A DNA stretch of 64,000 nt from Aurantimonadaceae bacterium (GTDB taxonomy: Bacteria; Pseudomonadota; Alphaproteobacteria; Rhizobiales; Rhizobiaceae), in the NCBI GenBank assembly GCA_947474855.1, contig CANJKV010000006.1, positions 1-64,000 of the forward strand, in the 5' to 3' direction. A model generated the notes under the pieces. The model was given only the letters and a program-made list of their open reading frames with translations, did no database searches and was not told the origin of the DNA. The translations under genes and the position numbers were made by a program. Below, piece by piece: positions 1-64,000 of this stretch. Every line of letters begins with the position of its first letter. The stretch's first letter is position 1.

Positions 1-2
1 GC

Positions 3-296
3 TCGACGGTCGTGTCACAGGGTTTCGAGCTGCACGAGTCGCAGGTGACCGACGGCGTGGCGCGCATGCGGCCGCTCGAGGAGGGTCTCGAGATCGCGCC
101 CGGCCAGACCGTCACGCTCGCACCCGGCGGTACCCACGCCATGCTGACCGGCTTGTCCGCGCCCATCCGCCAGGGGGAGCCGTTCAAGGGAACCCTGGTG
201 TTCGAGAAGGCCGGCCCCGTCGAGGTCGAGTTCGCCGTGGAAGGCTTCGGTGCGGCTCCCGAGCCGGAGGGTGACCACGGAGGACATGGCGGATGA
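3..296 (+). CDS. PCu(A)C-family periplasmic copper chaperone, 3' part
   Basis: The reading frame is already open at the left edge, so the 5' end with the signal peptide and first metal ligands lies outside the window. The visible part reads M-R-P, then GLEIAPGQTVTLAPGGTHAM and an acidic E-V-E-F strand, the usual pattern of the DUF461/PCu(A)C fold. Known members carry Cu(I) in the periplasm to the CuA site of cytochrome oxidase. The tail ends in a Gly/His-rich stretch (GDHGGHGG) that could add metal ligands. The stop overlaps the next start (ATGA), coupling it to the SCO gene, which fits copper delivery. Confidence 0.8.
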   Translation, partial: STVVSQGFELHESQVTDGVARMRPLEEGLEIAPGQTVTLAPGGTHAMLTGLSAPIRQGEPFKGTLVFEKAGPVEVEFAVEGFGAAPEPEGDHGGHGG

Positions 297-913
297 CGCT
301 GCGCACGATCCGCCGCGTCGCCTGGCTCGGCGTCGCGGTCCTCTGCCTGGTGGTCGGCGTCGTCGCCGGAACGAGCATCCTCCAGGCCACGAAGCCGGAG
401 CCGAACCTTCTCGCGACGTCGACCCGGGCAATCGCGATCGGCAGCGAGTTCTCGCTCGTCGATCCGGAAGGGCGTATCCGGACCTGGAGCGAGTTCCGCG
501 GCCGTCCGGTCGCGCTCTTCTTCGGATTCACGAACTGTCCCGACATCTGCCCGACCACGCTCGGCGAGCTGTCCGTCCATCTGGCGGGCCTCGGATCGCG
601 GGGGGACGAGCTGTCGGTGGTCCTGATCTCGGCCGATCCCGCCCGCGACACGCCCCAGGCGCTCGCCGCCTACCTGCAGTCCTTCGATCCCCGCATCGTG
701 GGGCTGACCGGCAGCGAGGAGGCCGTCGCGAAGACGTTCTCGGACTTCAACGCCTTCCGCAAGGTCGTGCCGCTGGAAGGGGGCGACTACACCGTCGACC
801 ACACGGCGGGCGTCTTCCTCTTCGACCGCGAGGGCGGCTTCGCCGGAACGCTCGACCTTCACGAAAGCCAGGAGGTCCAGCGTGCCAAGCTCGAACGCCT
901 GCTCGACGCCTGA
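293..913 (+). CDS. SCO1/SenC/PrrC family protein
   Basis: This 206-residue protein has an N-terminal membrane anchor (about residues 10-30) followed by a periplasmic thioredoxin fold. The signature CxxxC is C82-P-D-I-C86, and the third copper ligand is H170 in the V-D-H-T segment. Family members bind copper or act as thiol oxidoreductases during assembly of the CuA centre of respiratory oxidases. The start ATG overlaps the stop of the PCu(A)C gene, and the two families often work as a pair. Length and motifs are complete. Confidence in the family is high; the exact target oxidase is not in the window. Confidence 0.93.
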   Translation: MTLRTIRRVAWLGVAVLCLVVGVVAGTSILQATKPEPNLLATSTRAIAIGSEFSLVDPEGRIRTWSEFRGRPVALFFGFTNCPDICPTTLGELSVHLAGLGSRGDELSVVLISADPARDTPQALAAYLQSFDPRIVGLTGSEEAVAKTFSDFNAFRKVVPLEGGDYTVDHTAGVFLFDREGGFAGTLDLHESQEVQRAKLERLLDA

Positions 914-955
914 ACCCTGCGCACGACGCACGATCACCACCAGGATGCACCGCCC

Positions 956-1540
956 ATGAAGCGCCTCTCTCTTCGCTCGTCCCTTGTCGTTCTGTCCCTG
1001 ACGCTTCTCGCGGGCTGTGCGACATCCGGATCCGACGAAGCCGCCACGGCCTATGCGGAGGCGACGCGGCCCGTCTCCGCGTTGATGGGAGACCAGGCGT
1101 CGAGCGACCTCTACTACATCGAGTTCCGCGCCCGTTCGGCGGAAAGCTACGGCCACACCTTCGCGATGTTCGGAAAGCGCGACAGGGCCGGCAACATCCT
1201 GACCCGGGAAGTCGCGGGCCTGCACCCGGCGTCCACCAGCGACGTGCCGTACGTCCTCGGTCATCTCGTCCCCGTGCCCTCCGAAACCGGGCCGAGCGAC
1301 GGCGACCTGGAGGACCAGTACATGACCGCGAACTGGCGGATCGACCTGGACAAGGCCCAGTACGACGACACGATCGCCTACATCCGTCAGCTCCAGGCCA
1401 ACTCTCCGGTCTGGCACGCGGTCTGGGCGAACTGCTCGGGCTTCGTCGGCAAGATCGCCCGCCACATGGGGTACCGGGCGCCGAGCCCGATGCTGTTCCC
1501 CGAGAACTACATCAACACCCTCAAGGAGATGAACACCTGA
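956..1540 (+). CDS. Conserved-looking lipoprotein of unknown function
   Basis: A protein of 194 residues with a clear lipoprotein signal: K/R-rich start, hydrophobic core and lipobox L-A-G-C21. I do not recognise the family. The mature part has a Y-Y-I-E-F-R-A-R segment, a Y-G-H-T-F-A-M-F motif, and later H-A-V-W-A-N-C-S-G-F. A conserved-looking His and Cys pair of this kind recalls papain-like DUF4105 or NlpC/P60-type folds, but this is only an impression. It sits between the copper assembly genes and a membrane acyltransferase-like gene, with short spacing, so an envelope role is likely. A hydrolase role would need structure comparison. Confidence 0.75.
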   Translation: MKRLSLRSSLVVLSLTLLAGCATSGSDEAATAYAEATRPVSALMGDQASSDLYYIEFRARSAESYGHTFAMFGKRDRAGNILTREVAGLHPASTSDVPYVLGHLVPVPSETGPSDGDLEDQYMTANWRIDLDKAQYDDTIAYIRQLQANSPVWHAVWANCSGFVGKIARHMGYRAPSPMLFPENYINTLKEMNT

Positions 1541-1563
1541 GACCGGCGGGCGGGGAGGGTGCG

Positions 1564-2283
1564 GTGACGACGTCGCGACTCGTTTCGGTGGACGCCCTGC
1601 GCGGTCTCGCGATCCTCGGCGTCGTCGCCTATCACCTCGTGTGGAACCTCGCCTTCTTCGGCCTGGTGCCCGAAGAGTGGGCCGTCGGTAGGCCCGTGAT
1701 CGTCGTCGCCCGCCTGGGCGCCGGGCTCTTCCTGTTCCTCGTCGGGGTCGGCCTCGTGCTGGCCCACGGCGAGCGTGTCCGACCGAAGGCGTTCGCCATC
1801 CGCCTCGCGGCTATCATCGCCGCCGCCGTGTCGATCTCCGTCGTGACATACGTCCTCTTCCCCGACGAGTTCATCTACTTCGGCATCTTGCACTGCATCG
1901 CTGCCGCCTCGCTCCTCGGCATCGTCTTCGTGCGCCTGCCTTCCGGGGCGGCCCTGCTCGGATCCCTCGTGCTGGGAGCGGTGCCGTTTCTCGTCTCGAC
2001 CGAAGCGTTCGACACGAGGACGCTCGCGTGGACTGGGTTCGCCGAGACGGCCCCGTCCTCGCACGACTTCTTTCCCCTGTTGCCTTGGGCCGGGGTGACG
2101 CTCGCCGGCGTCGGCATCGCCTCGTCCCTCCGAGGAACAGGTGCCCGCGCCAATGCCGCCAAGCCCCCCGGCCCGACGATCCGCGCTCTGGCTTGGGCCG
2201 GGCGTCGGACGCTGGCCATCTACCTCCTGCACCAGCCGATCCTTTTCGGCGCGGTCGCCGCCGCGGCCCGGCTGGCGCGCTGA
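1564..2283 (+). CDS. DUF1624 / HGSNAT-like integral membrane protein
   Basis: This 239-residue protein starts at a GTG with a good GGGGAGGG ribosome site just upstream; an upstream extension of the frame overlaps earlier genes and is not used. It opens with V-S-V-D-A-L-R-G-L-A-I and a following Y-H-L-V-W-N, the hallmark of the heparan-alpha-glucosaminide N-acetyltransferase-like catalytic domain (DUF1624). About seven hydrophobic segments follow, ending in I-Y-L-L-H-Q-P-I. Bacterial members are thought to move acyl groups across the inner membrane onto envelope sugars; the substrate cannot be told from sequence. Confidence 0.85.
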   Translation: MTTSRLVSVDALRGLAILGVVAYHLVWNLAFFGLVPEEWAVGRPVIVVARLGAGLFLFLVGVGLVLAHGERVRPKAFAIRLAAIIAAAVSISVVTYVLFPDEFIYFGILHCIAAASLLGIVFVRLPSGAALLGSLVLGAVPFLVSTEAFDTRTLAWTGFAETAPSSHDFFPLLPWAGVTLAGVGIASSLRGTGARANAAKPPGPTIRALAWAGRRTLAIYLLHQPILFGAVAAAARLAR

Positions 2284-2315
2284 TCCTCACCTCTACCTGT
2301 CGACGGAGCCATCCC

Positions 2316-3059
2316 ATGCGCAACAAGCCATCCTTCCGCATCGCCCGGTCCTCGTTCGCGATCGGGGCGGTCCTCCTCGTCGTCGCCATTCTCGGAGGAT
2401 TCTCGGAGCCCGACATCCGGGCGGCCGCTGAAGAGACGGCCTCGTCCGCCGGGGCCGGGGATGGCGGTCCTCAGGTCGTCGCGCCCGAGCCCGAAGGCTC
2501 GGTCGACGTCGCCAAGCTGATGCAGCCGCACGGCATCGAGGATCGGGTCGTGGGCGACCCGGATGCGCCGGTCACCATCGTCGAATACGCTTCGATGACC
2601 TGCGATCACTGCGCCCGGTTCCACAACGAGTCCCTTCCGACGATCAAGCGCGACTACATCGATACCGGCAAGGTGAAGCTGATCATCCGCGAGTTCCCGT
2701 TCGACCCGGTCGCGCTCGCCGCCTTCATGCTCGCCCGTTGCGCGCCGAACGACAGCCGCGAGAAGATGATCGAGGTGCTGTTCTCTCAAGGCGAGACCTG
2801 GGCGCACGCGGACAATCCCTCCGAGAAGCTCCTCGGCATCTCCAAGCTCGCGGGCTTCACGGACGAGTCGTTCAAGGCCTGTCTGTCCGACAAGGAGATG
2901 CAGAAACGGATCGTCCAGACCAAGGAGCGCGGGCAGTTCACGTTCGGCGTCGACTCCACGCCCACCTTCTTCATCCAGGGCGACAAGTACCGGGGCGCCC
3001 TGCCTGCCGGCGAAATGGCCGCGGTGCTCGACAAGTACGTCGCCGCCGCGGCCGACTGA
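2316..3059 (+). CDS. DsbA-family thiol:disulfide oxidoreductase
   Basis: A 247-residue protein with an N-terminal membrane or signal segment (residues 12-29), an Ala/Gly-rich linker, then a thioredoxin-like domain. The active site is C96-D-H-C99, and the cis-proline loop is seen as S-T-P-T-F-F near residue 220. The helical insert between them is typical of the DsbA/BdbD (thioredoxin_4) group. Such proteins oxidise cysteine pairs in exported proteins. It lies 32 bases after the DUF1624 gene, in the same direction as the copper genes. A separate DsbB/DsbA pair occurs near 28 kb. Confidence 0.92.
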   Translation: MRNKPSFRIARSSFAIGAVLLVVAILGGFSEPDIRAAAEETASSAGAGDGGPQVVAPEPEGSVDVAKLMQPHGIEDRVVGDPDAPVTIVEYASMTCDHCARFHNESLPTIKRDYIDTGKVKLIIREFPFDPVALAAFMLARCAPNDSREKMIEVLFSQGETWAHADNPSEKLLGISKLAGFTDESFKACLSDKEMQKRIVQTKERGQFTFGVDSTPTFFIQGDKYRGALPAGEMAAVLDKYVAAAAD

Positions 3060-3087
3060 GGCGGATGGAAGAGGGAAGGACGCCACG

Positions 3088-4065
3088 ATGGCCGGACATC
3101 ATCACGATCACGGAAGTGGGGCAGGAGACCGGCGCGTCCTCTGCGCCGTCGTCGTCAACGTTCTCCTCACCGTCGCCCAGATCGTCGGCGGCGTCGTCTC
3201 GGGTAGCCTGTCGCTGATCGCCGACGCGATCCACAACTTCAGCGACGCGGCCTCTCTGATCATCGCCTTCGGAGCACGCCGGATCGCCCGTCGACCGGCG
3301 GACGAGACGATGACCTTCGGCTACGTGCGTGCGGAGATCGTCGCGGCGCTCATCAACTACACGACGCTGATCGTCATCGGCCTCTACCTCGTCTACGAGG
3401 CCGTCATGCGGTTCTTCGAGCCTCAGGATATTGCTGGCTGGACGGTCGTGGTGGTCGCGGGCATAGCCCTCGTCGTCGACGTCGTGACGGCCATCCTGAC
3501 ATACGCCTTGTCGAAGGAGAGCATGAACATCCGGGCTGCCTTCCTCCACAACGTGGCTGACGCGCTCGGGTCCGTCGGCGTGATCGTCGCCGGCTCGCTG
3601 ATCCTGCTCTTCGGCTGGCAGTGGATCGATCCGGTCGTCACGCTGATGATCGCCGGATACATCCTGTGGCAGGCCTTCTCGGAGATCGGCGGTTCGATCC
3701 GGATGCTCATGCTCGGTACGCCTCATGGCGTCGACGTGACCCGCCTCGCCGAGCGGATGAGAACCGTCGAAGGGGTCGAGAGCATCCACCACGTCCACGT
3801 CTTCGCCATCGACGAGAAGACGACGGCGGTGGAGGCACATGTCGTCTCGTCTGCCTCGACCGGACCGGCGGCCGCGGCGGTCCGGAGCGGGATCCGTGCT
3901 CTTGCGCGGGAGGAGTTCGGCATCGCGCACGCCACGCTGGAGCTGGAAGAGCCGGATGACGCCTGTTCCGGGCCTGCCGCCGGGATCCTCGCCCACGGCG
4001 CGCACGACCTATACGACCGGCCGACGGAACGGTCCGTCACGAGGACGCCGTCCTCCCATGCTTAA
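3088..4065 (+). CDS. Cation diffusion facilitator (Zn/Co/Cd efflux)
   Basis: This 325-residue protein is a CDF transporter. It has a short His-rich N terminus (HHHDHG), six predicted membrane helices, and the metal-site motifs D-A-I-H-N-F-S-D in helix 2 and H-N-V-A-D-A in helix 5. A cytoplasmic ferredoxin-like C-terminal domain follows (H-H-V-H-V-F region). The family exports Zn(II), Co(II) or Cd(II) in exchange for protons. The long hydrophilic tail after residue 290 is unusual. It is spaced 28 bases from the DsbA gene and probably transcribed with it. CzcD/ZitB-like is the closest description; metal choice is unknown. Confidence 0.93.
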   Translation: MAGHHHDHGSGAGDRRVLCAVVVNVLLTVAQIVGGVVSGSLSLIADAIHNFSDAASLIIAFGARRIARRPADETMTFGYVRAEIVAALINYTTLIVIGLYLVYEAVMRFFEPQDIAGWTVVVVAGIALVVDVVTAILTYALSKESMNIRAAFLHNVADALGSVGVIVAGSLILLFGWQWIDPVVTLMIAGYILWQAFSEIGGSIRMLMLGTPHGVDVTRLAERMRTVEGVESIHHVHVFAIDEKTTAVEAHVVSSASTGPAAAAVRSGIRALAREEFGIAHATLELEEPDDACSGPAAGILAHGAHDLYDRPTERSVTRTPSSHA

Positions 4066-4179
4066 CGGCTTCTTGACGGCATCGGGCGCATCCTTGAGGG
4101 AGGGCGCGCCATCCGCTTGGGGCTTCGTTCCGGCTGCGCTTCTCCAAGCCCGCCATCGACAGATCACGGAAGACCAGAC

Positions 4180-5193
4180 GTGCTGCGAAGACTGAAGTCT
4201 GCCATCTCGGCCGTCGCCCTGACCCTGGTGCTCGGCGGCTGCGTCAACGTGATGGACGATGTCCTCGATCCAGCGCCGCACCTCCAGCCGATCCCGGCGG
4301 CGCTCATGGCGCAGATGCGGGCCAAAGGCATGACGCCGGCGAGTCCGATCCTGGTCCGCGTCTTCAAGCAGGAAAGCGAGCTGGAGGTCTGGAAGCAGGC
4401 GGTCGGCGGCCGTTACGAGCTTCTGAAGACCTATCCGATGTGCCGCTGGTCGGGAAAGCTCGGGCCGAAGGTCAAGGAGGGCGACCGCCAGGCGCCGGAA
4501 GGCTTCTACACGGTGACGGCCGGCCTCCTGAACCCGAAGTCCCGGTACTACCTGTCCTTCAATCTCGGCTATCCGAACCAGCTGGAGAGGGCGCTCGGGT
4601 ACACCGGCGATTCGCTGATGGTCCACGGCGCCTGCGCCTCCGTCGGCTGCTTCGCCATGACGGACGAGGCGATGGGCGAGATCTACGCCCTGGCGCGGGA
4701 TGCGCTGGCGGGCGAGAAGAAGTCCTTCCAGGTGCAGGCCTTTCCGTTCCGGATGACGCCGGAGAACATGGCGCGCTACCGCTCTGACCCGAACATCGCG
4801 TTCTGGCGGAACCTCAAGGAAGGCTACGACGCCTTTCGCGTCCGCGGCCAGGAGCCGAAGGTCTCCTCCTGCGGGCGGCGCTATGTCTTCAACGTGCCCG
4901 ACGAGATCGCCAAGACGCTCGACCCGTTGGCGGAATGCCCGCCCTCCGTCACGGGCGGGCCACCCGACCTCCTCGCCGTCAGCTCGGCCGACGAGGAAGC
5001 CGTGAAGGCGATCCTGTCGATCCGCCAGCCCTCGAAACCCGTCGCCTACGTCGACGGCGGCATGCATCCGAGCTACCTCCAGACCCTGCGCAAGCTCGGA
5101 CCGAGCGGACTGGCGAAAGCGTCTTCCATGAGGGGCGTGCCGATCAGCCGCCCGGACGTCCTTCTCGGAGGCGCTCCGGCCGACGCACGCTGA
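4180..5193 (+). CDS. YafK/DpaA-type L,D-transpeptidase-fold lipoprotein
   Basis: I take the GTG at 4180 as start because it directly gives a lipoprotein signal ending L-G-G-C21; longer starts add a poor leader. The 337-residue protein carries the L,D-transpeptidase catalytic motif with H149-G and S-x-G-C157-F-A-M, preceded by E-G-F-Y-T-V. This spacing matches the YafK/DpaA group, which in Enterobacteria releases Braun lipoprotein from peptidoglycan, rather than ErfK cross-linking enzymes. The C-terminal 130 residues are extra and contain a C-G-R-R-Y segment. It is probably anchored in the outer membrane and acts on peptidoglycan. It ends the first cluster. Confidence 0.87.
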   Translation: MLRRLKSAISAVALTLVLGGCVNVMDDVLDPAPHLQPIPAALMAQMRAKGMTPASPILVRVFKQESELEVWKQAVGGRYELLKTYPMCRWSGKLGPKVKEGDRQAPEGFYTVTAGLLNPKSRYYLSFNLGYPNQLERALGYTGDSLMVHGACASVGCFAMTDEAMGEIYALARDALAGEKKSFQVQAFPFRMTPENMARYRSDPNIAFWRNLKEGYDAFRVRGQEPKVSSCGRRYVFNVPDEIAKTLDPLAECPPSVTGGPPDLLAVSSADEEAVKAILSIRQPSKPVAYVDGGMHPSYLQTLRKLGPSGLAKASSMRGVPISRPDVLLGGAPADAR

Positions 5194-5460
5194 AGGACGA
5201 ACCACTTCTCCAGAATCGTGCGTCGAAGCTGAGGCCGGTGTAGACGTGAGAGGCAGCTCCGGGCGGGTTGGCGTACCGGAAGTCCTCGAAGGCACGCCGT
5301 CCGCGATCTTTGTCGAGCTGTCTGTCGTCGTTTGTAGATTGGTGCTTGGCTTCGGCGCCGCTTGGTGAGTCAACCTGGCGAGCGTGCTGATCTCGGCGTG
5401 CGGAGGGGCGACACCGATTCGCATTTCGGCTCTTAAGCTGAACCTGCGTCTGATCAGCAC

Positions 5461-5841
5461 CTAAGACCAGGCAAACAGCGCCTGCGCAATCGCGTTCGGG
5501 TCGGATGGCTTTGAAAGGCAAGCTGCAGCGGCGTAGGTTGCCGGGATCAGATCGCGTTCGAGGCCCGTCACGAACACGAATGGCACGCTTCGCTCGCGCA
5601 GAGCGTCGGCAACGGCATAGACCTTGTCGCCCCGCAGCAGGATGTCGAGGACGGCGCCGTCCAACCGTTCACCGCCCTCGATGATGGCGAGGGCGCTCCG
5701 TGCATCCTGCGCTGGACCGACGACGTGGACGCCCATGGCCTCGAAGTGATCTGCCATCTCCATGGCGATCAGGTACTCGTCCTCCACGATCAGGATGCGG
5801 CGACCCGCCGTTGCGCGCAGATGCACCGAGTTCGTGGTCAT
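5461..5841 (-). CDS. Single-domain response regulator receiver
   Basis: A 126-residue protein consisting only of a receiver domain. The acidic pair is E20-D21, the phosphorylated residue is D66 in G-A-V-L-D-I, and the conserved lysine is K111-P. No output domain is present, so it must act by protein contact or as a phosphate sink. It is clearly paralogous to the receiver at 7548-7937 (shared D-G-A-V-L-D-I and L-I-P-T/A-T). Receivers of this kind are usual partners of HWE kinases in Hyphomicrobiales, and one is encoded at 8655. The bases between 5194 and 5460 hold nothing I recognise. Confidence 0.88.
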   Translation of the reverse strand: MTTNSVHLRATAGRRILIVEDEYLIAMEMADHFEAMGVHVVGPAQDARSALAIIEGGERLDGAVLDILLRGDKVYAVADALRERSVPFVFVTGLERDLIPATYAAAACLSKPSDPNAIAQALFAWS

Positions 5842-6173
5842 GGGTGTCGCCCTTCAGTCTGGCACCGCCAGAGGGGCGCACTAGACGTGGCGCACCCGCG
5901 GTTCATCGTCTGCGGAAGGCATTTGTTGCGAACGGCGCTATCGACGTCGTGTGCAACTTTCAGAGGGATAAGCGCTCGTTTGGAGACCGGCTAGTTCGGC
6001 GGCGAGAAGCGCCCGAAACCGCACGAAAAGGGGACATCTGCTTCGGAAGCTGGCAAAAAAGGGGATGAAGATACCCACGTGAGTGCTTAAGTGATCGGTA
6101 TCGCGTGCAGGATGATCCGGGCGCACGTGGATGAGGGATGCGACGCGCTCTTGCCCCAAGATGGGGTTGAGCC
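5842..6173. other. Intergenic region between receiver gene and Crp/Fnr gene
   Basis: This 330-base gap separates divergent genes and must contain both promoters. I see no convincing gene, terminator or inverted repeat. The stretch near 6040-6065 is locally A-rich. No FNR-type TTGAT-N4-ATCAA site is visible. Confidence 0.4.
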
Positions 6174-6890
6174 GTGTCTCCGCTTCACCAGTCCTCCACC
6201 CGCAACCGCCTCCTGGCGGCGCTCTCGCCCGACGATTTCTTCCTCCTCCAGCCGCATCTGGAGCCTGTGACCTTCGGTCTCCGGCAGGTGGTCGTCAAGG
6301 CGGGCGAGGCAATAAGCCATGTCGACTTCGTTGAGCGTGGGCAGATCTCCATCCTAGCTCAAATTGAGCATGGTCGCATCGAGGTTGGCATGGTTGGCCC
6401 CGAAGGCATCACCGGCACTCCGCTCGTGCTGGAGGCGAGCATCAGCCCCTACACCTTCATGAGCCAGGCCGAGAGCGATGTGCTGCGCATTCCCGCCGAG
6501 GTGCTGCAAGCCGCCCTTTCCTGGAGCGGAACGCTGCGCACCATACTTCTTCACTACGTCCACGCCCTCATGACGCAGATGGCCCAGACCGCCTTTGCCA
6601 ACGCCAGCTACGACATCGAGGCGCGGCTTGCCCGCTGGATCCTGATGATGCACGACCGTCTCGGCACGGACGACCTGCCGATGACCCACGACTTCCTGTC
6701 GGCGATGCTCGGCAACCGCCGCTCCAGCGTGACCACCGCCACCCACGTTCTCGAAGGCAACGGCCTCATCCGCGCCCGGCGCGGCATCATCACGGTGCGG
6801 GACCGGGAGCGGCTGGAGGAACTGGCGGGCGACGCCTATGGCCTTGCCGAGCGCGAGTACGAGCGGCTCTTCGGCAGCGGACGAGCTTAG
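6174..6890 (+). CDS. Crp/Fnr-family transcriptional regulator
   Basis: This 238-residue protein starts at GTG. It has an N-terminal cyclic-nucleotide-binding-type beta-roll (about residues 15-140, with G-M-V-G-P-E-G-I-T-G) and a C-terminal Crp-type winged helix (about 150-225, with D-F-L-S-A-M-L-G-N-R-R-S-S-V). The usual cysteines for an Fnr iron-sulfur cluster are absent, so it is not a classical oxygen sensor. Many alphaproteobacterial paralogues of this type sit next to lone receivers and PAS kinases, as here. The ligand is unknown. Confidence 0.9.
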   Translation: MSPLHQSSTRNRLLAALSPDDFFLLQPHLEPVTFGLRQVVVKAGEAISHVDFVERGQISILAQIEHGRIEVGMVGPEGITGTPLVLEASISPYTFMSQAESDVLRIPAEVLQAALSWSGTLRTILLHYVHALMTQMAQTAFANASYDIEARLARWILMMHDRLGTDDLPMTHDFLSAMLGNRRSSVTTATHVLEGNGLIRARRGIITVRDRERLEELAGDAYGLAEREYERLFGSGRA

Positions 6891-6916
6891 AACGGTGCGG
6901 AAACGAGCCTCAGCCT

Positions 6917-7111
6917 TTAGGTGGTCGGCGCCACCTTGTGCGACGCAACCGCGCTTTGGGCATCGCGATCTGCGACCTTGGATGTCTCGGTAGCGGAAGA
7001 AGCCTCCCGCTCACTGCTCTCTACAGCTGCACTCGTCGCTTCTATGAGATCGAGCATGATCTCGTCGAAGGCATCGAAGATGGCAAGCAGGTTCAAGTGG
7101 TCGTTCGTCAA
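6917..7111 (-). CDS. Possible small acidic protein
   Basis: A 64-residue frame starting at TTG with a weak upstream purine tract. The N-terminal half (L-L-A-I-F-D-A-F-D-E-I-M-L-D-L-I) looks like an amphipathic helix; the rest is Ser/Ala/Glu-rich and low in complexity. It lies alone in a 370-base gap between a Crp/Fnr gene and a small minus-strand gene. Opposite-strand frames in the same place look worse. I would not insist that it is expressed. The remainder of 6891-7258 shows nothing clear. Confidence 0.3.
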   Translation of the reverse strand: MTNDHLNLLAIFDAFDEIMLDLIEATSAAVESSEREASSATETSKVADRDAQSAVASHKVAPTT

Positions 7112-7258
7112 GCGGTCTTTCTAGCCTCCAGCATGGGTTGCGCACCCGTTGCGCCACCATGTCCGATACGGAGGCTACTTCGACGCTGATCATACATTTG
7201 GAGAGCAAAATAGAGCCGGGCATGTTTCTTTTCGATGTCGCGTCAGGATGACACGCCG

Positions 7259-7504
7259 TCAGTCGATCAGCCCCTCTCGATAAATCCTGCGCCCGTCCTT
7301 GGTCGGTAGGAGCCAGAACGATCCTCTCCACCCGCTCCGCATCACGACAAGACCCTTTGCCAGAAGGAGGTGGGCAATGGTCGCGTCTCTGTCTTCGAAC
7401 TCGTGCAGGGCCAACCCGATCGGCTCCCCAGAAGGCGAGCCTTCGTGCATGCGCCCGAGCATGTCGATCTCGTAGATGCTCAGGTCGCGGAGATGGAAGG
7501 GCAA
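7259..7504 (-). CDS. Small hypothetical protein (81 aa)
   Basis: An 81-residue protein with a natural composition: hydrophobic helix positions, a central H-L-L-L-A-K-G-L-V segment and a C-terminal L-L-P-T-K-D-G-R-R strand, resembling a small winged-helix-like fold. I do not recognise a family. It lies 43 bases downstream of the receiver gene at 7548-7937 on the same strand and could be co-transcribed with it. Similar small proteins occur beside single-domain receivers in Hyphomicrobiales, which is a general impression rather than a match. Confidence 0.6.
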   Translation of the reverse strand: MPFHLRDLSIYEIDMLGRMHEGSPSGEPIGLALHEFEDRDATIAHLLLAKGLVVMRSGWRGSFWLLPTKDGRRIYREGLID

Positions 7505-7547
7505 TGGCGTTGGCTTCCTCGTTGGCCGACCTTCGGCTGTTGTCGAG

Positions 7548-7937
7548 CTACTGCCCGAACAAGGAGCGTGCGATCCATATCGCCTCGGCCGGCTTCATGC
7601 GGTTGGGCACACCCCGGAATGCGGTAGGGATGAGCTTCGGGTCGTAAGCCGTCGCGAAAGCGAAAGGCACGCCGCGCCGTTGCAACTCCTCGGCCAAAGG
7701 GAAAACCTGATCGTCGCGAAGCTCGATGTCGAGGACCGCTCCATCAACCGCTTCAGCTTGGTTCAGAAGCATGAAGGCGCCCGACAAGGAGGGTACGGGC
7801 CCCAGGATCTCGGCGCCGCAGTGGGCCAACTCCTCGGCCATACCAAAAGCGGCATAGTAGTCGTCCTCGACGATCAGGATGCGCTTGCCCACTAGCCTGG
7901 AGGCCACATGCCGTCGTGTGGCGCCCAATGCACTCAT
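7548..7937 (-). CDS. Single-domain response regulator receiver
   Basis: The ATG at 7937 has a GAGG ribosome site; a longer frame upstream adds an implausible leader. The 129-residue protein is one receiver domain with acidic pair E24-D25/D26, phospho-acceptor D70 in G-A-V-L-D-I and K115-P. It lacks an output domain. Its sequence parallels the receiver at 5461-5841 through most of its length, so the two are paralogues facing the same way on either side of the Crp/Fnr gene. It probably relays phosphate from HWE kinases such as the one at 8655. The residues just before K115 (P-N-R-M) are unusual. Confidence 0.86.
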   Translation of the reverse strand: MSALGATRRHVASRLVGKRILIVEDDYYAAFGMAEELAHCGAEILGPVPSLSGAFMLLNQAEAVDGAVLDIELRDDQVFPLAEELQRRGVPFAFATAYDPKLIPTAFRGVPNRMKPAEAIWIARSLFGQ

Positions 7938-8218
7938 CGCCACCTCGCTGCCCTGTCGTTGCCACTCGGATGAAGGGCATGAGGAGCCTGAGGCCAGGGA
8001 CCGATAGCCAAGCCGATGTTGCTTGACCAACGTTCAGCACCACGCTGAGCCACTCGGAGGGAGCATGGCACGAGCCAATTGCTGAGAACGGCCCCTTACG
8101 TTCCAACCCATGCAGGACAACGCCGATCAAGCTATCTATCGCCAAGCATTGATCTCCTGGCTACACGACGCATCCTTTTGTTCCCGCTGGCCGTTCGGCG
8201 GCAAAGGAGACGGGAGCC

Positions 8219-8599
8219 ATGCCGCTATGCGTATTGATCGTCGAGGATGAGCCGCTGATCGCGATGGACCTGCGGGATATCATCGAGGAAGCGGGTCACG
8301 AAGTGGCAGGCGTCGCCACGCGCATGAGTGAGGCTCTGACGGTGGCGTCGGAACATCCCCTCGATGTCGCTATCATGGATTACAACATCGCCGGCCACCA
8401 CAACGGCGTGGATGTGGCTCGGCGCCTTCGCGAGGAATACGGCATCGGCTCGCTCTTTGTGTCGGCGAGCATCAATGACAGGCTGCGTGCCATGGCCGCC
8501 GAATGGTCGCCCGTCGGCTTCATCGGCAAGCCCTTTATCGCCCAGCAAATCGTGAAGGCCCTCAGCTCCGTGGAGGCGAGGCTTTCCTCCAAAGATTGA
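8219..8599 (+). CDS. Single-domain response regulator receiver
   Basis: A 126-residue receiver-only protein starting at an ATG with AGGAGA upstream. The acidic pair is E9-D10, the phospho-acceptor D54 (A-I-M-D-Y-N) and the lysine K105-P-F. It differs from the two minus-strand receivers in having the N-I-A-G-H-H-N-G loop, common in receivers linked to HWE/HisKA_2 kinases. It is 55 bases upstream of the large GAF/PAS HWE kinase gene and in the same direction, so a kinase-receiver pair is very likely. Confidence 0.9.
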   Translation: MPLCVLIVEDEPLIAMDLRDIIEEAGHEVAGVATRMSEALTVASEHPLDVAIMDYNIAGHHNGVDVARRLREEYGIGSLFVSASINDRLRAMAAEWSPVGFIGKPFIAQQIVKALSSVEARLSSKD

Positions 8600-8654
8600 A
8601 CGGGTTAGAGCCGCCTGGCGGCACCTGGTGTGCGGGCAGGGGCAAACGAACACG

Positions 8655-11342
8655 ATGAACGATCAGCCCGAGGTCGCAGGGATGAGCGACGGGAGCGCCG
8701 AGGACCGACGCTCCGACGCCCTGCACTCCTACAGTGTGCTCGACACGCCCCGGGAGGAGGAGTTCGACAACATTGCCAGGATTGCTGCGGAGGTCTGCGG
8801 TACGCCGATCGCTGTGGTGAACCTTGTCGATACGGCCAGGCAGTTCTTCAAGGCTGAGGTGGGCCTGGGCGTTCGAGAGACCCCGCTGGAGACCTCGTTC
8901 TGCGGGCACGCCATGCTCGCCGAAGACTTCATGATGGTTCCGGACGCGACAAAGGACCCGCGCTTCAACGGCAACCCACTCGTCACCGGCGAGCCCGGAT
9001 TGCGCTTCTACGCGGGCGCGCTTCTGAAGACGAAGGAAGGCTTGCCGATCGGCACGGTCTGCGTCCTCGACACCGTTCCGCGTCAGCTGGACGACCACCA
9101 GGTTCGCACCCTTCGCCTGCTTGCCCGCCAAGCCATGACGCAGCTCGAACTGCGCAAGGCATTGATCGAGCGGGAGCGAACCCTCGCCGAGCAGCGGGTG
9201 CAAGCCTTGCGGAGCCGAAAGATCCTCGACAGCGCTGTCGACTTCGGGATCGTCGTCATCAATCCTGGTGGCATGGTCACGGAGTGGAGCAAGGGCGCAG
9301 AGGCGATCTTCGGCTGGACGGAAGAGGAAATGCTCGGCATGCCCGCCGACCGCTTCTTCACGCCCGAGGATCGTCTACACGGCCGTGTCGGCGTGGAAAT
9401 GGCCGAAGCACTGCGAGACGGTCGTGCCGTCGACGAGCGCTGGCACTTGAAGAAGGATGGCTCGCGCTTCTGGGCAAGCGGCGAGATGACCCCGCTCATG
9501 AGCGACGCTGGCGAGCACCAGGGGTTCGTGAAGGTGCTGCGGGATCGCACAGCCGAGCATCTGGCCGGTGAACGCCTCCGCCGCATGGAGGGGCGTCTCA
9601 CCCAAGCGCAGCAAGCCGGTGGTGTCGGTGTCTTCACCGTCGAGGTGGCAAGCGGCCTTCTCGACGCGACGGCCGAGTTCTCACGCTTGTATGGCTTGGA
9701 GCACCGGGAAACGCGTCCCGCGCAGGACTTTGAGCGCCTGGTGGTCAGGGAAGATCAGGAACTCGTCTCGCACAACTCGACCCGCAAAGTCGGCTCTTCA
9801 CCGAAGGACGTCGAGTACCGCATCCGCCGTCCCGACACGGGCGAGCTGCGCTGGATCGCCCGCAAGGGAGAGTTCGAGCATGACGCCGAGGGACGCCCTG
9901 TCCGATTTGCCGGCGTTTCTCGCGACATCACGGACGAAGTTCGGGCCCGTCACGCGCTCGAAGACGAGCGCGAACTTCTCGCCACCATGTTCGAGCAGGC
10001 GCCGACCTTCATGGCGCTGCTCCACAGTCCCGAGCACCGCTTCGAACGGGTGAACCCAGGCTATACCGAACTCGTGGGCGGGCGGGATGTCGTCGGTATG
10101 ACCGTTGCGGAGGCTCTGCCCGAGGTAGTCGAGCAAGGCTTCATCGGCATTCTCGACGAGGTGTATCGCACGGGCGTGGCCTTCCACGCGCACAGCACGA
10201 GGGTCGACCTGAGAGGGGAGCAGGGTGAAACTCTTCGGGAGCGCTATCTCGACTTCGTCTACCAACCGATCCGCAACGCAGCAGGTGACGTCACCGGCAT
10301 CTTCGTCGAGGGTGCGGATGTCACCGACCGTATTCTGGCGCAGGCTCGCCTTGCCTCGGCCGAACAGCGCTACCGCACCCTGTTCAACTCCATCGATGCA
10401 GGCTTCTGCGTCATCGAGATGATCTTCGAGGGCGAGCGCCCGGTCGACTACCGCATCCTGGAGCACAACGCGGCCTTCGAGCGGCACACAGGCCTCCTCG
10501 GCATGCAAGGCCGATCGGTGCGGGAGGTGGTGCCAGATCTGGAGGAGTTCTGGTTCGACACCTATGGGCGCGTGGCCAGGACCGGAGAGGCAGTCCGCTT
10601 CCGGAACCAGGCCGCGCCGATGGATGGCCGTTGGTTCGAGGTTTATGCCTTTCGTTTGGACGACCCCGCGCCTAATCAGGTGGGCGTCCTATTCTCCGAC
10701 ATCACCGAGCGAGTGGCCGCCGAGGAGCAGCGTCACCTCCTCAACCGTGAACTCTCACACCGCCTGAAGAACACGCTAGCGACCGTTCAGTCGATCGCGA
10801 CGCAGACGCTGCGGTCGGCCCCGGACACTGTCAGCGCCCGGGCCGCCCTGACGGCACGCATCCAGGCCTTGGCGAACGCGCACGACCTTCTGCTCAGTGG
10901 ATCACGAGACGCTGGATCGATCGAGGACATCTTGCGGAGCGCCGTTTCCATTCACGACAGCGAGGGCCAGATCAGCCTAGCAGGGCCGGAGGTGATGATG
11001 GGACCCACGGCCGCCTTGTCCCTCTCGCTCATCTGCCACGAACTCGCGACGAATGCGGGCAAGTACGGCGCCCTGTCGATCCCCGAGGGTACGGTAGCTG
11101 TAACTTGGAAGATCGAGAAGAGTGACGTGGGCGAGCCGCCGCTCCTCGTCTTTGACTGGCTCGAGCGAGGCGGTCCAAAGGTCACGCAGCCGGAGCGCAC
11201 GAGCTTCGGTACGCGCTTGATCGGCATGGGCTTGTCGGGGGCGAGCGATAGCTCCTCTACGCTCCACTACGATCCTGAGGGCTTGCACTGCCACATCGTC
11301 GTACCGCTCGATGCGCTTCAGGTGGAGCACGCTCAAGGCTGA
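8655..11342 (+). CDS. GAF/multi-PAS HWE-family sensor histidine kinase
   Basis: The frame can start at GTG 8628, ATG 8655 or ATG 8682; I chose 8655 because the domains begin soon after. It has a GAF domain (about residues 20-160, S-F-C-G-H-A-M), then four PAS-like modules (about 190-310, 315-435, 445-565, 570-685), then an HWE kinase core. The phospho-acceptor His lies in E-L-S-H-R-L-K-N-T-L-A-T-V-Q near residue 702, the N-box is H-E-L-A-T-N-A-G-K-Y-G, and the defining W-x-E is in F-D-W-L-E-R-G-G. No membrane segment is present, so it is cytoplasmic. PAS-HWE kinases commonly sense light, redox or ligands. The receiver just upstream is the likely partner. Confidence 0.92.
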   Translation: MNDQPEVAGMSDGSAEDRRSDALHSYSVLDTPREEEFDNIARIAAEVCGTPIAVVNLVDTARQFFKAEVGLGVRETPLETSFCGHAMLAEDFMMVPDATKDPRFNGNPLVTGEPGLRFYAGALLKTKEGLPIGTVCVLDTVPRQLDDHQVRTLRLLARQAMTQLELRKALIERERTLAEQRVQALRSRKILDSAVDFGIVVINPGGMVTEWSKGAEAIFGWTEEEMLGMPADRFFTPEDRLHGRVGVEMAEALRDGRAVDERWHLKKDGSRFWASGEMTPLMSDAGEHQGFVKVLRDRTAEHLAGERLRRMEGRLTQAQQAGGVGVFTVEVASGLLDATAEFSRLYGLEHRETRPAQDFERLVVREDQELVSHNSTRKVGSSPKDVEYRIRRPDTGELRWIARKGEFEHDAEGRPVRFAGVSRDITDEVRARHALEDERELLATMFEQAPTFMALLHSPEHRFERVNPGYTELVGGRDVVGMTVAEALPEVVEQGFIGILDEVYRTGVAFHAHSTRVDLRGEQGETLRERYLDFVYQPIRNAAGDVTGIFVEGADVTDRILAQARLASAEQRYRTLFNSIDAGFCVIEMIFEGERPVDYRILEHNAAFERHTGLLGMQGRSVREVVPDLEEFWFDTYGRVARTGEAVRFRNQAAPMDGRWFEVYAFRLDDPAPNQVGVLFSDITERVAAEEQRHLLNRELSHRLKNTLATVQSIATQTLRSAPDTVSARAALTARIQALANAHDLLLSGSRDAGSIEDILRSAVSIHDSEGQISLAGPEVMMGPTAALSLSLICHELATNAGKYGALSIPEGTVAVTWKIEKSDVGEPPLLVFDWLERGGPKVTQPERTSFGTRLIGMGLSGASDSSSTLHYDPEGLHCHIVVPLDALQVEHAQG

Positions 11343-11353
11343 GCCTGCATTAG

Positions 11354-11464
11354 GAAGCCATCGACCAGGCCAAGCAGCTCCTTGACGGACACGATGTCGA
11401 GGTGTGGGAGCGCACACGCAAGGTGACGATCCTACGCTGCGAAAACAACGCATCGTCTGACTAG
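11354..11464 (+). pseudogene. 3' remnant of a small conserved Hyphomicrobiales protein
   Basis: After an in-frame TAG at 11351, the frame reads E-A-I-D-Q-A-K-Q-L-L-D-G-H-D-V-E-V-W-E-R and ends at TAG 11462-11464. This is the C-terminal half of a family of roughly 70-90 residue proteins that I recall as widespread in Hyphomicrobiales (A-K-x-L-x-D-G-H-x-x-E-x-W pattern); function unknown. The N-terminal half is missing and there is no start codon, so it looks like a gene fragment left after a rearrangement. Confidence 0.55.
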
Positions 11465-11802
11465 CGGAGGAGCATCGGCCCGTAGCGGTGATCAACGTGG
11501 CGAACGTGCCGCCGCAACGAGTTCGTAACCTTTCGGCGCATTGTCACGGCAGATCGAAGAGCGACCCGACCGATCCTTCGATTGACGCAAAAGCAGCGTG
11601 GCGCTTCCTCAGGGCGAATACCCTCGGAATAGCCTGGCTGCTTCTTGTGCTGTCACATGAATGGAAACTGTTCTGGCGAGATCGAAGAACCATCTCGTGA
11701 AACTCAGAAGTGCCATGACTCGGGCGTGAGAAGGCCAGTCGCTTCCCGAGCACCCCAGCGTCTGCTAGCCTGCCACGTATCTGAGGGCGGGCGTAGAGCT
11801 AG
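11465..11802. other. Intergenic region upstream of the MarR gene
   Basis: About 340 bases with lower G+C than the flanks. Open frames here have poor composition. I see no convincing gene or repeat; the MarR promoter should lie in the last 150 bases. Confidence 0.35.
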
Positions 11803-12282
11803 ATGCAGACCATGATCAGCGATGGCGGAACGCAGTTCCGCGATGTCTCGCACCTGCACCTGGTGCCAGTTCTCTTCCCGATTGCCAAGCACTTTCGGGC
11901 GCTGCTCGATACCAAACTGAGAGACCTCGGCTTGGAAGTCGGCAACGACCAGCTTCTGCTGGCGATCGACGAGCTTAGTTCGAATGCGGTCAGCCATTTG
12001 GCCGATCAGCTCGCTGTGCGCCCTTCAACCCTGTCGAAAATGACGGACAGGCTTGTCAGCAAGGGATTGGTCAAGCGCGGTAGGCTGGAGATGGATGCGC
12101 GAGTGACGGTTCTGCATCTGACAGATGAGGGCATCCAGATGAAGACCGAGGTGCGTCGCATCCACGAGATGCTGAACGAGGAATTGGCCAACGCCCTGAG
12201 ACTGGACGAGAACGAGAACATGCTCCCGGCCTTGGTGTCCGTTGCCGCTGCCCTCTCCAAGCGCCTAGCACGCCTTCGATAA
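11803..12282 (+). CDS. MarR-family transcriptional regulator
   Basis: A 159-residue protein with the MarR winged-helix layout: N-terminal dimerisation helix, helix-turn-helix around residues 60-90 (S-H-L-A-D-Q-L-A-V-R-P-S-T-L-S-K), then the wing with R-G-R-L-E-M-D-A-R-V-T-V-L, which is the usual D-x-R motif, and a C-terminal helix. Such proteins repress their own or neighbouring genes until a small ligand or oxidant binds. No obvious target is adjacent; the next gene is a hybrid kinase. ATG 11812 is an alternative start. Confidence 0.9.
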   Translation: MQTMISDGGTQFRDVSHLHLVPVLFPIAKHFRALLDTKLRDLGLEVGNDQLLLAIDELSSNAVSHLADQLAVRPSTLSKMTDRLVSKGLVKRGRLEMDARVTVLHLTDEGIQMKTEVRRIHEMLNEELANALRLDENENMLPALVSVAAALSKRLARLR

Positions 12283-12519
12283 CAAGCGTCCAGGCGTCTT
12301 TGCGCAGGTATATAGGGGGCGATGAGCCAACCCAAAACCTTGCGGCGATGTCGGTCGGGAGCGGCTGCGCTCCTATGGTGACGTCATCCTCCTGAGACGG
12401 AGCAATGCCCTTACGCTCGTTCATGAACTTCACTGGAACATAGCGGTCGCCTATGTAGCGAACGACGAATGGATGCGGACTGCCAATGGAGGTCCGCCGT
12501 CGGAAGGCGTGGATTCAGT

Positions 12520-15396
12520 ATGAGTTTCGAGGATGCCGCGGCGGGCTCCGGAAGCACCACATTGTTCAGCCACGGCGGCGACACGGGAGCGTCGATCGGC
12601 CAGCACGACTGGGCACGTACGTCCATCGGACCCGCCGCCGGCTGGCCATCCGCTCTGCGCACGGCCCTTCAGCTCGTACTCTCCAGTCCCTTCCCGATGG
12701 TTCTGGCCTGGGGGCCGGATCTCCTGACGTTCCACAACGACGCGTATCGGACGCTCCTTGGCGACAAGCCCGACGCGCTCGGACGTCCGCTTCTCGATGT
12801 CTGGCACGAGGTCCGGCACAAGCTCGACCCGCTGGCGCAGCGTGCGCTCTCCGGTGAGGCTTGCCGCTACATCGATGCTCCGTTCACGATCCTGCGGGGC
12901 GGCCGCCCGGAGGAAGCGTTCTTCGACTTCAGCTTCAGCCCCGTGCGCAACGAGACGGGAGTTGTCGTCGGACTGCTCAACGTGGCTGTTGAAAGCACGG
13001 ACCGCGTGCTTGCTGAACGTCGTGCCGCAGCCGAGCGGGAGCGCCTGCGCGAGAGCGAGACGCGCTATCGTCAGATCGTCGAGGGAGCCGACGACTTCGC
13101 CATCGTCACGTTGAACGGTCACGGTATCATAACGGGCTGGAACACGGGGGCTGAGCGCATCACGGGCTACTCGGAGCCCGAGGCACTGGGCCAATCGGGC
13201 GACATCATCTTCACGCCAGAAGACCGGAAAGCTGGGGCACCAGACCATGAGTTGAACCGCGCTCATGCCGAAGGGCGTGCCCTCAACGAGCGCTGGCACG
13301 AGCGCAAGGACGGCAGCCGCTTCTGGGGCTCGGGCCTGACGATGCGGCTCGACCCGGACGAGGGCTATCTCAAGATCTTCCGCGACCGCACCGTCGAGCA
13401 CGAGGCAGAGGCCGCCGTCCGCGCGAGCGAGGCGCGCTTCCGGCTGATGGCTGACGCGGTGCCCCAGATCGTCTGGATCACCGACGCCGAGGGCCGCGTC
13501 GAGTTCTTCAACAAGCAATGGTCCGACTACACAGGTATGCCTTACGAGCCGACCACGGCCTCGCAAGTCGCCGCCGACCACGTTCACCCGGATGATGCCG
13601 AAGCCACCGTGGCGGCTTTCACCGAGGCCATGCTCAGCGGCACCACCTTCCTGGTCGAGCACCGCATCCGTTCCAAGGAGGGAGCCTACCGCTGGTTCCT
13701 CGTCCGCGGCGAGCCGCAGCTCGATCCCGGAACAGGCAAGATCCTGCGCTGGTTCGGAGCCTCGGTCGACATCCATGACCGACGCCAAGCCGAAGCGGCA
13801 CTGCGCGAGAGCGAGGCGCGCCTGCGGCAGTTCAACGACACGCTGGAGAGCCAGGTCGCCGAACGCACGGCCGAGCGGGATCGGATGTGGGAGACCTCGC
13901 CTGACCTGATGCTGGTGATCGACTTCGAGGGCGTGTTCCGCCGCGTGAATCCGGCCTGGACGAGCATCCTCGGCTTTGACCCCGGAGAACTCGTCGGGCA
14001 CCATGTCAACGAGTTTGTCCTTCCCGACGACCACGGGCCGACGACGGACGCCTACAAGCTCGCGGCAAGGGGAGGGCATCCCAGCGTCCTGAACCGCTAC
14101 CGTCATAAGGACGGATCGGTGCGCTGGATTTCATGGGTGGCAGCTCCCTATGGAAGTCTCACCTACGCGACGGGCCGCGACGTAACCATCGAGCATCAAC
14201 AGCAGGTCGAGCTGGAAAGGGCGCAAGACGCCCTGCGGCAGAGCCAGAAGATGGAGGCTGTCGGCCAGCTCACGGGCGGCCTCGCGCACGACTTCAACAA
14301 CCTGTTGGCGGGGATCTCTGGCAGCCTCGACATGATGCAGACCCGCCTGCGGCAGGGCCGTGTTGGCGACATCGACCGCTACATGGTCGGGGCTCAAGGT
14401 GCCGCCAAGCGAGCTGCCGCATTGACCCATCGCTTGCTCGCATTCTCGCGACGGCAGACATTGGACCCCAAGCCGACCGACATGATCCGGTTGATCGCGG
14501 GAATGGAGGACCTGATCCAGCGGACCGTCGGACCGGCGGTGAACGTTGAGACTGTAGCGCCGGAGGGTATCTGGCCGACACTTGTTGATCCGAATCAGCT
14601 CGAGAACGCGCTCCTGAACCTTTGCATCAACGCCCGTGATGCCATGCCCGACGGCGGCCGGATCAAGATTCAGACGACGAACCATACGTTCGACGAGCAG
14701 GCGGCACGCAAGCATGACCTGCCGCGGGGCCAGTACGTCTCGATGTGCGTCTCGGACACCGGAAGCGGGATGACGCCAGACGTGGTCGAGAAGGCGTTCG
14801 ACCCGTTCTTCACGACGAAGCCCCTCGGCGTCGGGACTGGCCTTGGACTTTCGATGATCTACGGCTTCGCTCGCCAGTCCGGCGGCCAGGTCAGGATCGA
14901 GTCCGAGGTGGAGCGCGGGACCACGGTATGCCTCTACCTGCCCCGCCACGACGAGGATGAGGCCGTTGAGGCAAAGACGGACAACGCATCGTTGCCATCC
15001 AGCACCCGGGGCAAGTCCGTTCTCGTTGTCGACGACGAACCACTGGTTCGCATGCTGGTCGTGGATGCGGTGGAGGACCTTGGTCATACGCCGCTGGAGG
15101 CGGGCGACGGGCCGCAGGCCATGAAGGTGTTGCGATCGAGTGTCGCCATCGACCTTCTGATTACCGATGTCGGCCTGCCCAACGGCATGAACGGGCGGCA
15201 AGTCGCCGATGCCGCACGTGAGCTGAGACCAGGACTGAAGGTGATGTTCGTGACGGGCTATGCCGAGAACGCGGTTCTCAGCCATGGGGACCTTGAGTCT
15301 GGCATGGAGGTCATCACGAAGCCCTTCGACATGACGGTCCTGTTGAACCGAATCCAAGCCATGGTCACCGATCGACCGTATGGTCGTTCGATGTAG
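12520..15396 (+). CDS. Multi-PAS hybrid histidine kinase with receiver
   Basis: I choose ATG 12520 (958 aa); an in-frame ATG at 12469 is possible. An N-terminal PAS-like module (about 20-170, with G-P-D-L-L-T-F-H-N-D-A-Y) is followed by three PAS domains (about 185-310, 315-435, 460-570). Then come a HisKA domain with H590 in G-L-A-H-D-F-N-N-L-L, a HATPase (F-F-T-T-K-P, G-T-G-L-G-L-S) and a C-terminal receiver with D883 (L-L-I-T-D-V-G). There is no membrane segment. It is a soluble hybrid kinase that phosphorylates its own receiver; the final target is unknown. Kinases with this arrangement are common in Methylobacteriaceae and relatives. Confidence 0.92.
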   Translation: MSFEDAAAGSGSTTLFSHGGDTGASIGQHDWARTSIGPAAGWPSALRTALQLVLSSPFPMVLAWGPDLLTFHNDAYRTLLGDKPDALGRPLLDVWHEVRHKLDPLAQRALSGEACRYIDAPFTILRGGRPEEAFFDFSFSPVRNETGVVVGLLNVAVESTDRVLAERRAAAERERLRESETRYRQIVEGADDFAIVTLNGHGIITGWNTGAERITGYSEPEALGQSGDIIFTPEDRKAGAPDHELNRAHAEGRALNERWHERKDGSRFWGSGLTMRLDPDEGYLKIFRDRTVEHEAEAAVRASEARFRLMADAVPQIVWITDAEGRVEFFNKQWSDYTGMPYEPTTASQVAADHVHPDDAEATVAAFTEAMLSGTTFLVEHRIRSKEGAYRWFLVRGEPQLDPGTGKILRWFGASVDIHDRRQAEAALRESEARLRQFNDTLESQVAERTAERDRMWETSPDLMLVIDFEGVFRRVNPAWTSILGFDPGELVGHHVNEFVLPDDHGPTTDAYKLAARGGHPSVLNRYRHKDGSVRWISWVAAPYGSLTYATGRDVTIEHQQQVELERAQDALRQSQKMEAVGQLTGGLAHDFNNLLAGISGSLDMMQTRLRQGRVGDIDRYMVGAQGAAKRAAALTHRLLAFSRRQTLDPKPTDMIRLIAGMEDLIQRTVGPAVNVETVAPEGIWPTLVDPNQLENALLNLCINARDAMPDGGRIKIQTTNHTFDEQAARKHDLPRGQYVSMCVSDTGSGMTPDVVEKAFDPFFTTKPLGVGTGLGLSMIYGFARQSGGQVRIESEVERGTTVCLYLPRHDEDEAVEAKTDNASLPSSTRGKSVLVVDDEPLVRMLVVDAVEDLGHTPLEAGDGPQAMKVLRSSVAIDLLITDVGLPNGMNGRQVADAARELRPGLKVMFVTGYAENAVLSHGDLESGMEVITKPFDMTVLLNRIQAMVTDRPYGRSM

Positions 15397-15678
15397 TGGG
15401 CCTCCCTGGGCTCAAGGTGGCCCGGAATTCCGAGCCTGTCCTCTGACGGAGCGTGGACGGGTGAGCGCACGCCGCTCAGGCGTCAGGCGCCGGGCTGCAT
15501 CTAGCCGTCGAACACGTAGGTCATGCCGGATGTGCCCAAGCTCCGCTCAGCTCGTCCCGCGAAGTAGCCGGGCATCACCCGGTCGAGGAGGCGAGTGGGC
15601 TGGCACGCAGCTTCAAGGCGATCCGTTCCGTAAGCTATTGCGAGCTTTGGCCTCAAGCTGCTCGTCACGGGTCGCCGA

Positions 15679-17835
15679 TTAACAGGCTGGTGGCGTCGTC
15701 GGCTCGGCGGCTAGTGTGGATCGGACACTCGCGTTTCTTGCCGGCAGTGACGAACCTGACGTAGCCATGTTGGATATCCGCTGCATAGCTAGATCGGCCA
15801 TACTCGTCAGCACTCTTTCCTGCACGGCCGTGATGCCCTCGCGTGGCCTGGTATCGACGACGCACACGGCGCCGAGTGCATGACCCGTCTCCGGGTCGAC
15901 CACCGGAGCACCCGCGTAGAAACGCAGGTTCAACTCGCCCGTCACGAACGGGTTGGACGCAAAGCGCGGGTCACGGCTGGCATCCGGCACGACGAAGATG
16001 CCGTTGCCGGCAATCGCGTGTGAGCAGAAGGAGATGTCTCGGGACGCTCCGTCAACTTCCAAGCCTACTTCGCCGATGACGTTCTGCCGGTCCGCGCCGA
16101 TCACCGATACGAGTGCGACGGGTGCTTCGAGTAAGCCGGCTGCCAAGGCGGCGAGATCGTCGAACTCGCTCCGCCTCGTGGTGCCGCCGGCCTCCGCAAA
16201 GCGCTGCAACGTGCTCAACCGATCGACCTCATTCTCAAGGATGGGCGGCATGCTCGCAGTTGAAGTCGCAGCCTGCTGCTCGACCCTGTTGCGCCCGTTG
16301 CGCTTGGCTCGGTAGAGCGCCTGATCGGCTGCCGAGACCAGGATCGCCGGCGTGAGGATGTCGGAACTACCCGCCGCATGAGTCGCCGTTCCAAGGCTGA
16401 CCGTCACCACGCCGGCTTCGGGATTGCCCTCGTGAGGCAGTGCCTCGGCAGCGACCGCGGCGCGGATCCTTTCTGCGATGACCAGAGCCCCTTCAGCGCT
16501 CGTGTCCGGCAGGAGCACGACGAATTCCTCGCCCCCATAGCGTGCAACAAGGTCACTCGAGCGCACGGCCACGGATCGGACGACTGCTGCTACGCGTCGG
16601 AGGCACTCGTCGCCGGCCTGATGACCGTAGACGTCGTTGAACCGCTTGAAGTGATCGACATCCAGAAGGATCACCGACAGAGCGCTCTTCGATGAGCATG
16701 CGCGCTGCCACTCCTTCGCGAGCGCCTCGTCGAAGCGCCGGCGGTTCGCGATCCCGGTCAGCCCGTCGATGTTCGACATGGCGCGGTAGCGCGCCTCGCT
16801 CTCCCGGCGCAGGCGCAGCTCGCGGGTGAGGATGAGGCGCAGGGCGATGGTCATGGCCGCCAGCGCCAGCACGACCGCGCCGCTGATCAGGGCACCGCGC
16901 CGCCATTCCGCATAGAGATCATCGAGGGAGGTGGCGACGTTCAGGATGAAGGGCGTGTTCTCGACGTGCTTGAAGCGATAGGCACGCTCCTCGTGGTCGA
17001 TTACAGCCGGCGCGACGAAGCTGCCCTCCTTGGCTGCCGAGAAGCGGCGGAAGTTGTCAGTTCCGGCAAAGCTCGTGCCGATCCGGGCAGCCATGAAGGG
17101 CGCTCGCATCACCATCGTACCATCGGCATGGAAGAGGTTGATCGCGCTCTTCGGCCCGAGGGCGTAGTTCTGGAAGGTGCTGCGCCAGCGGCCGGTATCG
17201 AGCGTGCCGGCGATGATGCCGGCAAAGGAGCCGTCCGCTTTCTCAAGCCGCCGGCTCAGCCAGAGAACCGTGTTGCCGGTTGCGGGATCGCGGAAGGGCG
17301 AGCTGATGCGCACCTGCCCACCCGAGCCAGCTTGATCATCCACCAGGAAGTCGCGGTGCTTCAGCGCTTCGTGTGCGTTGAAGTGGGAGGTGCGTACCTG
17401 GATGGCGCCCGTCTCGTCGAACAGGAACAGGTCGCCCGTCGTGCGAACCAGGGTCGCGAGCGACTGAAGCGCGACCTTCTCGTGCCCGCCGGCGAGCGTG
17501 TTGTGCTCCGCGTTGCGAAGCTGAAGCGCCAGGATTTCGAACGTGTCTTCGTAGCTGTCGACGGATCGGGCGACATCGTCTTCCAAAGAGACGAGGACGT
17601 TGTCGGCCGCCATCATGGCACGGTCCCAGGTGTCTGCCCGCAGCTTCCACAGCATGGCGGCGTAGGTCGCGACGAAGCCGACCAGAAGGATGCCGATGAC
17701 GGCGATATGGTAGCGCTCGATCAGAACGAGGGTGGAGCGCTTCCACGCCCTTCGGACAGGATCGGGGTTCCCGATTCCCGGACGCGGGCCGAGCGACCTC
17801 GTTGCCCTCGTGTCCGCCGTCACTCCGATCGACAT
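15679..17835 (-). CDS. Membrane diguanylate cyclase: Cache-TM-GGDEF-GAF
   Basis: A 718-residue protein with two membrane helices (about residues 40-65 and 315-335) bracketing a periplasmic double-Cache-like sensor. It is followed by a GGDEF domain (about 350-520) and, unusually, a C-terminal GAF domain (about 540-690). The active site is G-G-E-E-F and an upstream R-S-S-D fits the inhibitory I-site, so it should make c-di-GMP with product feedback. The GAF part (S-F-C-S-H-A-I, V-V-P-D-A, F-V-T-G-E-L-N-L-R-F-Y) closely resembles the GAF of the HWE kinase at 8655. It is followed downstream on the same strand by nothing obvious for 280 bases. Confidence 0.92.
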   Translation of the reverse strand: MSIGVTADTRATRSLGPRPGIGNPDPVRRAWKRSTLVLIERYHIAVIGILLVGFVATYAAMLWKLRADTWDRAMMAADNVLVSLEDDVARSVDSYEDTFEILALQLRNAEHNTLAGGHEKVALQSLATLVRTTGDLFLFDETGAIQVRTSHFNAHEALKHRDFLVDDQAGSGGQVRISSPFRDPATGNTVLWLSRRLEKADGSFAGIIAGTLDTGRWRSTFQNYALGPKSAINLFHADGTMVMRAPFMAARIGTSFAGTDNFRRFSAAKEGSFVAPAVIDHEERAYRFKHVENTPFILNVATSLDDLYAEWRRGALISGAVVLALAAMTIALRLILTRELRLRRESEARYRAMSNIDGLTGIANRRRFDEALAKEWQRACSSKSALSVILLDVDHFKRFNDVYGHQAGDECLRRVAAVVRSVAVRSSDLVARYGGEEFVVLLPDTSAEGALVIAERIRAAVAAEALPHEGNPEAGVVTVSLGTATHAAGSSDILTPAILVSAADQALYRAKRNGRNRVEQQAATSTASMPPILENEVDRLSTLQRFAEAGGTTRRSEFDDLAALAAGLLEAPVALVSVIGADRQNVIGEVGLEVDGASRDISFCSHAIAGNGIFVVPDASRDPRFASNPFVTGELNLRFYAGAPVVDPETGHALGAVCVVDTRPREGITAVQERVLTSMADLAMQRISNMATSGSSLPARNASVRSTLAAEPTTPPAC

Positions 17836-18126
17836 GCCGGTCCGCCTCCTGCATCGGCCGAGTTGGCAGGATCTGCGCGATACGACGGCAGACCATGCTC
17901 CGCCGAACTTCAGGCAGGCAATCCGACCTGTAGGCGAGGCTGACGTTCGTTGTAGACGACCGGAGTTGAAGATTTCCTACGGCTCCGCAGCGCATCCGGA
18001 ACCCGGCGGTTCCAGGCCGCCGCTCTCGATCGACCCGAGGTAGGGGACGGCGTCGACGGGTGCAGGCGGTGCACCTCGCTCCGCAGCTTCCGGTGAGTGC
18101 GCGGCTGCGAAGATCGTTAGGCGATC

Positions 18127-19362
18127 TCAGGCCGACAAGGCGGCAGGAACGGCTGCTCCACACCCGGTAGCCAGCGGAGCGGGCCTTCCCAGCAGGTACC
18201 CTTGGCCTCTCGCCACGCCGAGAAGCCTGAGCGTCCGCAGTTCGCTTTCGGTCTCGATGCCCTCTGCGACAATAAGGGCACCTGTCTCACGGGCATAGAA
18301 GATCATGGCACTAGCCAAGGCGCGTCGGGCCGCATCACCGTCGATCCCTCGGGTGAGGCTCATGTCCATCTTGATGATGTCGGGGCGTATCTGGACGATG
18401 TGCTGGAGGCCGGAATAGCCGGCTCCCGCGTCGTCGACGGCGATCCTCAGGCCGGATCGTCTCAACGGCTCGAGAGCGCGGTGGAGCGCGTCGTAATCGG
18501 CGACCTGGGCATGTTCCGTCACCTCCAGGACAAGCCGTTGAAGATGACGTGAATCGAGAACATCGTGGAGGGCGCCGCCGAGGATGGCCTCGGGCGAAGC
18601 GTTGAGCGAAAGACTCACGTCGTCGGGAAGTCGTTCGATGTAGTCGGCGGCCGTCCGAAGGGCGGCAAGCTCGAGTTCGATGCCCAGCCCGACGGCAGCC
18701 GCGTCCTCGAACCACTGGTCGGGAGACCGGTAGGGCGTCGTCCGAAAGCGGCACAGCGCCTCCATCGAGACGAGTTCCATCGCCTTCAGGTCGAAGATCG
18801 GTTGGAAAGCGATGTCGAACTCGGATTTCTCGATGATCGTCTCGACAGCCAGCCGCTTATGTCGATGCGAGGTGCTTCGCTCGATCTCGCCGTGGAGCTG
18901 CTTGGTGGCCAGGCCGGCGAATATCCTCATCACCCCGAGATCGCGCTCGTTGAGGCTCGGACTGGTCTTCGGGCTCAGACAGCAGAACATCCCGTAGGGC
19001 CGGCCATCGGGCCGATGGATCGGAATGCTGACATGCGATCCGATCGGGACCGCACTCGTGATCGGCATCGAGGCGGCCAGGGGCTCCCGTGACGTGTCCG
19101 GGATGAGCTGAGGGAGGCGGCCTTTGAGAATGTGGTTGCAGTACACGTCATCCAAGGAGTGGCTGTCGCCCACCTTGACGAGCTGCTCCAGACCGGGCGC
19201 ATCGACCCGGCGGAAGACGGAGCGGCCATCGACGAACTCGGAGAAGTAGGCGATCTCCATTCCGAGGTGCTGACGAACGGTAGCCAGAGCCTCTTGAATC
19301 ACGTCGCCGGTCTCCGTAGCCCGCTCCTGCGCGCTCGCGACAATCGTTCCGAACTCGTGCAT
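18127..19362 (-). CDS. GAF-EAL cyclic di-GMP phosphodiesterase
   Basis: This 411-residue soluble protein has an N-terminal GAF-like domain (about residues 10-155) and an EAL domain (about 165-400). The catalytic residues look intact: M-E-A-L for the EAL motif, N in L-S-L-N-A-S, E in L-E-V-T-E-H, D-D in A-V-D-D-A-G-A-G, K in I-I-K-M-D, E in A-E-G-I-E and Q in G-Q-G-Y-L. It should break down c-di-GMP to pGpG, opposing the cyclase encoded just downstream on the same strand at 15679-17835. The 290-base gap between the two holds nothing I recognise. Confidence 0.93.
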   Translation of the reverse strand: MHEFGTIVASAQERATETGDVIQEALATVRQHLGMEIAYFSEFVDGRSVFRRVDAPGLEQLVKVGDSHSLDDVYCNHILKGRLPQLIPDTSREPLAASMPITSAVPIGSHVSIPIHRPDGRPYGMFCCLSPKTSPSLNERDLGVMRIFAGLATKQLHGEIERSTSHRHKRLAVETIIEKSEFDIAFQPIFDLKAMELVSMEALCRFRTTPYRSPDQWFEDAAAVGLGIELELAALRTAADYIERLPDDVSLSLNASPEAILGGALHDVLDSRHLQRLVLEVTEHAQVADYDALHRALEPLRRSGLRIAVDDAGAGYSGLQHIVQIRPDIIKMDMSLTRGIDGDAARRALASAMIFYARETGALIVAEGIETESELRTLRLLGVARGQGYLLGRPAPLATGCGAAVPAALSA

Positions 19363-19789
19363 TCTCGGCCCCTTCAGATGACCGTGATGCTAAGGACAGT
19401 TCCTATACAACGCCTGAAGACCGAGGGGCGCTCTCCGATCTCGAACCGAGGTTTGCTGACGATGCCGTCCTGCGTGGCAGTTCGCCGAACGCGTGTCGTC
19501 ACCCTGACTCGGCTCCGACTGTCCGACGAAAGCTTACGGTCAACGGCCGGCGGGTTCGAGGACGAGGCGGAAGACAGAGCGGAAGACAGAAGAGCCCGCC
19601 GGTCGGATCCGACGGGCCGATCTGTGCTTTGAAGGTGGAACCGCTCCGTCGTGCAGTATCACGTGGTGCCGTATCGGCAGGACCCGATGTCAGGTGGCAG
19701 GCACGAAGGTGGCGCCTTCTGCCACGATACGCGGACGGCCGCGGCGGGGTGTCGAAAGCGCCGGAGCACCCCCGCGACGCGGAGTTGCG
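19363..19789. other. Intergenic region between EAL gene and alkaline phosphatase
   Basis: About 430 bases between two minus-strand genes. It contains a strong hairpin (19594-19617, listed separately) and the promoter region of the EAL gene at its left. I see no credible gene in it. Confidence 0.4.
19594..19617 (-). terminator. Possible Rho-independent terminator of the phosphatase gene
   Basis: GCCCGCCGG and CCGACGGGC pair over nine positions with one mismatch around a 6-base loop. Read on the minus strand, the hairpin is followed by CTCTTCTGTCTT, which is moderately T-rich. It is 170 bases beyond the phosphatase stop. Confidence 0.4.
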
Positions 19790-21472
19790 CTACTGGGCAG
19801 GCGTGTCCTGTCCGGTCTGCTGAGCGGGTTCCTCTTCGGCCGGGGAGGCGCCGACGGCTTCGGCATCCGTTCCGCCGGCCCCTGACGCCGGCGCTTCGTC
19901 TCCGGTGCTCGCCTCGGTTCCCGCGGCGCGTGGCAGGCCGGCCGCATGCGCCATGACGTGGTAGATGAGGTTCTGCTCCACGACGCCGTGGAAGGCGTGG
20001 GCCGACGGCCCCCAGGCGAAGACCGCCACGTCGTCACCGCCGTGGGTCTCCGAAGACAGGGGCACGAGGGATTGCTGCTTGTAGTCGATCGCCTTCGTGT
20101 CGACCCCGGTAGGGTCGGGACGCGCCACCGCTTCCGCTTCCGTGCCTTCCTGAGCATCCTCGGGCAGGGCGGGCATGATGCTTCCGGGACCGTTCGAATA
20201 GCTCAAGGTCGTGTAAGGCTTTCCGTCCTTCGCCATCGAGGTCTCGCCCTCGACGTCGACGACGAGGCCGAGCAGGTCGTTGCCGCGTCTGGGATAGCCG
20301 TTGATGTTCATGGTGTGGCTGTGGTCGGCCGTGACGACGATGAGCGTGTCCTCGCGCTCCGTCATCTCCAGCGCCTGCTTGATCGCCGCGTCGAAGGCGA
20401 CCATGTCCTCCATGGCACGGGCGGCGTTGCCGTCGTGATGCGCGTGGTCCACCCGCCCGGCCTCGACGAGCAGGACGAAACCGTCCTCGTCCTGCTGCAG
20501 ACGCGTGATGGCCTTCTGCGTCAGCTCCGCCAGCGAAGGCTCGCCGCCCTTGTCCGCCGCCCGGTCCGCCTCGTACTTCATGTGGCTGCCTTCGAAGAGG
20601 CCGAGCACCTTGGCGCCGGAGGCGAGATCGACGGCGTTGAGACCTTCCGTGTTCCAGACGAAGCGATGGTTGTTGCTCTTGCGGGTCCATTCCTCGGTGA
20701 GGTTGCGCCCGTCGCCGCGCCGGCCGGTCTTTCCCTCGTCCTCCGGATCGGCGACCGAGGCCGGCAGGAAGTAGCTGCGCCCGCCGCCGAGCGCGATCTC
20801 GAAGCCGTCGCCGAAGGGCCAGCTCACGAGCTGGTCGGCGATGTCCTTGCAGGCGCCGCCGGGTGTGCCGCCGTTGTCGGCGAGCGACTTGTCGTCTTCC
20901 CAGTCGCGATTGGGAACATGCGCGTAAGTGGCGGCCGGGGTCGCATGGGTGATGCGGGCCGTCGACACGATCCCCGTGGCAAGTCCCGCGTCCTCGGCCA
21001 TCTCGAAGATGGTCTTGACCTCGTGTCCCTGCGCGGCCGCGCAGTCGCCCACGGGAACGGTCTGATCGACGCCGATGACGTCGTTGCGGGTCTTGACCCC
21101 GGTCGTCATCGCGACGGCGGTCGGCGCCGAGTCCGCGACCTGAGCGTCGTGGGTATAGGTCTTCACGAGCGCCGAGTAGGGGAAGGTGTCCATGGCGAGG
21201 TTGTTGGACTCGCCGTCCACGCCCCGCTTCTGGCCCTCGTAGATGCGTCCGGCCGTGATGGTCGGGATGCTCATGCCGTCGGCCACGAACAGGATGACGT
21301 TCTTGGCGGGGCCGGTGATCGGCTGCGTGTTCAGGCGGCTCTGCAGGTCGCCGGCCGCTGCCTGGAAGTAGCTGTCGTTCCGCTGGGGCAGGGCGGCTTC
21401 CTGACCGTGTGCGCCAGCCGTCATCGTCAAGGTCGAAGTACCCAGCAGAAGCAGTCCCGCCATGCGGTGCAT
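19790..21472 (-). CDS. Alkaline phosphatase (PhoA superfamily), secreted
   Basis: The ATG at 21472 has a GGGAGG site and starts a signal peptide ending near A-H-G; the frame upstream is not used. The 560-residue protein has the PhoA core: metal ligand D65 (F-V-A-D-G-M), nucleophile S115 in D-S-A-P-T-A, the H-D-G-N and T-A-D-H-S-H metal ligands, and a late E-T-H-G-G-D-D. It should hydrolyse phosphomonoesters in the periplasm or outside the cell, with Zn and Mg. The last 40 residues are a low-complexity Ala/Glu/Pro/Gly tail with no family counterpart I know. A nuclease is divergently encoded, suggesting joint phosphate scavenging. Confidence 0.93.
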   Translation of the reverse strand: MHRMAGLLLLGTSTLTMTAGAHGQEAALPQRNDSYFQAAAGDLQSRLNTQPITGPAKNVILFVADGMSIPTITAGRIYEGQKRGVDGESNNLAMDTFPYSALVKTYTHDAQVADSAPTAVAMTTGVKTRNDVIGVDQTVPVGDCAAAQGHEVKTIFEMAEDAGLATGIVSTARITHATPAATYAHVPNRDWEDDKSLADNGGTPGGACKDIADQLVSWPFGDGFEIALGGGRSYFLPASVADPEDEGKTGRRGDGRNLTEEWTRKSNNHRFVWNTEGLNAVDLASGAKVLGLFEGSHMKYEADRAADKGGEPSLAELTQKAITRLQQDEDGFVLLVEAGRVDHAHHDGNAARAMEDMVAFDAAIKQALEMTEREDTLIVVTADHSHTMNINGYPRRGNDLLGLVVDVEGETSMAKDGKPYTTLSYSNGPGSIMPALPEDAQEGTEAEAVARPDPTGVDTKAIDYKQQSLVPLSSETHGGDDVAVFAWGPSAHAFHGVVEQNLIYHVMAHAAGLPRAAGTEASTGDEAPASGAGGTDAEAVGASPAEEEPAQQTGQDTPAQ

Positions 21473-21844
21473 GTCCAATCCTCCCAGAATGGATCGGGCC
21501 GGCCCTTCGGGACGACCCTGGGCCGGTCGTGCGGCTCTCGTGTCGACTTCTGATGACGTAGGATCGGCACGACTCGCGGGAACGGCAATCTTCCCCTTGC
21601 GAGATGCGGCTACGGAAAGAACGAGGCCGCCACCGACCATCTGCATCGACGGCCCGGTACTGGCATGCTGATCTCGCGGCGGAGCTTCGATATCGACTGC
21701 TTGGCGTGGCTCACGCGACGCTGCGGCCTCTGAAATCAACGACCGTACTTCGTCGGGGGTCGGCGACCGGACGTGAGGTGATCGCCGCGTCCACTACGTC
21801 AGTGCCAGGAGAGATCCGGCAACTTGTACCGAAGAGGAGAAGGC
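21473..21844. other. Divergent promoter region, phosphatase / nuclease
   Basis: This 370-base gap must carry promoters for both secreted hydrolases. I looked for CTGTCAT-type Pho boxes and found none with convincing spacing. The bases just before 21845 give a strong AGGAGAAGG ribosome site for the nuclease. Confidence 0.4.
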
Positions 21845-22672
21845 ATGCGCTTCCTACTCGCAACGCTCGGCGCACTGACACTCGGTACCTCCTCGGCATG
21901 GGCTTGGGGCGACAGCGGCCACTCCATCGCCGCGGAAGTCGCCCAGCGTCACCTCGCCGCTTCCACGTTGCAGGCGATTGCCGAGCTGATGGGCGACGAC
22001 GTCTCGCTGGCTTCGCTGTCGAGCTGGGCCGACGACGAGCGGGCACGAGACAGGACGACCACACGGTGGCACTTCGTCGACATTCCGCTCGAGGAGACCC
22101 GCTATGACGCCTCCCGTGACTGCCGAAGCATGCCGGGCGAAGGCGACTGCATCGTCGCGGCCATCGAGCGGGAACAGGCGGTCGTAGCCTGTGCCACGGC
22201 TCCGTCCGAAGACAGGCGCCGTGCTCTGAAGTTCCTCGTCCACTTCGTGGGTGATCTTCATCAACCCTTCCATGCGCTTCTGGAGGAGCGGGGCGGAAAC
22301 GGCGTTTCCGTCACGATCGTCACCAGAGAGGGTGTCAACGGCCGCGATCCGTTCAACTCGAACCTGCATTCCGCGTTCGACTCGGCCCTGATCGACAAGA
22401 CGGCCTGGTCGTGGGGCGGCTACGTCGACCGGCTGGTCGGATCCGACCTTGCAGGTCCTGGAACCGCCAACGCGGCAGGCACGGTTGTCGAGTGGGCGGA
22501 GGAGAGCCACGCGCTTGCCTCGCGCCTGTTCGAGGACGTGCCAGCCAACGGCGTTCTCGACGACACCTACCGCAGGAGCGTCCTGCCACTCCTCGACGAG
22601 CAGCTCGCAAAGGGCGGTCTGCGTCTGGCGCGTCTCCTCGACGATGCGTTCGCATCGGCGAACTGTCCGTGA
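21845..22672 (+). CDS. S1/P1-family secreted nuclease
   Basis: A 275-residue protein starting at ATG after AGGAGAAGG. The signal peptide ends S-S-A-W-A, so the mature chain starts W-G-D-S-G-H. Trp1 and the His here are zinc ligands in S1/P1 nucleases. Further ligands are visible in W-A-D-D, H-F-V-D-I, H-F-V-G-D-L-H-Q-P-F-H and N-L-H-S-A-F-D. The enzyme should degrade single-stranded nucleic acids and 3'-nucleotides with three Zn ions, releasing phosphate or nucleosides outside the inner membrane. Its position opposite a secreted alkaline phosphatase fits nucleic-acid scavenging. Confidence 0.93.
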   Translation: MRFLLATLGALTLGTSSAWAWGDSGHSIAAEVAQRHLAASTLQAIAELMGDDVSLASLSSWADDERARDRTTTRWHFVDIPLEETRYDASRDCRSMPGEGDCIVAAIEREQAVVACATAPSEDRRRALKFLVHFVGDLHQPFHALLEERGGNGVSVTIVTREGVNGRDPFNSNLHSAFDSALIDKTAWSWGGYVDRLVGSDLAGPGTANAAGTVVEWAEESHALASRLFEDVPANGVLDDTYRRSVLPLLDEQLAKGGLRLARLLDDAFASANCP

Positions 22673-22978
22673 AGACGAAGAGAGCCGCGACCCTACGAAC
22701 TGCAGATCCGGTAGGGGAACGGCTCAGGCCTGCCTTCCGATCGCCGGTGGCGACGTGCCAATCGGGGTGCTTCGGGTCCGAGGCGGAACCCGTACCTTCG
22801 AACAAGCTGGTTCCGCTCACCACTCGGTGGGTTGTCCGCGAACCCTGCAGCAGGCGAACAAAATAGGAACATCGTGATCGCCCGGTCGCTTTACGAGGAG
22901 CGGGCATCAACGCAACCTCGGATGACCGGAAGGCCGATTCGTCCGCGGGGTGCGCGTGACCGAGGAGCGTAGGGTATC
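22673..22978. other. Intergenic region before the NA37-like operon
   Basis: About 305 bases. GCGGAACC at 22783-22790 and GGTTCCGC at 22809-22816 form a perfect 8-base inverted repeat with an 18-base loop, either a hairpin or an operator. A good AGGAG site precedes the GTG start at 22979. I see no gene. Confidence 0.4.
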
Positions 22979-24007
22979 GTGAGTTTTCTGACCGACGCGG
23001 AGCGTGACGCCCTCGAGATCCGACGCATGATCTTCCATGTCGTCGGTCACGATCCCGAGGATCTCGTCCTCCTCGACGAAATCGCTCCGCCGCAGCACGC
23101 CGACTTCTTCATCGAACGCGTCAAGCACGTCCTTCGGGGCAACGTGTTCGAGTTCCGCGATGGATCCGCCACGGAGGACGTCCTGCGCGCCATCACTCTC
23201 GATCCTCTAGGATTTGCGGACGGGACGCGCACGCTCGCGACCGCCTTCCAGTCGCGGCACGTCCGGGCGACGAGCACCGGCGTGTTCTTCGTGTTCGAAC
23301 TCTCCGTAGGCGGCGACGACGCGATCTTCGCCCTGATCAAGTACGATCACGACGACGTCGTACGCTATATGCTGCGCGGCGACGACGTCCCCGAGGTTCC
23401 TCGTCTGGAGCGGTTCCGCGAAAGTTTCGTGCGCAAGCCCGAAGCCATGCAGAAGATCGCCTTGGTCCGTCTGACCGAAGGTGGAGGCGGTCGGCTGATC
23501 GTCCATGACAGGAGCCGGAGAACGCACATCTCCGACTACTTCGAGAGCTTCCTCCATGTCAGACGAGTGAACGACGCGGCCGGCCTGAGCGGCAAGCTCG
23601 TCGATGCCCTGAAGAGGACGTTCAAGGCTCACCGCGAGGAACTCTCGCCGGAGTTCCGGCGGGGCGGTGTCGAGCGGATCTACGAGGTCCTGAACCAGGA
23701 GGGTCGGTCCTTCGATCCGGAAGACTGCCAGCCGCTCGTCGCCGCCGTCTTCGGGGACGTCGCACCCGACTCCGCCGTGCACCGGACGCTGGCGAACAAC
23801 CTGAAGAAGCTCGGTGTCGCGGGAGAGGCCTTCGATCTCGATCTGGCAAGCGTCCAGAGGCCCCGTCGTCGACGCCTGGAAACCGAAGAAGGGACCCAGG
23901 TCACCTACCATGAAGATTTCAGGCCGACGATCAGCGACCGTCCCGACGGCAGGAAGCAGATCGTGATCGTCACCAGTCGGATCACGCAGGACGATGTGGA
24001 AGCCTGA
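22979..24007 (+). CDS. NA37/YejK-like nucleoid-associated protein (tentative)
   Basis: A 342-residue soluble protein starting at GTG with AGGAG upstream. The order of features recalls the 37-kDa nucleoid-associated family (NdpA/YejK): an early L-V-L-L-D-E-I segment, a strand pair ending in F-A-L-I-K-Y-D, then I-A-L-V-R-L, the D-Y-F-E-S-F-L helix (compare D-F-F-M-D-F-L in YejK), and a C-terminal strand pair after H-E-D-F-R. The match is from memory and partial. The stop lies 14 bases inside the next gene, so the two are translated together. A DNA-bound protein paired with a membrane protein is unlike housekeeping YejK and suggests a dedicated two-gene system. Confidence 0.5.
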   Translation: MSFLTDAERDALEIRRMIFHVVGHDPEDLVLLDEIAPPQHADFFIERVKHVLRGNVFEFRDGSATEDVLRAITLDPLGFADGTRTLATAFQSRHVRATSTGVFFVFELSVGGDDAIFALIKYDHDDVVRYMLRGDDVPEVPRLERFRESFVRKPEAMQKIALVRLTEGGGGRLIVHDRSRRTHISDYFESFLHVRRVNDAAGLSGKLVDALKRTFKAHREELSPEFRRGGVERIYEVLNQEGRSFDPEDCQPLVAAVFGDVAPDSAVHRTLANNLKKLGVAGEAFDLDLASVQRPRRRRLETEEGTQVTYHEDFRPTISDRPDGRKQIVIVTSRITQDDVEA

Positions 24008-25454
24008 GCGGATAACCAGGGCCGTCGAGTCTTGCAGGCCGGCGGAAGGCTTCAGCGTGTCGGAGGATCCCGGACGCCTGGTGGTCGTCGGGGTAGCGGC
24101 GGACCCCTGCCTGCAGGCTTGGCAGGAAGCGAGCGACGGTGCCCCGGAGTGGCTTTCCCTCCGCTTCGTGGACGACATCGGCGACGACGTCGTTCCCGGC
24201 GACGTCGTGCACGGTGAAAGGTTCAAGGTCTTCGCCACCTTCGCCTGTCCGGTGAGCACACCACACTTCTTCACGGCGGAGGGATGGTCCTCGTTGCTCA
24301 CCGACGACGAGGCGATGGCGCGAGCGACCGGTGTCCGCCTCGCGTTCGTGGCAGGCGGCTTCGAAACTTTGGCTTTCTCCGTTCTTCCATGGTCGGAGGA
24401 CGTGACGGCGGTGCCTGCGGCCGACCCGGGTGACGCCGGGAAGCCGCGCAGCCAGGTTCGCAGCCAAGCGGCGGATCTCATGGCGCCCGCGAAGATCGAG
24501 GCTTGGATCCTGGATGGTCCGGACCCGGTGGGCAATCAGGCCGCCGATCTCTGGAAGGAACGGTCATGCGAGGCCGTCGCCAGGTCGCTGCCGAACGAAC
24601 TTTATCGGGAAGGCGGCGAGGCGAAGGCGCGCCTGGTCGGGCAGCCGCCGCGAAGCCTCGATCTCGGTCGCTCGCCGGGCGGCGAGCCGCTCTTCAGGCT
24701 TCTTCAGGACGCGGGACGATGGATCTACGTCGAGGGACGCGACGTCGAGGTCCGGCATACGTTCCTGTCGTCCGAGTTGGCCCGCGAATGGCGCGGCGAC
24801 ACCTCGTTCATGGATGGATTGGAAACTCGGCTGGCGCCGTCGCTCGACTCCGCCAGGCTCCTGTACAAGGCTCACCTGAGGACCGGCAGCAAGGATACGC
24901 TCAAGTCCCTCTCGGATCTCCGGAAGGCACTGGGCGACGATGTCCAGAAGCTGCTCCAGCAGGCCAAGGACCTTTCGGCCTCCGTCTGGCGCGACGTCGC
25001 CGTCGCCATAGGAGTCATGGCCTTCCGCTTCGCTTTGGACGCGACGAAGGCCTCGACGATGACCGTCGAACTCCTCCTGATCTACGCGGCTGTCGCATCC
25101 TACGTCGTGATCTCCTTCGTCATGTCCGTCACAACGAACCGGGCGTTCCTGAGGATCGTGGACGCGTCCACCCGGACGTGGCGCACGAAGCTCTACGGCT
25201 TCCTCGACGACGACGATTACCGATCCTTGGCCGAACACCCGCTTCGGGAGGCCGTCGGAGCCTACCGGCGGACGGAACGGCGTGCCGCTTGGATCGTCGT
25301 CATGGTTCTCGTGTGCCTCGGCACGGGGGCCGCCGCCGAGGTAGGGTGGATTAGCTGGAGCGGAGCGGGTCGGGCGGCCTGCGGTCTCCGCTCGTTTCTG
25401 GAAGATGCCGTGGTCGGATCCTGGAACTGGCTGCAGGCTCGCTTCGGTGGTTGA
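23994..25454 (+). CDS. Unknown protein with C-terminal membrane region, partner of NA37-like protein
   Basis: This 486-residue protein overlaps the NA37-like gene by 14 bases. Residues 1 to about 330 are soluble and unrecognised, with short strands such as L-V-V-V-G-V-A and W-L-S-L-R-F-V, and a W-I-Y-V-E-G-R segment near 245. The C-terminal third has hydrophobic stretches at about 340-360, 365-390 and 430-455, a charged stretch (F-L-D-D-D-D-Y) between the last two, and a short tail. No signal peptide is present, so the large N-terminal part is probably cytoplasmic. A cytoplasmic sensor or nuclease-like domain tied to the membrane is a layout seen in many antiviral effectors, but no catalytic motif is visible. 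Confidence 0.6.
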   Translation: MWKPERITRAVESCRPAEGFSVSEDPGRLVVVGVAADPCLQAWQEASDGAPEWLSLRFVDDIGDDVVPGDVVHGERFKVFATFACPVSTPHFFTAEGWSSLLTDDEAMARATGVRLAFVAGGFETLAFSVLPWSEDVTAVPAADPGDAGKPRSQVRSQAADLMAPAKIEAWILDGPDPVGNQAADLWKERSCEAVARSLPNELYREGGEAKARLVGQPPRSLDLGRSPGGEPLFRLLQDAGRWIYVEGRDVEVRHTFLSSELAREWRGDTSFMDGLETRLAPSLDSARLLYKAHLRTGSKDTLKSLSDLRKALGDDVQKLLQQAKDLSASVWRDVAVAIGVMAFRFALDATKASTMTVELLLIYAAVASYVVISFVMSVTTNRAFLRIVDASTRTWRTKLYGFLDDDDYRSLAEHPLREAVGAYRRTERRAAWIVVMVLVCLGTGAAAEVGWISWSGAGRAACGLRSFLEDAVVGSWNWLQARFGG

Positions 25455-25507
25455 ACTCTGATGCGGGTGCCGTGGGCCGGCTTGCGCGCTGTCCGGGTGG
25501 CGGATCG

Positions 25508-26866
25508 TCAGTGGGAAGCTGCCCCCAAGACGAAATCGAACAGCAACTTGACGTTCAGGAGCGCGATCGTGACCGCGATCACCAGCGCGAGGGCCGACAG
25601 CCAGCGCGGTGCGACGAGGGCGCCCATCTTCGATCGGCTCATGGTGAACATGACCAGCGGGAACACGGCGAAGGAAAGCTGCAGGCTGAGGACCACCTGC
25701 GTCAGAACCAGGAGCTGCGCGGTGCCGGAGTCGCCGAACCAGATCGTGACGGAAGCCGCCGGGACGATGGCGATGATCCGCGTGATCAGGCGCCGGAGCC
25801 ACGGCGCGAGCCTGATCTCGAGGAAACCCTCCATGACGATCTGCCCGGCCATGGTGGCCGTGACGGTCGAATTGATGCCGCAGCAGAGCAGTGCCACGCC
25901 GAACAGGGTCGGGGCGATGGCAGCGCCGAGGATCGGCGACAGGAGGCTGTGCGCCTCGCCGAGTTCGGCGATCTCCACACGTCCGGTGGTGTGGAAGGCT
26001 CCCGCCGCCAGGATCAGGATCGAGGCGTTGACGAGGAGAGCGAAGCAGAGCGCCACGGTCGAGTCGAGGGTCGCGAAGCGGAGCGCCTCTCGCTTTTCGG
26101 GGAGGGACGTCCCGTAGTTGCGGGTCTGCACGATGCCGGAGTGGAGGTAGAGGTTGTGGGGCATCACCGTCGCGCCGAGGATGCCGAGGGCCAGATACAG
26201 CATGTCGGGATTGGTGACGATCTGCGTGGTGGGAGCGAAGCCGGCGATCACGGCTCCCCACTCCGGATCGACCATGGCGATCTGCACCGCGAAGCACACC
26301 GCGATCACGCCGAGAAGGGTCACGATCAACGCTTCGACCCAGCGGAAGCCGAGCCTCTGCAGCCAGAGGATCAGGAAGACGTCGACCGCCGTCACGAGGA
26401 CGCCGATCTCGAGGGGGATCCCGAACAGGAGGTTCAGGCCGATCGCCGTGCCGATGACCTCGGCGATGTCGGTGGCGATGATGGCGATCTCCGCCAGGAA
26501 CCAGAGCGGTAGGGCGACATACGAAGGATAGGCGTCGCGGCAGGCCTGGGCGAGGTCGCGCCCGCTGGCGATGGCGAGGCGCGCACAGAGCGATTGCAGG
26601 ACGATCGCCATGATGTTCGAGAGCAGCGCGACGAAGAGCAGCGTGTAGCCGAACGCCGAGCCGCCGGCGATCGAGGTCGCCCAGTTGCCGGGATCCATGT
26701 AGCCGACGGCGACGAGGTAGCCCGGGCCGAGGAACGCCGCGGCCTTGCGCCATGGCGGCCCTGAGCGCCTCACGTCGACCGTACGGTGCACGTCCAGGAG
26801 AGAGCCGTCGCCCCGATCACGGCGCCAACCGCCTTCGTCAGATTGGAATCCCGCTTCCGCCGTCAT
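25508..26866 (-). CDS. mntH: NRAMP-family Mn(II)/H+ symporter
   Basis: The ATG at 26866 starts a 452-residue protein; an open stretch further upstream overlaps the regulator and is ignored. About eleven membrane helices are evident. The helix-1 motif D-P-G-N (G-Y-M-D-P-G-N-W) and the helix-6 motif M-P-H ([11 protein letters not shown]) contain the metal-binding residues of NRAMP transporters. It imports Mn(II), possibly Fe(II), driven by protons. A MntR-type repressor is encoded divergently 78 bases away with a palindrome in between, so manganese-dependent repression is very likely. Confidence 0.95.
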
Positions 26867-26913
26867 GACGACCCCCGATGTGAGATGACGAAGGATTGCT
26901 CTCGGCCGCCGGT

Positions 26914-26929
26914 TTTGTCCAGAGACAAA
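26914..26929. promoter_or_regulatory. Palindromic operator between mntH and mntR
   Basis: TTTGTC-CAGA-GACAAA is a perfect 6+4+6 inverted repeat. It lies 15 bases before the mntR start and 47 bases before the mntH start. Position and symmetry suggest a MntR site controlling both genes. Confidence 0.6.
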
Positions 26930-26943
26930 CTTTGACGTAGAGG

Positions 26944-27435
26944 GTGATCCGATACATCCTCGAACAGGTCGGTCAGGAGGTCGGATTGACGGGAAGACGG
27001 GACGGCGAAGCGTCGATCGAAGCCGCGGCGGAGCGTTTCGCCCGCGTACGTGAAGCCAACAGGTCGGAGGTTGCGGAGGATTACGTCGAGATGATCGACG
27101 ACCTCGTGGCGCAGCACGGCGAGGCCAGGTCGGCGGACCTCGCCGAACGTTTCGGCGTCTCGCCGGCGACCGTTGCGCGCACGATTCAGCGTCTCGCACG
27201 AGCAGGTCTGGTGGAAAGCCGCCCCTACCGTTCGATCTTCCTGACGCCAGAGGGCAAGCGGCTGGCGACGACCATCCGCCAGCGTCATCAGGTGGTTCTC
27301 GACTTCCTGCTGGCCATCGGCGTCGATCCCGCGGCTGCGGAGGCCGACGCGGAGGGAATCGAGCATCATGTCGGCGAGGGGACGCTGGAGGCGTTCCGCC
27401 GATTTCTCGACGCGTCCGGAAGAAGGGGCGTCTGA
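26944..27435 (+). CDS. mntR: DtxR/MntR-type manganese-dependent repressor
   Basis: A 163-residue protein starting at GTG. Residues 35-95 form the winged helix with [14 protein letters not shown]; the layout follows E. coli MntR closely (E-D-Y-V-E-x-I near the start, [14 protein letters not shown]). The metal ligands expected in this family (Asp/Glu in the first helix, His of R-H-Q, Glu and His of E-G-I-E-H-H) are present. There is no SH3-like third domain. It should bind Mn(II) and repress mntH. Divergent position and the shared palindrome support this. Confidence 0.93.
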
Positions 27436-27623
27436 ACCAAGATGGCCATTCCGCGTCGACAGGACCGATGTCCGGCCGCCCCTTCAGCCTCTCCGCCCGT
27501 GTCCATCTCCCGAAATCGTGACGCATGGAGAGCCGTCTCGGGGTGGATGATCCCGGTTTTCCCTTGCTCCTCCAGCCGCTCGAGCATGTATCGCTCCGTC
27601 AGTGACCGGCCGGAGGATTCGTC

Positions 27624-28076
27624 ATGCAGGAAGCACCGTCGACGATACGCTCGACAGATGCGCAAGGGGCGCTGTGGCCGCTCTCCGCCGCTTGGATCGT
27701 CTCCCTGGTTTCGACGCTCGGCGCGCTCTTCGTCGGCGAGGTCATGGGGCAGGTGCCCTGTGAACTGTGCTGGTACCAGCGGATCCTGATGTTCCCGCTG
27801 GCGGTCGTGCTCGGCATAGCGGCCTTCAAAGGCGACTGGGGCGTGCGGGTCTACGTCGTGCCGCTTTCGGTCCTAGGCGCCGCAGTCGCCGGCTTCCACA
27901 GCCTCCTCTACGCAGGCCTCGTGCCGGAAAGCATCGAGCCGTGCGGACGCGGACCGTCGTGCGCGAGCGCGGACATGACGATCCTGGGCGGCCTGCCACT
28001 GCCCTTCCTCTCGCTCGCGGGCTTCGTCGTCGTCGCTTCTCTACTGAGCCTTCCTCGCAAAGGATCCTTTTCATGA
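27624..28076 (+). CDS. DsbB/BdbC-family disulfide bond formation protein
   Basis: A 150-residue membrane protein with four helices. The first cysteine pair is C46-E-L-C49 right after helix 1, followed by W-Y-Q-R, and the second is C107/C113 in the second periplasmic loop. These are the two redox pairs of DsbB, which reoxidises DsbA and passes electrons to quinone. Its stop overlaps the next start (ATGA), and the next gene is a DsbA-like protein, so they form an oxidase pair. A quinol oxidase operon follows. The gap 27436-27623 holds nothing I recognise. Confidence 0.9.
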   Translation: MQEAPSTIRSTDAQGALWPLSAAWIVSLVSTLGALFVGEVMGQVPCELCWYQRILMFPLAVVLGIAAFKGDWGVRVYVVPLSVLGAAVAGFHSLLYAGLVPESIEPCGRGPSCASADMTILGGLPLPFLSLAGFVVVASLLSLPRKGSFS

Positions 28077-28726
28077 ACCGTCGTTTCTTCGTGGGCTCGA
28101 CCGCAGCCCTCGCCCTGTCCGTCTTCGGCGGCGCGACCTTCTGGTATCGATCGCGACAGATCGAACCCGCTCCGCTTGCAGCCGGCGAGGACAGGCTGGT
28201 GCGTACCCATTCTCCCGTCGTCGGCAAGGCCGACGCGCCGGTGACGCTGGTGGAATTCTTCGATCCGTCCTGCGAGGCGTGCCGCGCTTTCCACCCGATC
28301 CTGGGCGAGATCCTGGCGCGCCATCCGGAGGACCTGCGTCTGGTGCTCCGCTACACTCCGCTGCACGAGGGGTCCGACGAAGCCGTCCGCATCCTCGAGG
28401 CGGCCCGACGTCAGGACCGCTTCGACGCCGTCCTCGACGCCCTCTTCGAGCGTCAGCCCGAGTGGGCCGTGCATGGCGCGCCCGACCTCGAGAAGGCTTG
28501 GGCCGTCGCCGGCGCGGCCGGACTGGACCTCGAGCGGGGCCGCCGCGACGCCGCTCTGCCCGAGGTCGAGGCGGTGCTGAAGCAGGACGTCGCTGATCTG
28601 GAAGCGGTCGGGATCGAACGGACGCCGACCTTCTTCGTCGACGGTCGCGAGCCCGCCGAGTTCGGGCCGCAGCCGCTCTACGAGGCCGTCGTCGCCGCCA
28701 TACGGGAGAACGAGGCCGCGTCCTGA
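28073..28726 (+). CDS. DsbA-like thiol:disulfide oxidoreductase
   Basis: A 217-residue protein whose N terminus (N-R-R-F-F-V-G then a hydrophobic run) resembles a twin-arginine or uncleaved membrane signal. The thioredoxin-type active site is C67-E-A-C70 and the cis-Pro region is E-R-T-P-T-F-F. It overlaps the DsbB-like gene by four bases and is presumably its substrate. Compared with the DsbA at 2316 it is shorter. A decayed second copy of this gene lies at 31534-31895, beyond the oxidase operon. Confidence 0.9.
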   Translation: MNRRFFVGSTAALALSVFGGATFWYRSRQIEPAPLAAGEDRLVRTHSPVVGKADAPVTLVEFFDPSCEACRAFHPILGEILARHPEDLRLVLRYTPLHEGSDEAVRILEAARRQDRFDAVLDALFERQPEWAVHGAPDLEKAWAVAGAAGLDLERGRRDAALPEVEAVLKQDVADLEAVGIERTPTFFVDGREPAEFGPQPLYEAVVAAIRENEAAS

Positions 28727-28902
28727 TCCTCCCGTCGGCCGGTCCATCTGTAGCCTGACAGGCAACGAGCGCGACGACGGAAGCGATTCCGGATGTCGTC
28801 GGCCTATCTGGCGGTTGGTCGATTTGTCCAAGCGCCGCCGGCAGGATCGGAGCTTATCTGAACCTCGTACCCGTCGGTCTGGAACATGAATGGAGACGGC
28901 AC

Positions 28903-30330
28903 GTGTTCGATGCCTTCGATCCGGTGCTTCTGGCGCGAGTCCAATTCGCGTTCACGGTCGCCTTCCACTTCATCTTTCCCGCCTTCACCATCGGCCTCGC
29001 CTCGTTTCTCGCCGTCTGCAACGGGATGTGGCTCTTTACCGGGCGGCCGGTCTATCGGACGCTCTTCCAGTACTGGCTGAAGATCTTCGCTCTGTCCTTC
29101 GCCATGGGCGTCGTATCCGGCATCGTGATGAGCTACCAGTTCGGCACGAACTGGTCGGTCTTCTCCGACCGGACAGGTCCGATTCTCGGGCCGATGATGG
29201 CCTACGAGGTGCTCTCCGCCTTCTTCCTGGAAGCGGGCTTCCTCGGCGTCATGCTGTTCGGCCTGAACCGCGTGGGCAAGAAGCTCCACTTCTTCGCCAC
29301 CCTCATGGTCGCGATCGGCACCCTCGGCTCGGCCTTCTGGATCCTGTCGGTCAATTCCTGGATGCACACGCCGGCGGGCTACTCGGTCGCGGCGAACGGG
29401 CAATTCGTGCCCGAGGACTGGTGGGCCATCGTGTTCAACCCGTCCTTTCCCTACCGCCTCGTCCACACCGTTCTCGCCGCCTACCTGACGACGGCCTTCA
29501 TCGTCGGCGCGGTCGGGGCCTTCCACCTCCTGCGCGACCGCGGCAACGCGGCGGCGCGCACCATGTTCTCCATGGCGCTCTGGATGGCGACGGTGGTGGC
29601 TCCGATCCAGATCTTCGCGGGCGACGCGCACGGGCTGAACACGCTCGAACACCAGCCCATGAAGATCGCCGCGATGGAGGGGCATTTCGAGACGAACCGC
29701 GAGGGCGGAATGCCGCTCACCCTCTTCGGACTGCCCGACATGGACGAGGGCCGGATGCGCGGGGCGATCGAGATTCCCGCTGCCGGCTCCCTGATCCTCA
29801 CCCATTCCCTCGACGGCGAGGTCGCTGGCCTCGATCAGTTTCCCCGCGAGGACTGGCCCAATGTCGCGCTCGTGTTCTTCACGTTCCGCATCATGGTAGG
29901 GATCGGCTTCGCCATGCTCGGGATCGGCCTTTGGGGCCTCTACCGCCGTTGGCGCGGATCGATCTACGAGGCGACGTGGCTGCAGCGGGCGATGGTGCTG
30001 ATGGGACCGTCCGGCCTCGTCGCGGTGATCTGCGGCTGGTTCACCACCGAGGTCGGGCGCCAGCCTTACACGGTCTACAACCTCCTGCGGACCGCCGACA
30101 GCCATTCGCCGATCGCCGCCTCCGCCGTCGGCACCTCGCTCGTGGCGTTCGTCCTCGTCTACTTCGCCGTGTTCGGGGCGGGCACCTACTACATCCTTCG
30201 CACCATGGGGCGTGCCCCGAGCATCCTCGAGCCGGGGCCGGATCCCCGCGAGCCGATCCGCACCGCCGGCATTACGCCGGGACCGGCGATGGACGTCCAG
30301 GAGGGCCCCGTTTCGGGCGCCCTGAACTGA
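28903..30330 (+). CDS. cydA: Cytochrome bd-type ubiquinol oxidase subunit I (CIO type)
   Basis: This 475-residue protein starts at GTG after GGAG. It has about nine membrane helices. Heme ligands are visible as H22 (A-F-H-F-I-F-P), the His in R-L-V-H-T-V near residue 187 and the Met in F-R-I-M-V-G near 331. The Q-loop is short, as in the cyanide-insensitive oxidase (CioA) subgroup. With subunit II it oxidises quinol and reduces oxygen with high affinity and without proton pumping. It begins a three-gene operon, downstream of the DsbB/DsbA pair. Confidence 0.95.
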   Translation: MFDAFDPVLLARVQFAFTVAFHFIFPAFTIGLASFLAVCNGMWLFTGRPVYRTLFQYWLKIFALSFAMGVVSGIVMSYQFGTNWSVFSDRTGPILGPMMAYEVLSAFFLEAGFLGVMLFGLNRVGKKLHFFATLMVAIGTLGSAFWILSVNSWMHTPAGYSVAANGQFVPEDWWAIVFNPSFPYRLVHTVLAAYLTTAFIVGAVGAFHLLRDRGNAAARTMFSMALWMATVVAPIQIFAGDAHGLNTLEHQPMKIAAMEGHFETNREGGMPLTLFGLPDMDEGRMRGAIEIPAAGSLILTHSLDGEVAGLDQFPREDWPNVALVFFTFRIMVGIGFAMLGIGLWGLYRRWRGSIYEATWLQRAMVLMGPSGLVAVICGWFTTEVGRQPYTVYNLLRTADSHSPIAASAVGTSLVAFVLVYFAVFGAGTYYILRTMGRAPSILEPGPDPREPIRTAGITPGPAMDVQEGPVSGALN

Positions 30331-30341
30331 GGAGCGACCTC

Positions 30342-31355
30342 ATGGATCTCCCGCTCCTCTGGGCCTTCATCCTCGCCTTCGCGGTTCTCGCCTACGTGGT
30401 GCTGGACGGCTTCGACCTCGGCATCGGCATCCTGTTCCCGTTCCTGAAGCGGCACGAGAACCGGGACACGGCGATGAACACCATCGCCCCCTTCTGGGAC
30501 GGCAACGAGACCTGGCTGGTGCTGGGCGGCGGCGGCCTCTTCGCCGTCTTCCCGCTGGCCTACGCGATCGTGATGCCGGCGCTCTACGCGCCGGTCATCG
30601 CCATGCTCCTCGCCCTGATCTTCCGAGGCGTCGCCTTCGAGTTCCGCTGGCGCACGGTGCGCTGGCGCGGCGTCTGGGACCTGTCCTTCTTCATCGGCTC
30701 GCTCGTCGCCGCCTTCGCCCAAGGGGTCGCCTTGGGGACCATCGTGCAGGGTGTCGAGGTGTCGGGGCGCGCCTACGGCGGAGGCTGGTACGACTGGCTG
30801 ACGCCCTTCTCGGTCGTCACCGGCCTCGCCGTCGTCGTCGGCTACGCGCTTCTCGGCGCGACCTGGATCATCATGAAGACCGAAGGCCCGTTGAACCGCC
30901 TCGCCGCCCGCTACGCCGGCGCGCTCGCGATCGGCACGCTCGCCGGCATCGCGATCGTCTCGGCCTGGATGCCGTTTCTGCAGCCGAGCTTTTATTCGCG
31001 CTGGTTCGGCTTTCCGCAGATCCTGATGGTCGCGCCCATCCCGATCCTCGTGGCGCTCGCCGCCTTCAGCCTGTTCAAGGCGCTGAAGGACCATGTGTCG
31101 AACTACCGGCCGTTCCTGTCGGCTTTGGCTCTGTTCGTCCTGTCGTTTATCGGGATCGGCATCTCGTTCTATCCGAACATCCTGCCGCCCGAGCTGACGA
31201 TCTGGCAGGCGGCGGCGCCCGATGCCAGCCTCCTCTTCCTTCTGGTCGGGGCCTCCGTCCTGATCCCAACGATCCTCGCATACACGACCTATTCCTACTG
31301 GATCTTCCGCGGAAAGGTGATCGAGGGCGAGGGCTACCACACCCATCACCATTAG
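30342..31355 (+). CDS. cydB: Cytochrome bd-type ubiquinol oxidase subunit II
   Basis: A 337-residue integral membrane protein with the typical N terminus L-W-A-F-I-L-A-F and V-L-D-G-F-D-L-G-I-G, followed by P-F-W-D-G-N-E-T-W-L, the conserved CydB block. The C terminus ends in a short His-rich tail (Y-H-T-H-H-H). It starts 11 bases after subunit I with GAGG in the gap. Together they form the CIO-type bd oxidase. Confidence 0.95.
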   Translation: MDLPLLWAFILAFAVLAYVVLDGFDLGIGILFPFLKRHENRDTAMNTIAPFWDGNETWLVLGGGGLFAVFPLAYAIVMPALYAPVIAMLLALIFRGVAFEFRWRTVRWRGVWDLSFFIGSLVAAFAQGVALGTIVQGVEVSGRAYGGGWYDWLTPFSVVTGLAVVVGYALLGATWIIMKTEGPLNRLAARYAGALAIGTLAGIAIVSAWMPFLQPSFYSRWFGFPQILMVAPIPILVALAAFSLFKALKDHVSNYRPFLSALALFVLSFIGIGISFYPNILPPELTIWQAAAPDASLLFLLVGASVLIPTILAYTTYSYWIFRGKVIEGEGYHTHHH

Positions 31356-31363
31356 GGGGGCGG

Positions 31364-31468
31364 ATGTCGAAGCGCATGCGGCAAATCGGGTGGTTCGTCG
31401 CCCTCTGGAGCGCGGGCGTCCTGGCCGTGGCCTCGGTCGCTTACGCCATCCGCGCCGTGCTCCTGTGA
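31364..31468 (+). CDS. Small membrane peptide of bd oxidase (DUF2474 type)
   Basis: A 34-residue peptide 8 bases after subunit II: charged start (M-S-K-R-M-R-Q), then I-G-W-F-V-A-L-W-S-A-G-V and a single membrane helix. Such W-F-x-x-L-W-x-x-G peptides (DUF2474) follow CIO-type cydAB genes and are the counterpart of CydX, which stabilises the oxidase. The ATG is preceded by GGGGGGCGG. It is too short for most gene finders. Confidence 0.85.
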   Translation: MSKRMRQIGWFVALWSAGVLAVASVAYAIRAVLL

Positions 31469-31533
31469 CGGTCCGGTCGAAGCGAGACCGAAGGTGCCGC
31501 AGCGGTCGCTAACTGCGACGCATTTATGCGATC

Positions 31534-31895
31534 GTGCGGTATTTCACCCCGGGGACCTGCAGGGAAGCATCGGCTCGATTTTGTCTGTCGCTCCTGGCGT
31601 CGTCGAACCGTCAGGTACAGGAGCGGTTCGACGCCGTCCTTAAAGCTTTCTTCGAGCCTCGGCTCGAACAGGTTGTCCATGGTGCTCCCGATCGTACCAA
31701 GATCCGAGCCGCCGTCGGCGATTTGGAACCTGATGTCGAGCCGGTCGGACGCAGTGCTGCCGAGGTCGAAGCGATCCCGAAGCGGGGCGTCACGGATCTG
31801 GAGGCGCGGTCGAGAGGACGGCTTTCTTCTGCACCGAGGGACGGTGCTCCAGGACACCGGATCTCGATCCCTTTGCGGCACGGCTGTCGCTTTGA
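31534..31895 (+). pseudogene. Decayed dsbA-like gene copy
   Basis: One frame reads V-R-Y-F-T-P-G, then Q-E-R-F-D-A-V-L-K-A-F-F-E and V-V-H-G-A-P-D, and later V-E-A-I-P-K-R-G-V-T-D-L-E-A. It parallels the DsbA-like protein at 28073 (R-Y-T-P-L, D-R-F-D-A-V-L-D-A-L-F-E, A-V-H-G-A-P-D, V-E-A-V-L-K-Q-D-V-A-D-L-E-A). After a frameshift near 31820 the alignment continues as A-F-F-C-T-E-G-R (compare T-F-F-V-D-G-R). The active-site half is missing. It is a relic of a duplicated dsbA. The rest of 31469-32125 shows nothing else. Confidence 0.75.
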
Positions 31896-32125
31896 TCGGG
31901 AGAGGCATGGGGCGTCTCGAGAACCCATGCGCGGAGGCCCTTCTTCCGTGGCCAGGTAGCGACTCGTCGGCATAGGCGAGAATAGGAGCGCTCGATACGC
32001 GTGCGAGCCGCCCGGCCTATTCCTCACCGGATGGGCCGCGCCGACGCATCGATGAACCTCGGGCCTCAATGATCGATCGGCAAAACGGTCCCCGGACCCG
32101 GTGAGTTCTTCGACGCCTCGGCGGA

Positions 32126-33376
32126 TCAGTCGGTCCTTCCCATGTGGTTGTGTCGACGCATCACAATCGTCGCGGCAGCGTCAACGAAGAGGTCGATCTC
32201 CCGTATCGTATTCGCCAGACCCGGCGAGAGGTGAATGCCCACAAGGGAAGGATCCTCCTCCATCGCGAACGGTTTGACACTGATCCCGAACTCGACCAGC
32301 AGAGCCGATGCAAAATCCTCCGGATCCATGTTCTCGATCTGGAATGCGGCGAAGCCCGTCCCCGGCTCGGCGTCGAGGTCCGTCAGGAGCTTCACACCAT
32401 CGAGCGCCCCAAGCGGCCGGGCCCATCGGTCCCTCAGATACCTCAGTCGAGCGGATTTCTCAGCTTGCCCGAGTTCCCGATTGAAGGCGATCGCGACGGG
32501 GATCGCCGCGGGCAGGGCTTTGAAGACGGTTCCCACTTCCTCGAACTTCTCGATCGAGTCCGCAGGCTTGTTCGACCAGCTGGCAATGAGAGGCCAGACC
32601 TTGGCGATCGCATCTCGTCTGACATACAGGAAGCCGGTCCCACGAGGCCCGTACATCCACTTGTGGAGGCAGGTCGCATATGCGTCGCACTCCAGCTCCT
32701 TGAGTGTGAACTCCAGGTGGCCTGCCGAATGCGCGCCGTCGACGAGAGTGAACGCGCCGGACTCCGCAGCCAGGGCCGCTATCTCGCGCACCGGCAGCAC
32801 CATGCCGATGCGTGCGACGACATGGGGGAAAGAAATCAGACGGGTCTTTTCCCCGATGGCTTCCCGGAATTTCCCGACGATCTCGGCGGCGCTCGCCGGT
32901 CCGAACGGGAGATCGATCACCTTGAGCGAGACGCCTTCCCTGGCGACCCTCTGACGCATGATGGCGAGGTTCGAGTCGTAACAGAAGTTCGTCGCGAGCA
33001 TCTCGTCGCCGGGACGCAGCGCGACGCCGTTCAGGACGGTCGCGATCCCTTCCATGGCGTTCCGGGTGACCGCGATCTCCTCCTTCGTGCCTCCGAAGTA
33101 TTCGGCGAGGAGCTGCCTGATCGCCGGCGACGAGCCGCTCTCCTTCAGATCGCGAAAGGGCTCATGCTCGTCCAGCTCGTATGAAAGAGAAAGGTCGACC
33201 AGCGACCTGATGTGATCGCGCAGCACCAACGGAGCCGGACCGCGTCGGGTGTTGCCGAGCTGCGTGTTGACGTACATCGGCTCGAGCGTATCGCGGACGG
33301 ACAACCAGAACGCCTCATCATCAGGCTCATGGATCAATCTGTGCGGGTGATCGCGGTCGACTTTCGCCCTGGACAC
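32126..33376 (-). CDS. Class V PLP-dependent aminotransferase/epimerase-like enzyme
   Basis: I choose GTG 33376 (AGAGG upstream) over TTG 33391. The 416-residue protein is a class V fold-type I enzyme: T-R-N-A-M-E-G-I phosphate site, D in L-V-D-G-A-H-S-A-G-H, and the PLP lysine in C-L-H-K-W-M-Y-G-P-R-G-T-G. This pattern is closest to the isopenicillin-N-epimerase-like and cysteine-desulfurase-like groups, so it may be an aminotransferase, epimerase, hydrolase or C-S lyase. It lies 35 bases after the ABC operon on the same strand and probably acts on the imported compound. Confidence 0.88.
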   Translation of the reverse strand: MSRAKVDRDHPHRLIHEPDDEAFWLSVRDTLEPMYVNTQLGNTRRGPAPLVLRDHIRSLVDLSLSYELDEHEPFRDLKESGSSPAIRQLLAEYFGGTKEEIAVTRNAMEGIATVLNGVALRPGDEMLATNFCYDSNLAIMRQRVAREGVSLKVIDLPFGPASAAEIVGKFREAIGEKTRLISFPHVVARIGMVLPVREIAALAAESGAFTLVDGAHSAGHLEFTLKELECDAYATCLHKWMYGPRGTGFLYVRRDAIAKVWPLIASWSNKPADSIEKFEEVGTVFKALPAAIPVAIAFNRELGQAEKSARLRYLRDRWARPLGALDGVKLLTDLDAEPGTGFAAFQIENMDPEDFASALLVEFGISVKPFAMEEDPSLVGIHLSPGLANTIREIDLFVDAAATIVMRRHNHMGRTD

Positions 33377-33411
33377 TTGGCACCTCTGCAATTGTTGTCT
33401 GGTTCAGGTCG

Positions 33412-34431
33412 TCACGCGCCGGCGTAGTGGTTCCGGCCGACCGACCCGCCCTTGGCCTCGTAGAGATCAGCCGCGATCACGCATCGGGCACGATGGGAGG
33501 GTGTCAGCTCGACGGCCGGCGGAGGATCGCTCGCGCATGCCGGCATGGCGTCGGGGCAGCGCGTCCGGAAGCGGCAACCGGATGGGGGATTGGTAGGGCT
33601 CGGAATGTCGCCGAAAATCGCCGGAGGAGCACGGGATGCTTCGATCCTCGGATCGGCGGTCGGTATCGAGCCGAGCAGGGCCCTTGTGTAGGGATGGCTC
33701 GGCTGCGCGTAGAGTTCGCCGGACGAGCCTTCCTCGATGATCTTCCCGAGATACATCACATAGGTCCGGGTGGTGGCCTGCCGCACGAGAGCGAGATCGT
33801 GCGCGATGAAGAGGCAGGCCACCTGAAGTTCCTTGTGCAACTTCAGGAAGAGGTTCATGACCTGTGCGCGGATGGAGAGATCCAGGGCGCTGACCGGTTC
33901 GTCGCAGATCAGGACCTTGGGCTCGACGGCGAGCGACCGTGCAATCGCGACGCGCTGACGCTGACCTCCCGAAAGCTCTCGCGGATAGCGATCTGCCAGC
34001 GCATCCGGTAGGCCGACCTGATCCAGAAGCAGACGGATGCGTCGGCGTTGCTCCACCTTGTCGACGACCCCGATGATGATCAGCGCCTCGGCGATGGCTT
34101 CACCGATCGTCTGCCGGTCGTTCAGCGAGGCGTAGGGATCCTGGAAGACGTACTGGATCGCGCGTCGCCGCTCCCGCAAGGTCCGGCCGGACAGCGTCGA
34201 GAGATCGACGCCGTCGAGGATGATCCGCCCCGCCTGGGGCTTCTCGAGACCGACGATCGAGCGCCCCAACGTCGACTTGCCGCAGCCGGACTCGCCGACG
34301 AGGCCGACCATCTCGCCGGGCGCGAGTTCGATCGAGACGTCGTCCACTGCGGTGATCCACTTTCCACGTTCGACGCTCTTGAACCTCGTCACGAGGTTGC
34401 GGACGCTCAGCAGGGCCGTTTTCTCAAGCAT
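33412..34431 (-). CDS. Peptide/nickel-type ABC transporter ATPase (DppF-like)
   Basis: The ATG at 34431 overlaps the stop of the upstream ATPase gene by eight bases; the longer frame would overlap it further. This 339-residue subunit has Walker A G-E-S-G-C-G-K-S, signature L-S-G-G-Q-R-Q-R and Walker B V-L-I-C-D-E-P, and the oligopeptide-transporter C-terminal domain with C-R-F-R-T-R-C-P and further Cys, typical of the iron-sulfur motif of DppD/DppF. It powers uptake with the partner at 34424-35425. Confidence 0.93.
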   Translation of the reverse strand: MLEKTALLSVRNLVTRFKSVERGKWITAVDDVSIELAPGEMVGLVGESGCGKSTLGRSIVGLEKPQAGRIILDGVDLSTLSGRTLRERRRAIQYVFQDPYASLNDRQTIGEAIAEALIIIGVVDKVEQRRRIRLLLDQVGLPDALADRYPRELSGGQRQRVAIARSLAVEPKVLICDEPVSALDLSIRAQVMNLFLKLHKELQVACLFIAHDLALVRQATTRTYVMYLGKIIEEGSSGELYAQPSHPYTRALLGSIPTADPRIEASRAPPAIFGDIPSPTNPPSGCRFRTRCPDAMPACASDPPPAVELTPSHRARCVIAADLYEAKGGSVGRNHYAGA

Positions 34432-35425
34432 GTGCCATCTCGCGGTGCGGAACATCGTTCACGACATGGCACGCCGCGGCAGAACCGGTCGGAGCCGGAG
34501 CCAGGGGTGGCCGTACGTCCGTGCAGTAGTCCACCACCAGCGGGCAGCGCGGCGCGAACGGACATCCGGGCTGTGGTGCGCCCATGATCGGCGGAGCGCC
34601 CGGGAGGCCGCGGAACAACGTGCCCGCCTTGTCCTCTGGTCGCGGAAGGGCGGCGATGAGACCGGTAGAGTAGGGGTGACGCGGCTCGAGCAGCACCTGA
34701 TCCACGGATCCGTACTCGACGATCCTGCCGGCGTACATCACCGCCACCTTCGAGGCGATGCTGGCCACGACGCCCATGTCGTGGGTGATCAGCACGATCG
34801 CCGTGTCGAGGCGCTTCTGCAGGTCCTTGAGCAACGCGATGATCTGCGCCTGCACCGTCACGTCCAGGGCCGTCGTCGGCTCGTCCGCGATGAGGAGCTT
34901 CGGCTCGGCCGCGACCGCGATGGCGATCATGGCGCGCTGCCGCAGGCCGCCCGACAGCTCGTGCGGATACTGCCTCAACCGCGATTCCGGGTCGGACATG
35001 CGCACCAGCTTGAGCAGGTCGAGCGCCCTGGCTTCCGCCTGCACCGACGTCATTCCGAGATGCAGCTCGGCGACTTCCGCGATCTGGCGCCCGATGCGAA
35101 GCGCCGGATTGAGCGCGCTCATGGGATCCTGGAAGATCGTGCCGATCCGTCCGCCGCGTATCCTGCGCATCCGGGCGGCCGGAAGTCCGACCAGCTCGAT
35201 GTCCTCGAAGCGGAGCGAGCCGTGGAGATCGGTGACGACGCCGGTCGGCATCAGTCCGATGGGTGCGAAGTTCAGGACCGTCTTGCCGCTGCCGCTCTCA
35301 CCGACGATCGCCAGCGTTTCGCCTTGTCCTACCGAATAGCTCACATCGTCGACGGGTCGGAGCGCGCTGCGGACCGTGAACAGATCGACGGAGAGGTTCC
35401 TGGCCTGGAGAAGGGGAGCGGTCAT
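34424..35425 (-). CDS. Peptide/nickel-type ABC transporter ATPase (DppD-like)
   Basis: A 333-residue ATPase with Walker A G-E-S-G-S-G-K-T, signature L-S-G-G-L-R-Q-R and Walker B L-L-I-A-D-E-P-T, and the C-terminal Cys motif (C-P-F-A-P-R-C). The ATG overlaps the stop of the permease gene (ATGA), and its own stop overlaps the next ATPase, so all subunits are made in one coupled run. The larger open frame upstream is antisense or out of frame to the permease and is not real. Confidence 0.93.
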   Translation of the reverse strand: MTAPLLQARNLSVDLFTVRSALRPVDDVSYSVGQGETLAIVGESGSGKTVLNFAPIGLMPTGVVTDLHGSLRFEDIELVGLPAARMRRIRGGRIGTIFQDPMSALNPALRIGRQIAEVAELHLGMTSVQAEARALDLLKLVRMSDPESRLRQYPHELSGGLRQRAMIAIAVAAEPKLLIADEPTTALDVTVQAQIIALLKDLQKRLDTAIVLITHDMGVVASIASKVAVMYAGRIVEYGSVDQVLLEPRHPYSTGLIAALPRPEDKAGTLFRGLPGAPPIMGAPQPGCPFAPRCPLVVDYCTDVRPPLAPAPTGSAAACHVVNDVPHREMAHA

Positions 35426-36312
35426 GTCGTTGCCTTCCGCCACGTGGTCGCGATCGAGCGGCGCTGTTTCAGGACCCGGCGCGGCAGAGGAACCGGCACG
35501 CGGTTGAGTGCGATCGACTCGCCGAGAAGGTTGAAGCCGACGACGACGGCCGTGAGCACCAGTCCGGGCAGAACGACCTGCATGGGCATCTCCTCGAGGT
35601 AGGGCAGGGCATCCACCAGCATCTGCCCCCATTCCGGCGTCGGCGGCTGGATGCCCAGGCCGAGGAAGCTCAGGGTGGCAATCGACAACGCGACCGCTGC
35701 GGCTTCCGCCGTCGCGTAGACGAGCACCGCACCGATCGTCGTCGGCAGTAGATGGTTGAAGTAGATGCGGGCCGGGCTGGCTCCCAGCACCCGGAGCGAC
35801 TCGATGTAGGGTCGGTTCATGACACCGACGGCCACGGCACGACTGATGCGGGCGCTTCCCGGCCACCACGCAAGGGCGAGGGCGAGGATCATGTTCCAGT
35901 ACCCGGTGCCGAAGATCCCGATCACGGCGAGCGCCACGATGAGGCTCGGCATCGCGAGACCGACGTCGACGATGCGCATCAGCACCTCCTCGACCCATCC
36001 GCGCTTGAAGCCCGCGATGGTCCCGATCGTGACGCCGACCGAAAGAGCGATGACGAGCACCAGGCTCATGCCGACGAGCGACGTCCGCGCCGAGGCGACC
36101 AGGCGGCTCAAGGTGTCGCGCCCGAGATGGTCGGTGCCCAGCCAATGCTCCGCCGATATGCCGGTATGGGCCATCAGCAGGTCCTGCGCGTTCGGATCGT
36201 GGGGCGTGACGTAGGGGCCGAACAGGCCCAGGGCCAAGAACACCCCGATCGTCACGACTGCCGGACGAGGCAGTCCTCGCAACGCGTTCAGGAAGCTCCT
36301 CAGCATGATCAT
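35422..36312 (-). CDS. Peptide-type ABC transporter permease (DppC-like)
   Basis: A 296-residue permease with an N-terminal helix, the H-W-L-G-T-D-H-L-G-R-D motif diagnostic of DppC/OppC/NikC, and the cytoplasmic coupling loop with R-V-L-G-A-S-P-A-R-I. Five further helices follow. The ATG at 36312 overlaps the stop of the DppB-like gene (ATGA). Confidence 0.93.
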   Translation of the reverse strand: MIMLRSFLNALRGLPRPAVVTIGVFLALGLFGPYVTPHDPNAQDLLMAHTGISAEHWLGTDHLGRDTLSRLVASARTSLVGMSLVLVIALSVGVTIGTIAGFKRGWVEEVLMRIVDVGLAMPSLIVALAVIGIFGTGYWNMILALALAWWPGSARISRAVAVGVMNRPYIESLRVLGASPARIYFNHLLPTTIGAVLVYATAEAAAVALSIATLSFLGLGIQPPTPEWGQMLVDALPYLEEMPMQVVLPGLVLTAVVVGFNLLGESIALNRVPVPLPRRVLKQRRSIATTWRKATT

Positions 36313-37253
36313 GTGCCTGCTCCGCCCTGTCGCCGCAGCTTGGGATCGGTGAACATGATCCCGATGTCGGCGATGAGATTGACGATGATGAAGAAGGTCA
36401 GGAAGATCAGCAGGCAGGCCTGAACGACCATGAAGTCGCGGAACAGCACGCCCTGCAGGAAGAAGTCCGAAACGCCCTTCAAGGCGAACAGAGGTTCGAC
36501 GACCACCGCGCCGACGACCATCAGCCCGCTCTGCGCGCCGAGGGCGTTGATGTACGTCGGCGCGATGTTGGGCAGGGCATGCCGGAAGAGGCTGGCTCGA
36601 CGCGACAGACCTTTCGCGGCGGCCGTCAACGCGAAGGGCATTGCCATGGCTTCTTCGAGCCCGACGCGGACGACGCGGCTCAGCACGGCCGCCGGAAGAA
36701 GGCCGATGGTGATCCACGGCAGGATCCAGCTGCTGAAGCCGGCCGAGCCGAACGTCGGGAACAGACGGAGCTTCACGGCGAAGAAATAGATCAGCAGCGC
36801 GCCGACGAAGAACGAGGGCATGGACGCACCGAGCAAGGCGGTGATGCGCGTGAACGCGTCGCCGAAACGGCCCGGCCAGAGGGCTCCGACGAAGCCGAGC
36901 GCGAAGCTCAACAGCATGGCGAAGCAGGCACCGCCCGCGACCAGAGTGAACGTCACCGGAAGACGACTGCCGAGTGTCGGTCCGATGTGGTCGCCCGTCT
37001 TGTACGAGACGCCCAGATCGCCCTGAAGTGCCCCGCCCAGCCAGTTGCCGTAGCGGACCACCAACGGATCGTTGAGCCCCAGTTCGGTCTCGACCGCACG
37101 TACCTGTTCGAAGGTGGCCTTCGGTGTGCGCAGCTCCGCGATGAGGACCGCCACGTTTCCCGGAGCCGAGACGACGAGGGTGAAGCAGAGAAGCGTCGCG
37201 AGAACCAGTAGGGCGGCCGCGTTCCGCAGCCGGATCGCAATCAGCGTACCCAT
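36309..37253 (-). CDS. Peptide-type ABC transporter permease (DppB-like)
   Basis: A 314-residue permease with six helices, the E-L-G-L-N-D-P-L-V-V-R-Y motif usual in DppB/OppB/NikB and the coupling loop near A-A-K-G-L-S-R-R-A-S-L. It pairs with the DppC-like protein. It starts nine bases after the binding-protein gene. Confidence 0.93.
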   Translation of the reverse strand: MGTLIAIRLRNAAALLVLATLLCFTLVVSAPGNVAVLIAELRTPKATFEQVRAVETELGLNDPLVVRYGNWLGGALQGDLGVSYKTGDHIGPTLGSRLPVTFTLVAGGACFAMLLSFALGFVGALWPGRFGDAFTRITALLGASMPSFFVGALLIYFFAVKLRLFPTFGSAGFSSWILPWITIGLLPAAVLSRVVRVGLEEAMAMPFALTAAAKGLSRRASLFRHALPNIAPTYINALGAQSGLMVVGAVVVEPLFALKGVSDFFLQGVLFRDFMVVQACLLIFLTFFIIVNLIADIGIMFTDPKLRRQGGAGT

Positions 37254-37262
37254 CGCTCTGTC

Positions 37263-38831
37263 TCATGCCTCCAGGGAGATGCCCTCGAAGGGCAGATCGT
37301 ACTCGGTGGCCGGCATCCGGAATCCCTTGACCCTCTCGGTGTGGGCCCAGATCGCCGGGCTGTAGTACAGCGGGAGGAAGGCGACCTCGTCGTGGAGCCA
37401 GTCGTAGATGGCCTGGGTGGTCGCTTCGATCCGATCCGCCGGAGCCGCCATGGCGGCGTTGACGAGCGGATCGAGATTCTCCGGGTCGACGACCAGCTTG
37501 CCGTCCACGCCGTTGTCGTAGGTCGAAAGCATGAGTCCGACGATGGAGCCGAACGGCTCGTAGGGGGCGCCGAGAGTGAGAAAGAGCGCCATGTCGAAGT
37601 TGCGGGCCGGCAGGTCCGAGTGCCGGGAGGCGTGGTCCACGGAACGGATCTTGATATCCATGCCGATCTCGCCCAGCTGGGCCTGCATGATCTCGGCGAG
37701 CGACCGGGCGCCCGGCAGCTGTTCCTCGCTGACGACGAACTCGATGGAAAGCGGCACGCCGTCCTTCTGGCGGGTTCCGTCCCCCGTCCACCCGGCTTCG
37801 TCGAGCAGCTTCTTCGCACCTTCCACGTCCCGCGCCGGTACGGGGAAACGCTTGCCGCTGTAGGGGACGGTCTCCGGGAAAAGGTTGCCGGCCGGCTGGA
37901 CCAGGTCCTTGTAGAGCACCTTCCCGATCGCCGCCCGGTCGAAGCCGATGTTGATCGCCTGGCGCACCTTGACGTCCCCGAGGGCCGGGTTGCGCACGGG
38001 ATTGAATGCCACTGTCACGGTCGTGGAGCCTTGTTCCACGATCACGGCCGCGCCCGCGCTTTTGAGGGTGACCGCTTCCGTCGCCCGGATCGGTGCCAGG
38101 AAGTCGCCGCCGATGATGTCGATGTCGCCGGCGCGCAGGGCCGCCACGCGGCCACGCGAATCGGGGAGGACCTTGACTTCCAGTCGGCTGAACGAGGGCT
38201 TCTCGCCCCAGTAGCCGTCGAACCTCGTGAAGTTGCTGCCGTCGTTCGAAGCGCTCTCCTCCATCCAGGGGCCGGTCCCGACGGGCTTCTGATAGTTCCC
38301 TTCGGCGTCGACGGCCTTGGGGCTGAGGAAGCGCGAGGGCCGTATGTAGCTGAACTCGTTCAGCAGCCCGAGAACGGGCTCCTTGAACAGGATCTCGACC
38401 GTGTGGTCGTCGACGACGTTGTAGGAGGAGAACAGCCGCGAAGCGTTCATCCAGCTGAAGCCCTCTTTCCCCAGCCACCGGTCGAGATTCCAGGTCATGG
38501 CCGCGGCATTCCACGGAGTGCCGTCCTGGAACGTGACGCCGTCGCGCAGATGGAAGCGGATCAGCTTGTTGTCGTTCTCCACCTGCCACTCCGTGGCAAG
38601 GGCCGGCTCGTATGTTCCTCCGGGTCCGTAGTTGATCAGAGGTTCGAACATCAGATCCTGGATCGCCCAGAGACCGCTGAACTTCTGCGGATCGAGGTTG
38701 CCGGCAGGCTTCGAGGCGGCCACTCGCAGAACCCCTTCTTCCTGCGCCAGCAAGCTCAGCGGCGACAGCCCGATAAGAAAAGGCGGTACTCCGATGATCC
38801 CCTTCAGGAAGGTGCGGCGAGTGGCGGACAT
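37263..38831 (-). CDS. ABC transporter substrate-binding protein, SBP_bac_5 family
   Basis: A 522-residue periplasmic protein. The N terminus T-R-R-T-F-L-K-G plus a hydrophobic run is a clear twin-arginine signal, so it may be exported folded. The body shows the family 5 pattern: N-L-D-P-Q, L-I-N-Y-G-P, W-x-V-x-x-D/N, G-T-G-P-W and R-x-A-I-N-I-G-F-D-R. Ligands of this family include peptides, nickel chelates and other amino compounds. It leads the minus-strand operon, and a LysR gene is divergent at 39150. The operon's enzyme gene (32126) suggests a small nitrogen or sulfur compound. Confidence 0.92.
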   Translation of the reverse strand: MSATRRTFLKGIIGVPPFLIGLSPLSLLAQEEGVLRVAASKPAGNLDPQKFSGLWAIQDLMFEPLINYGPGGTYEPALATEWQVENDNKLIRFHLRDGVTFQDGTPWNAAAMTWNLDRWLGKEGFSWMNASRLFSSYNVVDDHTVEILFKEPVLGLLNEFSYIRPSRFLSPKAVDAEGNYQKPVGTGPWMEESASNDGSNFTRFDGYWGEKPSFSRLEVKVLPDSRGRVAALRAGDIDIIGGDFLAPIRATEAVTLKSAGAAVIVEQGSTTVTVAFNPVRNPALGDVKVRQAINIGFDRAAIGKVLYKDLVQPAGNLFPETVPYSGKRFPVPARDVEGAKKLLDEAGWTGDGTRQKDGVPLSIEFVVSEEQLPGARSLAEIMQAQLGEIGMDIKIRSVDHASRHSDLPARNFDMALFLTLGAPYEPFGSIVGLMLSTYDNGVDGKLVVDPENLDPLVNAAMAAPADRIEATTQAIYDWLHDEVAFLPLYYSPAIWAHTERVKGFRMPATEYDLPFEGISLEA

Positions 38832-39070
38832 CTTGGTCTCCTTGTCCTTGAAGTGGATCAGTGTCGGGTACGATGGATGATCGTCGGCATCTTCCGCCGA
38901 TCACGTAGCAGTCGCGCTTCTTCCGCAGTCATGTTTCGCAAGGGGCGGATCCGCGACCGGGCAGACCCCGCTCCGTCCGAGCCTGCGGGATTGCAGGCGG
39001 GTGAGCGGGCCGACCACGTGACGAGGGATCCTGGACTTCGGAGTGCCCATTCTTTGCGCCCTCCTTGAGA

Positions 39071-39116
39071 TTGACTTCAGGAGTGCAACACAGTTTATCT
39101 ATTCATGACAATGAAT
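39071..39116 (+). promoter_or_regulatory. Putative lysR promoter with palindrome ATTCAT-GACA-ATGAAT
   Basis: TTGACT at 39071-39076 and TTATCT at 39095-39100 form a plausible promoter (18-base spacer) for the LysR gene. Right after it, 39101-39116 is a perfect inverted repeat ATTCAT-GACA-ATGAAT in an A+T-rich patch. Position suggests the LysR autoregulatory site, which may also control the divergent transporter operon. Confidence 0.5.
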
Positions 39117-39149
39117 TTATTTCACCTCTCTATTCCATGAGGTTATCGC

Positions 39150-40088
39150 CTGAACATCCGAGAAATCGAACTCTACGCGGCGGTGATGGCTCATGGCACC
39201 ACGGCGCGGGCCGCCGAGGTCATGGCGATCTCGCAGCCTGCCGTGAGCAAGGCCATCCAGTCCCTCGAGCGCTCCGTCGGCTTCGCGCTGTTCCGTCGCG
39301 AGAACGGCCGTCTGCGGCCCACATCCGAAGGTGAACTGTTCCACCGGGAGGTTCTCGAGACCTTCCGCGGGCTCATCCATCTCAAGTCGGCGGGGCGGCG
39401 CATACGGGATTTCGGCTCGGGCCAGCTTCGGGTCGCCTGCCTCTCCGCCTTCTCCGGCAGTCTCGTTCCCGAGGCTCTCGGTCGTTTCCACGCCATCCAC
39501 CCGAAGGCCGGTGTGACGCTCCAGGTCCACGCGTCGTCGATGATCCGAGACCTGGTCGCCGACGGACGCTTCGACGTGGGCATCGTCGCGGACGAGGTGT
39601 CCACCGACGGGATCGTCGCCGAGCCGTTCGTGACGATCCCGGGAGTGCTGGCTCTCCCTCCCGGGCACCGGCTCGCCTATCGCGAGGTCGTCTCTCCCTC
39701 GGATCTCGAGGGCGAGAACTTCGTGGCGCTCGCCGCCACCGACACGACGCGGCGCGAGCTTGACCAGACCTTCGCGCTTGCCGGCGTGTCTTCGAACGTC
39801 ATCGTCGAAACGCCGTTTTCCGCAACGGTGTGCGCTCTGGTGCTCGCCGGGTTGGGCGTCGGCATCGTGGATCCGGTGACGACCCCCGGCTTCGTGGAGC
39901 GCGGTCTGCTCCTGCGCAGGATCGAGCCGGCGCCCGAGTTCCGCACGCTGCTGATCCTGCCGCCCGGGCGGCCGAAGGCGCGCCTGGCAGCTGAATTCAT
40001 CTCCGTTCTGAGAACGGTGGCGGAGGCGCAGCGCGCCGCCGTCGTTGACCGGTTCTCTCCCCATGGCCGATCGGAACCCGAACCATGA
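39150..40088 (+). CDS. LysR-family transcriptional regulator (probable CTG start)
   Basis: The frame is closed by TGA at 39138, and the usual LysR N terminus (N-I-R-E-I-E-L-Y-A-A-V) begins directly after CTG 39150, preceded by TGAGG at 39138-39142. The first ATG or GTG (39183) would remove helix 1 of the DNA-binding domain. I therefore infer a CTG start, giving 312 residues. The helix-turn-helix includes T-T-A-R-A-A-E-V-M-A-I-S-Q-P-A-V-S-K; the effector domain follows. It overlaps the amidase gene by four bases and probably controls it, plus the divergent transporter. Confidence 0.88.
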   Translation: MNIREIELYAAVMAHGTTARAAEVMAISQPAVSKAIQSLERSVGFALFRRENGRLRPTSEGELFHREVLETFRGLIHLKSAGRRIRDFGSGQLRVACLSAFSGSLVPEALGRFHAIHPKAGVTLQVHASSMIRDLVADGRFDVGIVADEVSTDGIVAEPFVTIPGVLALPPGHRLAYREVVSPSDLEGENFVALAATDTTRRELDQTFALAGVSSNVIVETPFSATVCALVLAGLGVGIVDPVTTPGFVERGLLLRRIEPAPEFRTLLILPPGRPKARLAAEFISVLRTVAEAQRAAVVDRFSPHGRSEPEP

Positions 40089-41461
40089 CAGAGGATCTCG
40101 CCTTCGCGGATCTCCCCACGCTCCGGCAGGCTCTGAACGGAGGCGGGGTCTCGTCCAGGAAGTTGACCGAATTCTTCCTCGATCGGCTCGATCGCATCGG
40201 AAGAAGGCTGAACGCCGTCGTCAACCTGGACGTCGCCGGCGCCTTGCAGGCGGCCGAGGAGTCGGATCGGCGTCGAGCGGCAGGCCTGCTGCGGAGCGCC
40301 CTCGACGGAATACCGTTCGCCGTCAAGGACAACATCTTCACCGCACACCCGCTTCCCACTCTGCTCGGCGTGAAGGCGCCGAACACGCCCATGCCGAGCA
40401 TTGATGCCGAGGTCGTTCGGCTGCTGAAGGAGGCCGGTGCGGTGCTTCTGGGCAAGCTGGCCCTCATGGAACTGCTTGCGATGCTGCCGTTCGACCGCTT
40501 CGACACTTCGGCGACCGGCGCCTGCCGCAATCCGTTCGATAGCGAAGCCTGGACGGGCGACAGTTCCACAGGTCCGGCGGCCGCGGTCGCGGCAGGCTGC
40601 GTGCCTTTCGCCCTCGCCACGGAAACGCATGGTTCGATCGTTCAGCCGGCCGGCTTCTGCGGCGTCGTGGGGCTGCGTCCGACGCATGGTGCCGTGTCCC
40701 TCGACGGCACGTTCATCGTATCACCGTCGCTCGACCGTATCGGCCCGATCACCCGAACTCCGGAGGATGCCGTCGCAGTTCTCCGCGTGATCTGCAGCCC
40801 GGGCGCCGCCGATTCGTCGACGCTGCCCGGCAGGTTCCGCATCGGAGTGCTTGCCCCCTCCGCCGGGGCCGACCCCGAAGTGAAGCGCAACATGCGCACG
40901 TTGAGCGAGCGCTTGGCGCGTGTGGCCGACGTCGTTCCGACGGAGCTGCCGGATCTTCCCGTTCCCGCATGCTTCCGGACCGTGATGGTCGAGGAGGCCC
41001 GAGCGGCCTTCGCTCCGTTGATCGCCGACGGAACGGTCGCGAGCCTCGTTTCTCCCGACGCCAGAACCGGCGACTACCTGGCAGAGCCGAGCAACGGAGA
41101 TGCCCTCGCCGAAGCCCTCGAGGAGCGTGGTCGCATGGCCGCGGCCTTCGCTCTCTGGCTGGGGTCGTACGATGCGATTCTTGCAGCGACCAACCCGAGA
41201 GTGGCGCCGCCGATCGATGCCTCCTTCTCGGAATGGTTCGGCGACGCGGATCATGAGCCCGTCACCACGTTCGGCGCCTTGCTCGGGCTGCCGGCTCTGA
41301 CCATCCCGTGCGGTCTGGGAGCGGAACTGCGGCCGGTCGGAGCACAGTTCGTCGGTGCACACGGCAGCGAGGCGACGCTCGCCGCGGTCGCCGCTCTGGC
41401 CGCATCCGTCCTGCCGCGGCTCCGCCCGCCGCTGGCGCATTCTACCGTCTCGACGGCATGA
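40085..41461 (+). CDS. Amidase-signature family hydrolase
   Basis: A 458-residue enzyme whose start overlaps the LysR stop (ATGA). The Ser-cisSer-Lys triad of the amidase signature family is visible: Lys in F-A-V-K-D-N, the cis-Ser region G-D-S-S-T-G-P-A-A-A-V-A and the nucleophile region T-E-T-H-G-S-I-V-Q-P-A-G-F-C-G. The usual G-G-S-S-G-G is altered, and D-T-G-G-S has become E-T-H-G-S, so the substrate may be uncommon. It should hydrolyse an amide, perhaps of the compound imported by the neighbouring ABC system. Confidence 0.9.
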   Translation: MTEDLAFADLPTLRQALNGGGVSSRKLTEFFLDRLDRIGRRLNAVVNLDVAGALQAAEESDRRRAAGLLRSALDGIPFAVKDNIFTAHPLPTLLGVKAPNTPMPSIDAEVVRLLKEAGAVLLGKLALMELLAMLPFDRFDTSATGACRNPFDSEAWTGDSSTGPAAAVAAGCVPFALATETHGSIVQPAGFCGVVGLRPTHGAVSLDGTFIVSPSLDRIGPITRTPEDAVAVLRVICSPGAADSSTLPGRFRIGVLAPSAGADPEVKRNMRTLSERLARVADVVPTELPDLPVPACFRTVMVEEARAAFAPLIADGTVASLVSPDARTGDYLAEPSNGDALAEALEERGRMAAAFALWLGSYDAILAATNPRVAPPIDASFSEWFGDADHEPVTTFGALLGLPALTIPCGLGAELRPVGAQFVGAHGSEATLAAVAALAASVLPRLRPPLAHSTVSTA

Positions 41462-41543
41462 GCACGAAGCGGATGGGCGGCCGCGTGACATCGTCCGCGA
41501 CCACCCGCTGAGAAGAAAGCGCCGGTTCTCGAATGCGGGAGGC

Positions 41544-42749
41544 TCAGACGCTCGAACGGGCGAGGCGTCTCTCCGGCATGCTGAGGAGGGCCTCGATGCG
41601 GTCGAAGAACCTCTCCAGATCCCGTTCGAGATCCTCCTCGGCTTCAAGGCCGATACTGAACCGCAGATGCATGTCGGCGCCGTCGACCCTGCTGGCGGTG
41701 CGGTACTTGGCGACCGACATCGGAGCGACGAGGCTGCGCGTGCCGCCCCACGAGGCGCCGATCGAGATGAGGGTCAGTTCGTCCAGCGCTGCCGGGACGT
41801 GAGGGACGGCATCATCGTGCAGGACGACGGTGAACACGCCGCTTGCCCCCTTGAAGTCGCGCTTCCAGATCGCGTGTCCGGGCGCGGTTTCCAGAGCCGG
41901 ATGGAGTACCCGGGCGACGGTCGGACGGGCTGCGATCCAGCGTGCCAACCGTTCACCGACGGTCCCGCTGTGCGCCAGTCGGACGGTCAACGTCTCGAGG
42001 CCTCGGAGGACGAGGGAGCAATCGTCGGGGGACACGCCCGTTCCTGTCCGCCACATCATCCCCTTGATGCGAGCGGCGAGCTGAGGATCCTTGACCGCGA
42101 TCGATCCCATGAGAACGTCGGAATGGCCGCCGACGTACTTGCTCAGGGCCTGAACCGAGATGTCGGCACCCAACTCGAGCGGCTTGAGCAGGTACGGGGT
42201 GGCCCAAGTGTTATCGCAGCCCACCAGGATGCCACGAGCCTTCGCCATCCGGACGATCGCCGGGAGGTCCAGGATCTCCATGGTCGTCGATCCCGGCGAT
42301 TCGACCCAGATCATGCGGACGCTGTCGTCGAGCAGCTTCTCCGGTCCTTCCGGATCGGATGGATCGAAGAAGACCGGCTTCACTCCGAACCGGGCCAAGT
42401 CGCTCGTCGCGAGATCCCGGACGGGAGCGTAGACGCTGTCCGTGATCAGGACGGTATCTCCGGGCTCCAGCAAGGCCGCCATGGCGATGAAGATCGCCGA
42501 TTGTCCGGACGGCGTCAGGAAGCACCGCTCTGCCCGCTCCAGGGCTGCGAGCTGCTTCTCCAGGGTCCGCGTGGTGGGAGTGCCGTAGAGACCGTAGACG
42601 TAGCTGTCGTCACCTCTGTCCAGGCGTCCCGCATAGGCGGCGGAGTCGGGGAAGGGGATAGTCGACGCACGGTATGTCGGCACGGCGAGGCTGGCGAACC
42701 CCTCCAACGACACCTTCGGATGCACTACGCAGAGAGTTCGGTCGTCCAT
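41544..42749 (-). CDS. Cys/Met metabolism PLP-dependent lyase (MetC-like)
   Basis: I start at ATG 42749 (GGTGGG upstream); nine extra codons are possible. The 401-residue protein is a fold-type I enzyme of the Cys/Met metabolism family: Y-G-x-x-G-T-P-T-T-R, the phosphate loop P-S-G-Q-S-A, D-N-T-W-A-T-P, and the PLP lysine in A-L-S-K-Y-V-G-G-H-S-D. This matches cystathionine beta-lyase more than gamma-synthase. It would release a thiol, ammonia and an oxo-acid from an S-substituted cysteine. It converges with the amidase gene and may complete the catabolic pathway. Confidence 0.9.
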   Translation of the reverse strand: MDDRTLCVVHPKVSLEGFASLAVPTYRASTIPFPDSAAYAGRLDRGDDSYVYGLYGTPTTRTLEKQLAALERAERCFLTPSGQSAIFIAMAALLEPGDTVLITDSVYAPVRDLATSDLARFGVKPVFFDPSDPEGPEKLLDDSVRMIWVESPGSTTMEILDLPAIVRMAKARGILVGCDNTWATPYLLKPLELGADISVQALSKYVGGHSDVLMGSIAVKDPQLAARIKGMMWRTGTGVSPDDCSLVLRGLETLTVRLAHSGTVGERLARWIAARPTVARVLHPALETAPGHAIWKRDFKGASGVFTVVLHDDAVPHVPAALDELTLISIGASWGGTRSLVAPMSVAKYRTASRVDGADMHLRFSIGLEAEEDLERDLERFFDRIEALLSMPERRLARSSV

Positions 42750-42880
42750 GTCCCACCCGGTCTTGGCTCTCCTCATTCTCGCCGTGCGGGACTATGAGGT
42801 CCAATGCCAATCTGGGGGCACCGTATTCGGCAGAGTTATAGTGTCGGCCATGATCCAGACTGCTGCCGTATCGTCTACTG

Positions 42881-43240
42881 CTAAACTTGCCCCTCCTTCT
42901 TCTGCCACGGCCAGCGTCCGTCGATCTCGACCTCGAGCGAGAAGCTGAGAAACGTCCGGATGAGCACGATGCCGGCCAGTATCGCGAGACTGTCCAGCGT
43001 CGGCTCGATGGCGACCGTGTTGATGATGTCGGCGGCCACCAGGAACTCGAGACCGAGCAGGATCGAGCGACCGAGGCTGGAGCGGAAGCCCGCAACCATT
43101 CGATCCCGCGGCTCGGCTGCCGTCGCCATCCGGAACAGGAACAGTGCGAGCGCCCCGAATGCCCCGACCACGATGATCGCGATGCCGGTCACCTCGACAG
43201 CACGCGTCAGGAGGTGGATCCAACTCGTGAGGTCCCACAT
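42881..43240 (-). CDS. Small membrane protein, DUF1622-like
   Basis: A 119-residue protein with three hydrophobic stretches and motifs G-L-E-F-L-V-A-A-D-I-I-N-T-V and R-T-F-L-S-F-S-L-E-V-E-I, which I associate with DUF1622. Function is unknown. GTG 43249 is an alternative start. It lies beside another small membrane protein gene, transcribed in the same direction. Confidence 0.8.
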   Translation of the reverse strand: MWDLTSWIHLLTRAVEVTGIAIIVVGAFGALALFLFRMATAAEPRDRMVAGFRSSLGRSILLGLEFLVAADIINTVAIEPTLDSLAILAGIVLIRTFLSFSLEVEIDGRWPWQKKEGQV

Positions 43241-43329
43241 TATGCGCACCGATCTTGCGGGCAGTTCATCGTCGCGTGTCCCATCGCAGCCTCGCCGAGT
43301 GGAAGTTCCTTTCGCTTGAGCGTTGGCAG

Positions 43330-43776
43330 CTATTCCGGCGGTTCGACGATCAAGATCCCGAGCAGGGCCGCGAGCGTCACGAGAACAAGGATTCCGTTGA
43401 CCCCGATCAGGAGGAGTGGAGGCAGGCGCCTGGTGTCCGAGCGCGGCGGGGGCGCGCCGGGTCTCATCTCCCGCCACACGGCGCAAACGAAGCAGAAGGC
43501 GGCGAAGAGGACGAGCAGGCTTCCCGTCGACACGGCTAGCCACGCCGGCACGACGCCTTCCAGAAGCGAACGCGCACCGACGCCGGACGCGAGTGACGCA
43601 AGGCCCGTGCGCACCCAGGCGGCGTAGGTGCGTTCCGCCGCGAGGATCGTTCTGTCCGCGGCAAGTTGTGTCCTGCGGTCCGCGCTCTCCGTATGGCGAC
43701 CTGCGCTCTCCGAAAGGTCGTCTGCGCTGTCCGCGAGCTTCTCTGTCGCCCGCCCTCGGTCACGGATGTCGGACAC
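43330..43776 (-). CDS. DUF202/YidH-like membrane protein
   Basis: I start at GTG 43776 (GAGGAG upstream), giving 148 residues. The charged N-terminal third is heptad-like (repeated D/E-S-A-x-R), then L-A-A-E-R-T-Y-A-A-W-V-R-T-G-L-A opens a three-helix DUF202 membrane domain. The family is found in inner membranes of many bacteria; function unknown. It is the last host-like gene before the mobile element. Confidence 0.82.
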   Translation of the reverse strand: MSDIRDRGRATEKLADSADDLSESAGRHTESADRRTQLAADRTILAAERTYAAWVRTGLASLASGVGARSLLEGVVPAWLAVSTGSLLVLFAAFCFVCAVWREMRPGAPPPRSDTRRLPPLLLIGVNGILVLVTLAALLGILIVEPPE

Positions 43777-43988
43777 TGCGCCTGTGTCTCCTCTGCGCCC
43801 TCGCCAAGCCCACCTGGACGAGGTCCTACATGTGGCAGAGCCGGGCGCTCGCACAGGCCGGCGATGGTAGGCGACTGTACTCCGCTCCGGACATCCCTTT
43901 GCACCGGAAAGCTCGACGCAGCAGGCAAGTACCGCCGTCGGCGAGGTAAGCGTTTGCATGCAAGCCTAATGCAGACTTGGGAAGATTT

Positions 43989-44426
43989 ATGCGACCGGCG
44001 GCAGCCCCCTTGAAGCTCATGATGTGCGCGAAATCTCGGGCCCATGATCCTCGATCCCCTGTCGTTGCGCCTCATCCCCTCCTGTTTCGCCTCATGGGAC
44101 GACGTCCAACGAGCACAGCATGGCTCGCCGAGGCGCACGCCGATGGCGCCCGGAAATACGGACCACTGAACTGGCGCGACGCCGCGATCCCGCTGACGGT
44201 CTACATCGACGCCGCCATCCGGCACCTGCTCGCGCTCAAGGAGGGCGAGGACTGCTCCAGCGACAGCGGGCTTCGGCACGCCGCTCACGTCATGGCCGGC
44301 ATGTCGATCGTGCTCGACGCCGCGGCCTGCGGGAAGCTCGTCGACGACCGTGTGAACGGCCGGCCGGACGCCCTCGCGGAGGTGCAGGCGGAGATCCTGA
44401 CGCTGAGGGAACGGCGCGGCATCTGA
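43989..44426 (+). CDS. DUF5664-like dATP/dGTP diphosphohydrolase-type phage protein
   Basis: A 145-residue protein; ATG 43989 has GGGAAG upstream (TTG 43977 also possible). The C-terminal 90 residues match the pattern of the phage DUF5664 domain: D-G-A-R-K-Y-G-P-L-N-W-R, Y-I-D-A-A-I-R-H-L, G-E-D-C-S-S-D-S-G-L-R-H and H-V-M-A-G-M-S. Related phage proteins hydrolyse dATP or dGTP. The part between residue 10 and 45 is unlike the family and looks replaced or frame-shifted, so activity is uncertain. Confidence 0.65.
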   Translation: MRPAAAPLKLMMCAKSRAHDPRSPVVAPHPLLFRLMGRRPTSTAWLAEAHADGARKYGPLNWRDAAIPLTVYIDAAIRHLLALKEGEDCSSDSGLRHAAHVMAGMSIVLDAAACGKLVDDRVNGRPDALAEVQAEILTLRERRGI

Positions 44427-44463
44427 TACCATCCTTCGTGAATCGCGACGCGGAGGGTGGCAG

Positions 44464-45429
44464 GTGCATTGGATGACGGACGAGGACCTGAAGCTGCATC
44501 AGGTCTTCTATCCCTACGCCTTCCGGCGGCAGCAGAGGATGGTCCACTCGCGGCAGCGCTTCGTGCACTACACCCGCGCCGAGGCGGCGATGTCGATCAT
44601 CAAGAACCGCCAGGTCTGGATGCGGAAGTCGAGCGTGATGAACGACTTCATGGAGGTGGAGCACGGCATCTCCTGCCTCCTCTACGCCTACAACGGGCCG
44701 AACGGCGATCGCTTCCGAGCCTTGTTCGAGACGCTGCACCCGGGCATCACCGGGCAGTTCGAGGAGATCTTCAACAACTGGCAGCCGCTGTTCCGGTTCG
44801 AGACCTACCTGACGAGCCTGTCGGAGCACGACGATCGGGAAGACGAACTCGGCCGCCTCTCGATGTGGCGGGCCTACGCGTCGGGGACCGGTGTGGCGCT
44901 CGTCCTGAATCCCGGCGTGTTCTTCACGCCTTCGGACGCCCTGCACGCCTACACCAGCCCGGTCGCGTACATGTCCCAGGACGAGTTCCGGGTCGAGTTC
45001 GAGGCGCTGACGACCGGCCTGATCCGCGAGATCGCCTTTCTCAGGACGCTGACCCGCGACCAGATCCTCGGCCACGTGTTCGCGATCTTCAGGGCGGCCG
45101 TGCTGTGCACCAAGCACCCGGGTTTCGCTGAAGAGAGGGAGTGGCGGATCATCTATTCGCCGCAGTATGCCCGATCCGATCGCATCATAAAGGAGATCCT
45201 CCCGGTCGGAGGCGTGCCCCAGCCGGTCTGCAAGATCCCGCTCGAGGACATACCGGAGGAGGGGCTCGTCGGCGCCTCGCTGGCAGGCCTGCTGAACCGG
45301 ATCATCATCGGTCCGACCACCTCCGGCGTAGTCATGCAGGAGGCCTTCTTCACCCTTCTGGAGGAGGCCGGCGTGCCCGATCCCGGATCGAAGATCTGGT
45401 TCTCGCGGATCCCGCTGCGCGTCTCCTGA
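44464..45429 (+). CDS. DUF2971-type protein, possible cargo gene
   Basis: A 321-residue protein starting at GTG with GGAGGG upstream. It contains the DUF2971 pattern: F-V-H-Y-T early, K-N-R-Q-V-W-M-R-K-S-S-V-M-N-D-F, M-W-R-A-Y-A-S-G-T-G-V-A-L-V, then K-H-P-G-F-A-E-E-R-E-W-R-I-I and a late G-P-T-T. DUF2971 proteins are patchily distributed, often on mobile elements and near antiviral genes; their activity is not established to my knowledge. It stands alone here, flanked by gaps. Candidate cargo of the element. Confidence 0.8.
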   Translation: MHWMTDEDLKLHQVFYPYAFRRQQRMVHSRQRFVHYTRAEAAMSIIKNRQVWMRKSSVMNDFMEVEHGISCLLYAYNGPNGDRFRALFETLHPGITGQFEEIFNNWQPLFRFETYLTSLSEHDDREDELGRLSMWRAYASGTGVALVLNPGVFFTPSDALHAYTSPVAYMSQDEFRVEFEALTTGLIREIAFLRTLTRDQILGHVFAIFRAAVLCTKHPGFAEEREWRIIYSPQYARSDRIIKEILPVGGVPQPVCKIPLEDIPEEGLVGASLAGLLNRIIIGPTTSGVVMQEAFFTLLEEAGVPDPGSKIWFSRIPLRVS

Positions 45430-45519
45430 CCCTGTGAATAGCGGGAACGGAAAGGGAACAAATCCTCGACTCCACGAACCCGCGGAGTCATCCTGACGCT
45501 CCACAAATCGGAGTTCGTC

Positions 45520-45708
45520 ATGTCCAGGCCCGCCGAGAAGACCGTCCCCGCCGATGACCACGACGCCCTTGTCGAGGAGGTCCTTGCGGCCGCCGGCGGC
45601 GACGCGAGACGGGCGATCATCGGGCTCGTCCTCGGCCAGCGTCAGCTCGAGGCCGAGGCTGCGAGCACCGTCTCCGCCGGCTACGTGCGCCGGGAGCTGC
45701 GCCGATGA
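45520..45708 (+). CDS. Small conserved-looking protein upstream of DUF3572
   Basis: A 62-residue helical protein (E-V-L-A-A-A-G-G-D-A-R-R-A-I-I-G-L-V, then S-A-G-Y-V-R) with GGAG before its ATG. Similar G-D-A-R-x-A-I segments occur in small alphaproteobacterial proteins of unknown role. Its stop overlaps the DUF3572 start by four bases. Confidence 0.7.
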   Translation: MSRPAEKTVPADDHDALVEEVLAAAGGDARRAIIGLVLGQRQLEAEAASTVSAGYVRRELRR

Positions 45709-46010
45709 TCCGCGAGCGCGAGCCCGTACTCGACGCCGATGGGGTCGCCATCGACGCCCTGGCCTTCATCGCCTCGCATCAGGATCTCATCGACCGGTTC
45801 GTCGACGTGACCGGCTTCGACGTCTCGCAGCTGCGGGAGTCGGCTAGCCGGCCCGAGTTCTTCGTCGCCGTGATGGACTTCTTCCTCGCGCACGAGCCGG
45901 ACCTTCTAGACCTCGCCAGTCAGCTGCACGTTCAGCCGGGCGCCACCGGGCGGGCTAGGAACGAGCTGGCGCGAAAGGCCGGCATTGCCCTGGAGGACTT
46001 TCCGGCCTGA
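45705..46010 (+). CDS. DUF3572-family protein
   Basis: A 101-residue helical protein with A-L-A-F-I-A-S-H-Q-D-L-I-D-R-F, T-G-F-D-V-S-Q-L-R and F-F-V-A-V-M-D-F-F-L-A-H-E, the usual DUF3572 layout (A-L-x-F-L-A, then T-G, then L-x-x-x-L). The family is typical of alphaproteobacterial chromosomes and its role is unknown. Finding it among phage-like genes suggests either a host-derived cargo pair or that the element starts to its right. Confidence 0.8.
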   Translation: MIREREPVLDADGVAIDALAFIASHQDLIDRFVDVTGFDVSQLRESASRPEFFVAVMDFFLAHEPDLLDLASQLHVQPGATGRARNELARKAGIALEDFPA

Positions 46011-46071
46011 CGAGCGGGGGCGGGGACTGTCGCCTCGCCTCCGAATCTTCCATTTCGCAAGAAGCCGAGGA

Positions 46072-46374
46072 TCAGGCCGCGTTGGGGAAGAGGGACCGGG
46101 CGCCGACCAGGAACGGTGGCCAGACCGGTTCGCCCGCCCGCTGCTCGGCCCAGACCTCCGCGATCTTCCGGAGACGCCAGGGATCGGCGCCGGCGATGCG
46201 CTCGTCCTCGAGGAGCTGCTCGACCGTCATGCCGAGGGCGAGGCCCGCCTCGACGAGCATGATCGGAACCCGCGATCCGGCGACGCAGAATGTCTGCGCG
46301 AGGCCCTCGGGAGCCTCGGAGTCCTCGAGCACCAGGTTGTTGTAGACCGGGTGAGCCTTGTAGCGCTTCAGCAT
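46072..46374 (-). CDS. DUF433-like small protein (tentative)
   Basis: A 100-residue protein starting at ATG with CAGGAGG upstream. The middle (C-V-A-G-S-R-V-P-I-M-L-V, then G-M-T-V-E-Q-L-L) resembles DUF433 (I-x-G-T-R-I-x-V, then G-x-x-x-E-x-I), followed by a W-R-L-R-K-I-A-E-V-W helix. DUF433 proteins are often antitoxin-like DNA-binding proteins. A toxin partner is not visible. A second, clearer DUF433 gene lies at 56540-56764. Confidence 0.6.
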   Translation of the reverse strand: MLKRYKAHPVYNNLVLEDSEAPEGLAQTFCVAGSRVPIMLVEAGLALGMTVEQLLEDERIAGADPWRLRKIAEVWAEQRAGEPVWPPFLVGARSLFPNAA

Positions 46375-46824
46375 CGCCGCCTCCTGTTCTCCGTCGACCA
46401 TACGTCGCCACCGGTTCACGGGCCGTCGAGGCGGCCGGTCGCATTCGAGCGATCGGCTCCAAGGCGCATTTCCCCCACGGATCCGCCGAAGTTCCCCAAG
46501 GATTTCACCGCCAGTCTGGGGAAGTTCGTGGGTGAAACCGACAAGATCTCGTTCTTTGTAGACGGCTAAAAGGAAAGCTGTTCTACGAAATCGGCCTTGT
46601 GCTCCGTACGTAGCACAGACTACAGCGGAACCGAGGCAGAACATCGACTCGAAACACGCAGTATTTTGCCGATCCCGATTTGGGACGAAAAAACATACTA
46701 CATTTCGAGAAGATGTAACCGATCGCTCACATGCAGCCGCCCGGCTGTTAAATTGCAGTTATCCGGCGACGCGCTCAGCTTTACTCCCAAGCAGCCGGGT
46801 GGCTGCACGACGTGGAGTGACGTG
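46375..46824. promoter_or_regulatory. Divergent control region with several inverted repeats
   Basis: This 450-base gap is less G+C-rich than the element. It holds TGTGCT-N8-AGCACA at 46598-46617, TACAT-N9-ATGTA near 46700-46720, CAGCCG-CC-CGGCTG at 46734-46747 and GCAGCC-GGGT-GGCTGC at 46791-46806. The last two share CAGCC/GGCTG half-sites and flank the probable promoter of the gene at 46825. No gene is apparent. Confidence 0.5.
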
Positions 46825-47919
46825 ATGTCGTGGGTGGCGGTGACTTTCCGGTGCGGGTGCGCCGGGCACGTGCAGGCTTTCGGGAACCGGAGTGATCGAG
46901 AGCGAAAGGCGAATTGGCTTGCCGAGCGCCGCGCATGCGAACCCTGCTTCGCCGCCGAGCGCGAGGCGCAGCAGAAGGCCGAGCAGGAGGCCGCGAAGGC
47001 GCAGGCCGAGGAGTGGGAGCTGCCCGCCCTCGAGGGGACGGAGAAGCAGGTCGCCTGGGCCGAGCGGATCCGGGCGGACCTCGTGAAGGCGATCGAGGCC
47101 GTCCGCGCTTTGGGCAACCTGGAGACCTGCGACCCGGACGGTTTCTTCGAGGAGGGGGTCGTCGACGTGTTGGCCAGGAGCGACGTCCAGTTCTGGATCG
47201 ATACCGTCCGCGGCTGGGATCTACACGTGACGAGGCTTCGAGACGATATCCGATACATCGGGAAGCAGGCCCGGAAGGAGATCGGCAAGGCCGGTCCGAC
47301 GATCGTGCAGCCGGAAGGGCAGATCGCCGTCTCGCAGGTGACGATTCGCCACGAACCCGGGGAGATCCTGCTCACGACCACCCGCAAGGAGTCGGACGCG
47401 CTCGTCGAGCGGATCAAGGACATCGGGTTCCGGTGGTCGAGCGATCACTGGTACTTCCACTGCACGCCTTCCCCGGTCCCGCTCGACAACGTCGCGGCCG
47501 GCGTGGCGTCCGAGGTCCTGGCGATGGGCTACTCCGTCGTCCTGCCGCAGCCGACCGTCGTCGACGTCCTGTCGTCGGGGGAGTTCGAACGCGACCCGGT
47601 CCGCAAGCTCGTCACGCACAAGGACGGCAAGGCCTTCCTCCTGCGCTGGCGCAAGAGCGACGGCATCTACGACGTCGTGAAGTCCCTGCCGGGAGCGCGC
47701 TGGGACAGCCCGTACATGAAGGTGCCGGCCACGGCCTCGAACGAGGTGATGGATCTCGCCGAGCGCCTCGGCTTCTGGATCTCGGACACCGCCCGCGATC
47801 TCGCCCGGTCCGTCGACACGATCGAGGTGAAGGGCGAGCGCGTCCAGCTCGGCCGGCCGGCTGCAGTCGCCGTCACGGAGAAGCAGGAGGGCATCCATGC
47901 CGATCTGCGTGACGAGTGA
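46825..47919 (+). CDS. Zinc-ribbon protein with HARP-like repeats, helicase partner
   Basis: ATG 46825 has GGAG seven bases upstream; the frame above it is unlikely. The 364-residue protein starts with C-G-C-A-G-H and a second pair C-E-P-C about 25 residues later, a probable zinc ribbon. A Glu/Ala-rich coiled stretch follows (about 45-75). Two C-terminal repeats have the form 'alpha, G-F-R-W-S-S-D-H-W-Y-F' and 'K-S-L-P-G-A-R-W-D-S-P-Y-M-K-V-P', resembling the HARP domain of SMARCAL1, which binds branched DNA. It overlaps the SNF2 helicase gene by 23 bases and is presumably its targeting subunit. Confidence 0.65.
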   Translation: MSWVAVTFRCGCAGHVQAFGNRSDRERKANWLAERRACEPCFAAEREAQQKAEQEAAKAQAEEWELPALEGTEKQVAWAERIRADLVKAIEAVRALGNLETCDPDGFFEEGVVDVLARSDVQFWIDTVRGWDLHVTRLRDDIRYIGKQARKEIGKAGPTIVQPEGQIAVSQVTIRHEPGEILLTTTRKESDALVERIKDIGFRWSSDHWYFHCTPSPVPLDNVAAGVASEVLAMGYSVVLPQPTVVDVLSSGEFERDPVRKLVTHKDGKAFLLRWRKSDGIYDVVKSLPGARWDSPYMKVPATASNEVMDLAERLGFWISDTARDLARSVDTIEVKGERVQLGRPAAVAVTEKQEGIHADLRDE

Positions 47920-49399
47920 GCCGATGCGTCACCAGACCGCCGCCGTCGCGAAGCTCAAGGGCTCGAGGGTCGGCGGGCTGTTCATGGACATGGGCACGGG
48001 CAAGAGCCTGACGGCGATGATGCTGGCCGAGCATCGGCAGGATCGGGTCGACAAGGTGTGGTGGGGCTGCCCGTGCTCGCTCCGCAGGAACGTCGTCGGC
48101 GAGATCCTGAAGCACACGACGGCGGGCGAAGCGGACATCCACATCCTGACCTCGGAATCGCGGGATGAGGAGATCGCCGCGGCGACGTGGATCGTCTTCG
48201 GGATCGAGAGCGTCGGGCAGTCCGACGCCGTCACGCTGAAGCTCGCCAGGCACGTCTCCGAACGCAGCATGATGATCGTGGACGAGTCGACGTTCATCAA
48301 GGGGCCTCGGGCGAAGCGGACCGACCGCCTGACGAAGATCGGCTCCGTCTGCCGCTACCGGCTCGTCATGACGGGCACGCCGCTGACGCAGGGCATCGTC
48401 GATCTCTACGCGCAGATGCGGTTCCTGTCGGAGAAGATCCTCGGCTACTCGTCGTTCTGGTCCTTCGCTAGGGCGCACGTCGTCTACCGGAAGGAGAAGA
48501 TCAACGGCCGCGAGATCACGACCGACCACATCATCGGCTACAGGCAGATCGAGCCGGTGATCGAGAACGTCGCGCCGTACGTCTTCCAGATCACGAAGAG
48601 CGAGTGCCTGGATCTGCCGGAGAAGATCCACGTCGAACGCTCCTTCGAGATGACGCCCGAGCAGCGGGAGGTCTACGAGGCGATCAAGGTCGACATGATC
48701 CTCAACCGAAGCGTCGACGACTTCGTTGGGCGCGGGGCGAGCATCGCACTCTTCCGGCTCTTCGCCGCCCTGCAGAAGGTGACCGCCGGCATCCACCGGC
48801 GCTCCGACGGGTCCTTCATCGAGCACGACCGCGTCGACACGCTGATGCGCTTCGTCGGGCAGGTGCCCGAGCGCGAGCCGACGATCGTCTGGACGAAGTT
48901 CCGGGCCTGCGCCGATCAGATCCTGCCGGCGCTGGAGAAGGAATACGGACGCGGCTGCGCGACGATCTTCGACGGTCGCTACACCGACAGCGGCAAGCAG
49001 GCGAACCTCGCCCGGTGGAGGGAGGGACGTCACCGCTTCCTTCTCGCCACGGCGGAATCGGGCGGCCGGGGCCTGACACTGAACGAGAGCGCCTTCGCCT
49101 TCTTCTACGCCGACGGCTTCAAATACGAGAACCGCCAGCAGGGCGAGGATCGCATCCACCGCATCGGCCAGGGGCGCCGGCCGACCTACGGCAGCATCCA
49201 CTGCGAGGACAGCATCGACGAGCGCATCCGGCAGAACATCGCGTCCAAGGGCGCGACGCTCGGCGACTTCAAGCGCCGGATCGAGAAGGAGAGCAGGTCC
49301 AGGCTGAAGGACCGGCTCCTCGAATTCGTCAGCGGCACGACCCCGACGGCGAGCCCCATCGAAAAGCAGCGTAGATCATTGATCTACGAACCTTCGTAG
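47897..49399 (+). CDS. SNF2-family DNA helicase/translocase
   Basis: A 500-residue superfamily 2 ATPase. Motif I is M-G-T-G-K-S (G33-S37), motif II is V-D-E-S near residue 129, motif III M-T-G-T-P-L, and motifs V and VI are A-T-A-E-S-G-G-R-G-L-T-L and Q-G-E-D-R-I-H-R-I-G-Q. The D-E-S-T variant and overall pattern match small phage SNF2 proteins rather than host chromatin-like ones. With the preceding HARP-like protein it forms a split version of SMARCAL1-type annealing helicases. A role in phage DNA replication or repair is likely. Confidence 0.9.
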   Translation: MPICVTSEPMRHQTAAVAKLKGSRVGGLFMDMGTGKSLTAMMLAEHRQDRVDKVWWGCPCSLRRNVVGEILKHTTAGEADIHILTSESRDEEIAAATWIVFGIESVGQSDAVTLKLARHVSERSMMIVDESTFIKGPRAKRTDRLTKIGSVCRYRLVMTGTPLTQGIVDLYAQMRFLSEKILGYSSFWSFARAHVVYRKEKINGREITTDHIIGYRQIEPVIENVAPYVFQITKSECLDLPEKIHVERSFEMTPEQREVYEAIKVDMILNRSVDDFVGRGASIALFRLFAALQKVTAGIHRRSDGSFIEHDRVDTLMRFVGQVPEREPTIVWTKFRACADQILPALEKEYGRGCATIFDGRYTDSGKQANLARWREGRHRFLLATAESGGRGLTLNESAFAFFYADGFKYENRQQGEDRIHRIGQGRRPTYGSIHCEDSIDERIRQNIASKGATLGDFKRRIEKESRSRLKDRLLEFVSGTTPTASPIEKQRRSLIYEPS

Positions 49400-49412
49400 A
49401 TTATAAATATAC
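49370..49412 (+). promoter_or_regulatory. Promoter with two 17-bp operators before ibrA-like gene
   Basis: TTGATC (49379-49384) and TATAAA (49402-49407) are separated by 17 bases, a near-consensus sigma-70 promoter. GTAGATCATTGATCTAC (49371-49387), a perfect palindrome extended to 19 bases by flanking C and G (49370-49388), covers the -35 box, and GTAGATTATAAATATAC (49396-49412) covers the -10 box. ATCTACGAA-CC-TTCGTAGAT (49382-49401) is a second, interleaved palindrome. A repressor bound here would block transcription of the IbrA cassette. Confidence 0.75.
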
Positions 49413-49444
49413 GCATGACGGCACGAGGCCGGGCGGAGACGAAC

Positions 49445-50662
49445 ATGGGAAGCGAGAAGAGGTTCTTCGGAACCACGGTCTACGAGGAGGCGAAGGGCAG
49501 GATCCGGCTCGCCTTCGAGCATTTCGACAAGGTCTGCGTGTCGTTCTCGGGCGGCAAGGACTCGACCGTCCTGACGCACCTGACGCTCGAGGTCGCCCGC
49601 GAACTGGGCCGCCTGCCGGTCGACGTGCTCTTCATCGACCTGGAGGGCCAGTACTCGGCCACGATCGAGCACGTCCAGGAGATCATGTCGCTGCCGCAGG
49701 TTCAGCCGCACTGGATCTGCCTGCCGCTGAACCTCCGGAACGCGAGCAGCGCCACGCACCCCTACTGGACCTGCTGGGACCCGGACGCCCGCGACCGCTG
49801 GATCCGGCCGCTTCCCGAGGCGCCGGGCGTGATCTCGGACCCTGCGGCCTTCGCCTGGTTCAAGCCCGGCATGGAGTTCGAGCAGTTCGTCCCGCGCTTC
49901 AACGAGCACGTGGCGGGCGAGGGGACCGTGGCCTGCCTCGTCGGCATCCGGTCGGACGAGTCGCTCAACCGCTGGAAGGCGGTGAAGAAGCAGGACCGCC
50001 AGAAGAAGTGCGCCTGGAACGGCATCCAGTGGACGGCCCGCAATCACGCGAAGAGCCGCGCCGTGTCGATGTTCCCGATCTACGACTGGAGGTTCGAGGA
50101 CCTCTGGAAGTACGTCGGGACGCACGGGCTCAGCTACAACCGGCTCTACGACCGCATGTACCTGACCGGCATGCCGTTCTCCGAGATGCGGATCTGCCAG
50201 CCCTACGGCGACGACCAGCGCAAAGGGCTCGATCTTTTCCATCGGATCGAGCCGGAGACCTGGGCCCGCGTCGTCGAGCGCGTCGAGGGCGCCAACTTCG
50301 CCGCATACTACGCCGGTCAGAAGTTCCTCGGCTACCAGGGCGGGACGGGCCTGCCGCCGGCGTTCTCGAGCTGGAAGCAGTACGTCGACTTCCTCGCCCA
50401 GACGCTGCCGGAAGGCCTGCGCGCCGTCTACGACCGCCGCATCGCGGTGTTCCAGGGCTGGTGGGCCGAGCACGGCTACGCCCTCGACGCCTGGCCGGAC
50501 GCCGGCGAGCCCGCGCTCGAGAACCGCAAGCAGATCCCGTCCTGGCGGCGGGTCGCGATCAGCCTGCTGAAGCAGGACCTCGGAAAATCACTGTCGTTCG
50601 GACACGCGCAGGAGGACGTCGATCGCGTCCGTGCGCTCAAGGAGAAGGTGGCGGCGCTATGA
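49445..50662 (+). CDS. IbrA-like PAPS-reductase-superfamily protein (DUF3440 region)
   Basis: ATG 49445 has GGAG seven bases upstream; ATG 49415 has none. The 405-residue protein begins with a PAPS-reductase/ATP-pyrophosphatase P-loop, S-G-G-K-D-S (35-40), then D-V-L-F-I-D-L-E, G-I-R-S-D-E-S-L-N-R and P-I-Y-D-W. A C-terminal domain continues with K-F-L-G-Y-Q-G-G-T-G. This matches IbrA/DUF3440 proteins, found with IbrB as activators of prophage genes in E. coli. The fold activates a substrate by adenylation, as in DndC and thiouridine enzymes; no reduction cysteine pair is evident. Stop overlaps the next start. Confidence 0.85.
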   Translation: MGSEKRFFGTTVYEEAKGRIRLAFEHFDKVCVSFSGGKDSTVLTHLTLEVARELGRLPVDVLFIDLEGQYSATIEHVQEIMSLPQVQPHWICLPLNLRNASSATHPYWTCWDPDARDRWIRPLPEAPGVISDPAAFAWFKPGMEFEQFVPRFNEHVAGEGTVACLVGIRSDESLNRWKAVKKQDRQKKCAWNGIQWTARNHAKSRAVSMFPIYDWRFEDLWKYVGTHGLSYNRLYDRMYLTGMPFSEMRICQPYGDDQRKGLDLFHRIEPETWARVVERVEGANFAAYYAGQKFLGYQGGTGLPPAFSSWKQYVDFLAQTLPEGLRAVYDRRIAVFQGWWAEHGYALDAWPDAGEPALENRKQIPSWRRVAISLLKQDLGKSLSFGHAQEDVDRVRALKEKVAAL

Positions 50663-51294
50663 CGACCGTGCAGGAGAACATCACACACAGCGCGGTCGGG
50701 ATCGCCGCGGCGATCGCCGCGATGCCGCTCGACGAGGCCGTCGAGACGCTGAACGCCGTCCGGGCGATCCTGCACAAGGCTTCGCCCTTCAAGGACGAGC
50801 CGGTGGATCTCGTGACCTGGGTCCGCGCCGACACCGTGCGGGGCAACACGTACAACCCGAACACCGTCGCGCCGCCGGAGATGCGTCTCCTGCGTCGCTC
50901 GATCGAGGCCGACGGCTACACGCAGCCGATCGTCGCCTGCGCCGAGGGCGAGGGTCACACCGTCGTCGACGGCTTCCACCGCCACCGTGTCGGCAAGGAG
51001 AGCCCGACCGTCCGCAAGCGGGTGCAGGGCTACCTGCCCGTGACCGCGATCAGGACCGAGCGTGACAACGCGAAGGATCGGATCGCTTCGACGATCCGGC
51101 ACAACCGCGCTCGCGGCGTCCACGGCGTCGAGCCCATGCGCGACATCGTCGTCACCCTCCTGCGCGAGGGATGGACGGACGAGGAGGTCGCGAAGGAGGT
51201 CGGCATGGATGCCGACGAGGTGCTCCGGTTCAAGCAGATCGCGGGTCTGCCGGAGCTGTTCAGGAACGTCGAGTGGTCGAGGAGCTGGGAATGA
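50659..51294 (+). CDS. IbrB-like ParB/Srx-fold protein
   Basis: A 211-residue protein coupled to IbrA by ATGA overlap. A ParB N-terminal-type fold spans about residues 45-150: R-R-S-I-E-A-D-G-Y-T-Q-P-I-V, then V-V-D-G-F-H-R-H-R-V-G and H-N-R-A-R-G. A C-terminal helix-turn-helix follows (T-D-E-E-V-A-K-E-V-G-M-D). This matches IbrB, the known partner of IbrA. ParB-fold proteins bind or hydrolyse nucleotides (CTP or ATP), and the H-R-H-R motif replaces the usual G-E-R-R. With IbrA it probably forms one enzyme or regulator. Confidence 0.85.
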   Translation: MTTVQENITHSAVGIAAAIAAMPLDEAVETLNAVRAILHKASPFKDEPVDLVTWVRADTVRGNTYNPNTVAPPEMRLLRRSIEADGYTQPIVACAEGEGHTVVDGFHRHRVGKESPTVRKRVQGYLPVTAIRTERDNAKDRIASTIRHNRARGVHGVEPMRDIVVTLLREGWTDEEVAKEVGMDADEVLRFKQIAGLPELFRNVEWSRSWE

Positions 51295-51875
51295 TCGAGG
51301 CGATCAAGAAGCGGTTCGAGGCGCAGGGCTTCGTCGACATGGCCGGGCAGCGCATCCTGCCCGACGACGGCGCCACGCTGTCGATCGGGCCGTCCGGCCT
51401 CACGGCGATCGTGCAGCTCTCGGACCCGCTGGAGTCCGAGATCGCGGCGATCCGGCGCGGTGCGATGGAGCTGGCGGTCCTCGGATCCGGCGCGACCGGC
51501 ATCGTCTTCATGCGCTTCGCGGCCGAGGGCGGGAAGCCGCCGGTCGACTTCGAGATGCCGTTCCACGTCGGCCTTCTGCCGCCGGAGGACCGCAGGCTCC
51601 CGGAGCGTCGCGGCGACGTCGTGCACGGCCTGGCGATCGTGCTGCAGGACCAGAATGGCCACGGCCACGGCGTCCGGATGGTCGGCCCGGGCGGGGGTTT
51701 CAGCGAGGCGATCGAGCGCCTGGTCGAACGGCAGCGCGTCGAGGCGTCCTCGCCGGGATGGACCCGACGCAGCCACGACCGCGAGGTCGAGGACTTCTAC
51801 CGCAGGTACCCGGACCTCGCGAAGGCCGCCGACCGCATCTTCGCGAGGGCGCTGGCCCGGACGACGATCCACTGA
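51291..51875 (+). CDS. Unknown protein of the IbrAB cassette (194 aa)
   Basis: ATG 51291 overlaps the IbrB stop (ATGA) and has GAGGAG upstream. The 194-residue protein has strands at A-T-L-S-I-G-P-S-G, G-I-V-F-M-R-F and an H-G-L-A-I-V-L-Q-D-Q-N-G-H segment, then a charged helical tail. I recognise no family or catalytic motif. Its coupling to IbrB suggests it belongs to the same pathway. Confidence 0.75.
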   Translation: MIEAIKKRFEAQGFVDMAGQRILPDDGATLSIGPSGLTAIVQLSDPLESEIAAIRRGAMELAVLGSGATGIVFMRFAAEGGKPPVDFEMPFHVGLLPPEDRRLPERRGDVVHGLAIVLQDQNGHGHGVRMVGPGGGFSEAIERLVERQRVEASSPGWTRRSHDREVEDFYRRYPDLAKAADRIFARALARTTIH

Positions 51876-51907
51876 TCGCCAACCCGACAAGGAGAACAGG
51901 AGAGCAC

Positions 51908-52999
51908 ATGAGCAACTTCTTCGAGAACCTCGCCGACCGGTCCAGGCTCCGCGCCGTCGCCACGATCATGAATGGCTTCGAGCGGGATGGCGTCTCGCGA
52001 CACTGGATCTGCAAGGCGCACGACGACGACCTCGTCGCGATGAAGAACCAGGACGCGCCGGCGCGCCGGCGCGCCCTGGCCTTCCTCGATCACGTGGAGG
52101 CCTTCGCCGTCTACGCCGGTTCGAGGGACATCCTGTTCGAGAGGGTCGAGCAGGTCGCTTGGCACCCGCAGCGCTATCACGACGTGTATGCGCCAACGAA
52201 GCTGCGCTGGAAGCCGCTGCACCGCTGGATCTACGACCGCGTCGGCACCGGCGGCGTGGACGGCGAGCCCGACTATGCCGAGCTTCGACCCCTCCTGGAT
52301 CCGGCCTACCGGATGGCGTCCGCGATCGCCGACGATCCTTCGATCGTCGAGAAGGCGAAGATCGCGGCCGCCCCCGCGGCGTTCGCCCGCGAGGAGCGCG
52401 ACGAGGCAGGCGACCTGAAGGGCTACGTCGTGCCTCTGGAACGCATTTCGATCCTCCCGCTGCATCGCCTGCGCGACGAGCTGGTCGACGAGATCGAGTT
52501 CCTCGACGACCTTTCCGCCGCCGGTCTCCGCGTCGATCGAACGAGCGAGATCGGGCACCGGCCGGACGGCTTCTTCGTGGAAGTGCCGAACGGTCGCCGC
52601 ATCCGCGTGATCGGCGAGGATCTCGGAAGCCTGGACGTCGTGCTTCCGTGCGGTGGCGGCGACGTCGCGGTGTCGGTCCATCTCCGCGACCTCCGCTACG
52701 ACGGATTGAGCTACCGTCTCCGCGCCGACATCGAGACCGACGGCGGTTCGGCGAGCATCGTCTTCTCCGACCGCTGCCGCCCGGGCGAGAAGGCCGGACG
52801 CTTTCCCGCCGAGGCCTACGACGGCGTCGCTTTCCAGCGCGTCAACGAGCACCGCAACCGGATGCCGTTCCTGCCCGACGACGCGAAGGGCATCTCCCCG
52901 GATATGGCGAGGACGGTCCGTTCGGACTGGACGAGGCGGATCCATGCGGCGGTCCTCGATCGCCTCGACGACCGCCTGGCGCCCGCGGGGGCGCGGTGA
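51908..52999 (+). CDS. Unknown protein of the IbrAB cassette (363 aa)
   Basis: A 363-residue protein starting at ATG with AAGGAGAACAGGAG upstream. The N-terminal two thirds are mostly helical (R-R-R-A-L-A-F-L-D-H-V-E-A-F, later I-L-P-L-H-R-L-R-D-E-L-V-D-E). The last third has repeated beta-strand-like pieces (R-R-I-R-V-I-G-E-D-L-G-S-L-D-V-V-L, V-S-V-H-L-R-D-L). There is no recognised domain. It is the fourth gene of the cassette, and its stop overlaps the XRE gene. Confidence 0.75.
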   Translation: MSNFFENLADRSRLRAVATIMNGFERDGVSRHWICKAHDDDLVAMKNQDAPARRRALAFLDHVEAFAVYAGSRDILFERVEQVAWHPQRYHDVYAPTKLRWKPLHRWIYDRVGTGGVDGEPDYAELRPLLDPAYRMASAIADDPSIVEKAKIAAAPAAFAREERDEAGDLKGYVVPLERISILPLHRLRDELVDEIEFLDDLSAAGLRVDRTSEIGHRPDGFFVEVPNGRRIRVIGEDLGSLDVVLPCGGGDVAVSVHLRDLRYDGLSYRLRADIETDGGSASIVFSDRCRPGEKAGRFPAEAYDGVAFQRVNEHRNRMPFLPDDAKGISPDMARTVRSDWTRRIHAAVLDRLDDRLAPAGAR

Positions 53000-53205
53000 C
53001 CGGCGGCGAGCTTCGCGAGGTCCGGCTCGCCGCCGGGCTGACGCAGAGGGAGTTCGGGGTGCGCCTCGGCTACCGCGACAGCCGCTCCACCGACGTCCTG
53101 ATCGGCCGGCTCGAGCGCGAGGAGCGGGCGCTGAACCCGCGCTTCGCCCTCCTCGTCGAGCGCACTTTCGAGGGTCCGGAGAATCTTCCAGAATTCGTTG
53201 TGTAG
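52996..53205 (+). CDS. Small XRE/Cro-type HTH regulator
   Basis: A 69-residue protein starting at GTG 52996, overlapping the previous stop (GTGA). It is nearly all helix-turn-helix: L-R-E-V-R-L-A-A-G-L-T-Q-R-E-F-G-V-R-L, then I-G-R-L-E-R-E-E-R-A-L. Its stop codon lies inside the first of two operators at 53202-53235. It is the best candidate for the repressor binding the 17-bp sites here and at 49371. Confidence 0.8.
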   Translation: MTGGELREVRLAAGLTQREFGVRLGYRDSRSTDVLIGRLEREERALNPRFALLVERTFEGPENLPEFVV

Positions 53206-53238
53206 ACCATTGATATACGTAGATCGATGATATACATA
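53202..53238 (+). promoter_or_regulatory. Promoter with two tandem 17-bp operators
   Basis: GTAGACCATTGATATAC (53202-53218) and GTAGATCGATGATATAC (53219-53235) are directly adjacent copies of the operator seen at 49371. TTGATA (53210-53215) lies 17 bases before TACATA (53233-53238), or 15 before TATACA (53231-53236), giving a promoter for the gene at 53285. Operators again cover the -35 and -10 boxes. Confidence 0.72.
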
Positions 53239-53284
53239 CAGAGCATGGACGGGCGAGGGCGACCCGCCGGAACGGAGAACGAAG

Positions 53285-53770
53285 ATGCTGAAGGTGGGTG
53301 ACAGGATCGAACGGAACCTCGGCCTGGTGTTCGAGGAGCCCGACGACCTGAGCGGCTGCGACGTCGTCGAGGTGCTACTCTCCACGGTCGTGGGCGGCAA
53401 GCCGGGCTCGGTCAACGTGACGGTGCGGGGCACGGCCCTGGCGGTACCGTTCCTCGTCGAGGCCCACGTCGACGACGGGGCCTTCGAGATCGCCAAGGCC
53501 TTCTACTGGCAACTGGAGGGGAAGGTTCTGAAGGGCGCCGATCCCGAACACCACACCGCGCTCCTCCGCCAGGTTGAGGATCTCGCCGAGGGCCTGCGCG
53601 CCTTCCTCGACAGCGGCGTCGTCGCCGAGTTCACGGAGACCATGCGCCCGCTCCAGCCGGCCGAGCTGTGGAAGGCCGGGCAGATCGGCTTCCTGGTCGA
53701 GAACCGGGAGCAGCTCGAGGCCGCCTGCGCCGAGGCCGTCGCCGACTTCAACAGCCGGCTCGCCGCCTGA
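53285..53770 (+). CDS. Hypothetical phage-type protein (161 aa)
   Basis: A 161-residue protein with GGAG before its ATG. It has a beta-rich start (V-G-D-R-I-E-R-N-L-G, N-V-T-V-R-G-T-A-L-A-V-P-F), and a helical rest. I do not recognise it. It is the first gene of an operon under the second operator pair and its stop overlaps the next start by one base. Confidence 0.7.
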   Translation: MLKVGDRIERNLGLVFEEPDDLSGCDVVEVLLSTVVGGKPGSVNVTVRGTALAVPFLVEAHVDDGAFEIAKAFYWQLEGKVLKGADPEHHTALLRQVEDLAEGLRAFLDSGVVAEFTETMRPLQPAELWKAGQIGFLVENREQLEAACAEAVADFNSRLAA

Positions 53771-54033
53771 TGCCCAACACGTTCTCCCGCCTGATCGCTC
53801 TCTGCGGCCTCACCCAGCAGGAGGCCGCGGACCACCTCGGCCTCGCCAAGCGCACCGTCGCAATGAAGGCCACGGACCTGCGGACGCCCACCGACGACGA
53901 GATCGGCCGCCTCGTCGACCTGTTCGACCGCATCTCCTCCGGCCGCCTGACGCCGGAGGATCCGCCCGGGGCGCACGAGCGCGCCCTGGCCCTCGTCGAG
54001 TTCGGCGCCCTCGCTCCGCTGCGGCGGCGCTGA
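53770..54033 (+). CDS. Small HTH protein
   Basis: An 87-residue protein starting with TGATG overlap. The first 60 residues form a Cro-like helix-turn-helix (L-C-G-L-T-Q-Q-E-A-A-D-H-L-G-L-A-K-R-T-V), the rest is a short helix and a basic tail. It is a possible second regulator of the element, or a DNA-binding accessory protein. Confidence 0.75.
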   Translation: MPNTFSRLIALCGLTQQEAADHLGLAKRTVAMKATDLRTPTDDEIGRLVDLFDRISSGRLTPEDPPGAHERALALVEFGALAPLRRR

Positions 54034-54050
54034 TCCGGAGCCCTGCGCCT

Positions 54051-54074
54051 GTCCCGCTCCCGCGAGAGCGGGAC
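54051..54074 (+). terminator. Hairpin between HTH gene and next gene
   Basis: GTCCCGCTC and GAGCGGGAC are perfect 9-base arms around a 6-base loop. No T-run follows, so it may be an attenuator or processing site rather than a true terminator. Confidence 0.35.
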
Positions 54075-54116
54075 TTCGGAGCGCTCCAACCCTCCAACCG
54101 AGAAGAGTCGCCAGCA

Positions 54117-54749
54117 ATGAAGGACATTCTGATCCGCCACGACGGCCGGCAGTTCCAGACCCGGACATCGTGGTACTCGCCCAACGGCGCCCGCCTGGCG
54201 CGCACCGGATGGGTCTACCCTCCCGACAGGCAGTCGCACTCCACCGACGACGCCGCCGCCGTCCTTCGCCTCGCCGCGATCGACGTCCACCACGAAGTGA
54301 GGATCACGGCCGAAGCGGTCGCGATCGTCGACGCCGCCCGCTCGACGCTGCCGGCCGACGTGCGGTCGGTCCCTCTCCGCGCCACGACGAGCGAGGCCGA
54401 GATCGCCGCCAAGCTCGAGGCGAAGGCCCGGGCGGCCGCCGAGAAGGAGCGCAAGGCTGCCGAGAAGGACGCCGATCTGCTGCAGCATCTCGTCGGCGCC
54501 GACGCCGACGCCATAGCCGGCGGCTACGAGGCGATGGCGATCCTCGCGCACTGGGACGGCGACGAGGCGACCGTCGTGAACGGACGGGGCTTCGGCTCGG
54601 TCGACACGCGCAGCGGCCACCGGCTGACCTCGCTGCCCGTCGGCCAGCGGACCCGGCGGGACGACGCCCTCGCGCTGAAGCTCGCCCGCCGGTACGCCGC
54701 GCAGCTGCCGGACGCGATCCGCCGCCGGGTCCGCGAGGTGCGCCCGTGA
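54117..54749 (+). CDS. Hypothetical phage-type protein (210 aa)
   Basis: A 210-residue protein. The first 45 residues are beta-like (I-L-I-R-H-D-G-R-Q-F-Q-T), a long charged Ala/Glu/Lys helix spans about 95-120, and a further segment contains W-D-G-D-E-A-T-V-V-N-G-R-G-F-G. No family recognised. Its stop overlaps the next gene (GTGA). Confidence 0.7.
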   Translation: MKDILIRHDGRQFQTRTSWYSPNGARLARTGWVYPPDRQSHSTDDAAAVLRLAAIDVHHEVRITAEAVAIVDAARSTLPADVRSVPLRATTSEAEIAAKLEAKARAAAEKERKAAEKDADLLQHLVGADADAIAGGYEAMAILAHWDGDEATVVNGRGFGSVDTRSGHRLTSLPVGQRTRRDDALALKLARRYAAQLPDAIRRRVREVRP

Positions 54750-54907
54750 GCGCCGTCGCCGGTCTGTCCGCATCCGAGCTGAAGGAGGCGCTCGACGCCG
54801 CCCTGGCCGAGAACGCCGACCTCCGCGCCCAGCTGGCGTGGGTCATCAGCCAGTCGTCCGCCGGCTACGCCCGCGGATCCATCCGCCGCCCGGGAGATGC
54901 TCGATGA
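54746..54907 (+). CDS. Small hypothetical protein (53 aa)
   Basis: A 53-residue protein starting at GTG 54746 and overlapping both neighbours. It is a single charged helix (S-E-L-K-E-A-L-D-A-A-L-A-E-N) with a basic tail. The coupling supports it being real. Confidence 0.55.
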   Translation: MSAVAGLSASELKEALDAALAENADLRAQLAWVISQSSAGYARGSIRRPGDAR

Positions 54908-56262
54908 AGCCCCGCCACCTGCTCGCCGCCGGCGACCTGTTCTCCATGCCCGCACCGACCCCCTCCCGGCCGATGATCGTCGACAGCTTCGCCGGTGGCG
55001 GCGGGGCCTCGACCGGCATCGAGATGGCGCTCGGCCGCTCCCCCGACATCGCGATCAACCACAGCGCCGCGGCGCTCGCCGTCCACGCCCTGAACCACCC
55101 GGACACGCTGCACCTGTCGGAGAACATCTGGCAGGTCGACCCGCTCGACGCGGTCGGACACCGGCCGGTCGGCCTCGCCTGGTTCAGTCCGGACTGCAAG
55201 CACTTTTCGAAGGCCAAGGGCGGCAAGCCGGTCAAGCGGAGCGTCCGCGACCTCGCCTGGACCGTCGTCCTGTGGGCGAAGCGCGCCAGGCCTTCCGTGA
55301 TCATCCTCGAGAACGTCGAGGAGTTCGCGACCTGGGGCCCGCTCGTCGAGACGCGGCCCGAGCACTGGACGCCGTGCCCGAAGCGGGAGGGCGAGACCTT
55401 CGCCCGCTGGGTCTCCGAGCTGCGGCGCCTCGGCTACAAGGTCGAGTGGCGCGAGCTGGTCGCGGCCGACTTCGGCGCCCCGACCACCCGCAAGCGCCTG
55501 TTCGTGATCGCCCGCCGCGACGGGCGTCCGATCGTCTGGCCGAAGCCGACGCACGGGCCGGGCAGGGCGCAGCCGTGGCGGACCGCCGCCGACGTCATCG
55601 ACTGGTCGCTGCCGTGCCCGTCTATCTTCGCGACGTCCGAGGAGATCTGGGCCGAGCACGGGATCCGGGCCCAGCGCCCGCTCGCCGAGGCCACGCTCCG
55701 CCGCATCGAGGCCGGGCTCGCCCGTTTCGTCCGCGACAACCCGCGCCCCTTCGTGGTGCGCCGGCCCGGCGACGAGCGCCTGGTCGCGGCCTTCCTGGCG
55801 CAGCACAACGGCGACACCAAGCCGTCCGGCCTCAGCTACCCCAAGCCCGGCCGGCCGCTCGACGCGCCGCTCTCGACGCTGACGACCTCGGGCTCGCAGC
55901 AGTCCCTCGTGTGCGCCTTCCTGGTCAAATACTACGGCAGCGCCGTGGGCCACGGCGTCGACGAGCCCATGCACACGGTGACGACGCGGGATCGGTTCGG
56001 CCTCGTCACGGTGACGATCGACGGCGAGACGTTCGCGGTCGCAGACGTCGGGATGAGGATGCTGACGGTGAACGAGATGTTCGCCGCGCAGGGCTTCCCG
56101 GCCGGCTACCGGACCGACGCGCTCGTCGACGACCGCCCGATCCCGCGGGCCGCCCAGGTCGCCTGCGCCGGCAACAGCGTCTGCCCTCCGCTCGCCGCCG
56201 CACTAGTGGGGGCCAACTGCGACCACCTCGTCGAGGCCGGCGTCGAGAGGATCGCGGCATGA
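54904..56262 (+). CDS. C5 DNA cytosine methyltransferase
   Basis: A 452-residue enzyme. Motif I is D-S-F-A-G-G-G-G-A-S, the catalytic loop is S-P-D-C-K-H-F-S (cysteine near residue 98), motif VI is E-N-V, motif VIII T-R-K-R-L-F-V-I-A-R-R, and the last motif is G-N-S-V-C-P-P-L. The target-recognition part lies between about 250 and 380. The S-P-D-C form is common in phage and prophage methyltransferases. No restriction enzyme is adjacent, so it is an orphan that probably protects element DNA. Both ends overlap neighbouring genes. Confidence 0.93.
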   Translation: MKPRHLLAAGDLFSMPAPTPSRPMIVDSFAGGGGASTGIEMALGRSPDIAINHSAAALAVHALNHPDTLHLSENIWQVDPLDAVGHRPVGLAWFSPDCKHFSKAKGGKPVKRSVRDLAWTVVLWAKRARPSVIILENVEEFATWGPLVETRPEHWTPCPKREGETFARWVSELRRLGYKVEWRELVAADFGAPTTRKRLFVIARRDGRPIVWPKPTHGPGRAQPWRTAADVIDWSLPCPSIFATSEEIWAEHGIRAQRPLAEATLRRIEAGLARFVRDNPRPFVVRRPGDERLVAAFLAQHNGDTKPSGLSYPKPGRPLDAPLSTLTTSGSQQSLVCAFLVKYYGSAVGHGVDEPMHTVTTRDRFGLVTVTIDGETFAVADVGMRMLTVNEMFAAQGFPAGYRTDALVDDRPIPRAAQVACAGNSVCPPLAAALVGANCDHLVEAGVERIAA

Positions 56263-56630
56263 CCCGCGTCAGCTCCGAAACCATCCACGCCGCCGCCTCC
56301 AAGATGCTCCGGTCCCGCCTGGGCGTCCGGCGCCTGCCCGACGACGCCATCCGGGTCCAGGCGGATCGCATCGGCTGGCTCGTCCACCTCCGCGAGCGCG
56401 ACGAGGAGCGGGTCGCCGAAATCTACCTCGACGAGGTGCACCGGGCGGTCGTCGCGGTGCAGGCGGACGGGGAGGACGAGGCCGCGGCGTCGGTGGCGAA
56501 GGCGCTGCAATGGACGCTGTGGAACCCGAGGAGGCGGGCTCAGTCGCCGTCCACCGGCGCCGCCGCGGCCAGCAGCTCGCCGGCGAGGAGGATCGCACGC
56601 CGGCAGTCGTCGGCTTCGAGCGTCGGGTAG
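56259..56630 (+). CDS. Hypothetical protein (123 aa)
   Basis: A 123-residue protein whose ATG overlaps the methyltransferase stop. Residues 1-90 look natural (helical, L-V-H-L-R-E-R-D-E-E-R-V-A-E-I-Y); the last 30 are low complexity and run antisense to the convergent DUF433 gene over about 90 bases. It ends the plus-strand run. Confidence 0.6.
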   Translation: MTRVSSETIHAAASKMLRSRLGVRRLPDDAIRVQADRIGWLVHLRERDEERVAEIYLDEVHRAVVAVQADGEDEAAASVAKALQWTLWNPRRRAQSPSTGAAAASSSPARRIARRQSSASSVG

Positions 56631-56764
56631 CTGTCGACGATCTCGGCGAGCGACAGGCCGTCGGCCAGGTTCTCGAACAGGACGGCGACGGGCACGCGGG
56701 TGCCGCGCAGGCAGGGCTGGCCGCTCATGACGCCGGAGCGGCGGACGACGGGATGATCGGTCAC
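56540..56764 (-). CDS. DUF433-family small protein
   Basis: A 74-residue protein starting at GTG 56764 (GTGA overlap with the upstream gene; an ATG at 56794 is possible). G-Q-P-C-L-R-G-T-R-V-P-V, then L-A-D-G-L-S-L-A-E-I-V-D-S-Y-P-T-L, is a clear DUF433 signature. DUF433 proteins often serve as antitoxins. The neighbour is not a known toxin. It is the last gene of the minus-strand operon. Confidence 0.85.
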   Translation of the reverse strand: MTDHPVVRRSGVMSGQPCLRGTRVPVAVLFENLADGLSLAEIVDSYPTLEADDCRRAILLAGELLAAAAPVDGD

Positions 56765-57243
56765 TCGTCGTCCTTTGCTTCCGAACTTGTGCAACGGTCC
56801 GTTGCACTATCGCCTTCGGAGTCCTCGCGCACGATCTCGACGCTGTAGTAGCCGCAGATCCAGCGCAATGCCCTTATGTCGCGGGCGCCCACGATCTTCG
56901 CCGCCGCCCGCCAGTCGATCTCACCCGACTGCCACGCCACCAGCGAGTCGCGGACCCATTCCTCGCCGAGCCTGACCATCTCGGCGACGACGAGGCGCCG
57001 CTCGTCCAGCGTCAGCTCCCGCACGACGTCGACACCGTGCTCGTCCGCGAGCCGCAGCAGACCTGTGAAATCGGTGTCGAGCACCCACGCCGCCGTCTCC
57101 GTGCTCGCCTCGCCGGCCGCCCACATCGCCGTCACGGCAGCGGGAACGTCGGCCGGCCGCTCGTCGAACGCCAACGCGATCCAGCGCTCGCGGGCGGCGC
57201 GGCGGGCGTCGTCGGGCCAGTGCCGCGTCTCGTCGTAGGTCAC
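56761..57243 (-). CDS. Hypothetical protein (160 aa)
   Basis: A 160-residue helical, acidic protein (E-I-D-W-R-A-A-A-K-I-V, A-R-D-I-R-A-L-R-W-I-C-G-Y-Y). The E-I-D-W-R piece recurs in the protein encoded at 57541-57846, hinting at a shared small domain. It overlaps both neighbours by four bases. Confidence 0.7.
   Translation of the reverse strand: MTYDETRHWPDDARRAARERWIALAFDERPADVPAAVTAMWAAGEASTETAAWVLDTDFTGLLRLADEHGVDVVRELTLDERRLVVAEMVRLGEEWVRDSLVAWQSGEIDWRAAAKIVGARDIRALRWICGYYSVEIVREDSEGDSATDRCTSSEAKDDE
56789..56807. promoter_or_regulatory. 19-bp perfect palindrome inside a coding end
   Basis: GTGCAACGG-T-CCGTTGCAC is perfectly symmetrical (9+1+9). It falls in the last codons of the gene at 56761. 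Similar sequence appears near 46598 and 58972. An operator or a hairpin for the mRNA are both possible. Confidence 0.45.
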
Positions 57244-57548
57244 GTGTCGTCCTCCGGCGGCAGCGCCTGCATAGCCCTAAGCCGCTCGACGATGCGGTCG
57301 TCGAGCCCGGTCGGATCGACCTCCAGCCGGTGACGCTCGGCGAGCAGCTCCACCGCCAGCGCCTCGCCGCCCTCCGCTCGCCGGCGCAGGCGGATCGTCA
57401 CGAGCGCCTCCTGCGCCGCCCGCCGCGCAGCACGACGCATCGCCGACGCCTCCGCCGGACGCAGATCGAGGCGCTCGACGAGGCCGAGCCAGCCGCACTC
57501 GCCGTCGAGCCAGCGGTCGATCGCGAGGTCCTCCGTCGCGTCACCCAC
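57240..57548 (-). CDS. Hypothetical protein (102 aa)
   Basis: A 102-residue helical protein starting at GTG. The start (I-D-R-W-L-D-G-E-C-G-W-L) shares W-L-D-G-E with the protein at 57541-57846. Overlaps both neighbours. No known family. Confidence 0.68.
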   Translation of the reverse strand: MGDATEDLAIDRWLDGECGWLGLVERLDLRPAEASAMRRAARRAAQEALVTIRLRRRAEGGEALAVELLAERHRLEVDPTGLDDRIVERLRAMQALPPEDDT

Positions 57549-57846
57549 GTGCAGCCTCCTCCAGGATTCTCATCGCGTCGGCCGACAGCCTGCCGTGGCT
57601 CGACAGCGCAAGGTCGACCAGCTCGGCGTCGCTCAGCGTCATCGCCAAGCGCAGGTTGTCGTCGCTCCGGCGCTGGCGGGCGGCGCCGCGTACCGTCCGC
57701 CAGTCGATTTCGGCCGCGTCCGCCAGGCGCTCCAGGTCCGCCTCGCTCGCGATGGTGCAGCCGAGGCGGCCGGCATGGCGCAACAGCGTCGTCGCGGTCT
57801 CGCCGTCGAGCCACAGGCGCAGCACGGCGTCGTCGAGGCGCGTCAT
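57541..57846 (-). CDS. Hypothetical protein (101 aa)
   Basis: A 101-residue helical protein with L-R-L-W-L-D-G-E-T-A-T-T-L-L and A-E-I-D-W-R-T-V-R. It shares motifs with the next two genes of the operon. Its stop lies eight bases inside the next gene. No known family. Confidence 0.68.
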   Translation of the reverse strand: MTRLDDAVLRLWLDGETATTLLRHAGRLGCTIASEADLERLADAAEIDWRTVRGAARQRRSDDNLRLAMTLSDAELVDLALSSHGRLSADAMRILEEAARG

Positions 57847-58025
57847 TCGTCGTCCTCCTCTCGGTCCGGCACGCTGTCGAGGATCCGCAGCGCCAGCTCC
57901 GGATCTCCTCGCGCCGCCCGTCTACGCATCATGTCGAGCCCGGCCGCTCCGAGGCGGCGTCGCTCGACCTCGGCCGGCGTGGCAGGCTGCCGGCCGAGGC
58001 GTCGAAGGTCGTCCTCGCCGATCAC
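57843..58025 (-). CDS. Small hypothetical protein (60 aa)
   Basis: A 60-residue basic-then-acidic protein (R-R-L-G-R-Q, then a helix ending D-R-E-E-D-D-E). Overlaps the phosphoesterase stop and the next start by four bases each. Confidence 0.6.
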   Translation of the reverse strand: MIGEDDLRRLGRQPATPAEVERRRLGAAGLDMMRRRAARGDPELALRILDSVPDREEDDE

Positions 58026-58900
58026 AGGCGGAAGTCCGACGGGCGGTCGATCGCAATGTCGATGTTCGCTCCGTCGACGGGCAGCAGCCCGTCCGTCTCG
58101 AGGACCAGACGCTCGTCGAAGATGCGATTCTCGATCAGCTCCGTCCGGGCGTGGTGGGCCGCATGGCGGTACCCGCGAGGATTGGCGAGGATCCGCGTAT
58201 GCCCCAGCCGGTAGTCACGGCGCTCGTGGATGTGGCCGTGGATCCAGTAGTCCGGGCGATAGCGCAGGATCAGCGCCTCCAGGTCGCTCGCGTACGCCGC
58301 GTCCAGGGGCTCGCGCAGGCCGCCGCACTGGAGCGAGCGGAGGCTCGGCGCGTGGTGCGTGACGACGATCGTCTGCCCGGCGAACGGCGTCGCCAGGTGA
58401 CGCTCGATCGCTGCGCGGTCGCGGTCGTGGGCGGCGCGGATGTGCCAGGGATGGAGGCGGCGGCGGTAGCTCTCGGCGCGGATGTAGCGGAAATCGTTGA
58501 GCCCCGTGCGAGCCGCCTCCTGGCCCGCCTGGTGGTCGCCCTGCCAAGCGAGATAGTCCGTCCAGAGCGTCGCGCCGATGATCCGGGTGCCGCCGATCTC
58601 GATCGCGTCGCCGTCGAGCAGGTGGATCCCGTCGCCGCGCAGGCGGTCGCGGAAGCGGCCGATCTCGCTGTGCAAATCCCCCCGCCAGAAATCATGATTC
58701 CCGGCGACGAGGATGATCGGCAAGCCGGTGCGGGCGCGCTGGTGCTCGAGCCACGTCCGGCCCATACGGCTCAAGCGGCCGGCGATGTCGCCCGCGATGA
58801 TGATCGCGTCGGCCGCCAGATCCTTGGGAATCTGGTAGTTGCCGAGCGAGGCGCGGCTGTAGTCGTCGTGGATATCGCTGATGATGTGGAAGCGTGTCAT
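58022..58900 (-). CDS. Calcineurin-like metallophosphoesterase
   Basis: ATG 58900 is preceded by GGGGAGA. The 292-residue enzyme has all five blocks: I-S-D-I-H-D-D near the start, I-I-A-G-D-I-A, V-A-G-N-H-D-F-W, V-V-T-H-H-A-P and W-I-H-G-H-I-H. It should hydrolyse phosphoesters with two metal ions. Phage versions process nucleic-acid ends or nucleotides. It heads the downstream half of the minus-strand operon, and possible operator sequences lie at 58957-58990. Confidence 0.92.
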   Translation of the reverse strand: MTRFHIISDIHDDYSRASLGNYQIPKDLAADAIIIAGDIAGRLSRMGRTWLEHQRARTGLPIILVAGNHDFWRGDLHSEIGRFRDRLRGDGIHLLDGDAIEIGGTRIIGATLWTDYLAWQGDHQAGQEAARTGLNDFRYIRAESYRRRLHPWHIRAAHDRDRAAIERHLATPFAGQTIVVTHHAPSLRSLQCGGLREPLDAAYASDLEALILRYRPDYWIHGHIHERRDYRLGHTRILANPRGYRHAAHHARTELIENRIFDERLVLETDGLLPVDGANIDIAIDRPSDFRL

Positions 58901-58950
58901 GGCGGTATCTCCCCGCAGCCGTCGGGGTCGCGGCATGGGCCGCTCCGACG

Positions 58951-59115
58951 TCACTGTTGTAGCACGGACTGGTGCACGTTCGGTTGCGGAATTCGTTCGA
59001 AACTCCCGCCCGGAGACGATTTCGAAGGATTTCCCTGCCGGCGTCCCTTCCGCTCGTCGAGCAGCCGAAGGAGCCGCGCCGCCGCCTCTCCGTGCGTCTC
59101 CGGCGACTCGCTCAT
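58951..59115 (-). CDS. Small hypothetical protein (54 aa)
   Basis: A 54-residue frame whose ATG overlaps the stop of the preceding gene (ATGA). Helical start (S-E-S-P-E-T-H-G-E-A-A-A-R-L-L-R-L-L), basic and polar tail. Overlap is the main reason to accept it. Confidence 0.5.
   Translation of the reverse strand: MSESPETHGEAAARLLRLLDERKGRRQGNPSKSSPGGSFERIPQPNVHQSVLQQ
58957..58990. promoter_or_regulatory. Possible operator before the phosphoesterase gene
   Basis: AGCACGGACTGGTGCA and the overlapping GTGCACGTTCGGTTGC resemble the palindrome at 56789 and the repeat at 46598. They lie 60-90 bases upstream of the phosphoesterase start, at the end of the gene at 58951. Confidence 0.35.
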
Positions 59116-59303
59116 CGCGGCCGCCGGAGGTTGTCGAGCTGCCAGCGCGTCACGATCTCGCGCATGCACTCGCGCCCGTCGGTGTCGACCCGGCTCCACA
59201 GGTCGGCCGCCTCGCGGACGAGAGCGACGACGTCCAGCCGGTCCTCCGCCTCAAGCCGCGCCAGGCGCCGGAGGACGCGCTCGTCCACGATCTCGACGAT
59301 CAT
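59112..59303 (-). CDS. Small hypothetical protein, tandem paralogue B (63 aa)
   Basis: A 63-residue protein. It aligns throughout with the protein encoded just upstream (59300-59491): both have R-L-A-R-L/I-E-A, L-V-x-x-A-x-D-x-W-S-R-x-D-x-D-G-R and x-L-D/x-x-L-R. The pair arose by tandem duplication. Function unknown; all-helical. Confidence 0.7.
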   Translation of the reverse strand: MIVEIVDERVLRRLARLEAEDRLDVVALVREAADLWSRVDTDGRECMREIVTRWQLDNLRRPR

Positions 59304-59491
59304 GGCCGGCCTCCGCGCAGCTGGTCGACGACGAGCTGCATCGCCACGACGCCGAGCATGCGCCGGCCGTCGGCGTCGAGGCGGGACCAGACGTCGACGG
59401 CTTGGTGGACGAGGTCGAGGGCGGGGATGCCCTCGACGGCTTCGATGCGGGCGAGGCGATCGCGGACGTCGCGGGGGAGAGCGAGGATCAT
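59300..59491 (-). CDS. Small hypothetical protein, tandem paralogue A (63 aa)
   Basis: A 63-residue protein coupled to the AAA+ gene stop and to its own paralogue by four-base overlaps. The conserved core is D-V-W-S-R-L-D-A-D-G-R. No family recognised. Confidence 0.7.
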   Translation of the reverse strand: MILALPRDVRDRLARIEAVEGIPALDLVHQAVDVWSRLDADGRRMLGVVAMQLVVDQLRGGRP

Positions 59492-61197
59492 TGCATCACC
59501 GCCACGGCGTCGCGGACGTCGATCGTCGCCTCGACGGCGCGGCGCAGCTTGCGGAGCGATCCGCCGCCCCAGACCTTGGCGATGACGTCGAGTTCATCCG
59601 GCGCCAACGGAGGCAGGAATTCCGGATCCAGACGGCGATCCATCGCGATGTCGCCGACCATACCCTGCGCGAGAACCTCGAGGTGCTCGATCGAAGGATT
59701 GGGCATGCGAAGGACGCGGAAACGATCGCGCAGCGGATCCGGGATCCCCTTGAGCGAGTTCGCGGTCGCCAGGAACACGACGCCTGACAAGTTCACGGTC
59801 GTCTCCAGCGAGGTCTCGAAATACGCCCGGGCGGAGTGCTCCTCGAGCATGGGCAAGAGGGCATGGACCAACTGCCCGTTCGTCGTCGAGCGCCCGGTCT
59901 TCTCGATCTCGTCGAGGACGACGGCGGGGTTGGCGACGAAGCTCGAGCGGATCTGCTCGAGGGGCACCGACGCACGGCGCGTCGACCACTGCGCCGGGGT
60001 GCCGCCGAAGGATCCGTCGGCGACGGAGGCGCAGGGATAGACGACGCGGGGCAGGCCGAGGACGGTGCACAGCTCCATCAGCAGGCTCGTCTTGCCGGAG
60101 CCGGGCTCTCCGACGAGGAGCGTCGGGCGGATGCGGACCGCCTGGCCTTCGCGCAGGTCGGACAGGATGCGATCGATGACCTCGCCGGCGTGCGGCCAGG
60201 CGTCGTGCAAGCCTGCGGCCGCGATCGCGACGTCGGGCGACGTGACGAGGCGGATCGGCTTTCCCTTGAGCTTCTCGAAGCTCTTCGCCAAGGCGCGGCC
60301 GTCGGAGCTGGTTGCGTCCGGGATGCTTGGCAGGACGAGGAGCTTGGGATGGCGCAGGGCCGTGGCCGCACGCTTCGCTTCGATCGCCGGGTCGACGAGC
60401 TGGACGGGTTGATCGCCGAGCTGCGCGGCGGTGCCCGCCTCGGCGATGTCGATGTCGGTCAGGAAGTCGGCGATCGCCTCCTCGTCCGTCGGCGGCGGTG
60501 GCGGCGGATCCACGACGCGGCCGGTCTGGCGCAGGCGCAGCTTCCAGGCCTCGGCCGACGCCGCCATCGCCGTCTCGGGCTTCATGAGAGCGGTCGCGAG
60601 GTGCGGGTTGTCGGTCCAGAAGACATGGGCGTCGACGCTGTCGCGGATGCGGTCCAGGACGCGCTGCCCGAAAGCCACGACGGTGGCGTTCTTGCCGCGC
60701 TTCCAGCCCGCGACATTCATATCCGTCGGCAGCAGGCCCGTGACGAGGGCGGCGAGGTAGTACTGCGCCTCGGCGTCGTTCCAGCCGTAGAAGCTTTGGA
60801 TCAGGTAGCGCGCCGAGCGGTCATGCCCGTCGATCGCCGCGTACCAGGCGGCGCGCTCGGTGATCGACAGGTGCGACGTGTGCCGAGACAGATCGAAGAG
60901 GCGCTCGGCCGTCCGCATCGTCGGCAGGTCGCCGAAGCTGCGGAGCGCGTCGTAGATCGGCTGCGGGAGGTCGGGGTCGAGGTGTCCGGCGACGAATGCG
61001 CGGACGTCCTCGCCCAGGTCGTCGCGATATGGCGGCAGGCCGTGGATCAGCTCGGCGACGCTCGGAATGCGCTGGCCGAGGCAGAAAGCCTTCGAGGCCT
61101 CCTTGCGCGCTCGCTGGGCCGAGTTCCAGGAGCGAGCGCTGATCGTGAGCGTGTACTCGTCGTTGTCCCAGGCGATGTCATTGCGGTCGTCGACCAC
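59488..61197 (-). CDS. AAA+ ATPase (MoxR/Lon-like)
   Basis: I take GTG 61197 as start, with AAGGAAG seven bases upstream; the frame above it runs into another gene. The 569-residue protein has a helical N-terminal half with a proline run (about residues 240-246), then an AAA+ module: Walker A G-E-P-G-S-G-K-T near 360, Walker B V-V-L-D-E-I-E-K near 425, sensor 1 A-T-A-N and an arginine finger segment P-L-R-D-R-F. Pore-type S-F-G-G-T is visible. It probably remodels a protein or DNA complex of the element. It opens a ten-gene coupled operon. Confidence 0.85.
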   Translation of the reverse strand: MVDDRNDIAWDNDEYTLTISARSWNSAQRARKEASKAFCLGQRIPSVAELIHGLPPYRDDLGEDVRAFVAGHLDPDLPQPIYDALRSFGDLPTMRTAERLFDLSRHTSHLSITERAAWYAAIDGHDRSARYLIQSFYGWNDAEAQYYLAALVTGLLPTDMNVAGWKRGKNATVVAFGQRVLDRIRDSVDAHVFWTDNPHLATALMKPETAMAASAEAWKLRLRQTGRVVDPPPPPPTDEEAIADFLTDIDIAEAGTAAQLGDQPVQLVDPAIEAKRAATALRHPKLLVLPSIPDATSSDGRALAKSFEKLKGKPIRLVTSPDVAIAAAGLHDAWPHAGEVIDRILSDLREGQAVRIRPTLLVGEPGSGKTSLLMELCTVLGLPRVVYPCASVADGSFGGTPAQWSTRRASVPLEQIRSSFVANPAVVLDEIEKTGRSTTNGQLVHALLPMLEEHSARAYFETSLETTVNLSGVVFLATANSLKGIPDPLRDRFRVLRMPNPSIEHLEVLAQGMVGDIAMDRRLDPEFLPPLAPDELDVIAKVWGGGSLRKLRRAVEATIDVRDAVAVMQ

Positions 61198-61307
61198 GGC
61201 GGCTTCCTTCGCTGCTGCCACGCACCGATAAGGACCGGCGCACGTGGCTGTTGGAAGGACGGTTCTACCACCTATTCTTTGCGGATCCGTCAAATCCTTC
61301 CGTAAAA

Positions 61308-61664
61308 TCACCCGGCGTCGGTTAACGGCAGGCCCGGCTTCGGCGGCGGCTCGTCGGAAAGCTGGCGAGCGAACTCCCTGATCCGCAGCTTCAGCAGGTT
61401 CTCGGGGACGCCCAGCGATTTGAAGTGCTCGAGCATCTCCTGCATGTCGGCCTCCCACTCGTCCATCAGCGGCGCCAACTCCTCGAGCTTCGCGATCACG
61501 GCCGGCGGGTAGGTGCTGTCGCCGGTGATCCACCTCTCGGCGTTGCGCTTCCCGACGCCGAGCCAGGCGACGATGCGGTCGGGGTAGGGGGCGCCGACGA
61601 CGCGGGTGACGAGGGCTTCCAGCTCCTCGAGCGGGCGGTAGTTCTCGCGCTTCTCTCGGGCCAT
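61308..61664 (-). CDS. Putative HTH regulatory protein (118 aa)
   Basis: A 118-residue protein. Residues 25-60 (R-I-V-A-W-L-G-V-G-K-R-N-A-E-R-W-I-T-G) look like a helix-turn-helix; the rest is helical and ends in a Pro-rich tail. It is divergent from the excisionase/integrase genes and upstream of the AAA+ operon, the usual place for a switch regulator. The 110-base gap to the AAA+ start must hold that operon's promoter. Confidence 0.65.
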   Translation of the reverse strand: MAREKRENYRPLEELEALVTRVVGAPYPDRIVAWLGVGKRNAERWITGDSTYPPAVIAKLEELAPLMDEWEADMQEMLEHFKSLGVPENLLKLRIREFARQLSDEPPPKPGLPLTDAG

Positions 61665-61773
61665 GGGCTTTCCTCGCCGAAATCGTTCAGGCCCTCAGAC
61701 ATGGCCGGGCAGGGTTAACCATACCTTGCGGATCGGCTTGCGGCGCGGACTCCACGCCCCCGATTGTATCGGC

Positions 61774-62181
61774 ATGACCCGATTCGAAGACATCCCGACG
61801 ATCGATCCTGCGGCGATCCGGCTGTTCGAAGCCGTCGCCTGGCTGCACGCCCTTCCGGCCGCCGAGCCGGAGACGCACCCCGACGCGCCGCTGCCGCTTG
61901 CCGACGCCGTGCTCCTGCCGGAGCTGGGCGGTCAGGTGCCACTGAAGACCCTGCGGGCGGCGATCGCGGCCGGCGCGCTCGAGGCGGAGATGCACGGCCG
62001 CTCCATCCGCGTCACCCGCGCCGGCATCGCCCGTTGGCGGGAGGGCTGCCGCATCAAGCCGAAGGCGTCGACCGCCGCGCCGCGGCCCGTCCGCCGCAAG
62101 CCCGCGCCGCTGCCGGCCACCTCGTCGACGCTCGCGGCGAGGGCGGCGATCGAGGCCCTGCGCGCCCGGGAGGATGGCTGA
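61774..62181 (+). CDS. Excisionase-like HTH protein
   Basis: A 135-residue protein whose middle (V-P-L-K-T-L-R-A-A-I-A-A-G-A-L-E-A-E) followed by S-I-R-V-T-R-A-G-I-A-R-W matches the winged-helix excisionase pattern (x-x-x-T-L-R-x-x-I-x-x-G-x-L-x-A). A basic Pro/Ala linker and a C-terminal helix follow. Its TGA overlaps the integrase ATG by one base, typical of xis-int pairs. It should direct excision of the element. Confidence 0.78.
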   Translation: MTRFEDIPTIDPAAIRLFEAVAWLHALPAAEPETHPDAPLPLADAVLLPELGGQVPLKTLRAAIAAGALEAEMHGRSIRVTRAGIARWREGCRIKPKASTAAPRPVRRKPAPLPATSSTLAARAAIEALRAREDG

Positions 62182-63374
62182 TGTCCGCCCGCAAGCCCGT
62201 CCGCCTCGACCTGCTGCCGGAGCGCCGGGACAAGCGCGGCTGGATCAAGCAGAACGCGGTGTGGATCATCCGCGACGGCGAGAAGCGGGTCTCGACGGGC
62301 TGCGGTCCGTCGCAGCGCGCCGAGGCCGAGAAGGCGTTCGAGGCCTACCTCGCCGAGCGCCACAAGGCGAAGGGGCCGGAGCAGCACCGCGCCGCGGCCG
62401 AGATCCCGATCGCCGACGTCCTCGCGCACTACGCCGCCGGCGCCGAGGGCATCGCACGTCCCGGAGAGCTGGCGTCGCGGCTCGGCCGGCTCCTCGACTG
62501 GTGGGGCGATCGCCGCCTGTCCGAGGTGACGGGCTACACGTGCAAGGCCTACGCCAAGGCGAGGGGCACCGACGCCGGCGCCGGCCGCGAGCTGGACGAC
62601 ATGAAGGCCGCGATCAACCTCTACGTCGAGGACGGCCTGTGCCGCGAGATCGTGAAGGTCTGGACGCCGACGCGGCCGGAGGCTCGGAGGGACTGGCTGA
62701 CCGTCGACCAAGTGGTCGCCCTCCTGCGCCACCTGCGCGATCACCGCCTGTCGCAGCGGGGGAAGGCGACGACGCGCCGGAACCTGCGCCACATCGTGCC
62801 CTTCGTCCTCGTCGCGATCTACACGGGGTCGCGGTCCTCGCGCATCTGGACGGCGTCGTTCGAGCGCGAGCCCAAGCGTCCGTGGATCGATCTCGAGGCC
62901 GGCATCTTCTACCGCAAGGGCGTCGCCGAGGCTCGCTTCGACAACAAGCGGGCGGACCCGATCCGCATCCCGGACAAGCTGCTCCGGTTCCTGCGCTTCT
63001 GGCAGCGTGGCCCGCTCGTCGACGGCGTCCGGACGCCGCGGCGCTACCGGGTCGAGTACGCCGGCCGGCCGGTGAACCCGAAGAAGGGCCTGAACGGCGC
63101 CATGGTCGCGGTGTTCGGCGAGGACCATCCGTTCGTCCTCCACTCCTTCCGCCACACCTGCGCGTCCTGGCTGATCCAGGACCCGGACATGGACGAGAGC
63201 GAGATCGCCGGCTTCCTGTCGATGTCGGTCCCGACGCTCCGGCGGGTCTACGGCCACCTGCATCCGGACGCCAACCGGCGCGTCGGCGAGGCGCTCGGAC
63301 AGCGTCGGGCGCACCGAAAGCGGGGCCGTCCGCGGGGCCACGAATACGGTCGCGGGGCGGCCGCGGCGGAGTAG
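62181..63374 (+). CDS. int: Tyrosine recombinase/integrase
   Basis: A 397-residue phage-type integrase: SAM-like core-binding domain around 110-170, catalytic domain from about 185. Catalytic residues: Arg in Y-T-G-S-R-S-S-R near 215, H-S-F-R-H-T near 320 (His and Arg), and the Tyr in L-R-R-V-Y-G-H-L-H near 356. The usual Glu after the first Arg is replaced (R-S-S-R-I), a small departure. The C terminus is a basic Arg/Gly-rich tail. It should integrate the element into the tRNA-Val gene beside it. Confidence 0.95.
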   Translation: MSARKPVRLDLLPERRDKRGWIKQNAVWIIRDGEKRVSTGCGPSQRAEAEKAFEAYLAERHKAKGPEQHRAAAEIPIADVLAHYAAGAEGIARPGELASRLGRLLDWWGDRRLSEVTGYTCKAYAKARGTDAGAGRELDDMKAAINLYVEDGLCREIVKVWTPTRPEARRDWLTVDQVVALLRHLRDHRLSQRGKATTRRNLRHIVPFVLVAIYTGSRSSRIWTASFEREPKRPWIDLEAGIFYRKGVAEARFDNKRADPIRIPDKLLRFLRFWQRGPLVDGVRTPRRYRVEYAGRPVNPKKGLNGAMVAVFGEDHPFVLHSFRHTCASWLIQDPDMDESEIAGFLSMSVPTLRRVYGHLHPDANRRVGEALGQRRAHRKRGRPRGHEYGRGAAAAE

Positions 63375-63389
63375 GCGAGGGACACCACC

Positions 63390-63426
63390 CGGAGGGAGTC
63401 GGGAGGGAGTGGATCCGGGAGGGAGG
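63390..63426. repeat. Three G-rich direct repeats between int and tRNA
   Basis: CGGAGGGAGT (63390), CGGGAGGGAGT (63400) and CGGGAGGGAGG (63416) are near-identical direct repeats. They sit between int and the tRNA, where recombinase or accessory-protein arm sites are expected. The tract could also form a G-quadruplex on the plus strand. Confidence 0.5.
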
Positions 63427-63477
63427 ATCCCAGCGGCGCCGGGGAGGGGCAAGCCCTTGATATCGCCGGTGAAATCC

Positions 63478-63553
63478 TGGTGGGCGATGACGGACTCGAA
63501 CCGCCGACATCCTCGGTGTAAACGAGGCGCTCTACCAACTGAGCTAATCGCCC
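63478..63553 (-). tRNA. tRNA-Val, anticodon TAC
   Basis: The minus strand reads GGGCGATTAGCTCAG, with acceptor arm GGGCGAT/ATCGCCC, T-arm GGTTCGAACC (GTTCGAA) and an anticodon stem CCTCG/CGAGG around loop TTTACAC, giving anticodon TAC. Discriminator A and an encoded CCA follow. The 76 bases are complete. The 3' end faces the integrase gene, as at a tRNA attachment site. Confidence 0.96.
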
Positions 63554-64000
63554 GCCGGAGTTCTATAGGTGGTCGGGACGTTCCGGCGCAAGCCGCCCGA
63601 CCCGCCTCGTGCCCATTTGCTCCCGCGTCGGCGCAGTGCTGCGGTTTTGGCGCGCGCGATCGGATTGGCATGGTCGGGGCCGGATCGAGAGTGGCTTCAC
63701 CGCTCGAGTCGAATCCTTCCGCCGTCGAAATTTAGCTCGTGAGGGTTGCTGCGGCGGTGTCGACGATTCAGCGACGGCCCATGCTTCGGGACGTCACGTC
63801 GGCAGGAACGTCGAGCTTCAACAGATCTCATGGTTCCGCCCTCTGGGATATCTGTAATTTAGGGTGTTGACGATCAGCCCGCTAAGCAGCTTCGGACTTC
63901 CCGACGGCGCTGATGCCCTATCATGTTAAAGAACACGTTGGTCACGAGCTGTTCAATTCGGTTCAGAACGATGGAGAGTGGCGAGAAGGGCAGGGCATCG
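63554..64000. other. Right flank beyond the tRNA, largely unexplained
   Basis: About 450 bases with no clear gene. The last 127 bases hold a minus-strand frame open at the window edge (stop 63874-63876) reading P-F-S-P-L-S-I-V-L-N-R-I-E-Q-L-V and N-V-F-F-N-M-I-G-H-Q-R-R-R; it could be the C terminus of a transposase or other protein starting outside. I could not assign it. A+T content rises near 63840-63960. Confidence 0.35.

Follow-up and report, generated by a model that had tools for sequence, protein, structure and literature searches.

What does an IbrA-IbrB gene pair do on a mobile element, and do its neighbours belong to the same machinery? The pair raises this question in the window (the whole 64,000-nucleotide stretch of DNA analysed here, probably alphaproteobacterial), where an initial annotation had described five mostly overlapping genes: an S-G-G-K-D-S PAPS-reductase-like protein, a ParB-fold protein, two proteins proposed as further subunits, and a small XRE gene. 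In E. coli, IbrAB reportedly activates prophage eib genes, as the title of Sandt 2002 has it; though this phenotype dates from 2002, we found no IbrAB biochemistry in the open-licence literature. The E. coli pairs (the IbrAB island of ECOR-9, and YbdN-YbdM of K-12 in the available part of PMC9068703) likewise place a DUF3440/PAPS-reductase-like protein beside a ParB-fold neighbour, whereas the window adds p364 and SNF2 upstream and U194, U363 and XRE downstream. With a probability of about 0.4, we tentatively read the cassette as a probably XRE-repressed module of a mobile element whose products would place a chemical mark on nucleic acid, presumably on DNA.

Organization of the cassette

All five genes are present at the place described, on the + strand. 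IbrA (49415..50662) is a DUF3440/PAPS-reductase-like protein with the PP-loop of ATP-pyrophosphatases (SGGKDS); translation more probably begins at 49445 (405 aa), because near homologues begin at the second Met of this ORF. It is followed by IbrB (50659..51294; 211 aa, ParB/sulfiredoxin fold), U194 (51291..51875), U363 (51908..52999) and XRE (52996..53205), which has a GTG start and encodes a small XRE/Cro-type HTH protein. Three of the four joints (IbrA/IbrB, IbrB/U194 and U363/XRE) are 4-nt overlaps, and a gap of 32 nt separates U194 from U363. Codon-position GC in all five genes matches that of the surrounding genes (GC3 0.88-0.95, GC2 0.44-0.48). The five-gene arrangement is confirmed, and its description as an IbrA-IbrB cassette that includes an XRE gene is supported. 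A recombinase-like gene is present on the element; a search for attL as a directly repeated copy of the tRNA-Val end found none.

IbrA and IbrB are nearly inseparable

The PAPS-reductase likeness of IbrA is clear, with the SGGKDS motif in place and Pfam matches to DUF3440 (PF11922; 1.2e-28, 100.5 bits, cut-off 25) and PAPS_reduct (1.5e-18). The PP-loop residues S45, G47, K48, D49 and S50 are conserved in 151-152 of 152 IbrA sequences, and the GIRxxES residues in 148-152. In a tree built without E. coli IbrA itself, the window protein falls in a 12-row clade (support 100/100), with the enterobacterial row L180 outside it. Among control genomes, DUF3440 was found in E. coli and Lactococcus lactis.

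These matches raise the possibility that IbrA is an auxiliary metabolic gene (AMG) for sulfate or PAPS reduction that aids the host of the element. The PAPS_reduct match speaks for it, as do CysD, which ranks first among chains of solved structure (2.9e-5), and a phage paper in which a PAPS reductase is classed as an AMG (PMC10434257, in the available excerpt). We consider this very unlikely: IbrA falls far below the CysH equivalog cut-offs of NCBIfam (TIGR02057, 32.3 vs 254.2 bits; TIGR00434, 29.8 vs 165.1), and sulfate assimilation leaves the near-obligate ParB-fold partner unexplained.

That partner was found beside 249 of 250 IbrA clusters, which makes IbrA and IbrB nearly inseparable. Phages and bacteria carry the pair, as do archaeal MAGs. 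The ParB fold assigned to IbrB in the initial annotation is backed by phrog_2159 ('ParB-like', 2.8e-66), whereas Pfam ParB_N stays under its cut-off (0.033; 14.7 bits vs 26.3). An IbrB alignment profile (A1) matched the ParB structure 4umk at E 0.0017, below four higher-ranked rows that are designed helical proteins matched over positions 159-196 only. The motifs DGFHR, TQP and RHNRARG are invariant in 12 of 12 IbrB sequences.

Behind the ParB domain, the IbrB tail looks HTH-like, judging from weak matches to phrog_6831, a regulator family (0.058, over 160-184), and Sigma70_r3 (0.078). IbrAB could be pictured as a transcription co-activator or sensor: IbrB would bind DNA through this tail, IbrA would respond to a nucleotide or sulfur metabolite, and in the window the pair would turn on element genes while XRE opposes it. 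The reported activation of eib genes fits this picture, and so does the repression of the E. coli ybdNM pair by the LysR-type CitR (PMC9068703, available part). We regard it as doubtful, since the ATP-pyrophosphatase motifs kept across 152 sequences, the GNAT gene of sister operons and the SNF2 motor upstream exceed what a regulator would need.

If, on our preferred reading, IbrAB marks nucleic acid, sulfur is one candidate for the chemistry. The sole near-invariant cysteine across the IbrA family is Cys261 (150/152); at positions 381 and 390, where 117 and 130 of the 152 sequences have Cys, the window has Ala and Gly. DndC-type sulfur chemistry is therefore not supported, although four cysteines (C41, C102, C199 and C261) never vary among the six members of the near clade.

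A p364-SNF2 module recurs upstream

Directly upstream of the cassette lie two further + strand genes, omitted from the initial annotation, that are companions of IbrAB in other genomes. The first, p364 (46825..47919; phrog_16123, 3.2e-18), belongs to an ORF that opens at 46597, the conserved part starting at Met 46825, and was aligned with 8 homologues (A6). Its N-terminal CxC/CxxC stretch is, in our reading, zinc-ribbon-like. It has no Pfam match reaching its cut-off; the HARP domain found no match in four homologues including that of the window, and a fused homologue (L284) matched XPB_DRD at 0.018. Any likeness of p364 to SMARCAL1/HARP is putative. The second gene, SNF2 (47897..49399), encodes a protein of the helicase/translocase family (PF00176, 7.9e-14, 51.9 vs 24.9 bits; PF00271, 1.1e-6, 29.2 vs 23.5 bits; phrog_62, 7.8e-81). 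In two loci, L284 and L289, p364 and SNF2 are a single ORF.

The order p364-SNF2-IbrA-(GNAT)-IbrB recurs across several phyla; examples come from one Desulfovibrionaceae and one Azoarcus MAG, from Bacillota and from viral contigs. We found p364 upstream in 31 of 250 IbrA clusters, with SNF2 also called in 28 of the 31; the p364 counts use the un-iterated profile A6 (54 hits), which was built partly from U194-carrying loci, the iterated profile (237 hits) having drifted. Viewed from the SNF2 side, viral loci of at least 33 % identity carried IbrA and IbrB in 15 of 15 cases. These frequencies are not population frequencies: loci were gathered through IbrA, IbrB and SNF2 searches with the best 80 per scan, some contigs entered more than once before clustering, the clusters are related by descent, and loci ending at a contig edge were scored as absences.

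Many sister loci, including at least 16 of the 31 p364-positive clusters, have a GNAT gene between IbrA and IbrB. The window has no GNAT match at E 10, and since the gene is also absent from its near relatives L205, L207 and L210, a loss unique to the window was rejected. A kinship of the GNAT with Mu Mom found no support, PHROG 'acetyltransferase' being matched in 1 of 7 only.

The SNF2 protein resembles ZorD (1.1e-22), DpdE (1.7e-15), which serves the Dpd system, and also DrmD. This likeness would fit a gene set carried as anti-phage defence cargo, as would the absence of the cassette from the sibling stretches examined and a metallophosphatase further along the element that matches the PADLOC candidate PDC-S10 (2.1e-14). 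Such a role is decidedly unlikely in our view: none of the cassette genes was recognised as a nuclease or toxin, PADLOC has no model that matches p364, IbrB, U194 or U363, and viral contigs, which were scanned more, make up 25 of the 31 p364-positive clusters.

The motor is not a constant companion. Neither p364 nor SNF2, for which the upstream 5.5 and 3.5 kb were searched, nor U194 was called in 204 of the 250 IbrA clusters, many enterobacterial genomes among them, and the basic activity of IbrAB therefore needs no DNA translocation. The PP-loop superfamily includes tRNA enzymes, and IbrA has weak matches to TilS (4.3e-4) and TtcA (0.025); taken with the many genome loci that hold IbrA-IbrB or IbrA-GNAT-IbrB without SNF2, this would suit an IbrAB that modifies RNA (tRNA or mRNA) rather than DNA, with the adjoining SNF2/p364 serving a separate replication function. 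We judge this unlikely, given that Pfam, PHROG and NCBIfam scans showed no RNA-binding domain and that the gene order with SNF2 recurs across phyla.

U194 is a recurrent companion and U363 an orphan

The idea of two further subunits was borne out in part. Leaving the window itself aside, the family of U194 (phrog_12389, 1.4e-8) is present in 12 of 250 IbrA clusters, mostly directly behind IbrB, and it tracks p364: all 12 are among the 31 p364-positive clusters, against 0 of the 219 others. Ten of eleven family members match phrog_12389, and a profile made from the 10 others finds U194 at 8.4e-17. The protein first looked private to the window because single-sequence searches miss the family, and profiles over SNF2-based loci, which revealed it, led us to reject that view. 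U194 is a genuine, fast-evolving companion. It is not strictly an IbrAB subunit: homologues without nearby IbrAB occur on two chromosomes and in phage records, and in a gut phage record one lies directly behind a p364 homologue. A second homologue (from L210) matched zero phage records when used as query. Weak matches in 30 of 396 other genomes of the order are probably mostly due to chance; in one of these genomes (G191), IbrAB is absent from the surroundings of the match.

HHalign gave no support for U194 being a GNAT or corresponding to the C-terminal domain of long IbrB (probability 0.2 and 0.4 %). Its AlphaFold2 model (pLDDT 69, pTM 0.63) had no Foldseek match at 1e-3 in PDB or BFVD, and the best VIA-align comparison gave Z 2.2 over 74 residues at rmsd 3.5; such comparisons of a predicted model do not show a new fold.

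U363, on the other hand, had no homologue in any search: none by tblastn against phage and plasmid records, none by phmmer against the ORFs of 461 loci, with nothing of note against PDB, none in a profile search of 60 relatives, and none in viral and genome contigs scanned by pattern, a method limited to close relatives. A single-sequence AlphaFold2 model was useless (pLDDT 35). A 330-aa Leptospira phage protein, flanked by a U194 homologue on one side and an HTH gene on the other, was tried as a counterpart and discarded, as it is phrog_6160 and shows no similarity to U363 at E 10.

Paired palindromic sites flank the five genes

Two pairs of 17-bp palindromic sites flank the five-gene set. 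Site 1 (49371..49387, GTAGATCATTGATCTAC), a putative XRE operator that falls within the 3' end of SNF2, is self-complementary at 16 of 17 positions; site 2 (49396..49412), in the gap that separates the SNF2 stop from ibrA as annotated, is a degenerate copy that was missed by a site search allowing 3 mismatches. The operator-like sites 3 (53202..53218, overlapping the XRE stop) and 4 (53219..53235) stand in tandem. Site 4 lies 49 bp 5' of P161 (53285..53770, + strand), an ORF that is perhaps co-regulated and that matches no PHROG, NCBIfam or PADLOC family at 0.01 or better.

No further convincing copy was found elsewhere in the draft genome, and L205 and L442, each searched over two stretches, showed no tandem palindromic sites of this type. 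The XRE protein matches Pfam HTH_3 (6.6e-5; 23.3 bits, cut-off 23), and we infer that it is a putative autorepressor acting through the paired sites. Because the first site pair lies between SNF2 and ibrA in the window, p364-SNF2 may be a separate transcript. A search of 46000-54000 for sigma-70-like promoters found 0, with 0.5 expected.

Discussion

How might such a module mark DNA? We propose that IbrA (ATP-pyrophosphatase, PAPS-reductase fold) and IbrB (ParB/sulfiredoxin fold) would form a two-part nucleotide-using enzyme, with U194 as an accessory protein and p364 and SNF2 as an upstream DNA motor. IbrB would hold or pick the site and IbrA would activate the target or a donor with ATP, by adenylation, after which sulfur or nitrogen might be transferred, while SNF2/p364 would open the DNA or move along it; in sister modules the GNAT acyltransferase may add a further group. 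The DNA to be marked could belong to the element itself, to a helper or to a competing phage.

Two known systems offer models. In the available text of two papers (PMC12839542, PMC10853773), the ParB-superfamily proteins DpdB and DndB are described beside DNA-modification enzymes, among them DndC with its ATP-pyrophosphatase activity, and DpdB is a ParB-like ATPase (PMC12839542); these reports therefore provide a precedent for the IbrA-IbrB pairing. Dnd phosphorothioation (DndC + DndB) likewise joins a PAPS-reductase-fold ATP-pyrophosphatase to a ParB-superfamily protein. IbrA, however, is a distant relative of DndC (TIGR03183, 28.8 vs the 290.4-bit cut-off of NCBIfam), and the cysteine dyad of DndC (PMC10853773, available part) was not located in it. 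Dpd 7-deazaguanine DNA modification (DpdA, DpdB, DpdE), as far as these sources present it, likewise has a ParB-like protein, and the SNF2 protein is a relative of DpdE; the modification enzyme is a TGT in Dpd and a PP-loop protein in the window, and SNF2 is far from the DpdE equivalog NF041062 (15.3 vs 500 bits). No DndB, DndD, DndE or DpdA appears among the matches listed for 19 distinct element proteins (for the methyltransferase, the best 25 of 43). Our best guess is a nucleic-acid-modifying device that would work like Dnd or Dpd and belong to neither.

A bolder form of this guess, which we hold to be speculative, is that p364-SNF2-IbrA-(GNAT)-IbrB-U194 is an undescribed phage-borne hypermodification machine. 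The ATP-pyrophosphatase and a ParB-fold NTPase would then put a new mark, on base or backbone, onto DNA presented by SNF2/p364; with a GNAT in the set, this mark would be acylated. E. coli IbrAB would be a stripped-down form of this machine, and gene activation a by-product of the mark.

The link between IbrAB and a recurrent SNF2 motor, GNAT and phrog_12389 puts names to the companions of the pair and defines a small, testable gene set. If IbrAB marks RNA or acts as a regulator, an old question on a widespread phage gene pair would be settled; if it marks DNA, it would represent a new class of phage DNA modification.

Genomic setting of the cassette

The initial annotation had described a cassette of five genes: IbrA, a DUF3440/PAPS-reductase-like PP-loop protein; its ParB-fold partner IbrB; two proteins of 194 and 363 residues (U194 and U363); and XRE, a small Cro-type helix-turn-helix (HTH) gene. 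All five open reading frames (ORFs) were found in place, with the codon-position GC pattern of the window's genes. IbrA and IbrB, IbrB and U194, and U363 and XRE each overlap by 4 nt, and a gap of 32 nt separates U194 from U363. In Pfam, IbrA matches DUF3440 (1.2e-28) and PAPS_reduct (1.5e-18), and XRE matches HTH_3 with 23.3 bits against a cut-off of 23; U194 and U363 have no family match at an E-value of 1. Searches against PHROG assigned IbrA to phrog_2302 (2.3e-85), IbrB to phrog_2159, 'ParB-like' (2.8e-66), and U194 to phrog_12389 (1.4e-8), while the best match of U363 was no better than 0.36.

Within the same genome, positions 57.0-63.4 kb show collinearity with contig C20 and, in part, with contig C2; contig C23, from the other genome of the genus, is collinear as well. 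C20 also shares, at 58% identity, the dATP/dGTP diphosphohydrolase-like ORF of the window's left part (43977-44426; PF18909, 1.1e-20), with other genes in between. The sibling stretches fetched from the three contigs held no match to IbrA, IbrB, U194 or the two genes upstream of ibrA, p364 and SNF2. The cassette therefore appears to be a variable load carried on an integrative element. Next to a tRNA-Val (63478-63553) lies an ORF that we read as tyrosine-recombinase-like (62178-63371; Phage_integrase only 0.064), and no phage structural gene was seen among those proteins of the element that were scanned. The stretch 56540-63374 is a backbone common to a family of such elements, with copies or parts in C20, C2 and the congener; it contains small genes, a metallophosphatase (PADLOC PDC-S10), an AAA ATPase, the recombinase-like gene and a DUF433 gene (56540-56794). 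A C5-cytosine DNA methyltransferase lies downstream of the cassette (54838-56262; PF00145, 3.1e-22 over 54907-56259).

IbrA and IbrB form a near-constant pair

We assembled 461 loci, comprising IbrB-based loci (80 of 98 viral and 80 of 577 genome loci taken in) and further ones from IbrA- and SNF2-based viral scans. These contained, window excluded, 331 IbrA ORFs of at least 300 aa, which formed 250 clusters at 90% identity. The expected ParB-fold partner was borne out in 249 of the 250 clusters, on the same strand and at most 3.5 kb from IbrA; in the sole cluster lacking such a call (L226) the ParB match reaches the contig end. DUF3440 is rare in the window's order, being found in 2 of 397 genomes, the window's own and G404. 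IbrA-IbrB pairs were also seen on contigs of archaeal metagenome-assembled genomes (MAGs), from Prometheoarchaeum and Heimdallarchaeota (L150, L194, L198) and Methanophagales (L186). Another IbrAB lineage (L005-L084, e.g. L005:8001-9128) has an IbrB with an extra C-terminal domain of ~165 aa, carrying a motif like HTxDKWExxxxGFY, for which Pfam gave no convincing match in the two examples scanned; alternatively, a similar domain is encoded on its own, by a gene lying between those of IbrB and IbrA.

Both proteins have conserved motifs. Across 152 IbrA sequences, S45, G47, K48, D49 and S50 of the PP-loop (SGGKDS, which we take to be the ATP-pyrophosphatase loop) and D75, E77, R179, E182, S183 and R186 are kept in 150-152 rows, and Cys261 in 150. 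The remaining cysteines are more variable: C120 is retained in 115 rows, and the residues at 381 and 390, Cys in 117 and 130 rows, are replaced in the window by Ala and Gly. Within the near clade of six members, however, C41, C102, C199 and C261 do not vary. The IbrB motifs TQP, DGFHR and RHNRARG, presumably those of the ParB/sulfiredoxin nucleotide site, are present in 12 of 12 sequences. The best solved chains were CysD for IbrA (1zun, 2.9e-5) and, with short-stretch matches to designed helical proteins set aside, ParB for IbrB (4umk, 0.0017).

A p364-SNF2 module upstream of ibrA

Directly upstream of ibrA lies a gene for an SNF2-family helicase (47897-49399), preceded by p364, a phrog_16123 protein (46825-47919). 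The order p364-SNF2-IbrA-(GNAT)-IbrB, GNAT being an acyltransferase gene, recurs in a Desulfovibrionaceae MAG (L124), an Azoarcus MAG (L125), Bacillota (L152, L161, L164, L182) and many viral contigs. p364 stands upstream in 31 of the 250 IbrA clusters (6 genome, 25 viral), and 28 of the 31 also have a called SNF2 gene; 15 more clusters have SNF2 and no detected p364, and in L284 and L289 the two are fused into one ORF. Among the 80 SNF2-based viral loci listed, those with at least 33% identity to the window SNF2 all carried IbrA and IbrB (15/15) and nearly all p364 (14/15), versus an IbrA match in 2 of the 65 at or below 32%, namely L325 and L296, the latter with the complete set. Vibrio phages of the VP2/VP5/phiVC8 type (H37-H56) encode an SNF2 helicase ~31% identical to that of the window.

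Sister loci have a gene of ~130-160 aa between IbrA and IbrB. Pfam called GNAT above cut-off in four of eight such genes (L125, 1.9e-9; L133, 7e-9; L152; L182) and weakly in L126 and L128, with no call in L124 and L161; tblastn with these genes also detected them in L127, L129, L130, L138, L149 and L153. By ORF calls GNAT accompanies 16/31 p364-positive versus 9/219 p364-negative clusters, both lower bounds because start-codon calling missed loci such as L127, L130 and L149. We found no GNAT in the window. A tree of 35 IbrA proteins placed the window's IbrA in a clade of 12 rows (support 100/100), nearest to L205 (64% identity). This clade mixes GNAT-bearing and GNAT-free members, and U194 occurs on several separate branches. 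An earlier 102-row tree, which contained no L205-type loci, placed it in an 8-row clade (SH-aLRT 100) whose seven other members have GNAT.

U194 is a recurrent partner and U363 an orphan

Single-sequence searches with U194 gave no relative. An iterated profile over the fetched loci converged on 10 relatives; a second profile, built from these 10 without U194, picked U194 out of the reading frames of the window at 8.4e-17. Every family member was recovered in leave-one-out tests (weakest 1.6e-6), and 10 of 11 independently matched phrog_12389. After the final scan the family comprised 18 ORFs in 12 IbrA clusters, which are 12/31 p364-positive versus 0/219 other clusters (Fisher 1.5e-12, to be read knowing that clusters are akin and that the p364 profile was built partly from U194-bearing loci). 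By first-start ORF calls, six loci (L205, L210, L288, L293, L440, L442) have U194 overlapping the end of IbrB; it follows after a gap in L124, L282, L285 and L287, lies on the opposite strand in L281 and precedes the p364-SNF2 fusion in L289. The next gene after U194 is an HTH regulator in at least 2 of the 12 clusters (L205, HTH_31, 6.3e-8; L442, HTH_26, 1.4e-15), resembling the window, where XRE stands behind U363.

Of the two unknown proteins proposed as further IbrAB subunits, U194 is a recurrent companion, present in 12 of 250 IbrA clusters, but for U363 none of our searches yielded a relative. U363 may have been inserted late between U194 and its neighbour XRE.

U194 also occurs apart from IbrAB. 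phrog_12389 was matched in 4 of 398 genomes of the phylum, the window's own included: in G888 and G989 the profile confirmed U194, with no IbrA, IbrB, SNF2 or p364 within the surrounding 19 kb, and in G963 it gave no confirmation. Family members in Leptospira phages and one uncultured phage have no IbrAB within 8 kb. In gut phage MT835469 (MT835469.1 12753-29223) a U194 homologue lies directly behind a p364 homologue (locus positions 6991-8519), with no SNF2 or IbrA match in that stretch, which hints at p364 and U194 being a separate unit. From these arrangements, U194 may belong to p364/SNF2 and not to IbrAB.

Palindromic sites bracket the cassette

Two pairs of 17-bp sites of the type GTAGATCATTGATCTAC bracket the genes from IbrA to XRE. 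The first pair (49371-49412) has one site within the SNF2 3' end and one before ibrA; the second is a tandem at the XRE stop (53202-53235), before the next gene, P161 (53285-53770). Allowing at most 3 mismatches, the window gave 6 matches, which are 3 sites on both strands, versus 0.03 expected; the fourth site is seen only with a pattern fitted to the sites themselves. Of the 7 matches across the entire 5.5-Mb draft genome, 6 were the window sites, the seventh carrying 3 mismatches, and a reversed control pattern gave 2. The strongest site is self-complementary at 16/17 positions and the others at 12/17. We infer that XRE binds these sites. A sigma-70 pattern scan gave no promoter match. Since the first pair parts SNF2 from ibrA, p364-SNF2 may be a separate transcript in the window.

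Possible function

In the open-licence literature we recognised no paper describing this IbrAB-p364-SNF2 module, and a term search of the text of PMC5512222 found none of PAPS, IbrA, IbrB and HARP. Excerpts of other papers report glacial phage genomes with IbrA/B (PMC4490671), repression of the ybdNM operon by CitR (PMC9068703) and a Psychrobacter phage in which PF18909, a family also present in the window, accompanies genes for PAPS reductase and ParB (PMC10434257, which cites Sandt 2002). Passages of PMC12839542 and PMC10853773 describe DpdB and DndB as ParB-superfamily proteins beside DNA-modification enzymes.

In membership tests the cassette did not qualify as a Dnd or a Dpd system. It should better be read as IbrA-IbrB-U194 with p364-SNF2 upstream, an XRE switch and an orphan U363. 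Because of the analogy with Dnd and Dpd, our best guess, with a probability of about 0.4, is that the cassette would have a nucleic-acid-modifying role.
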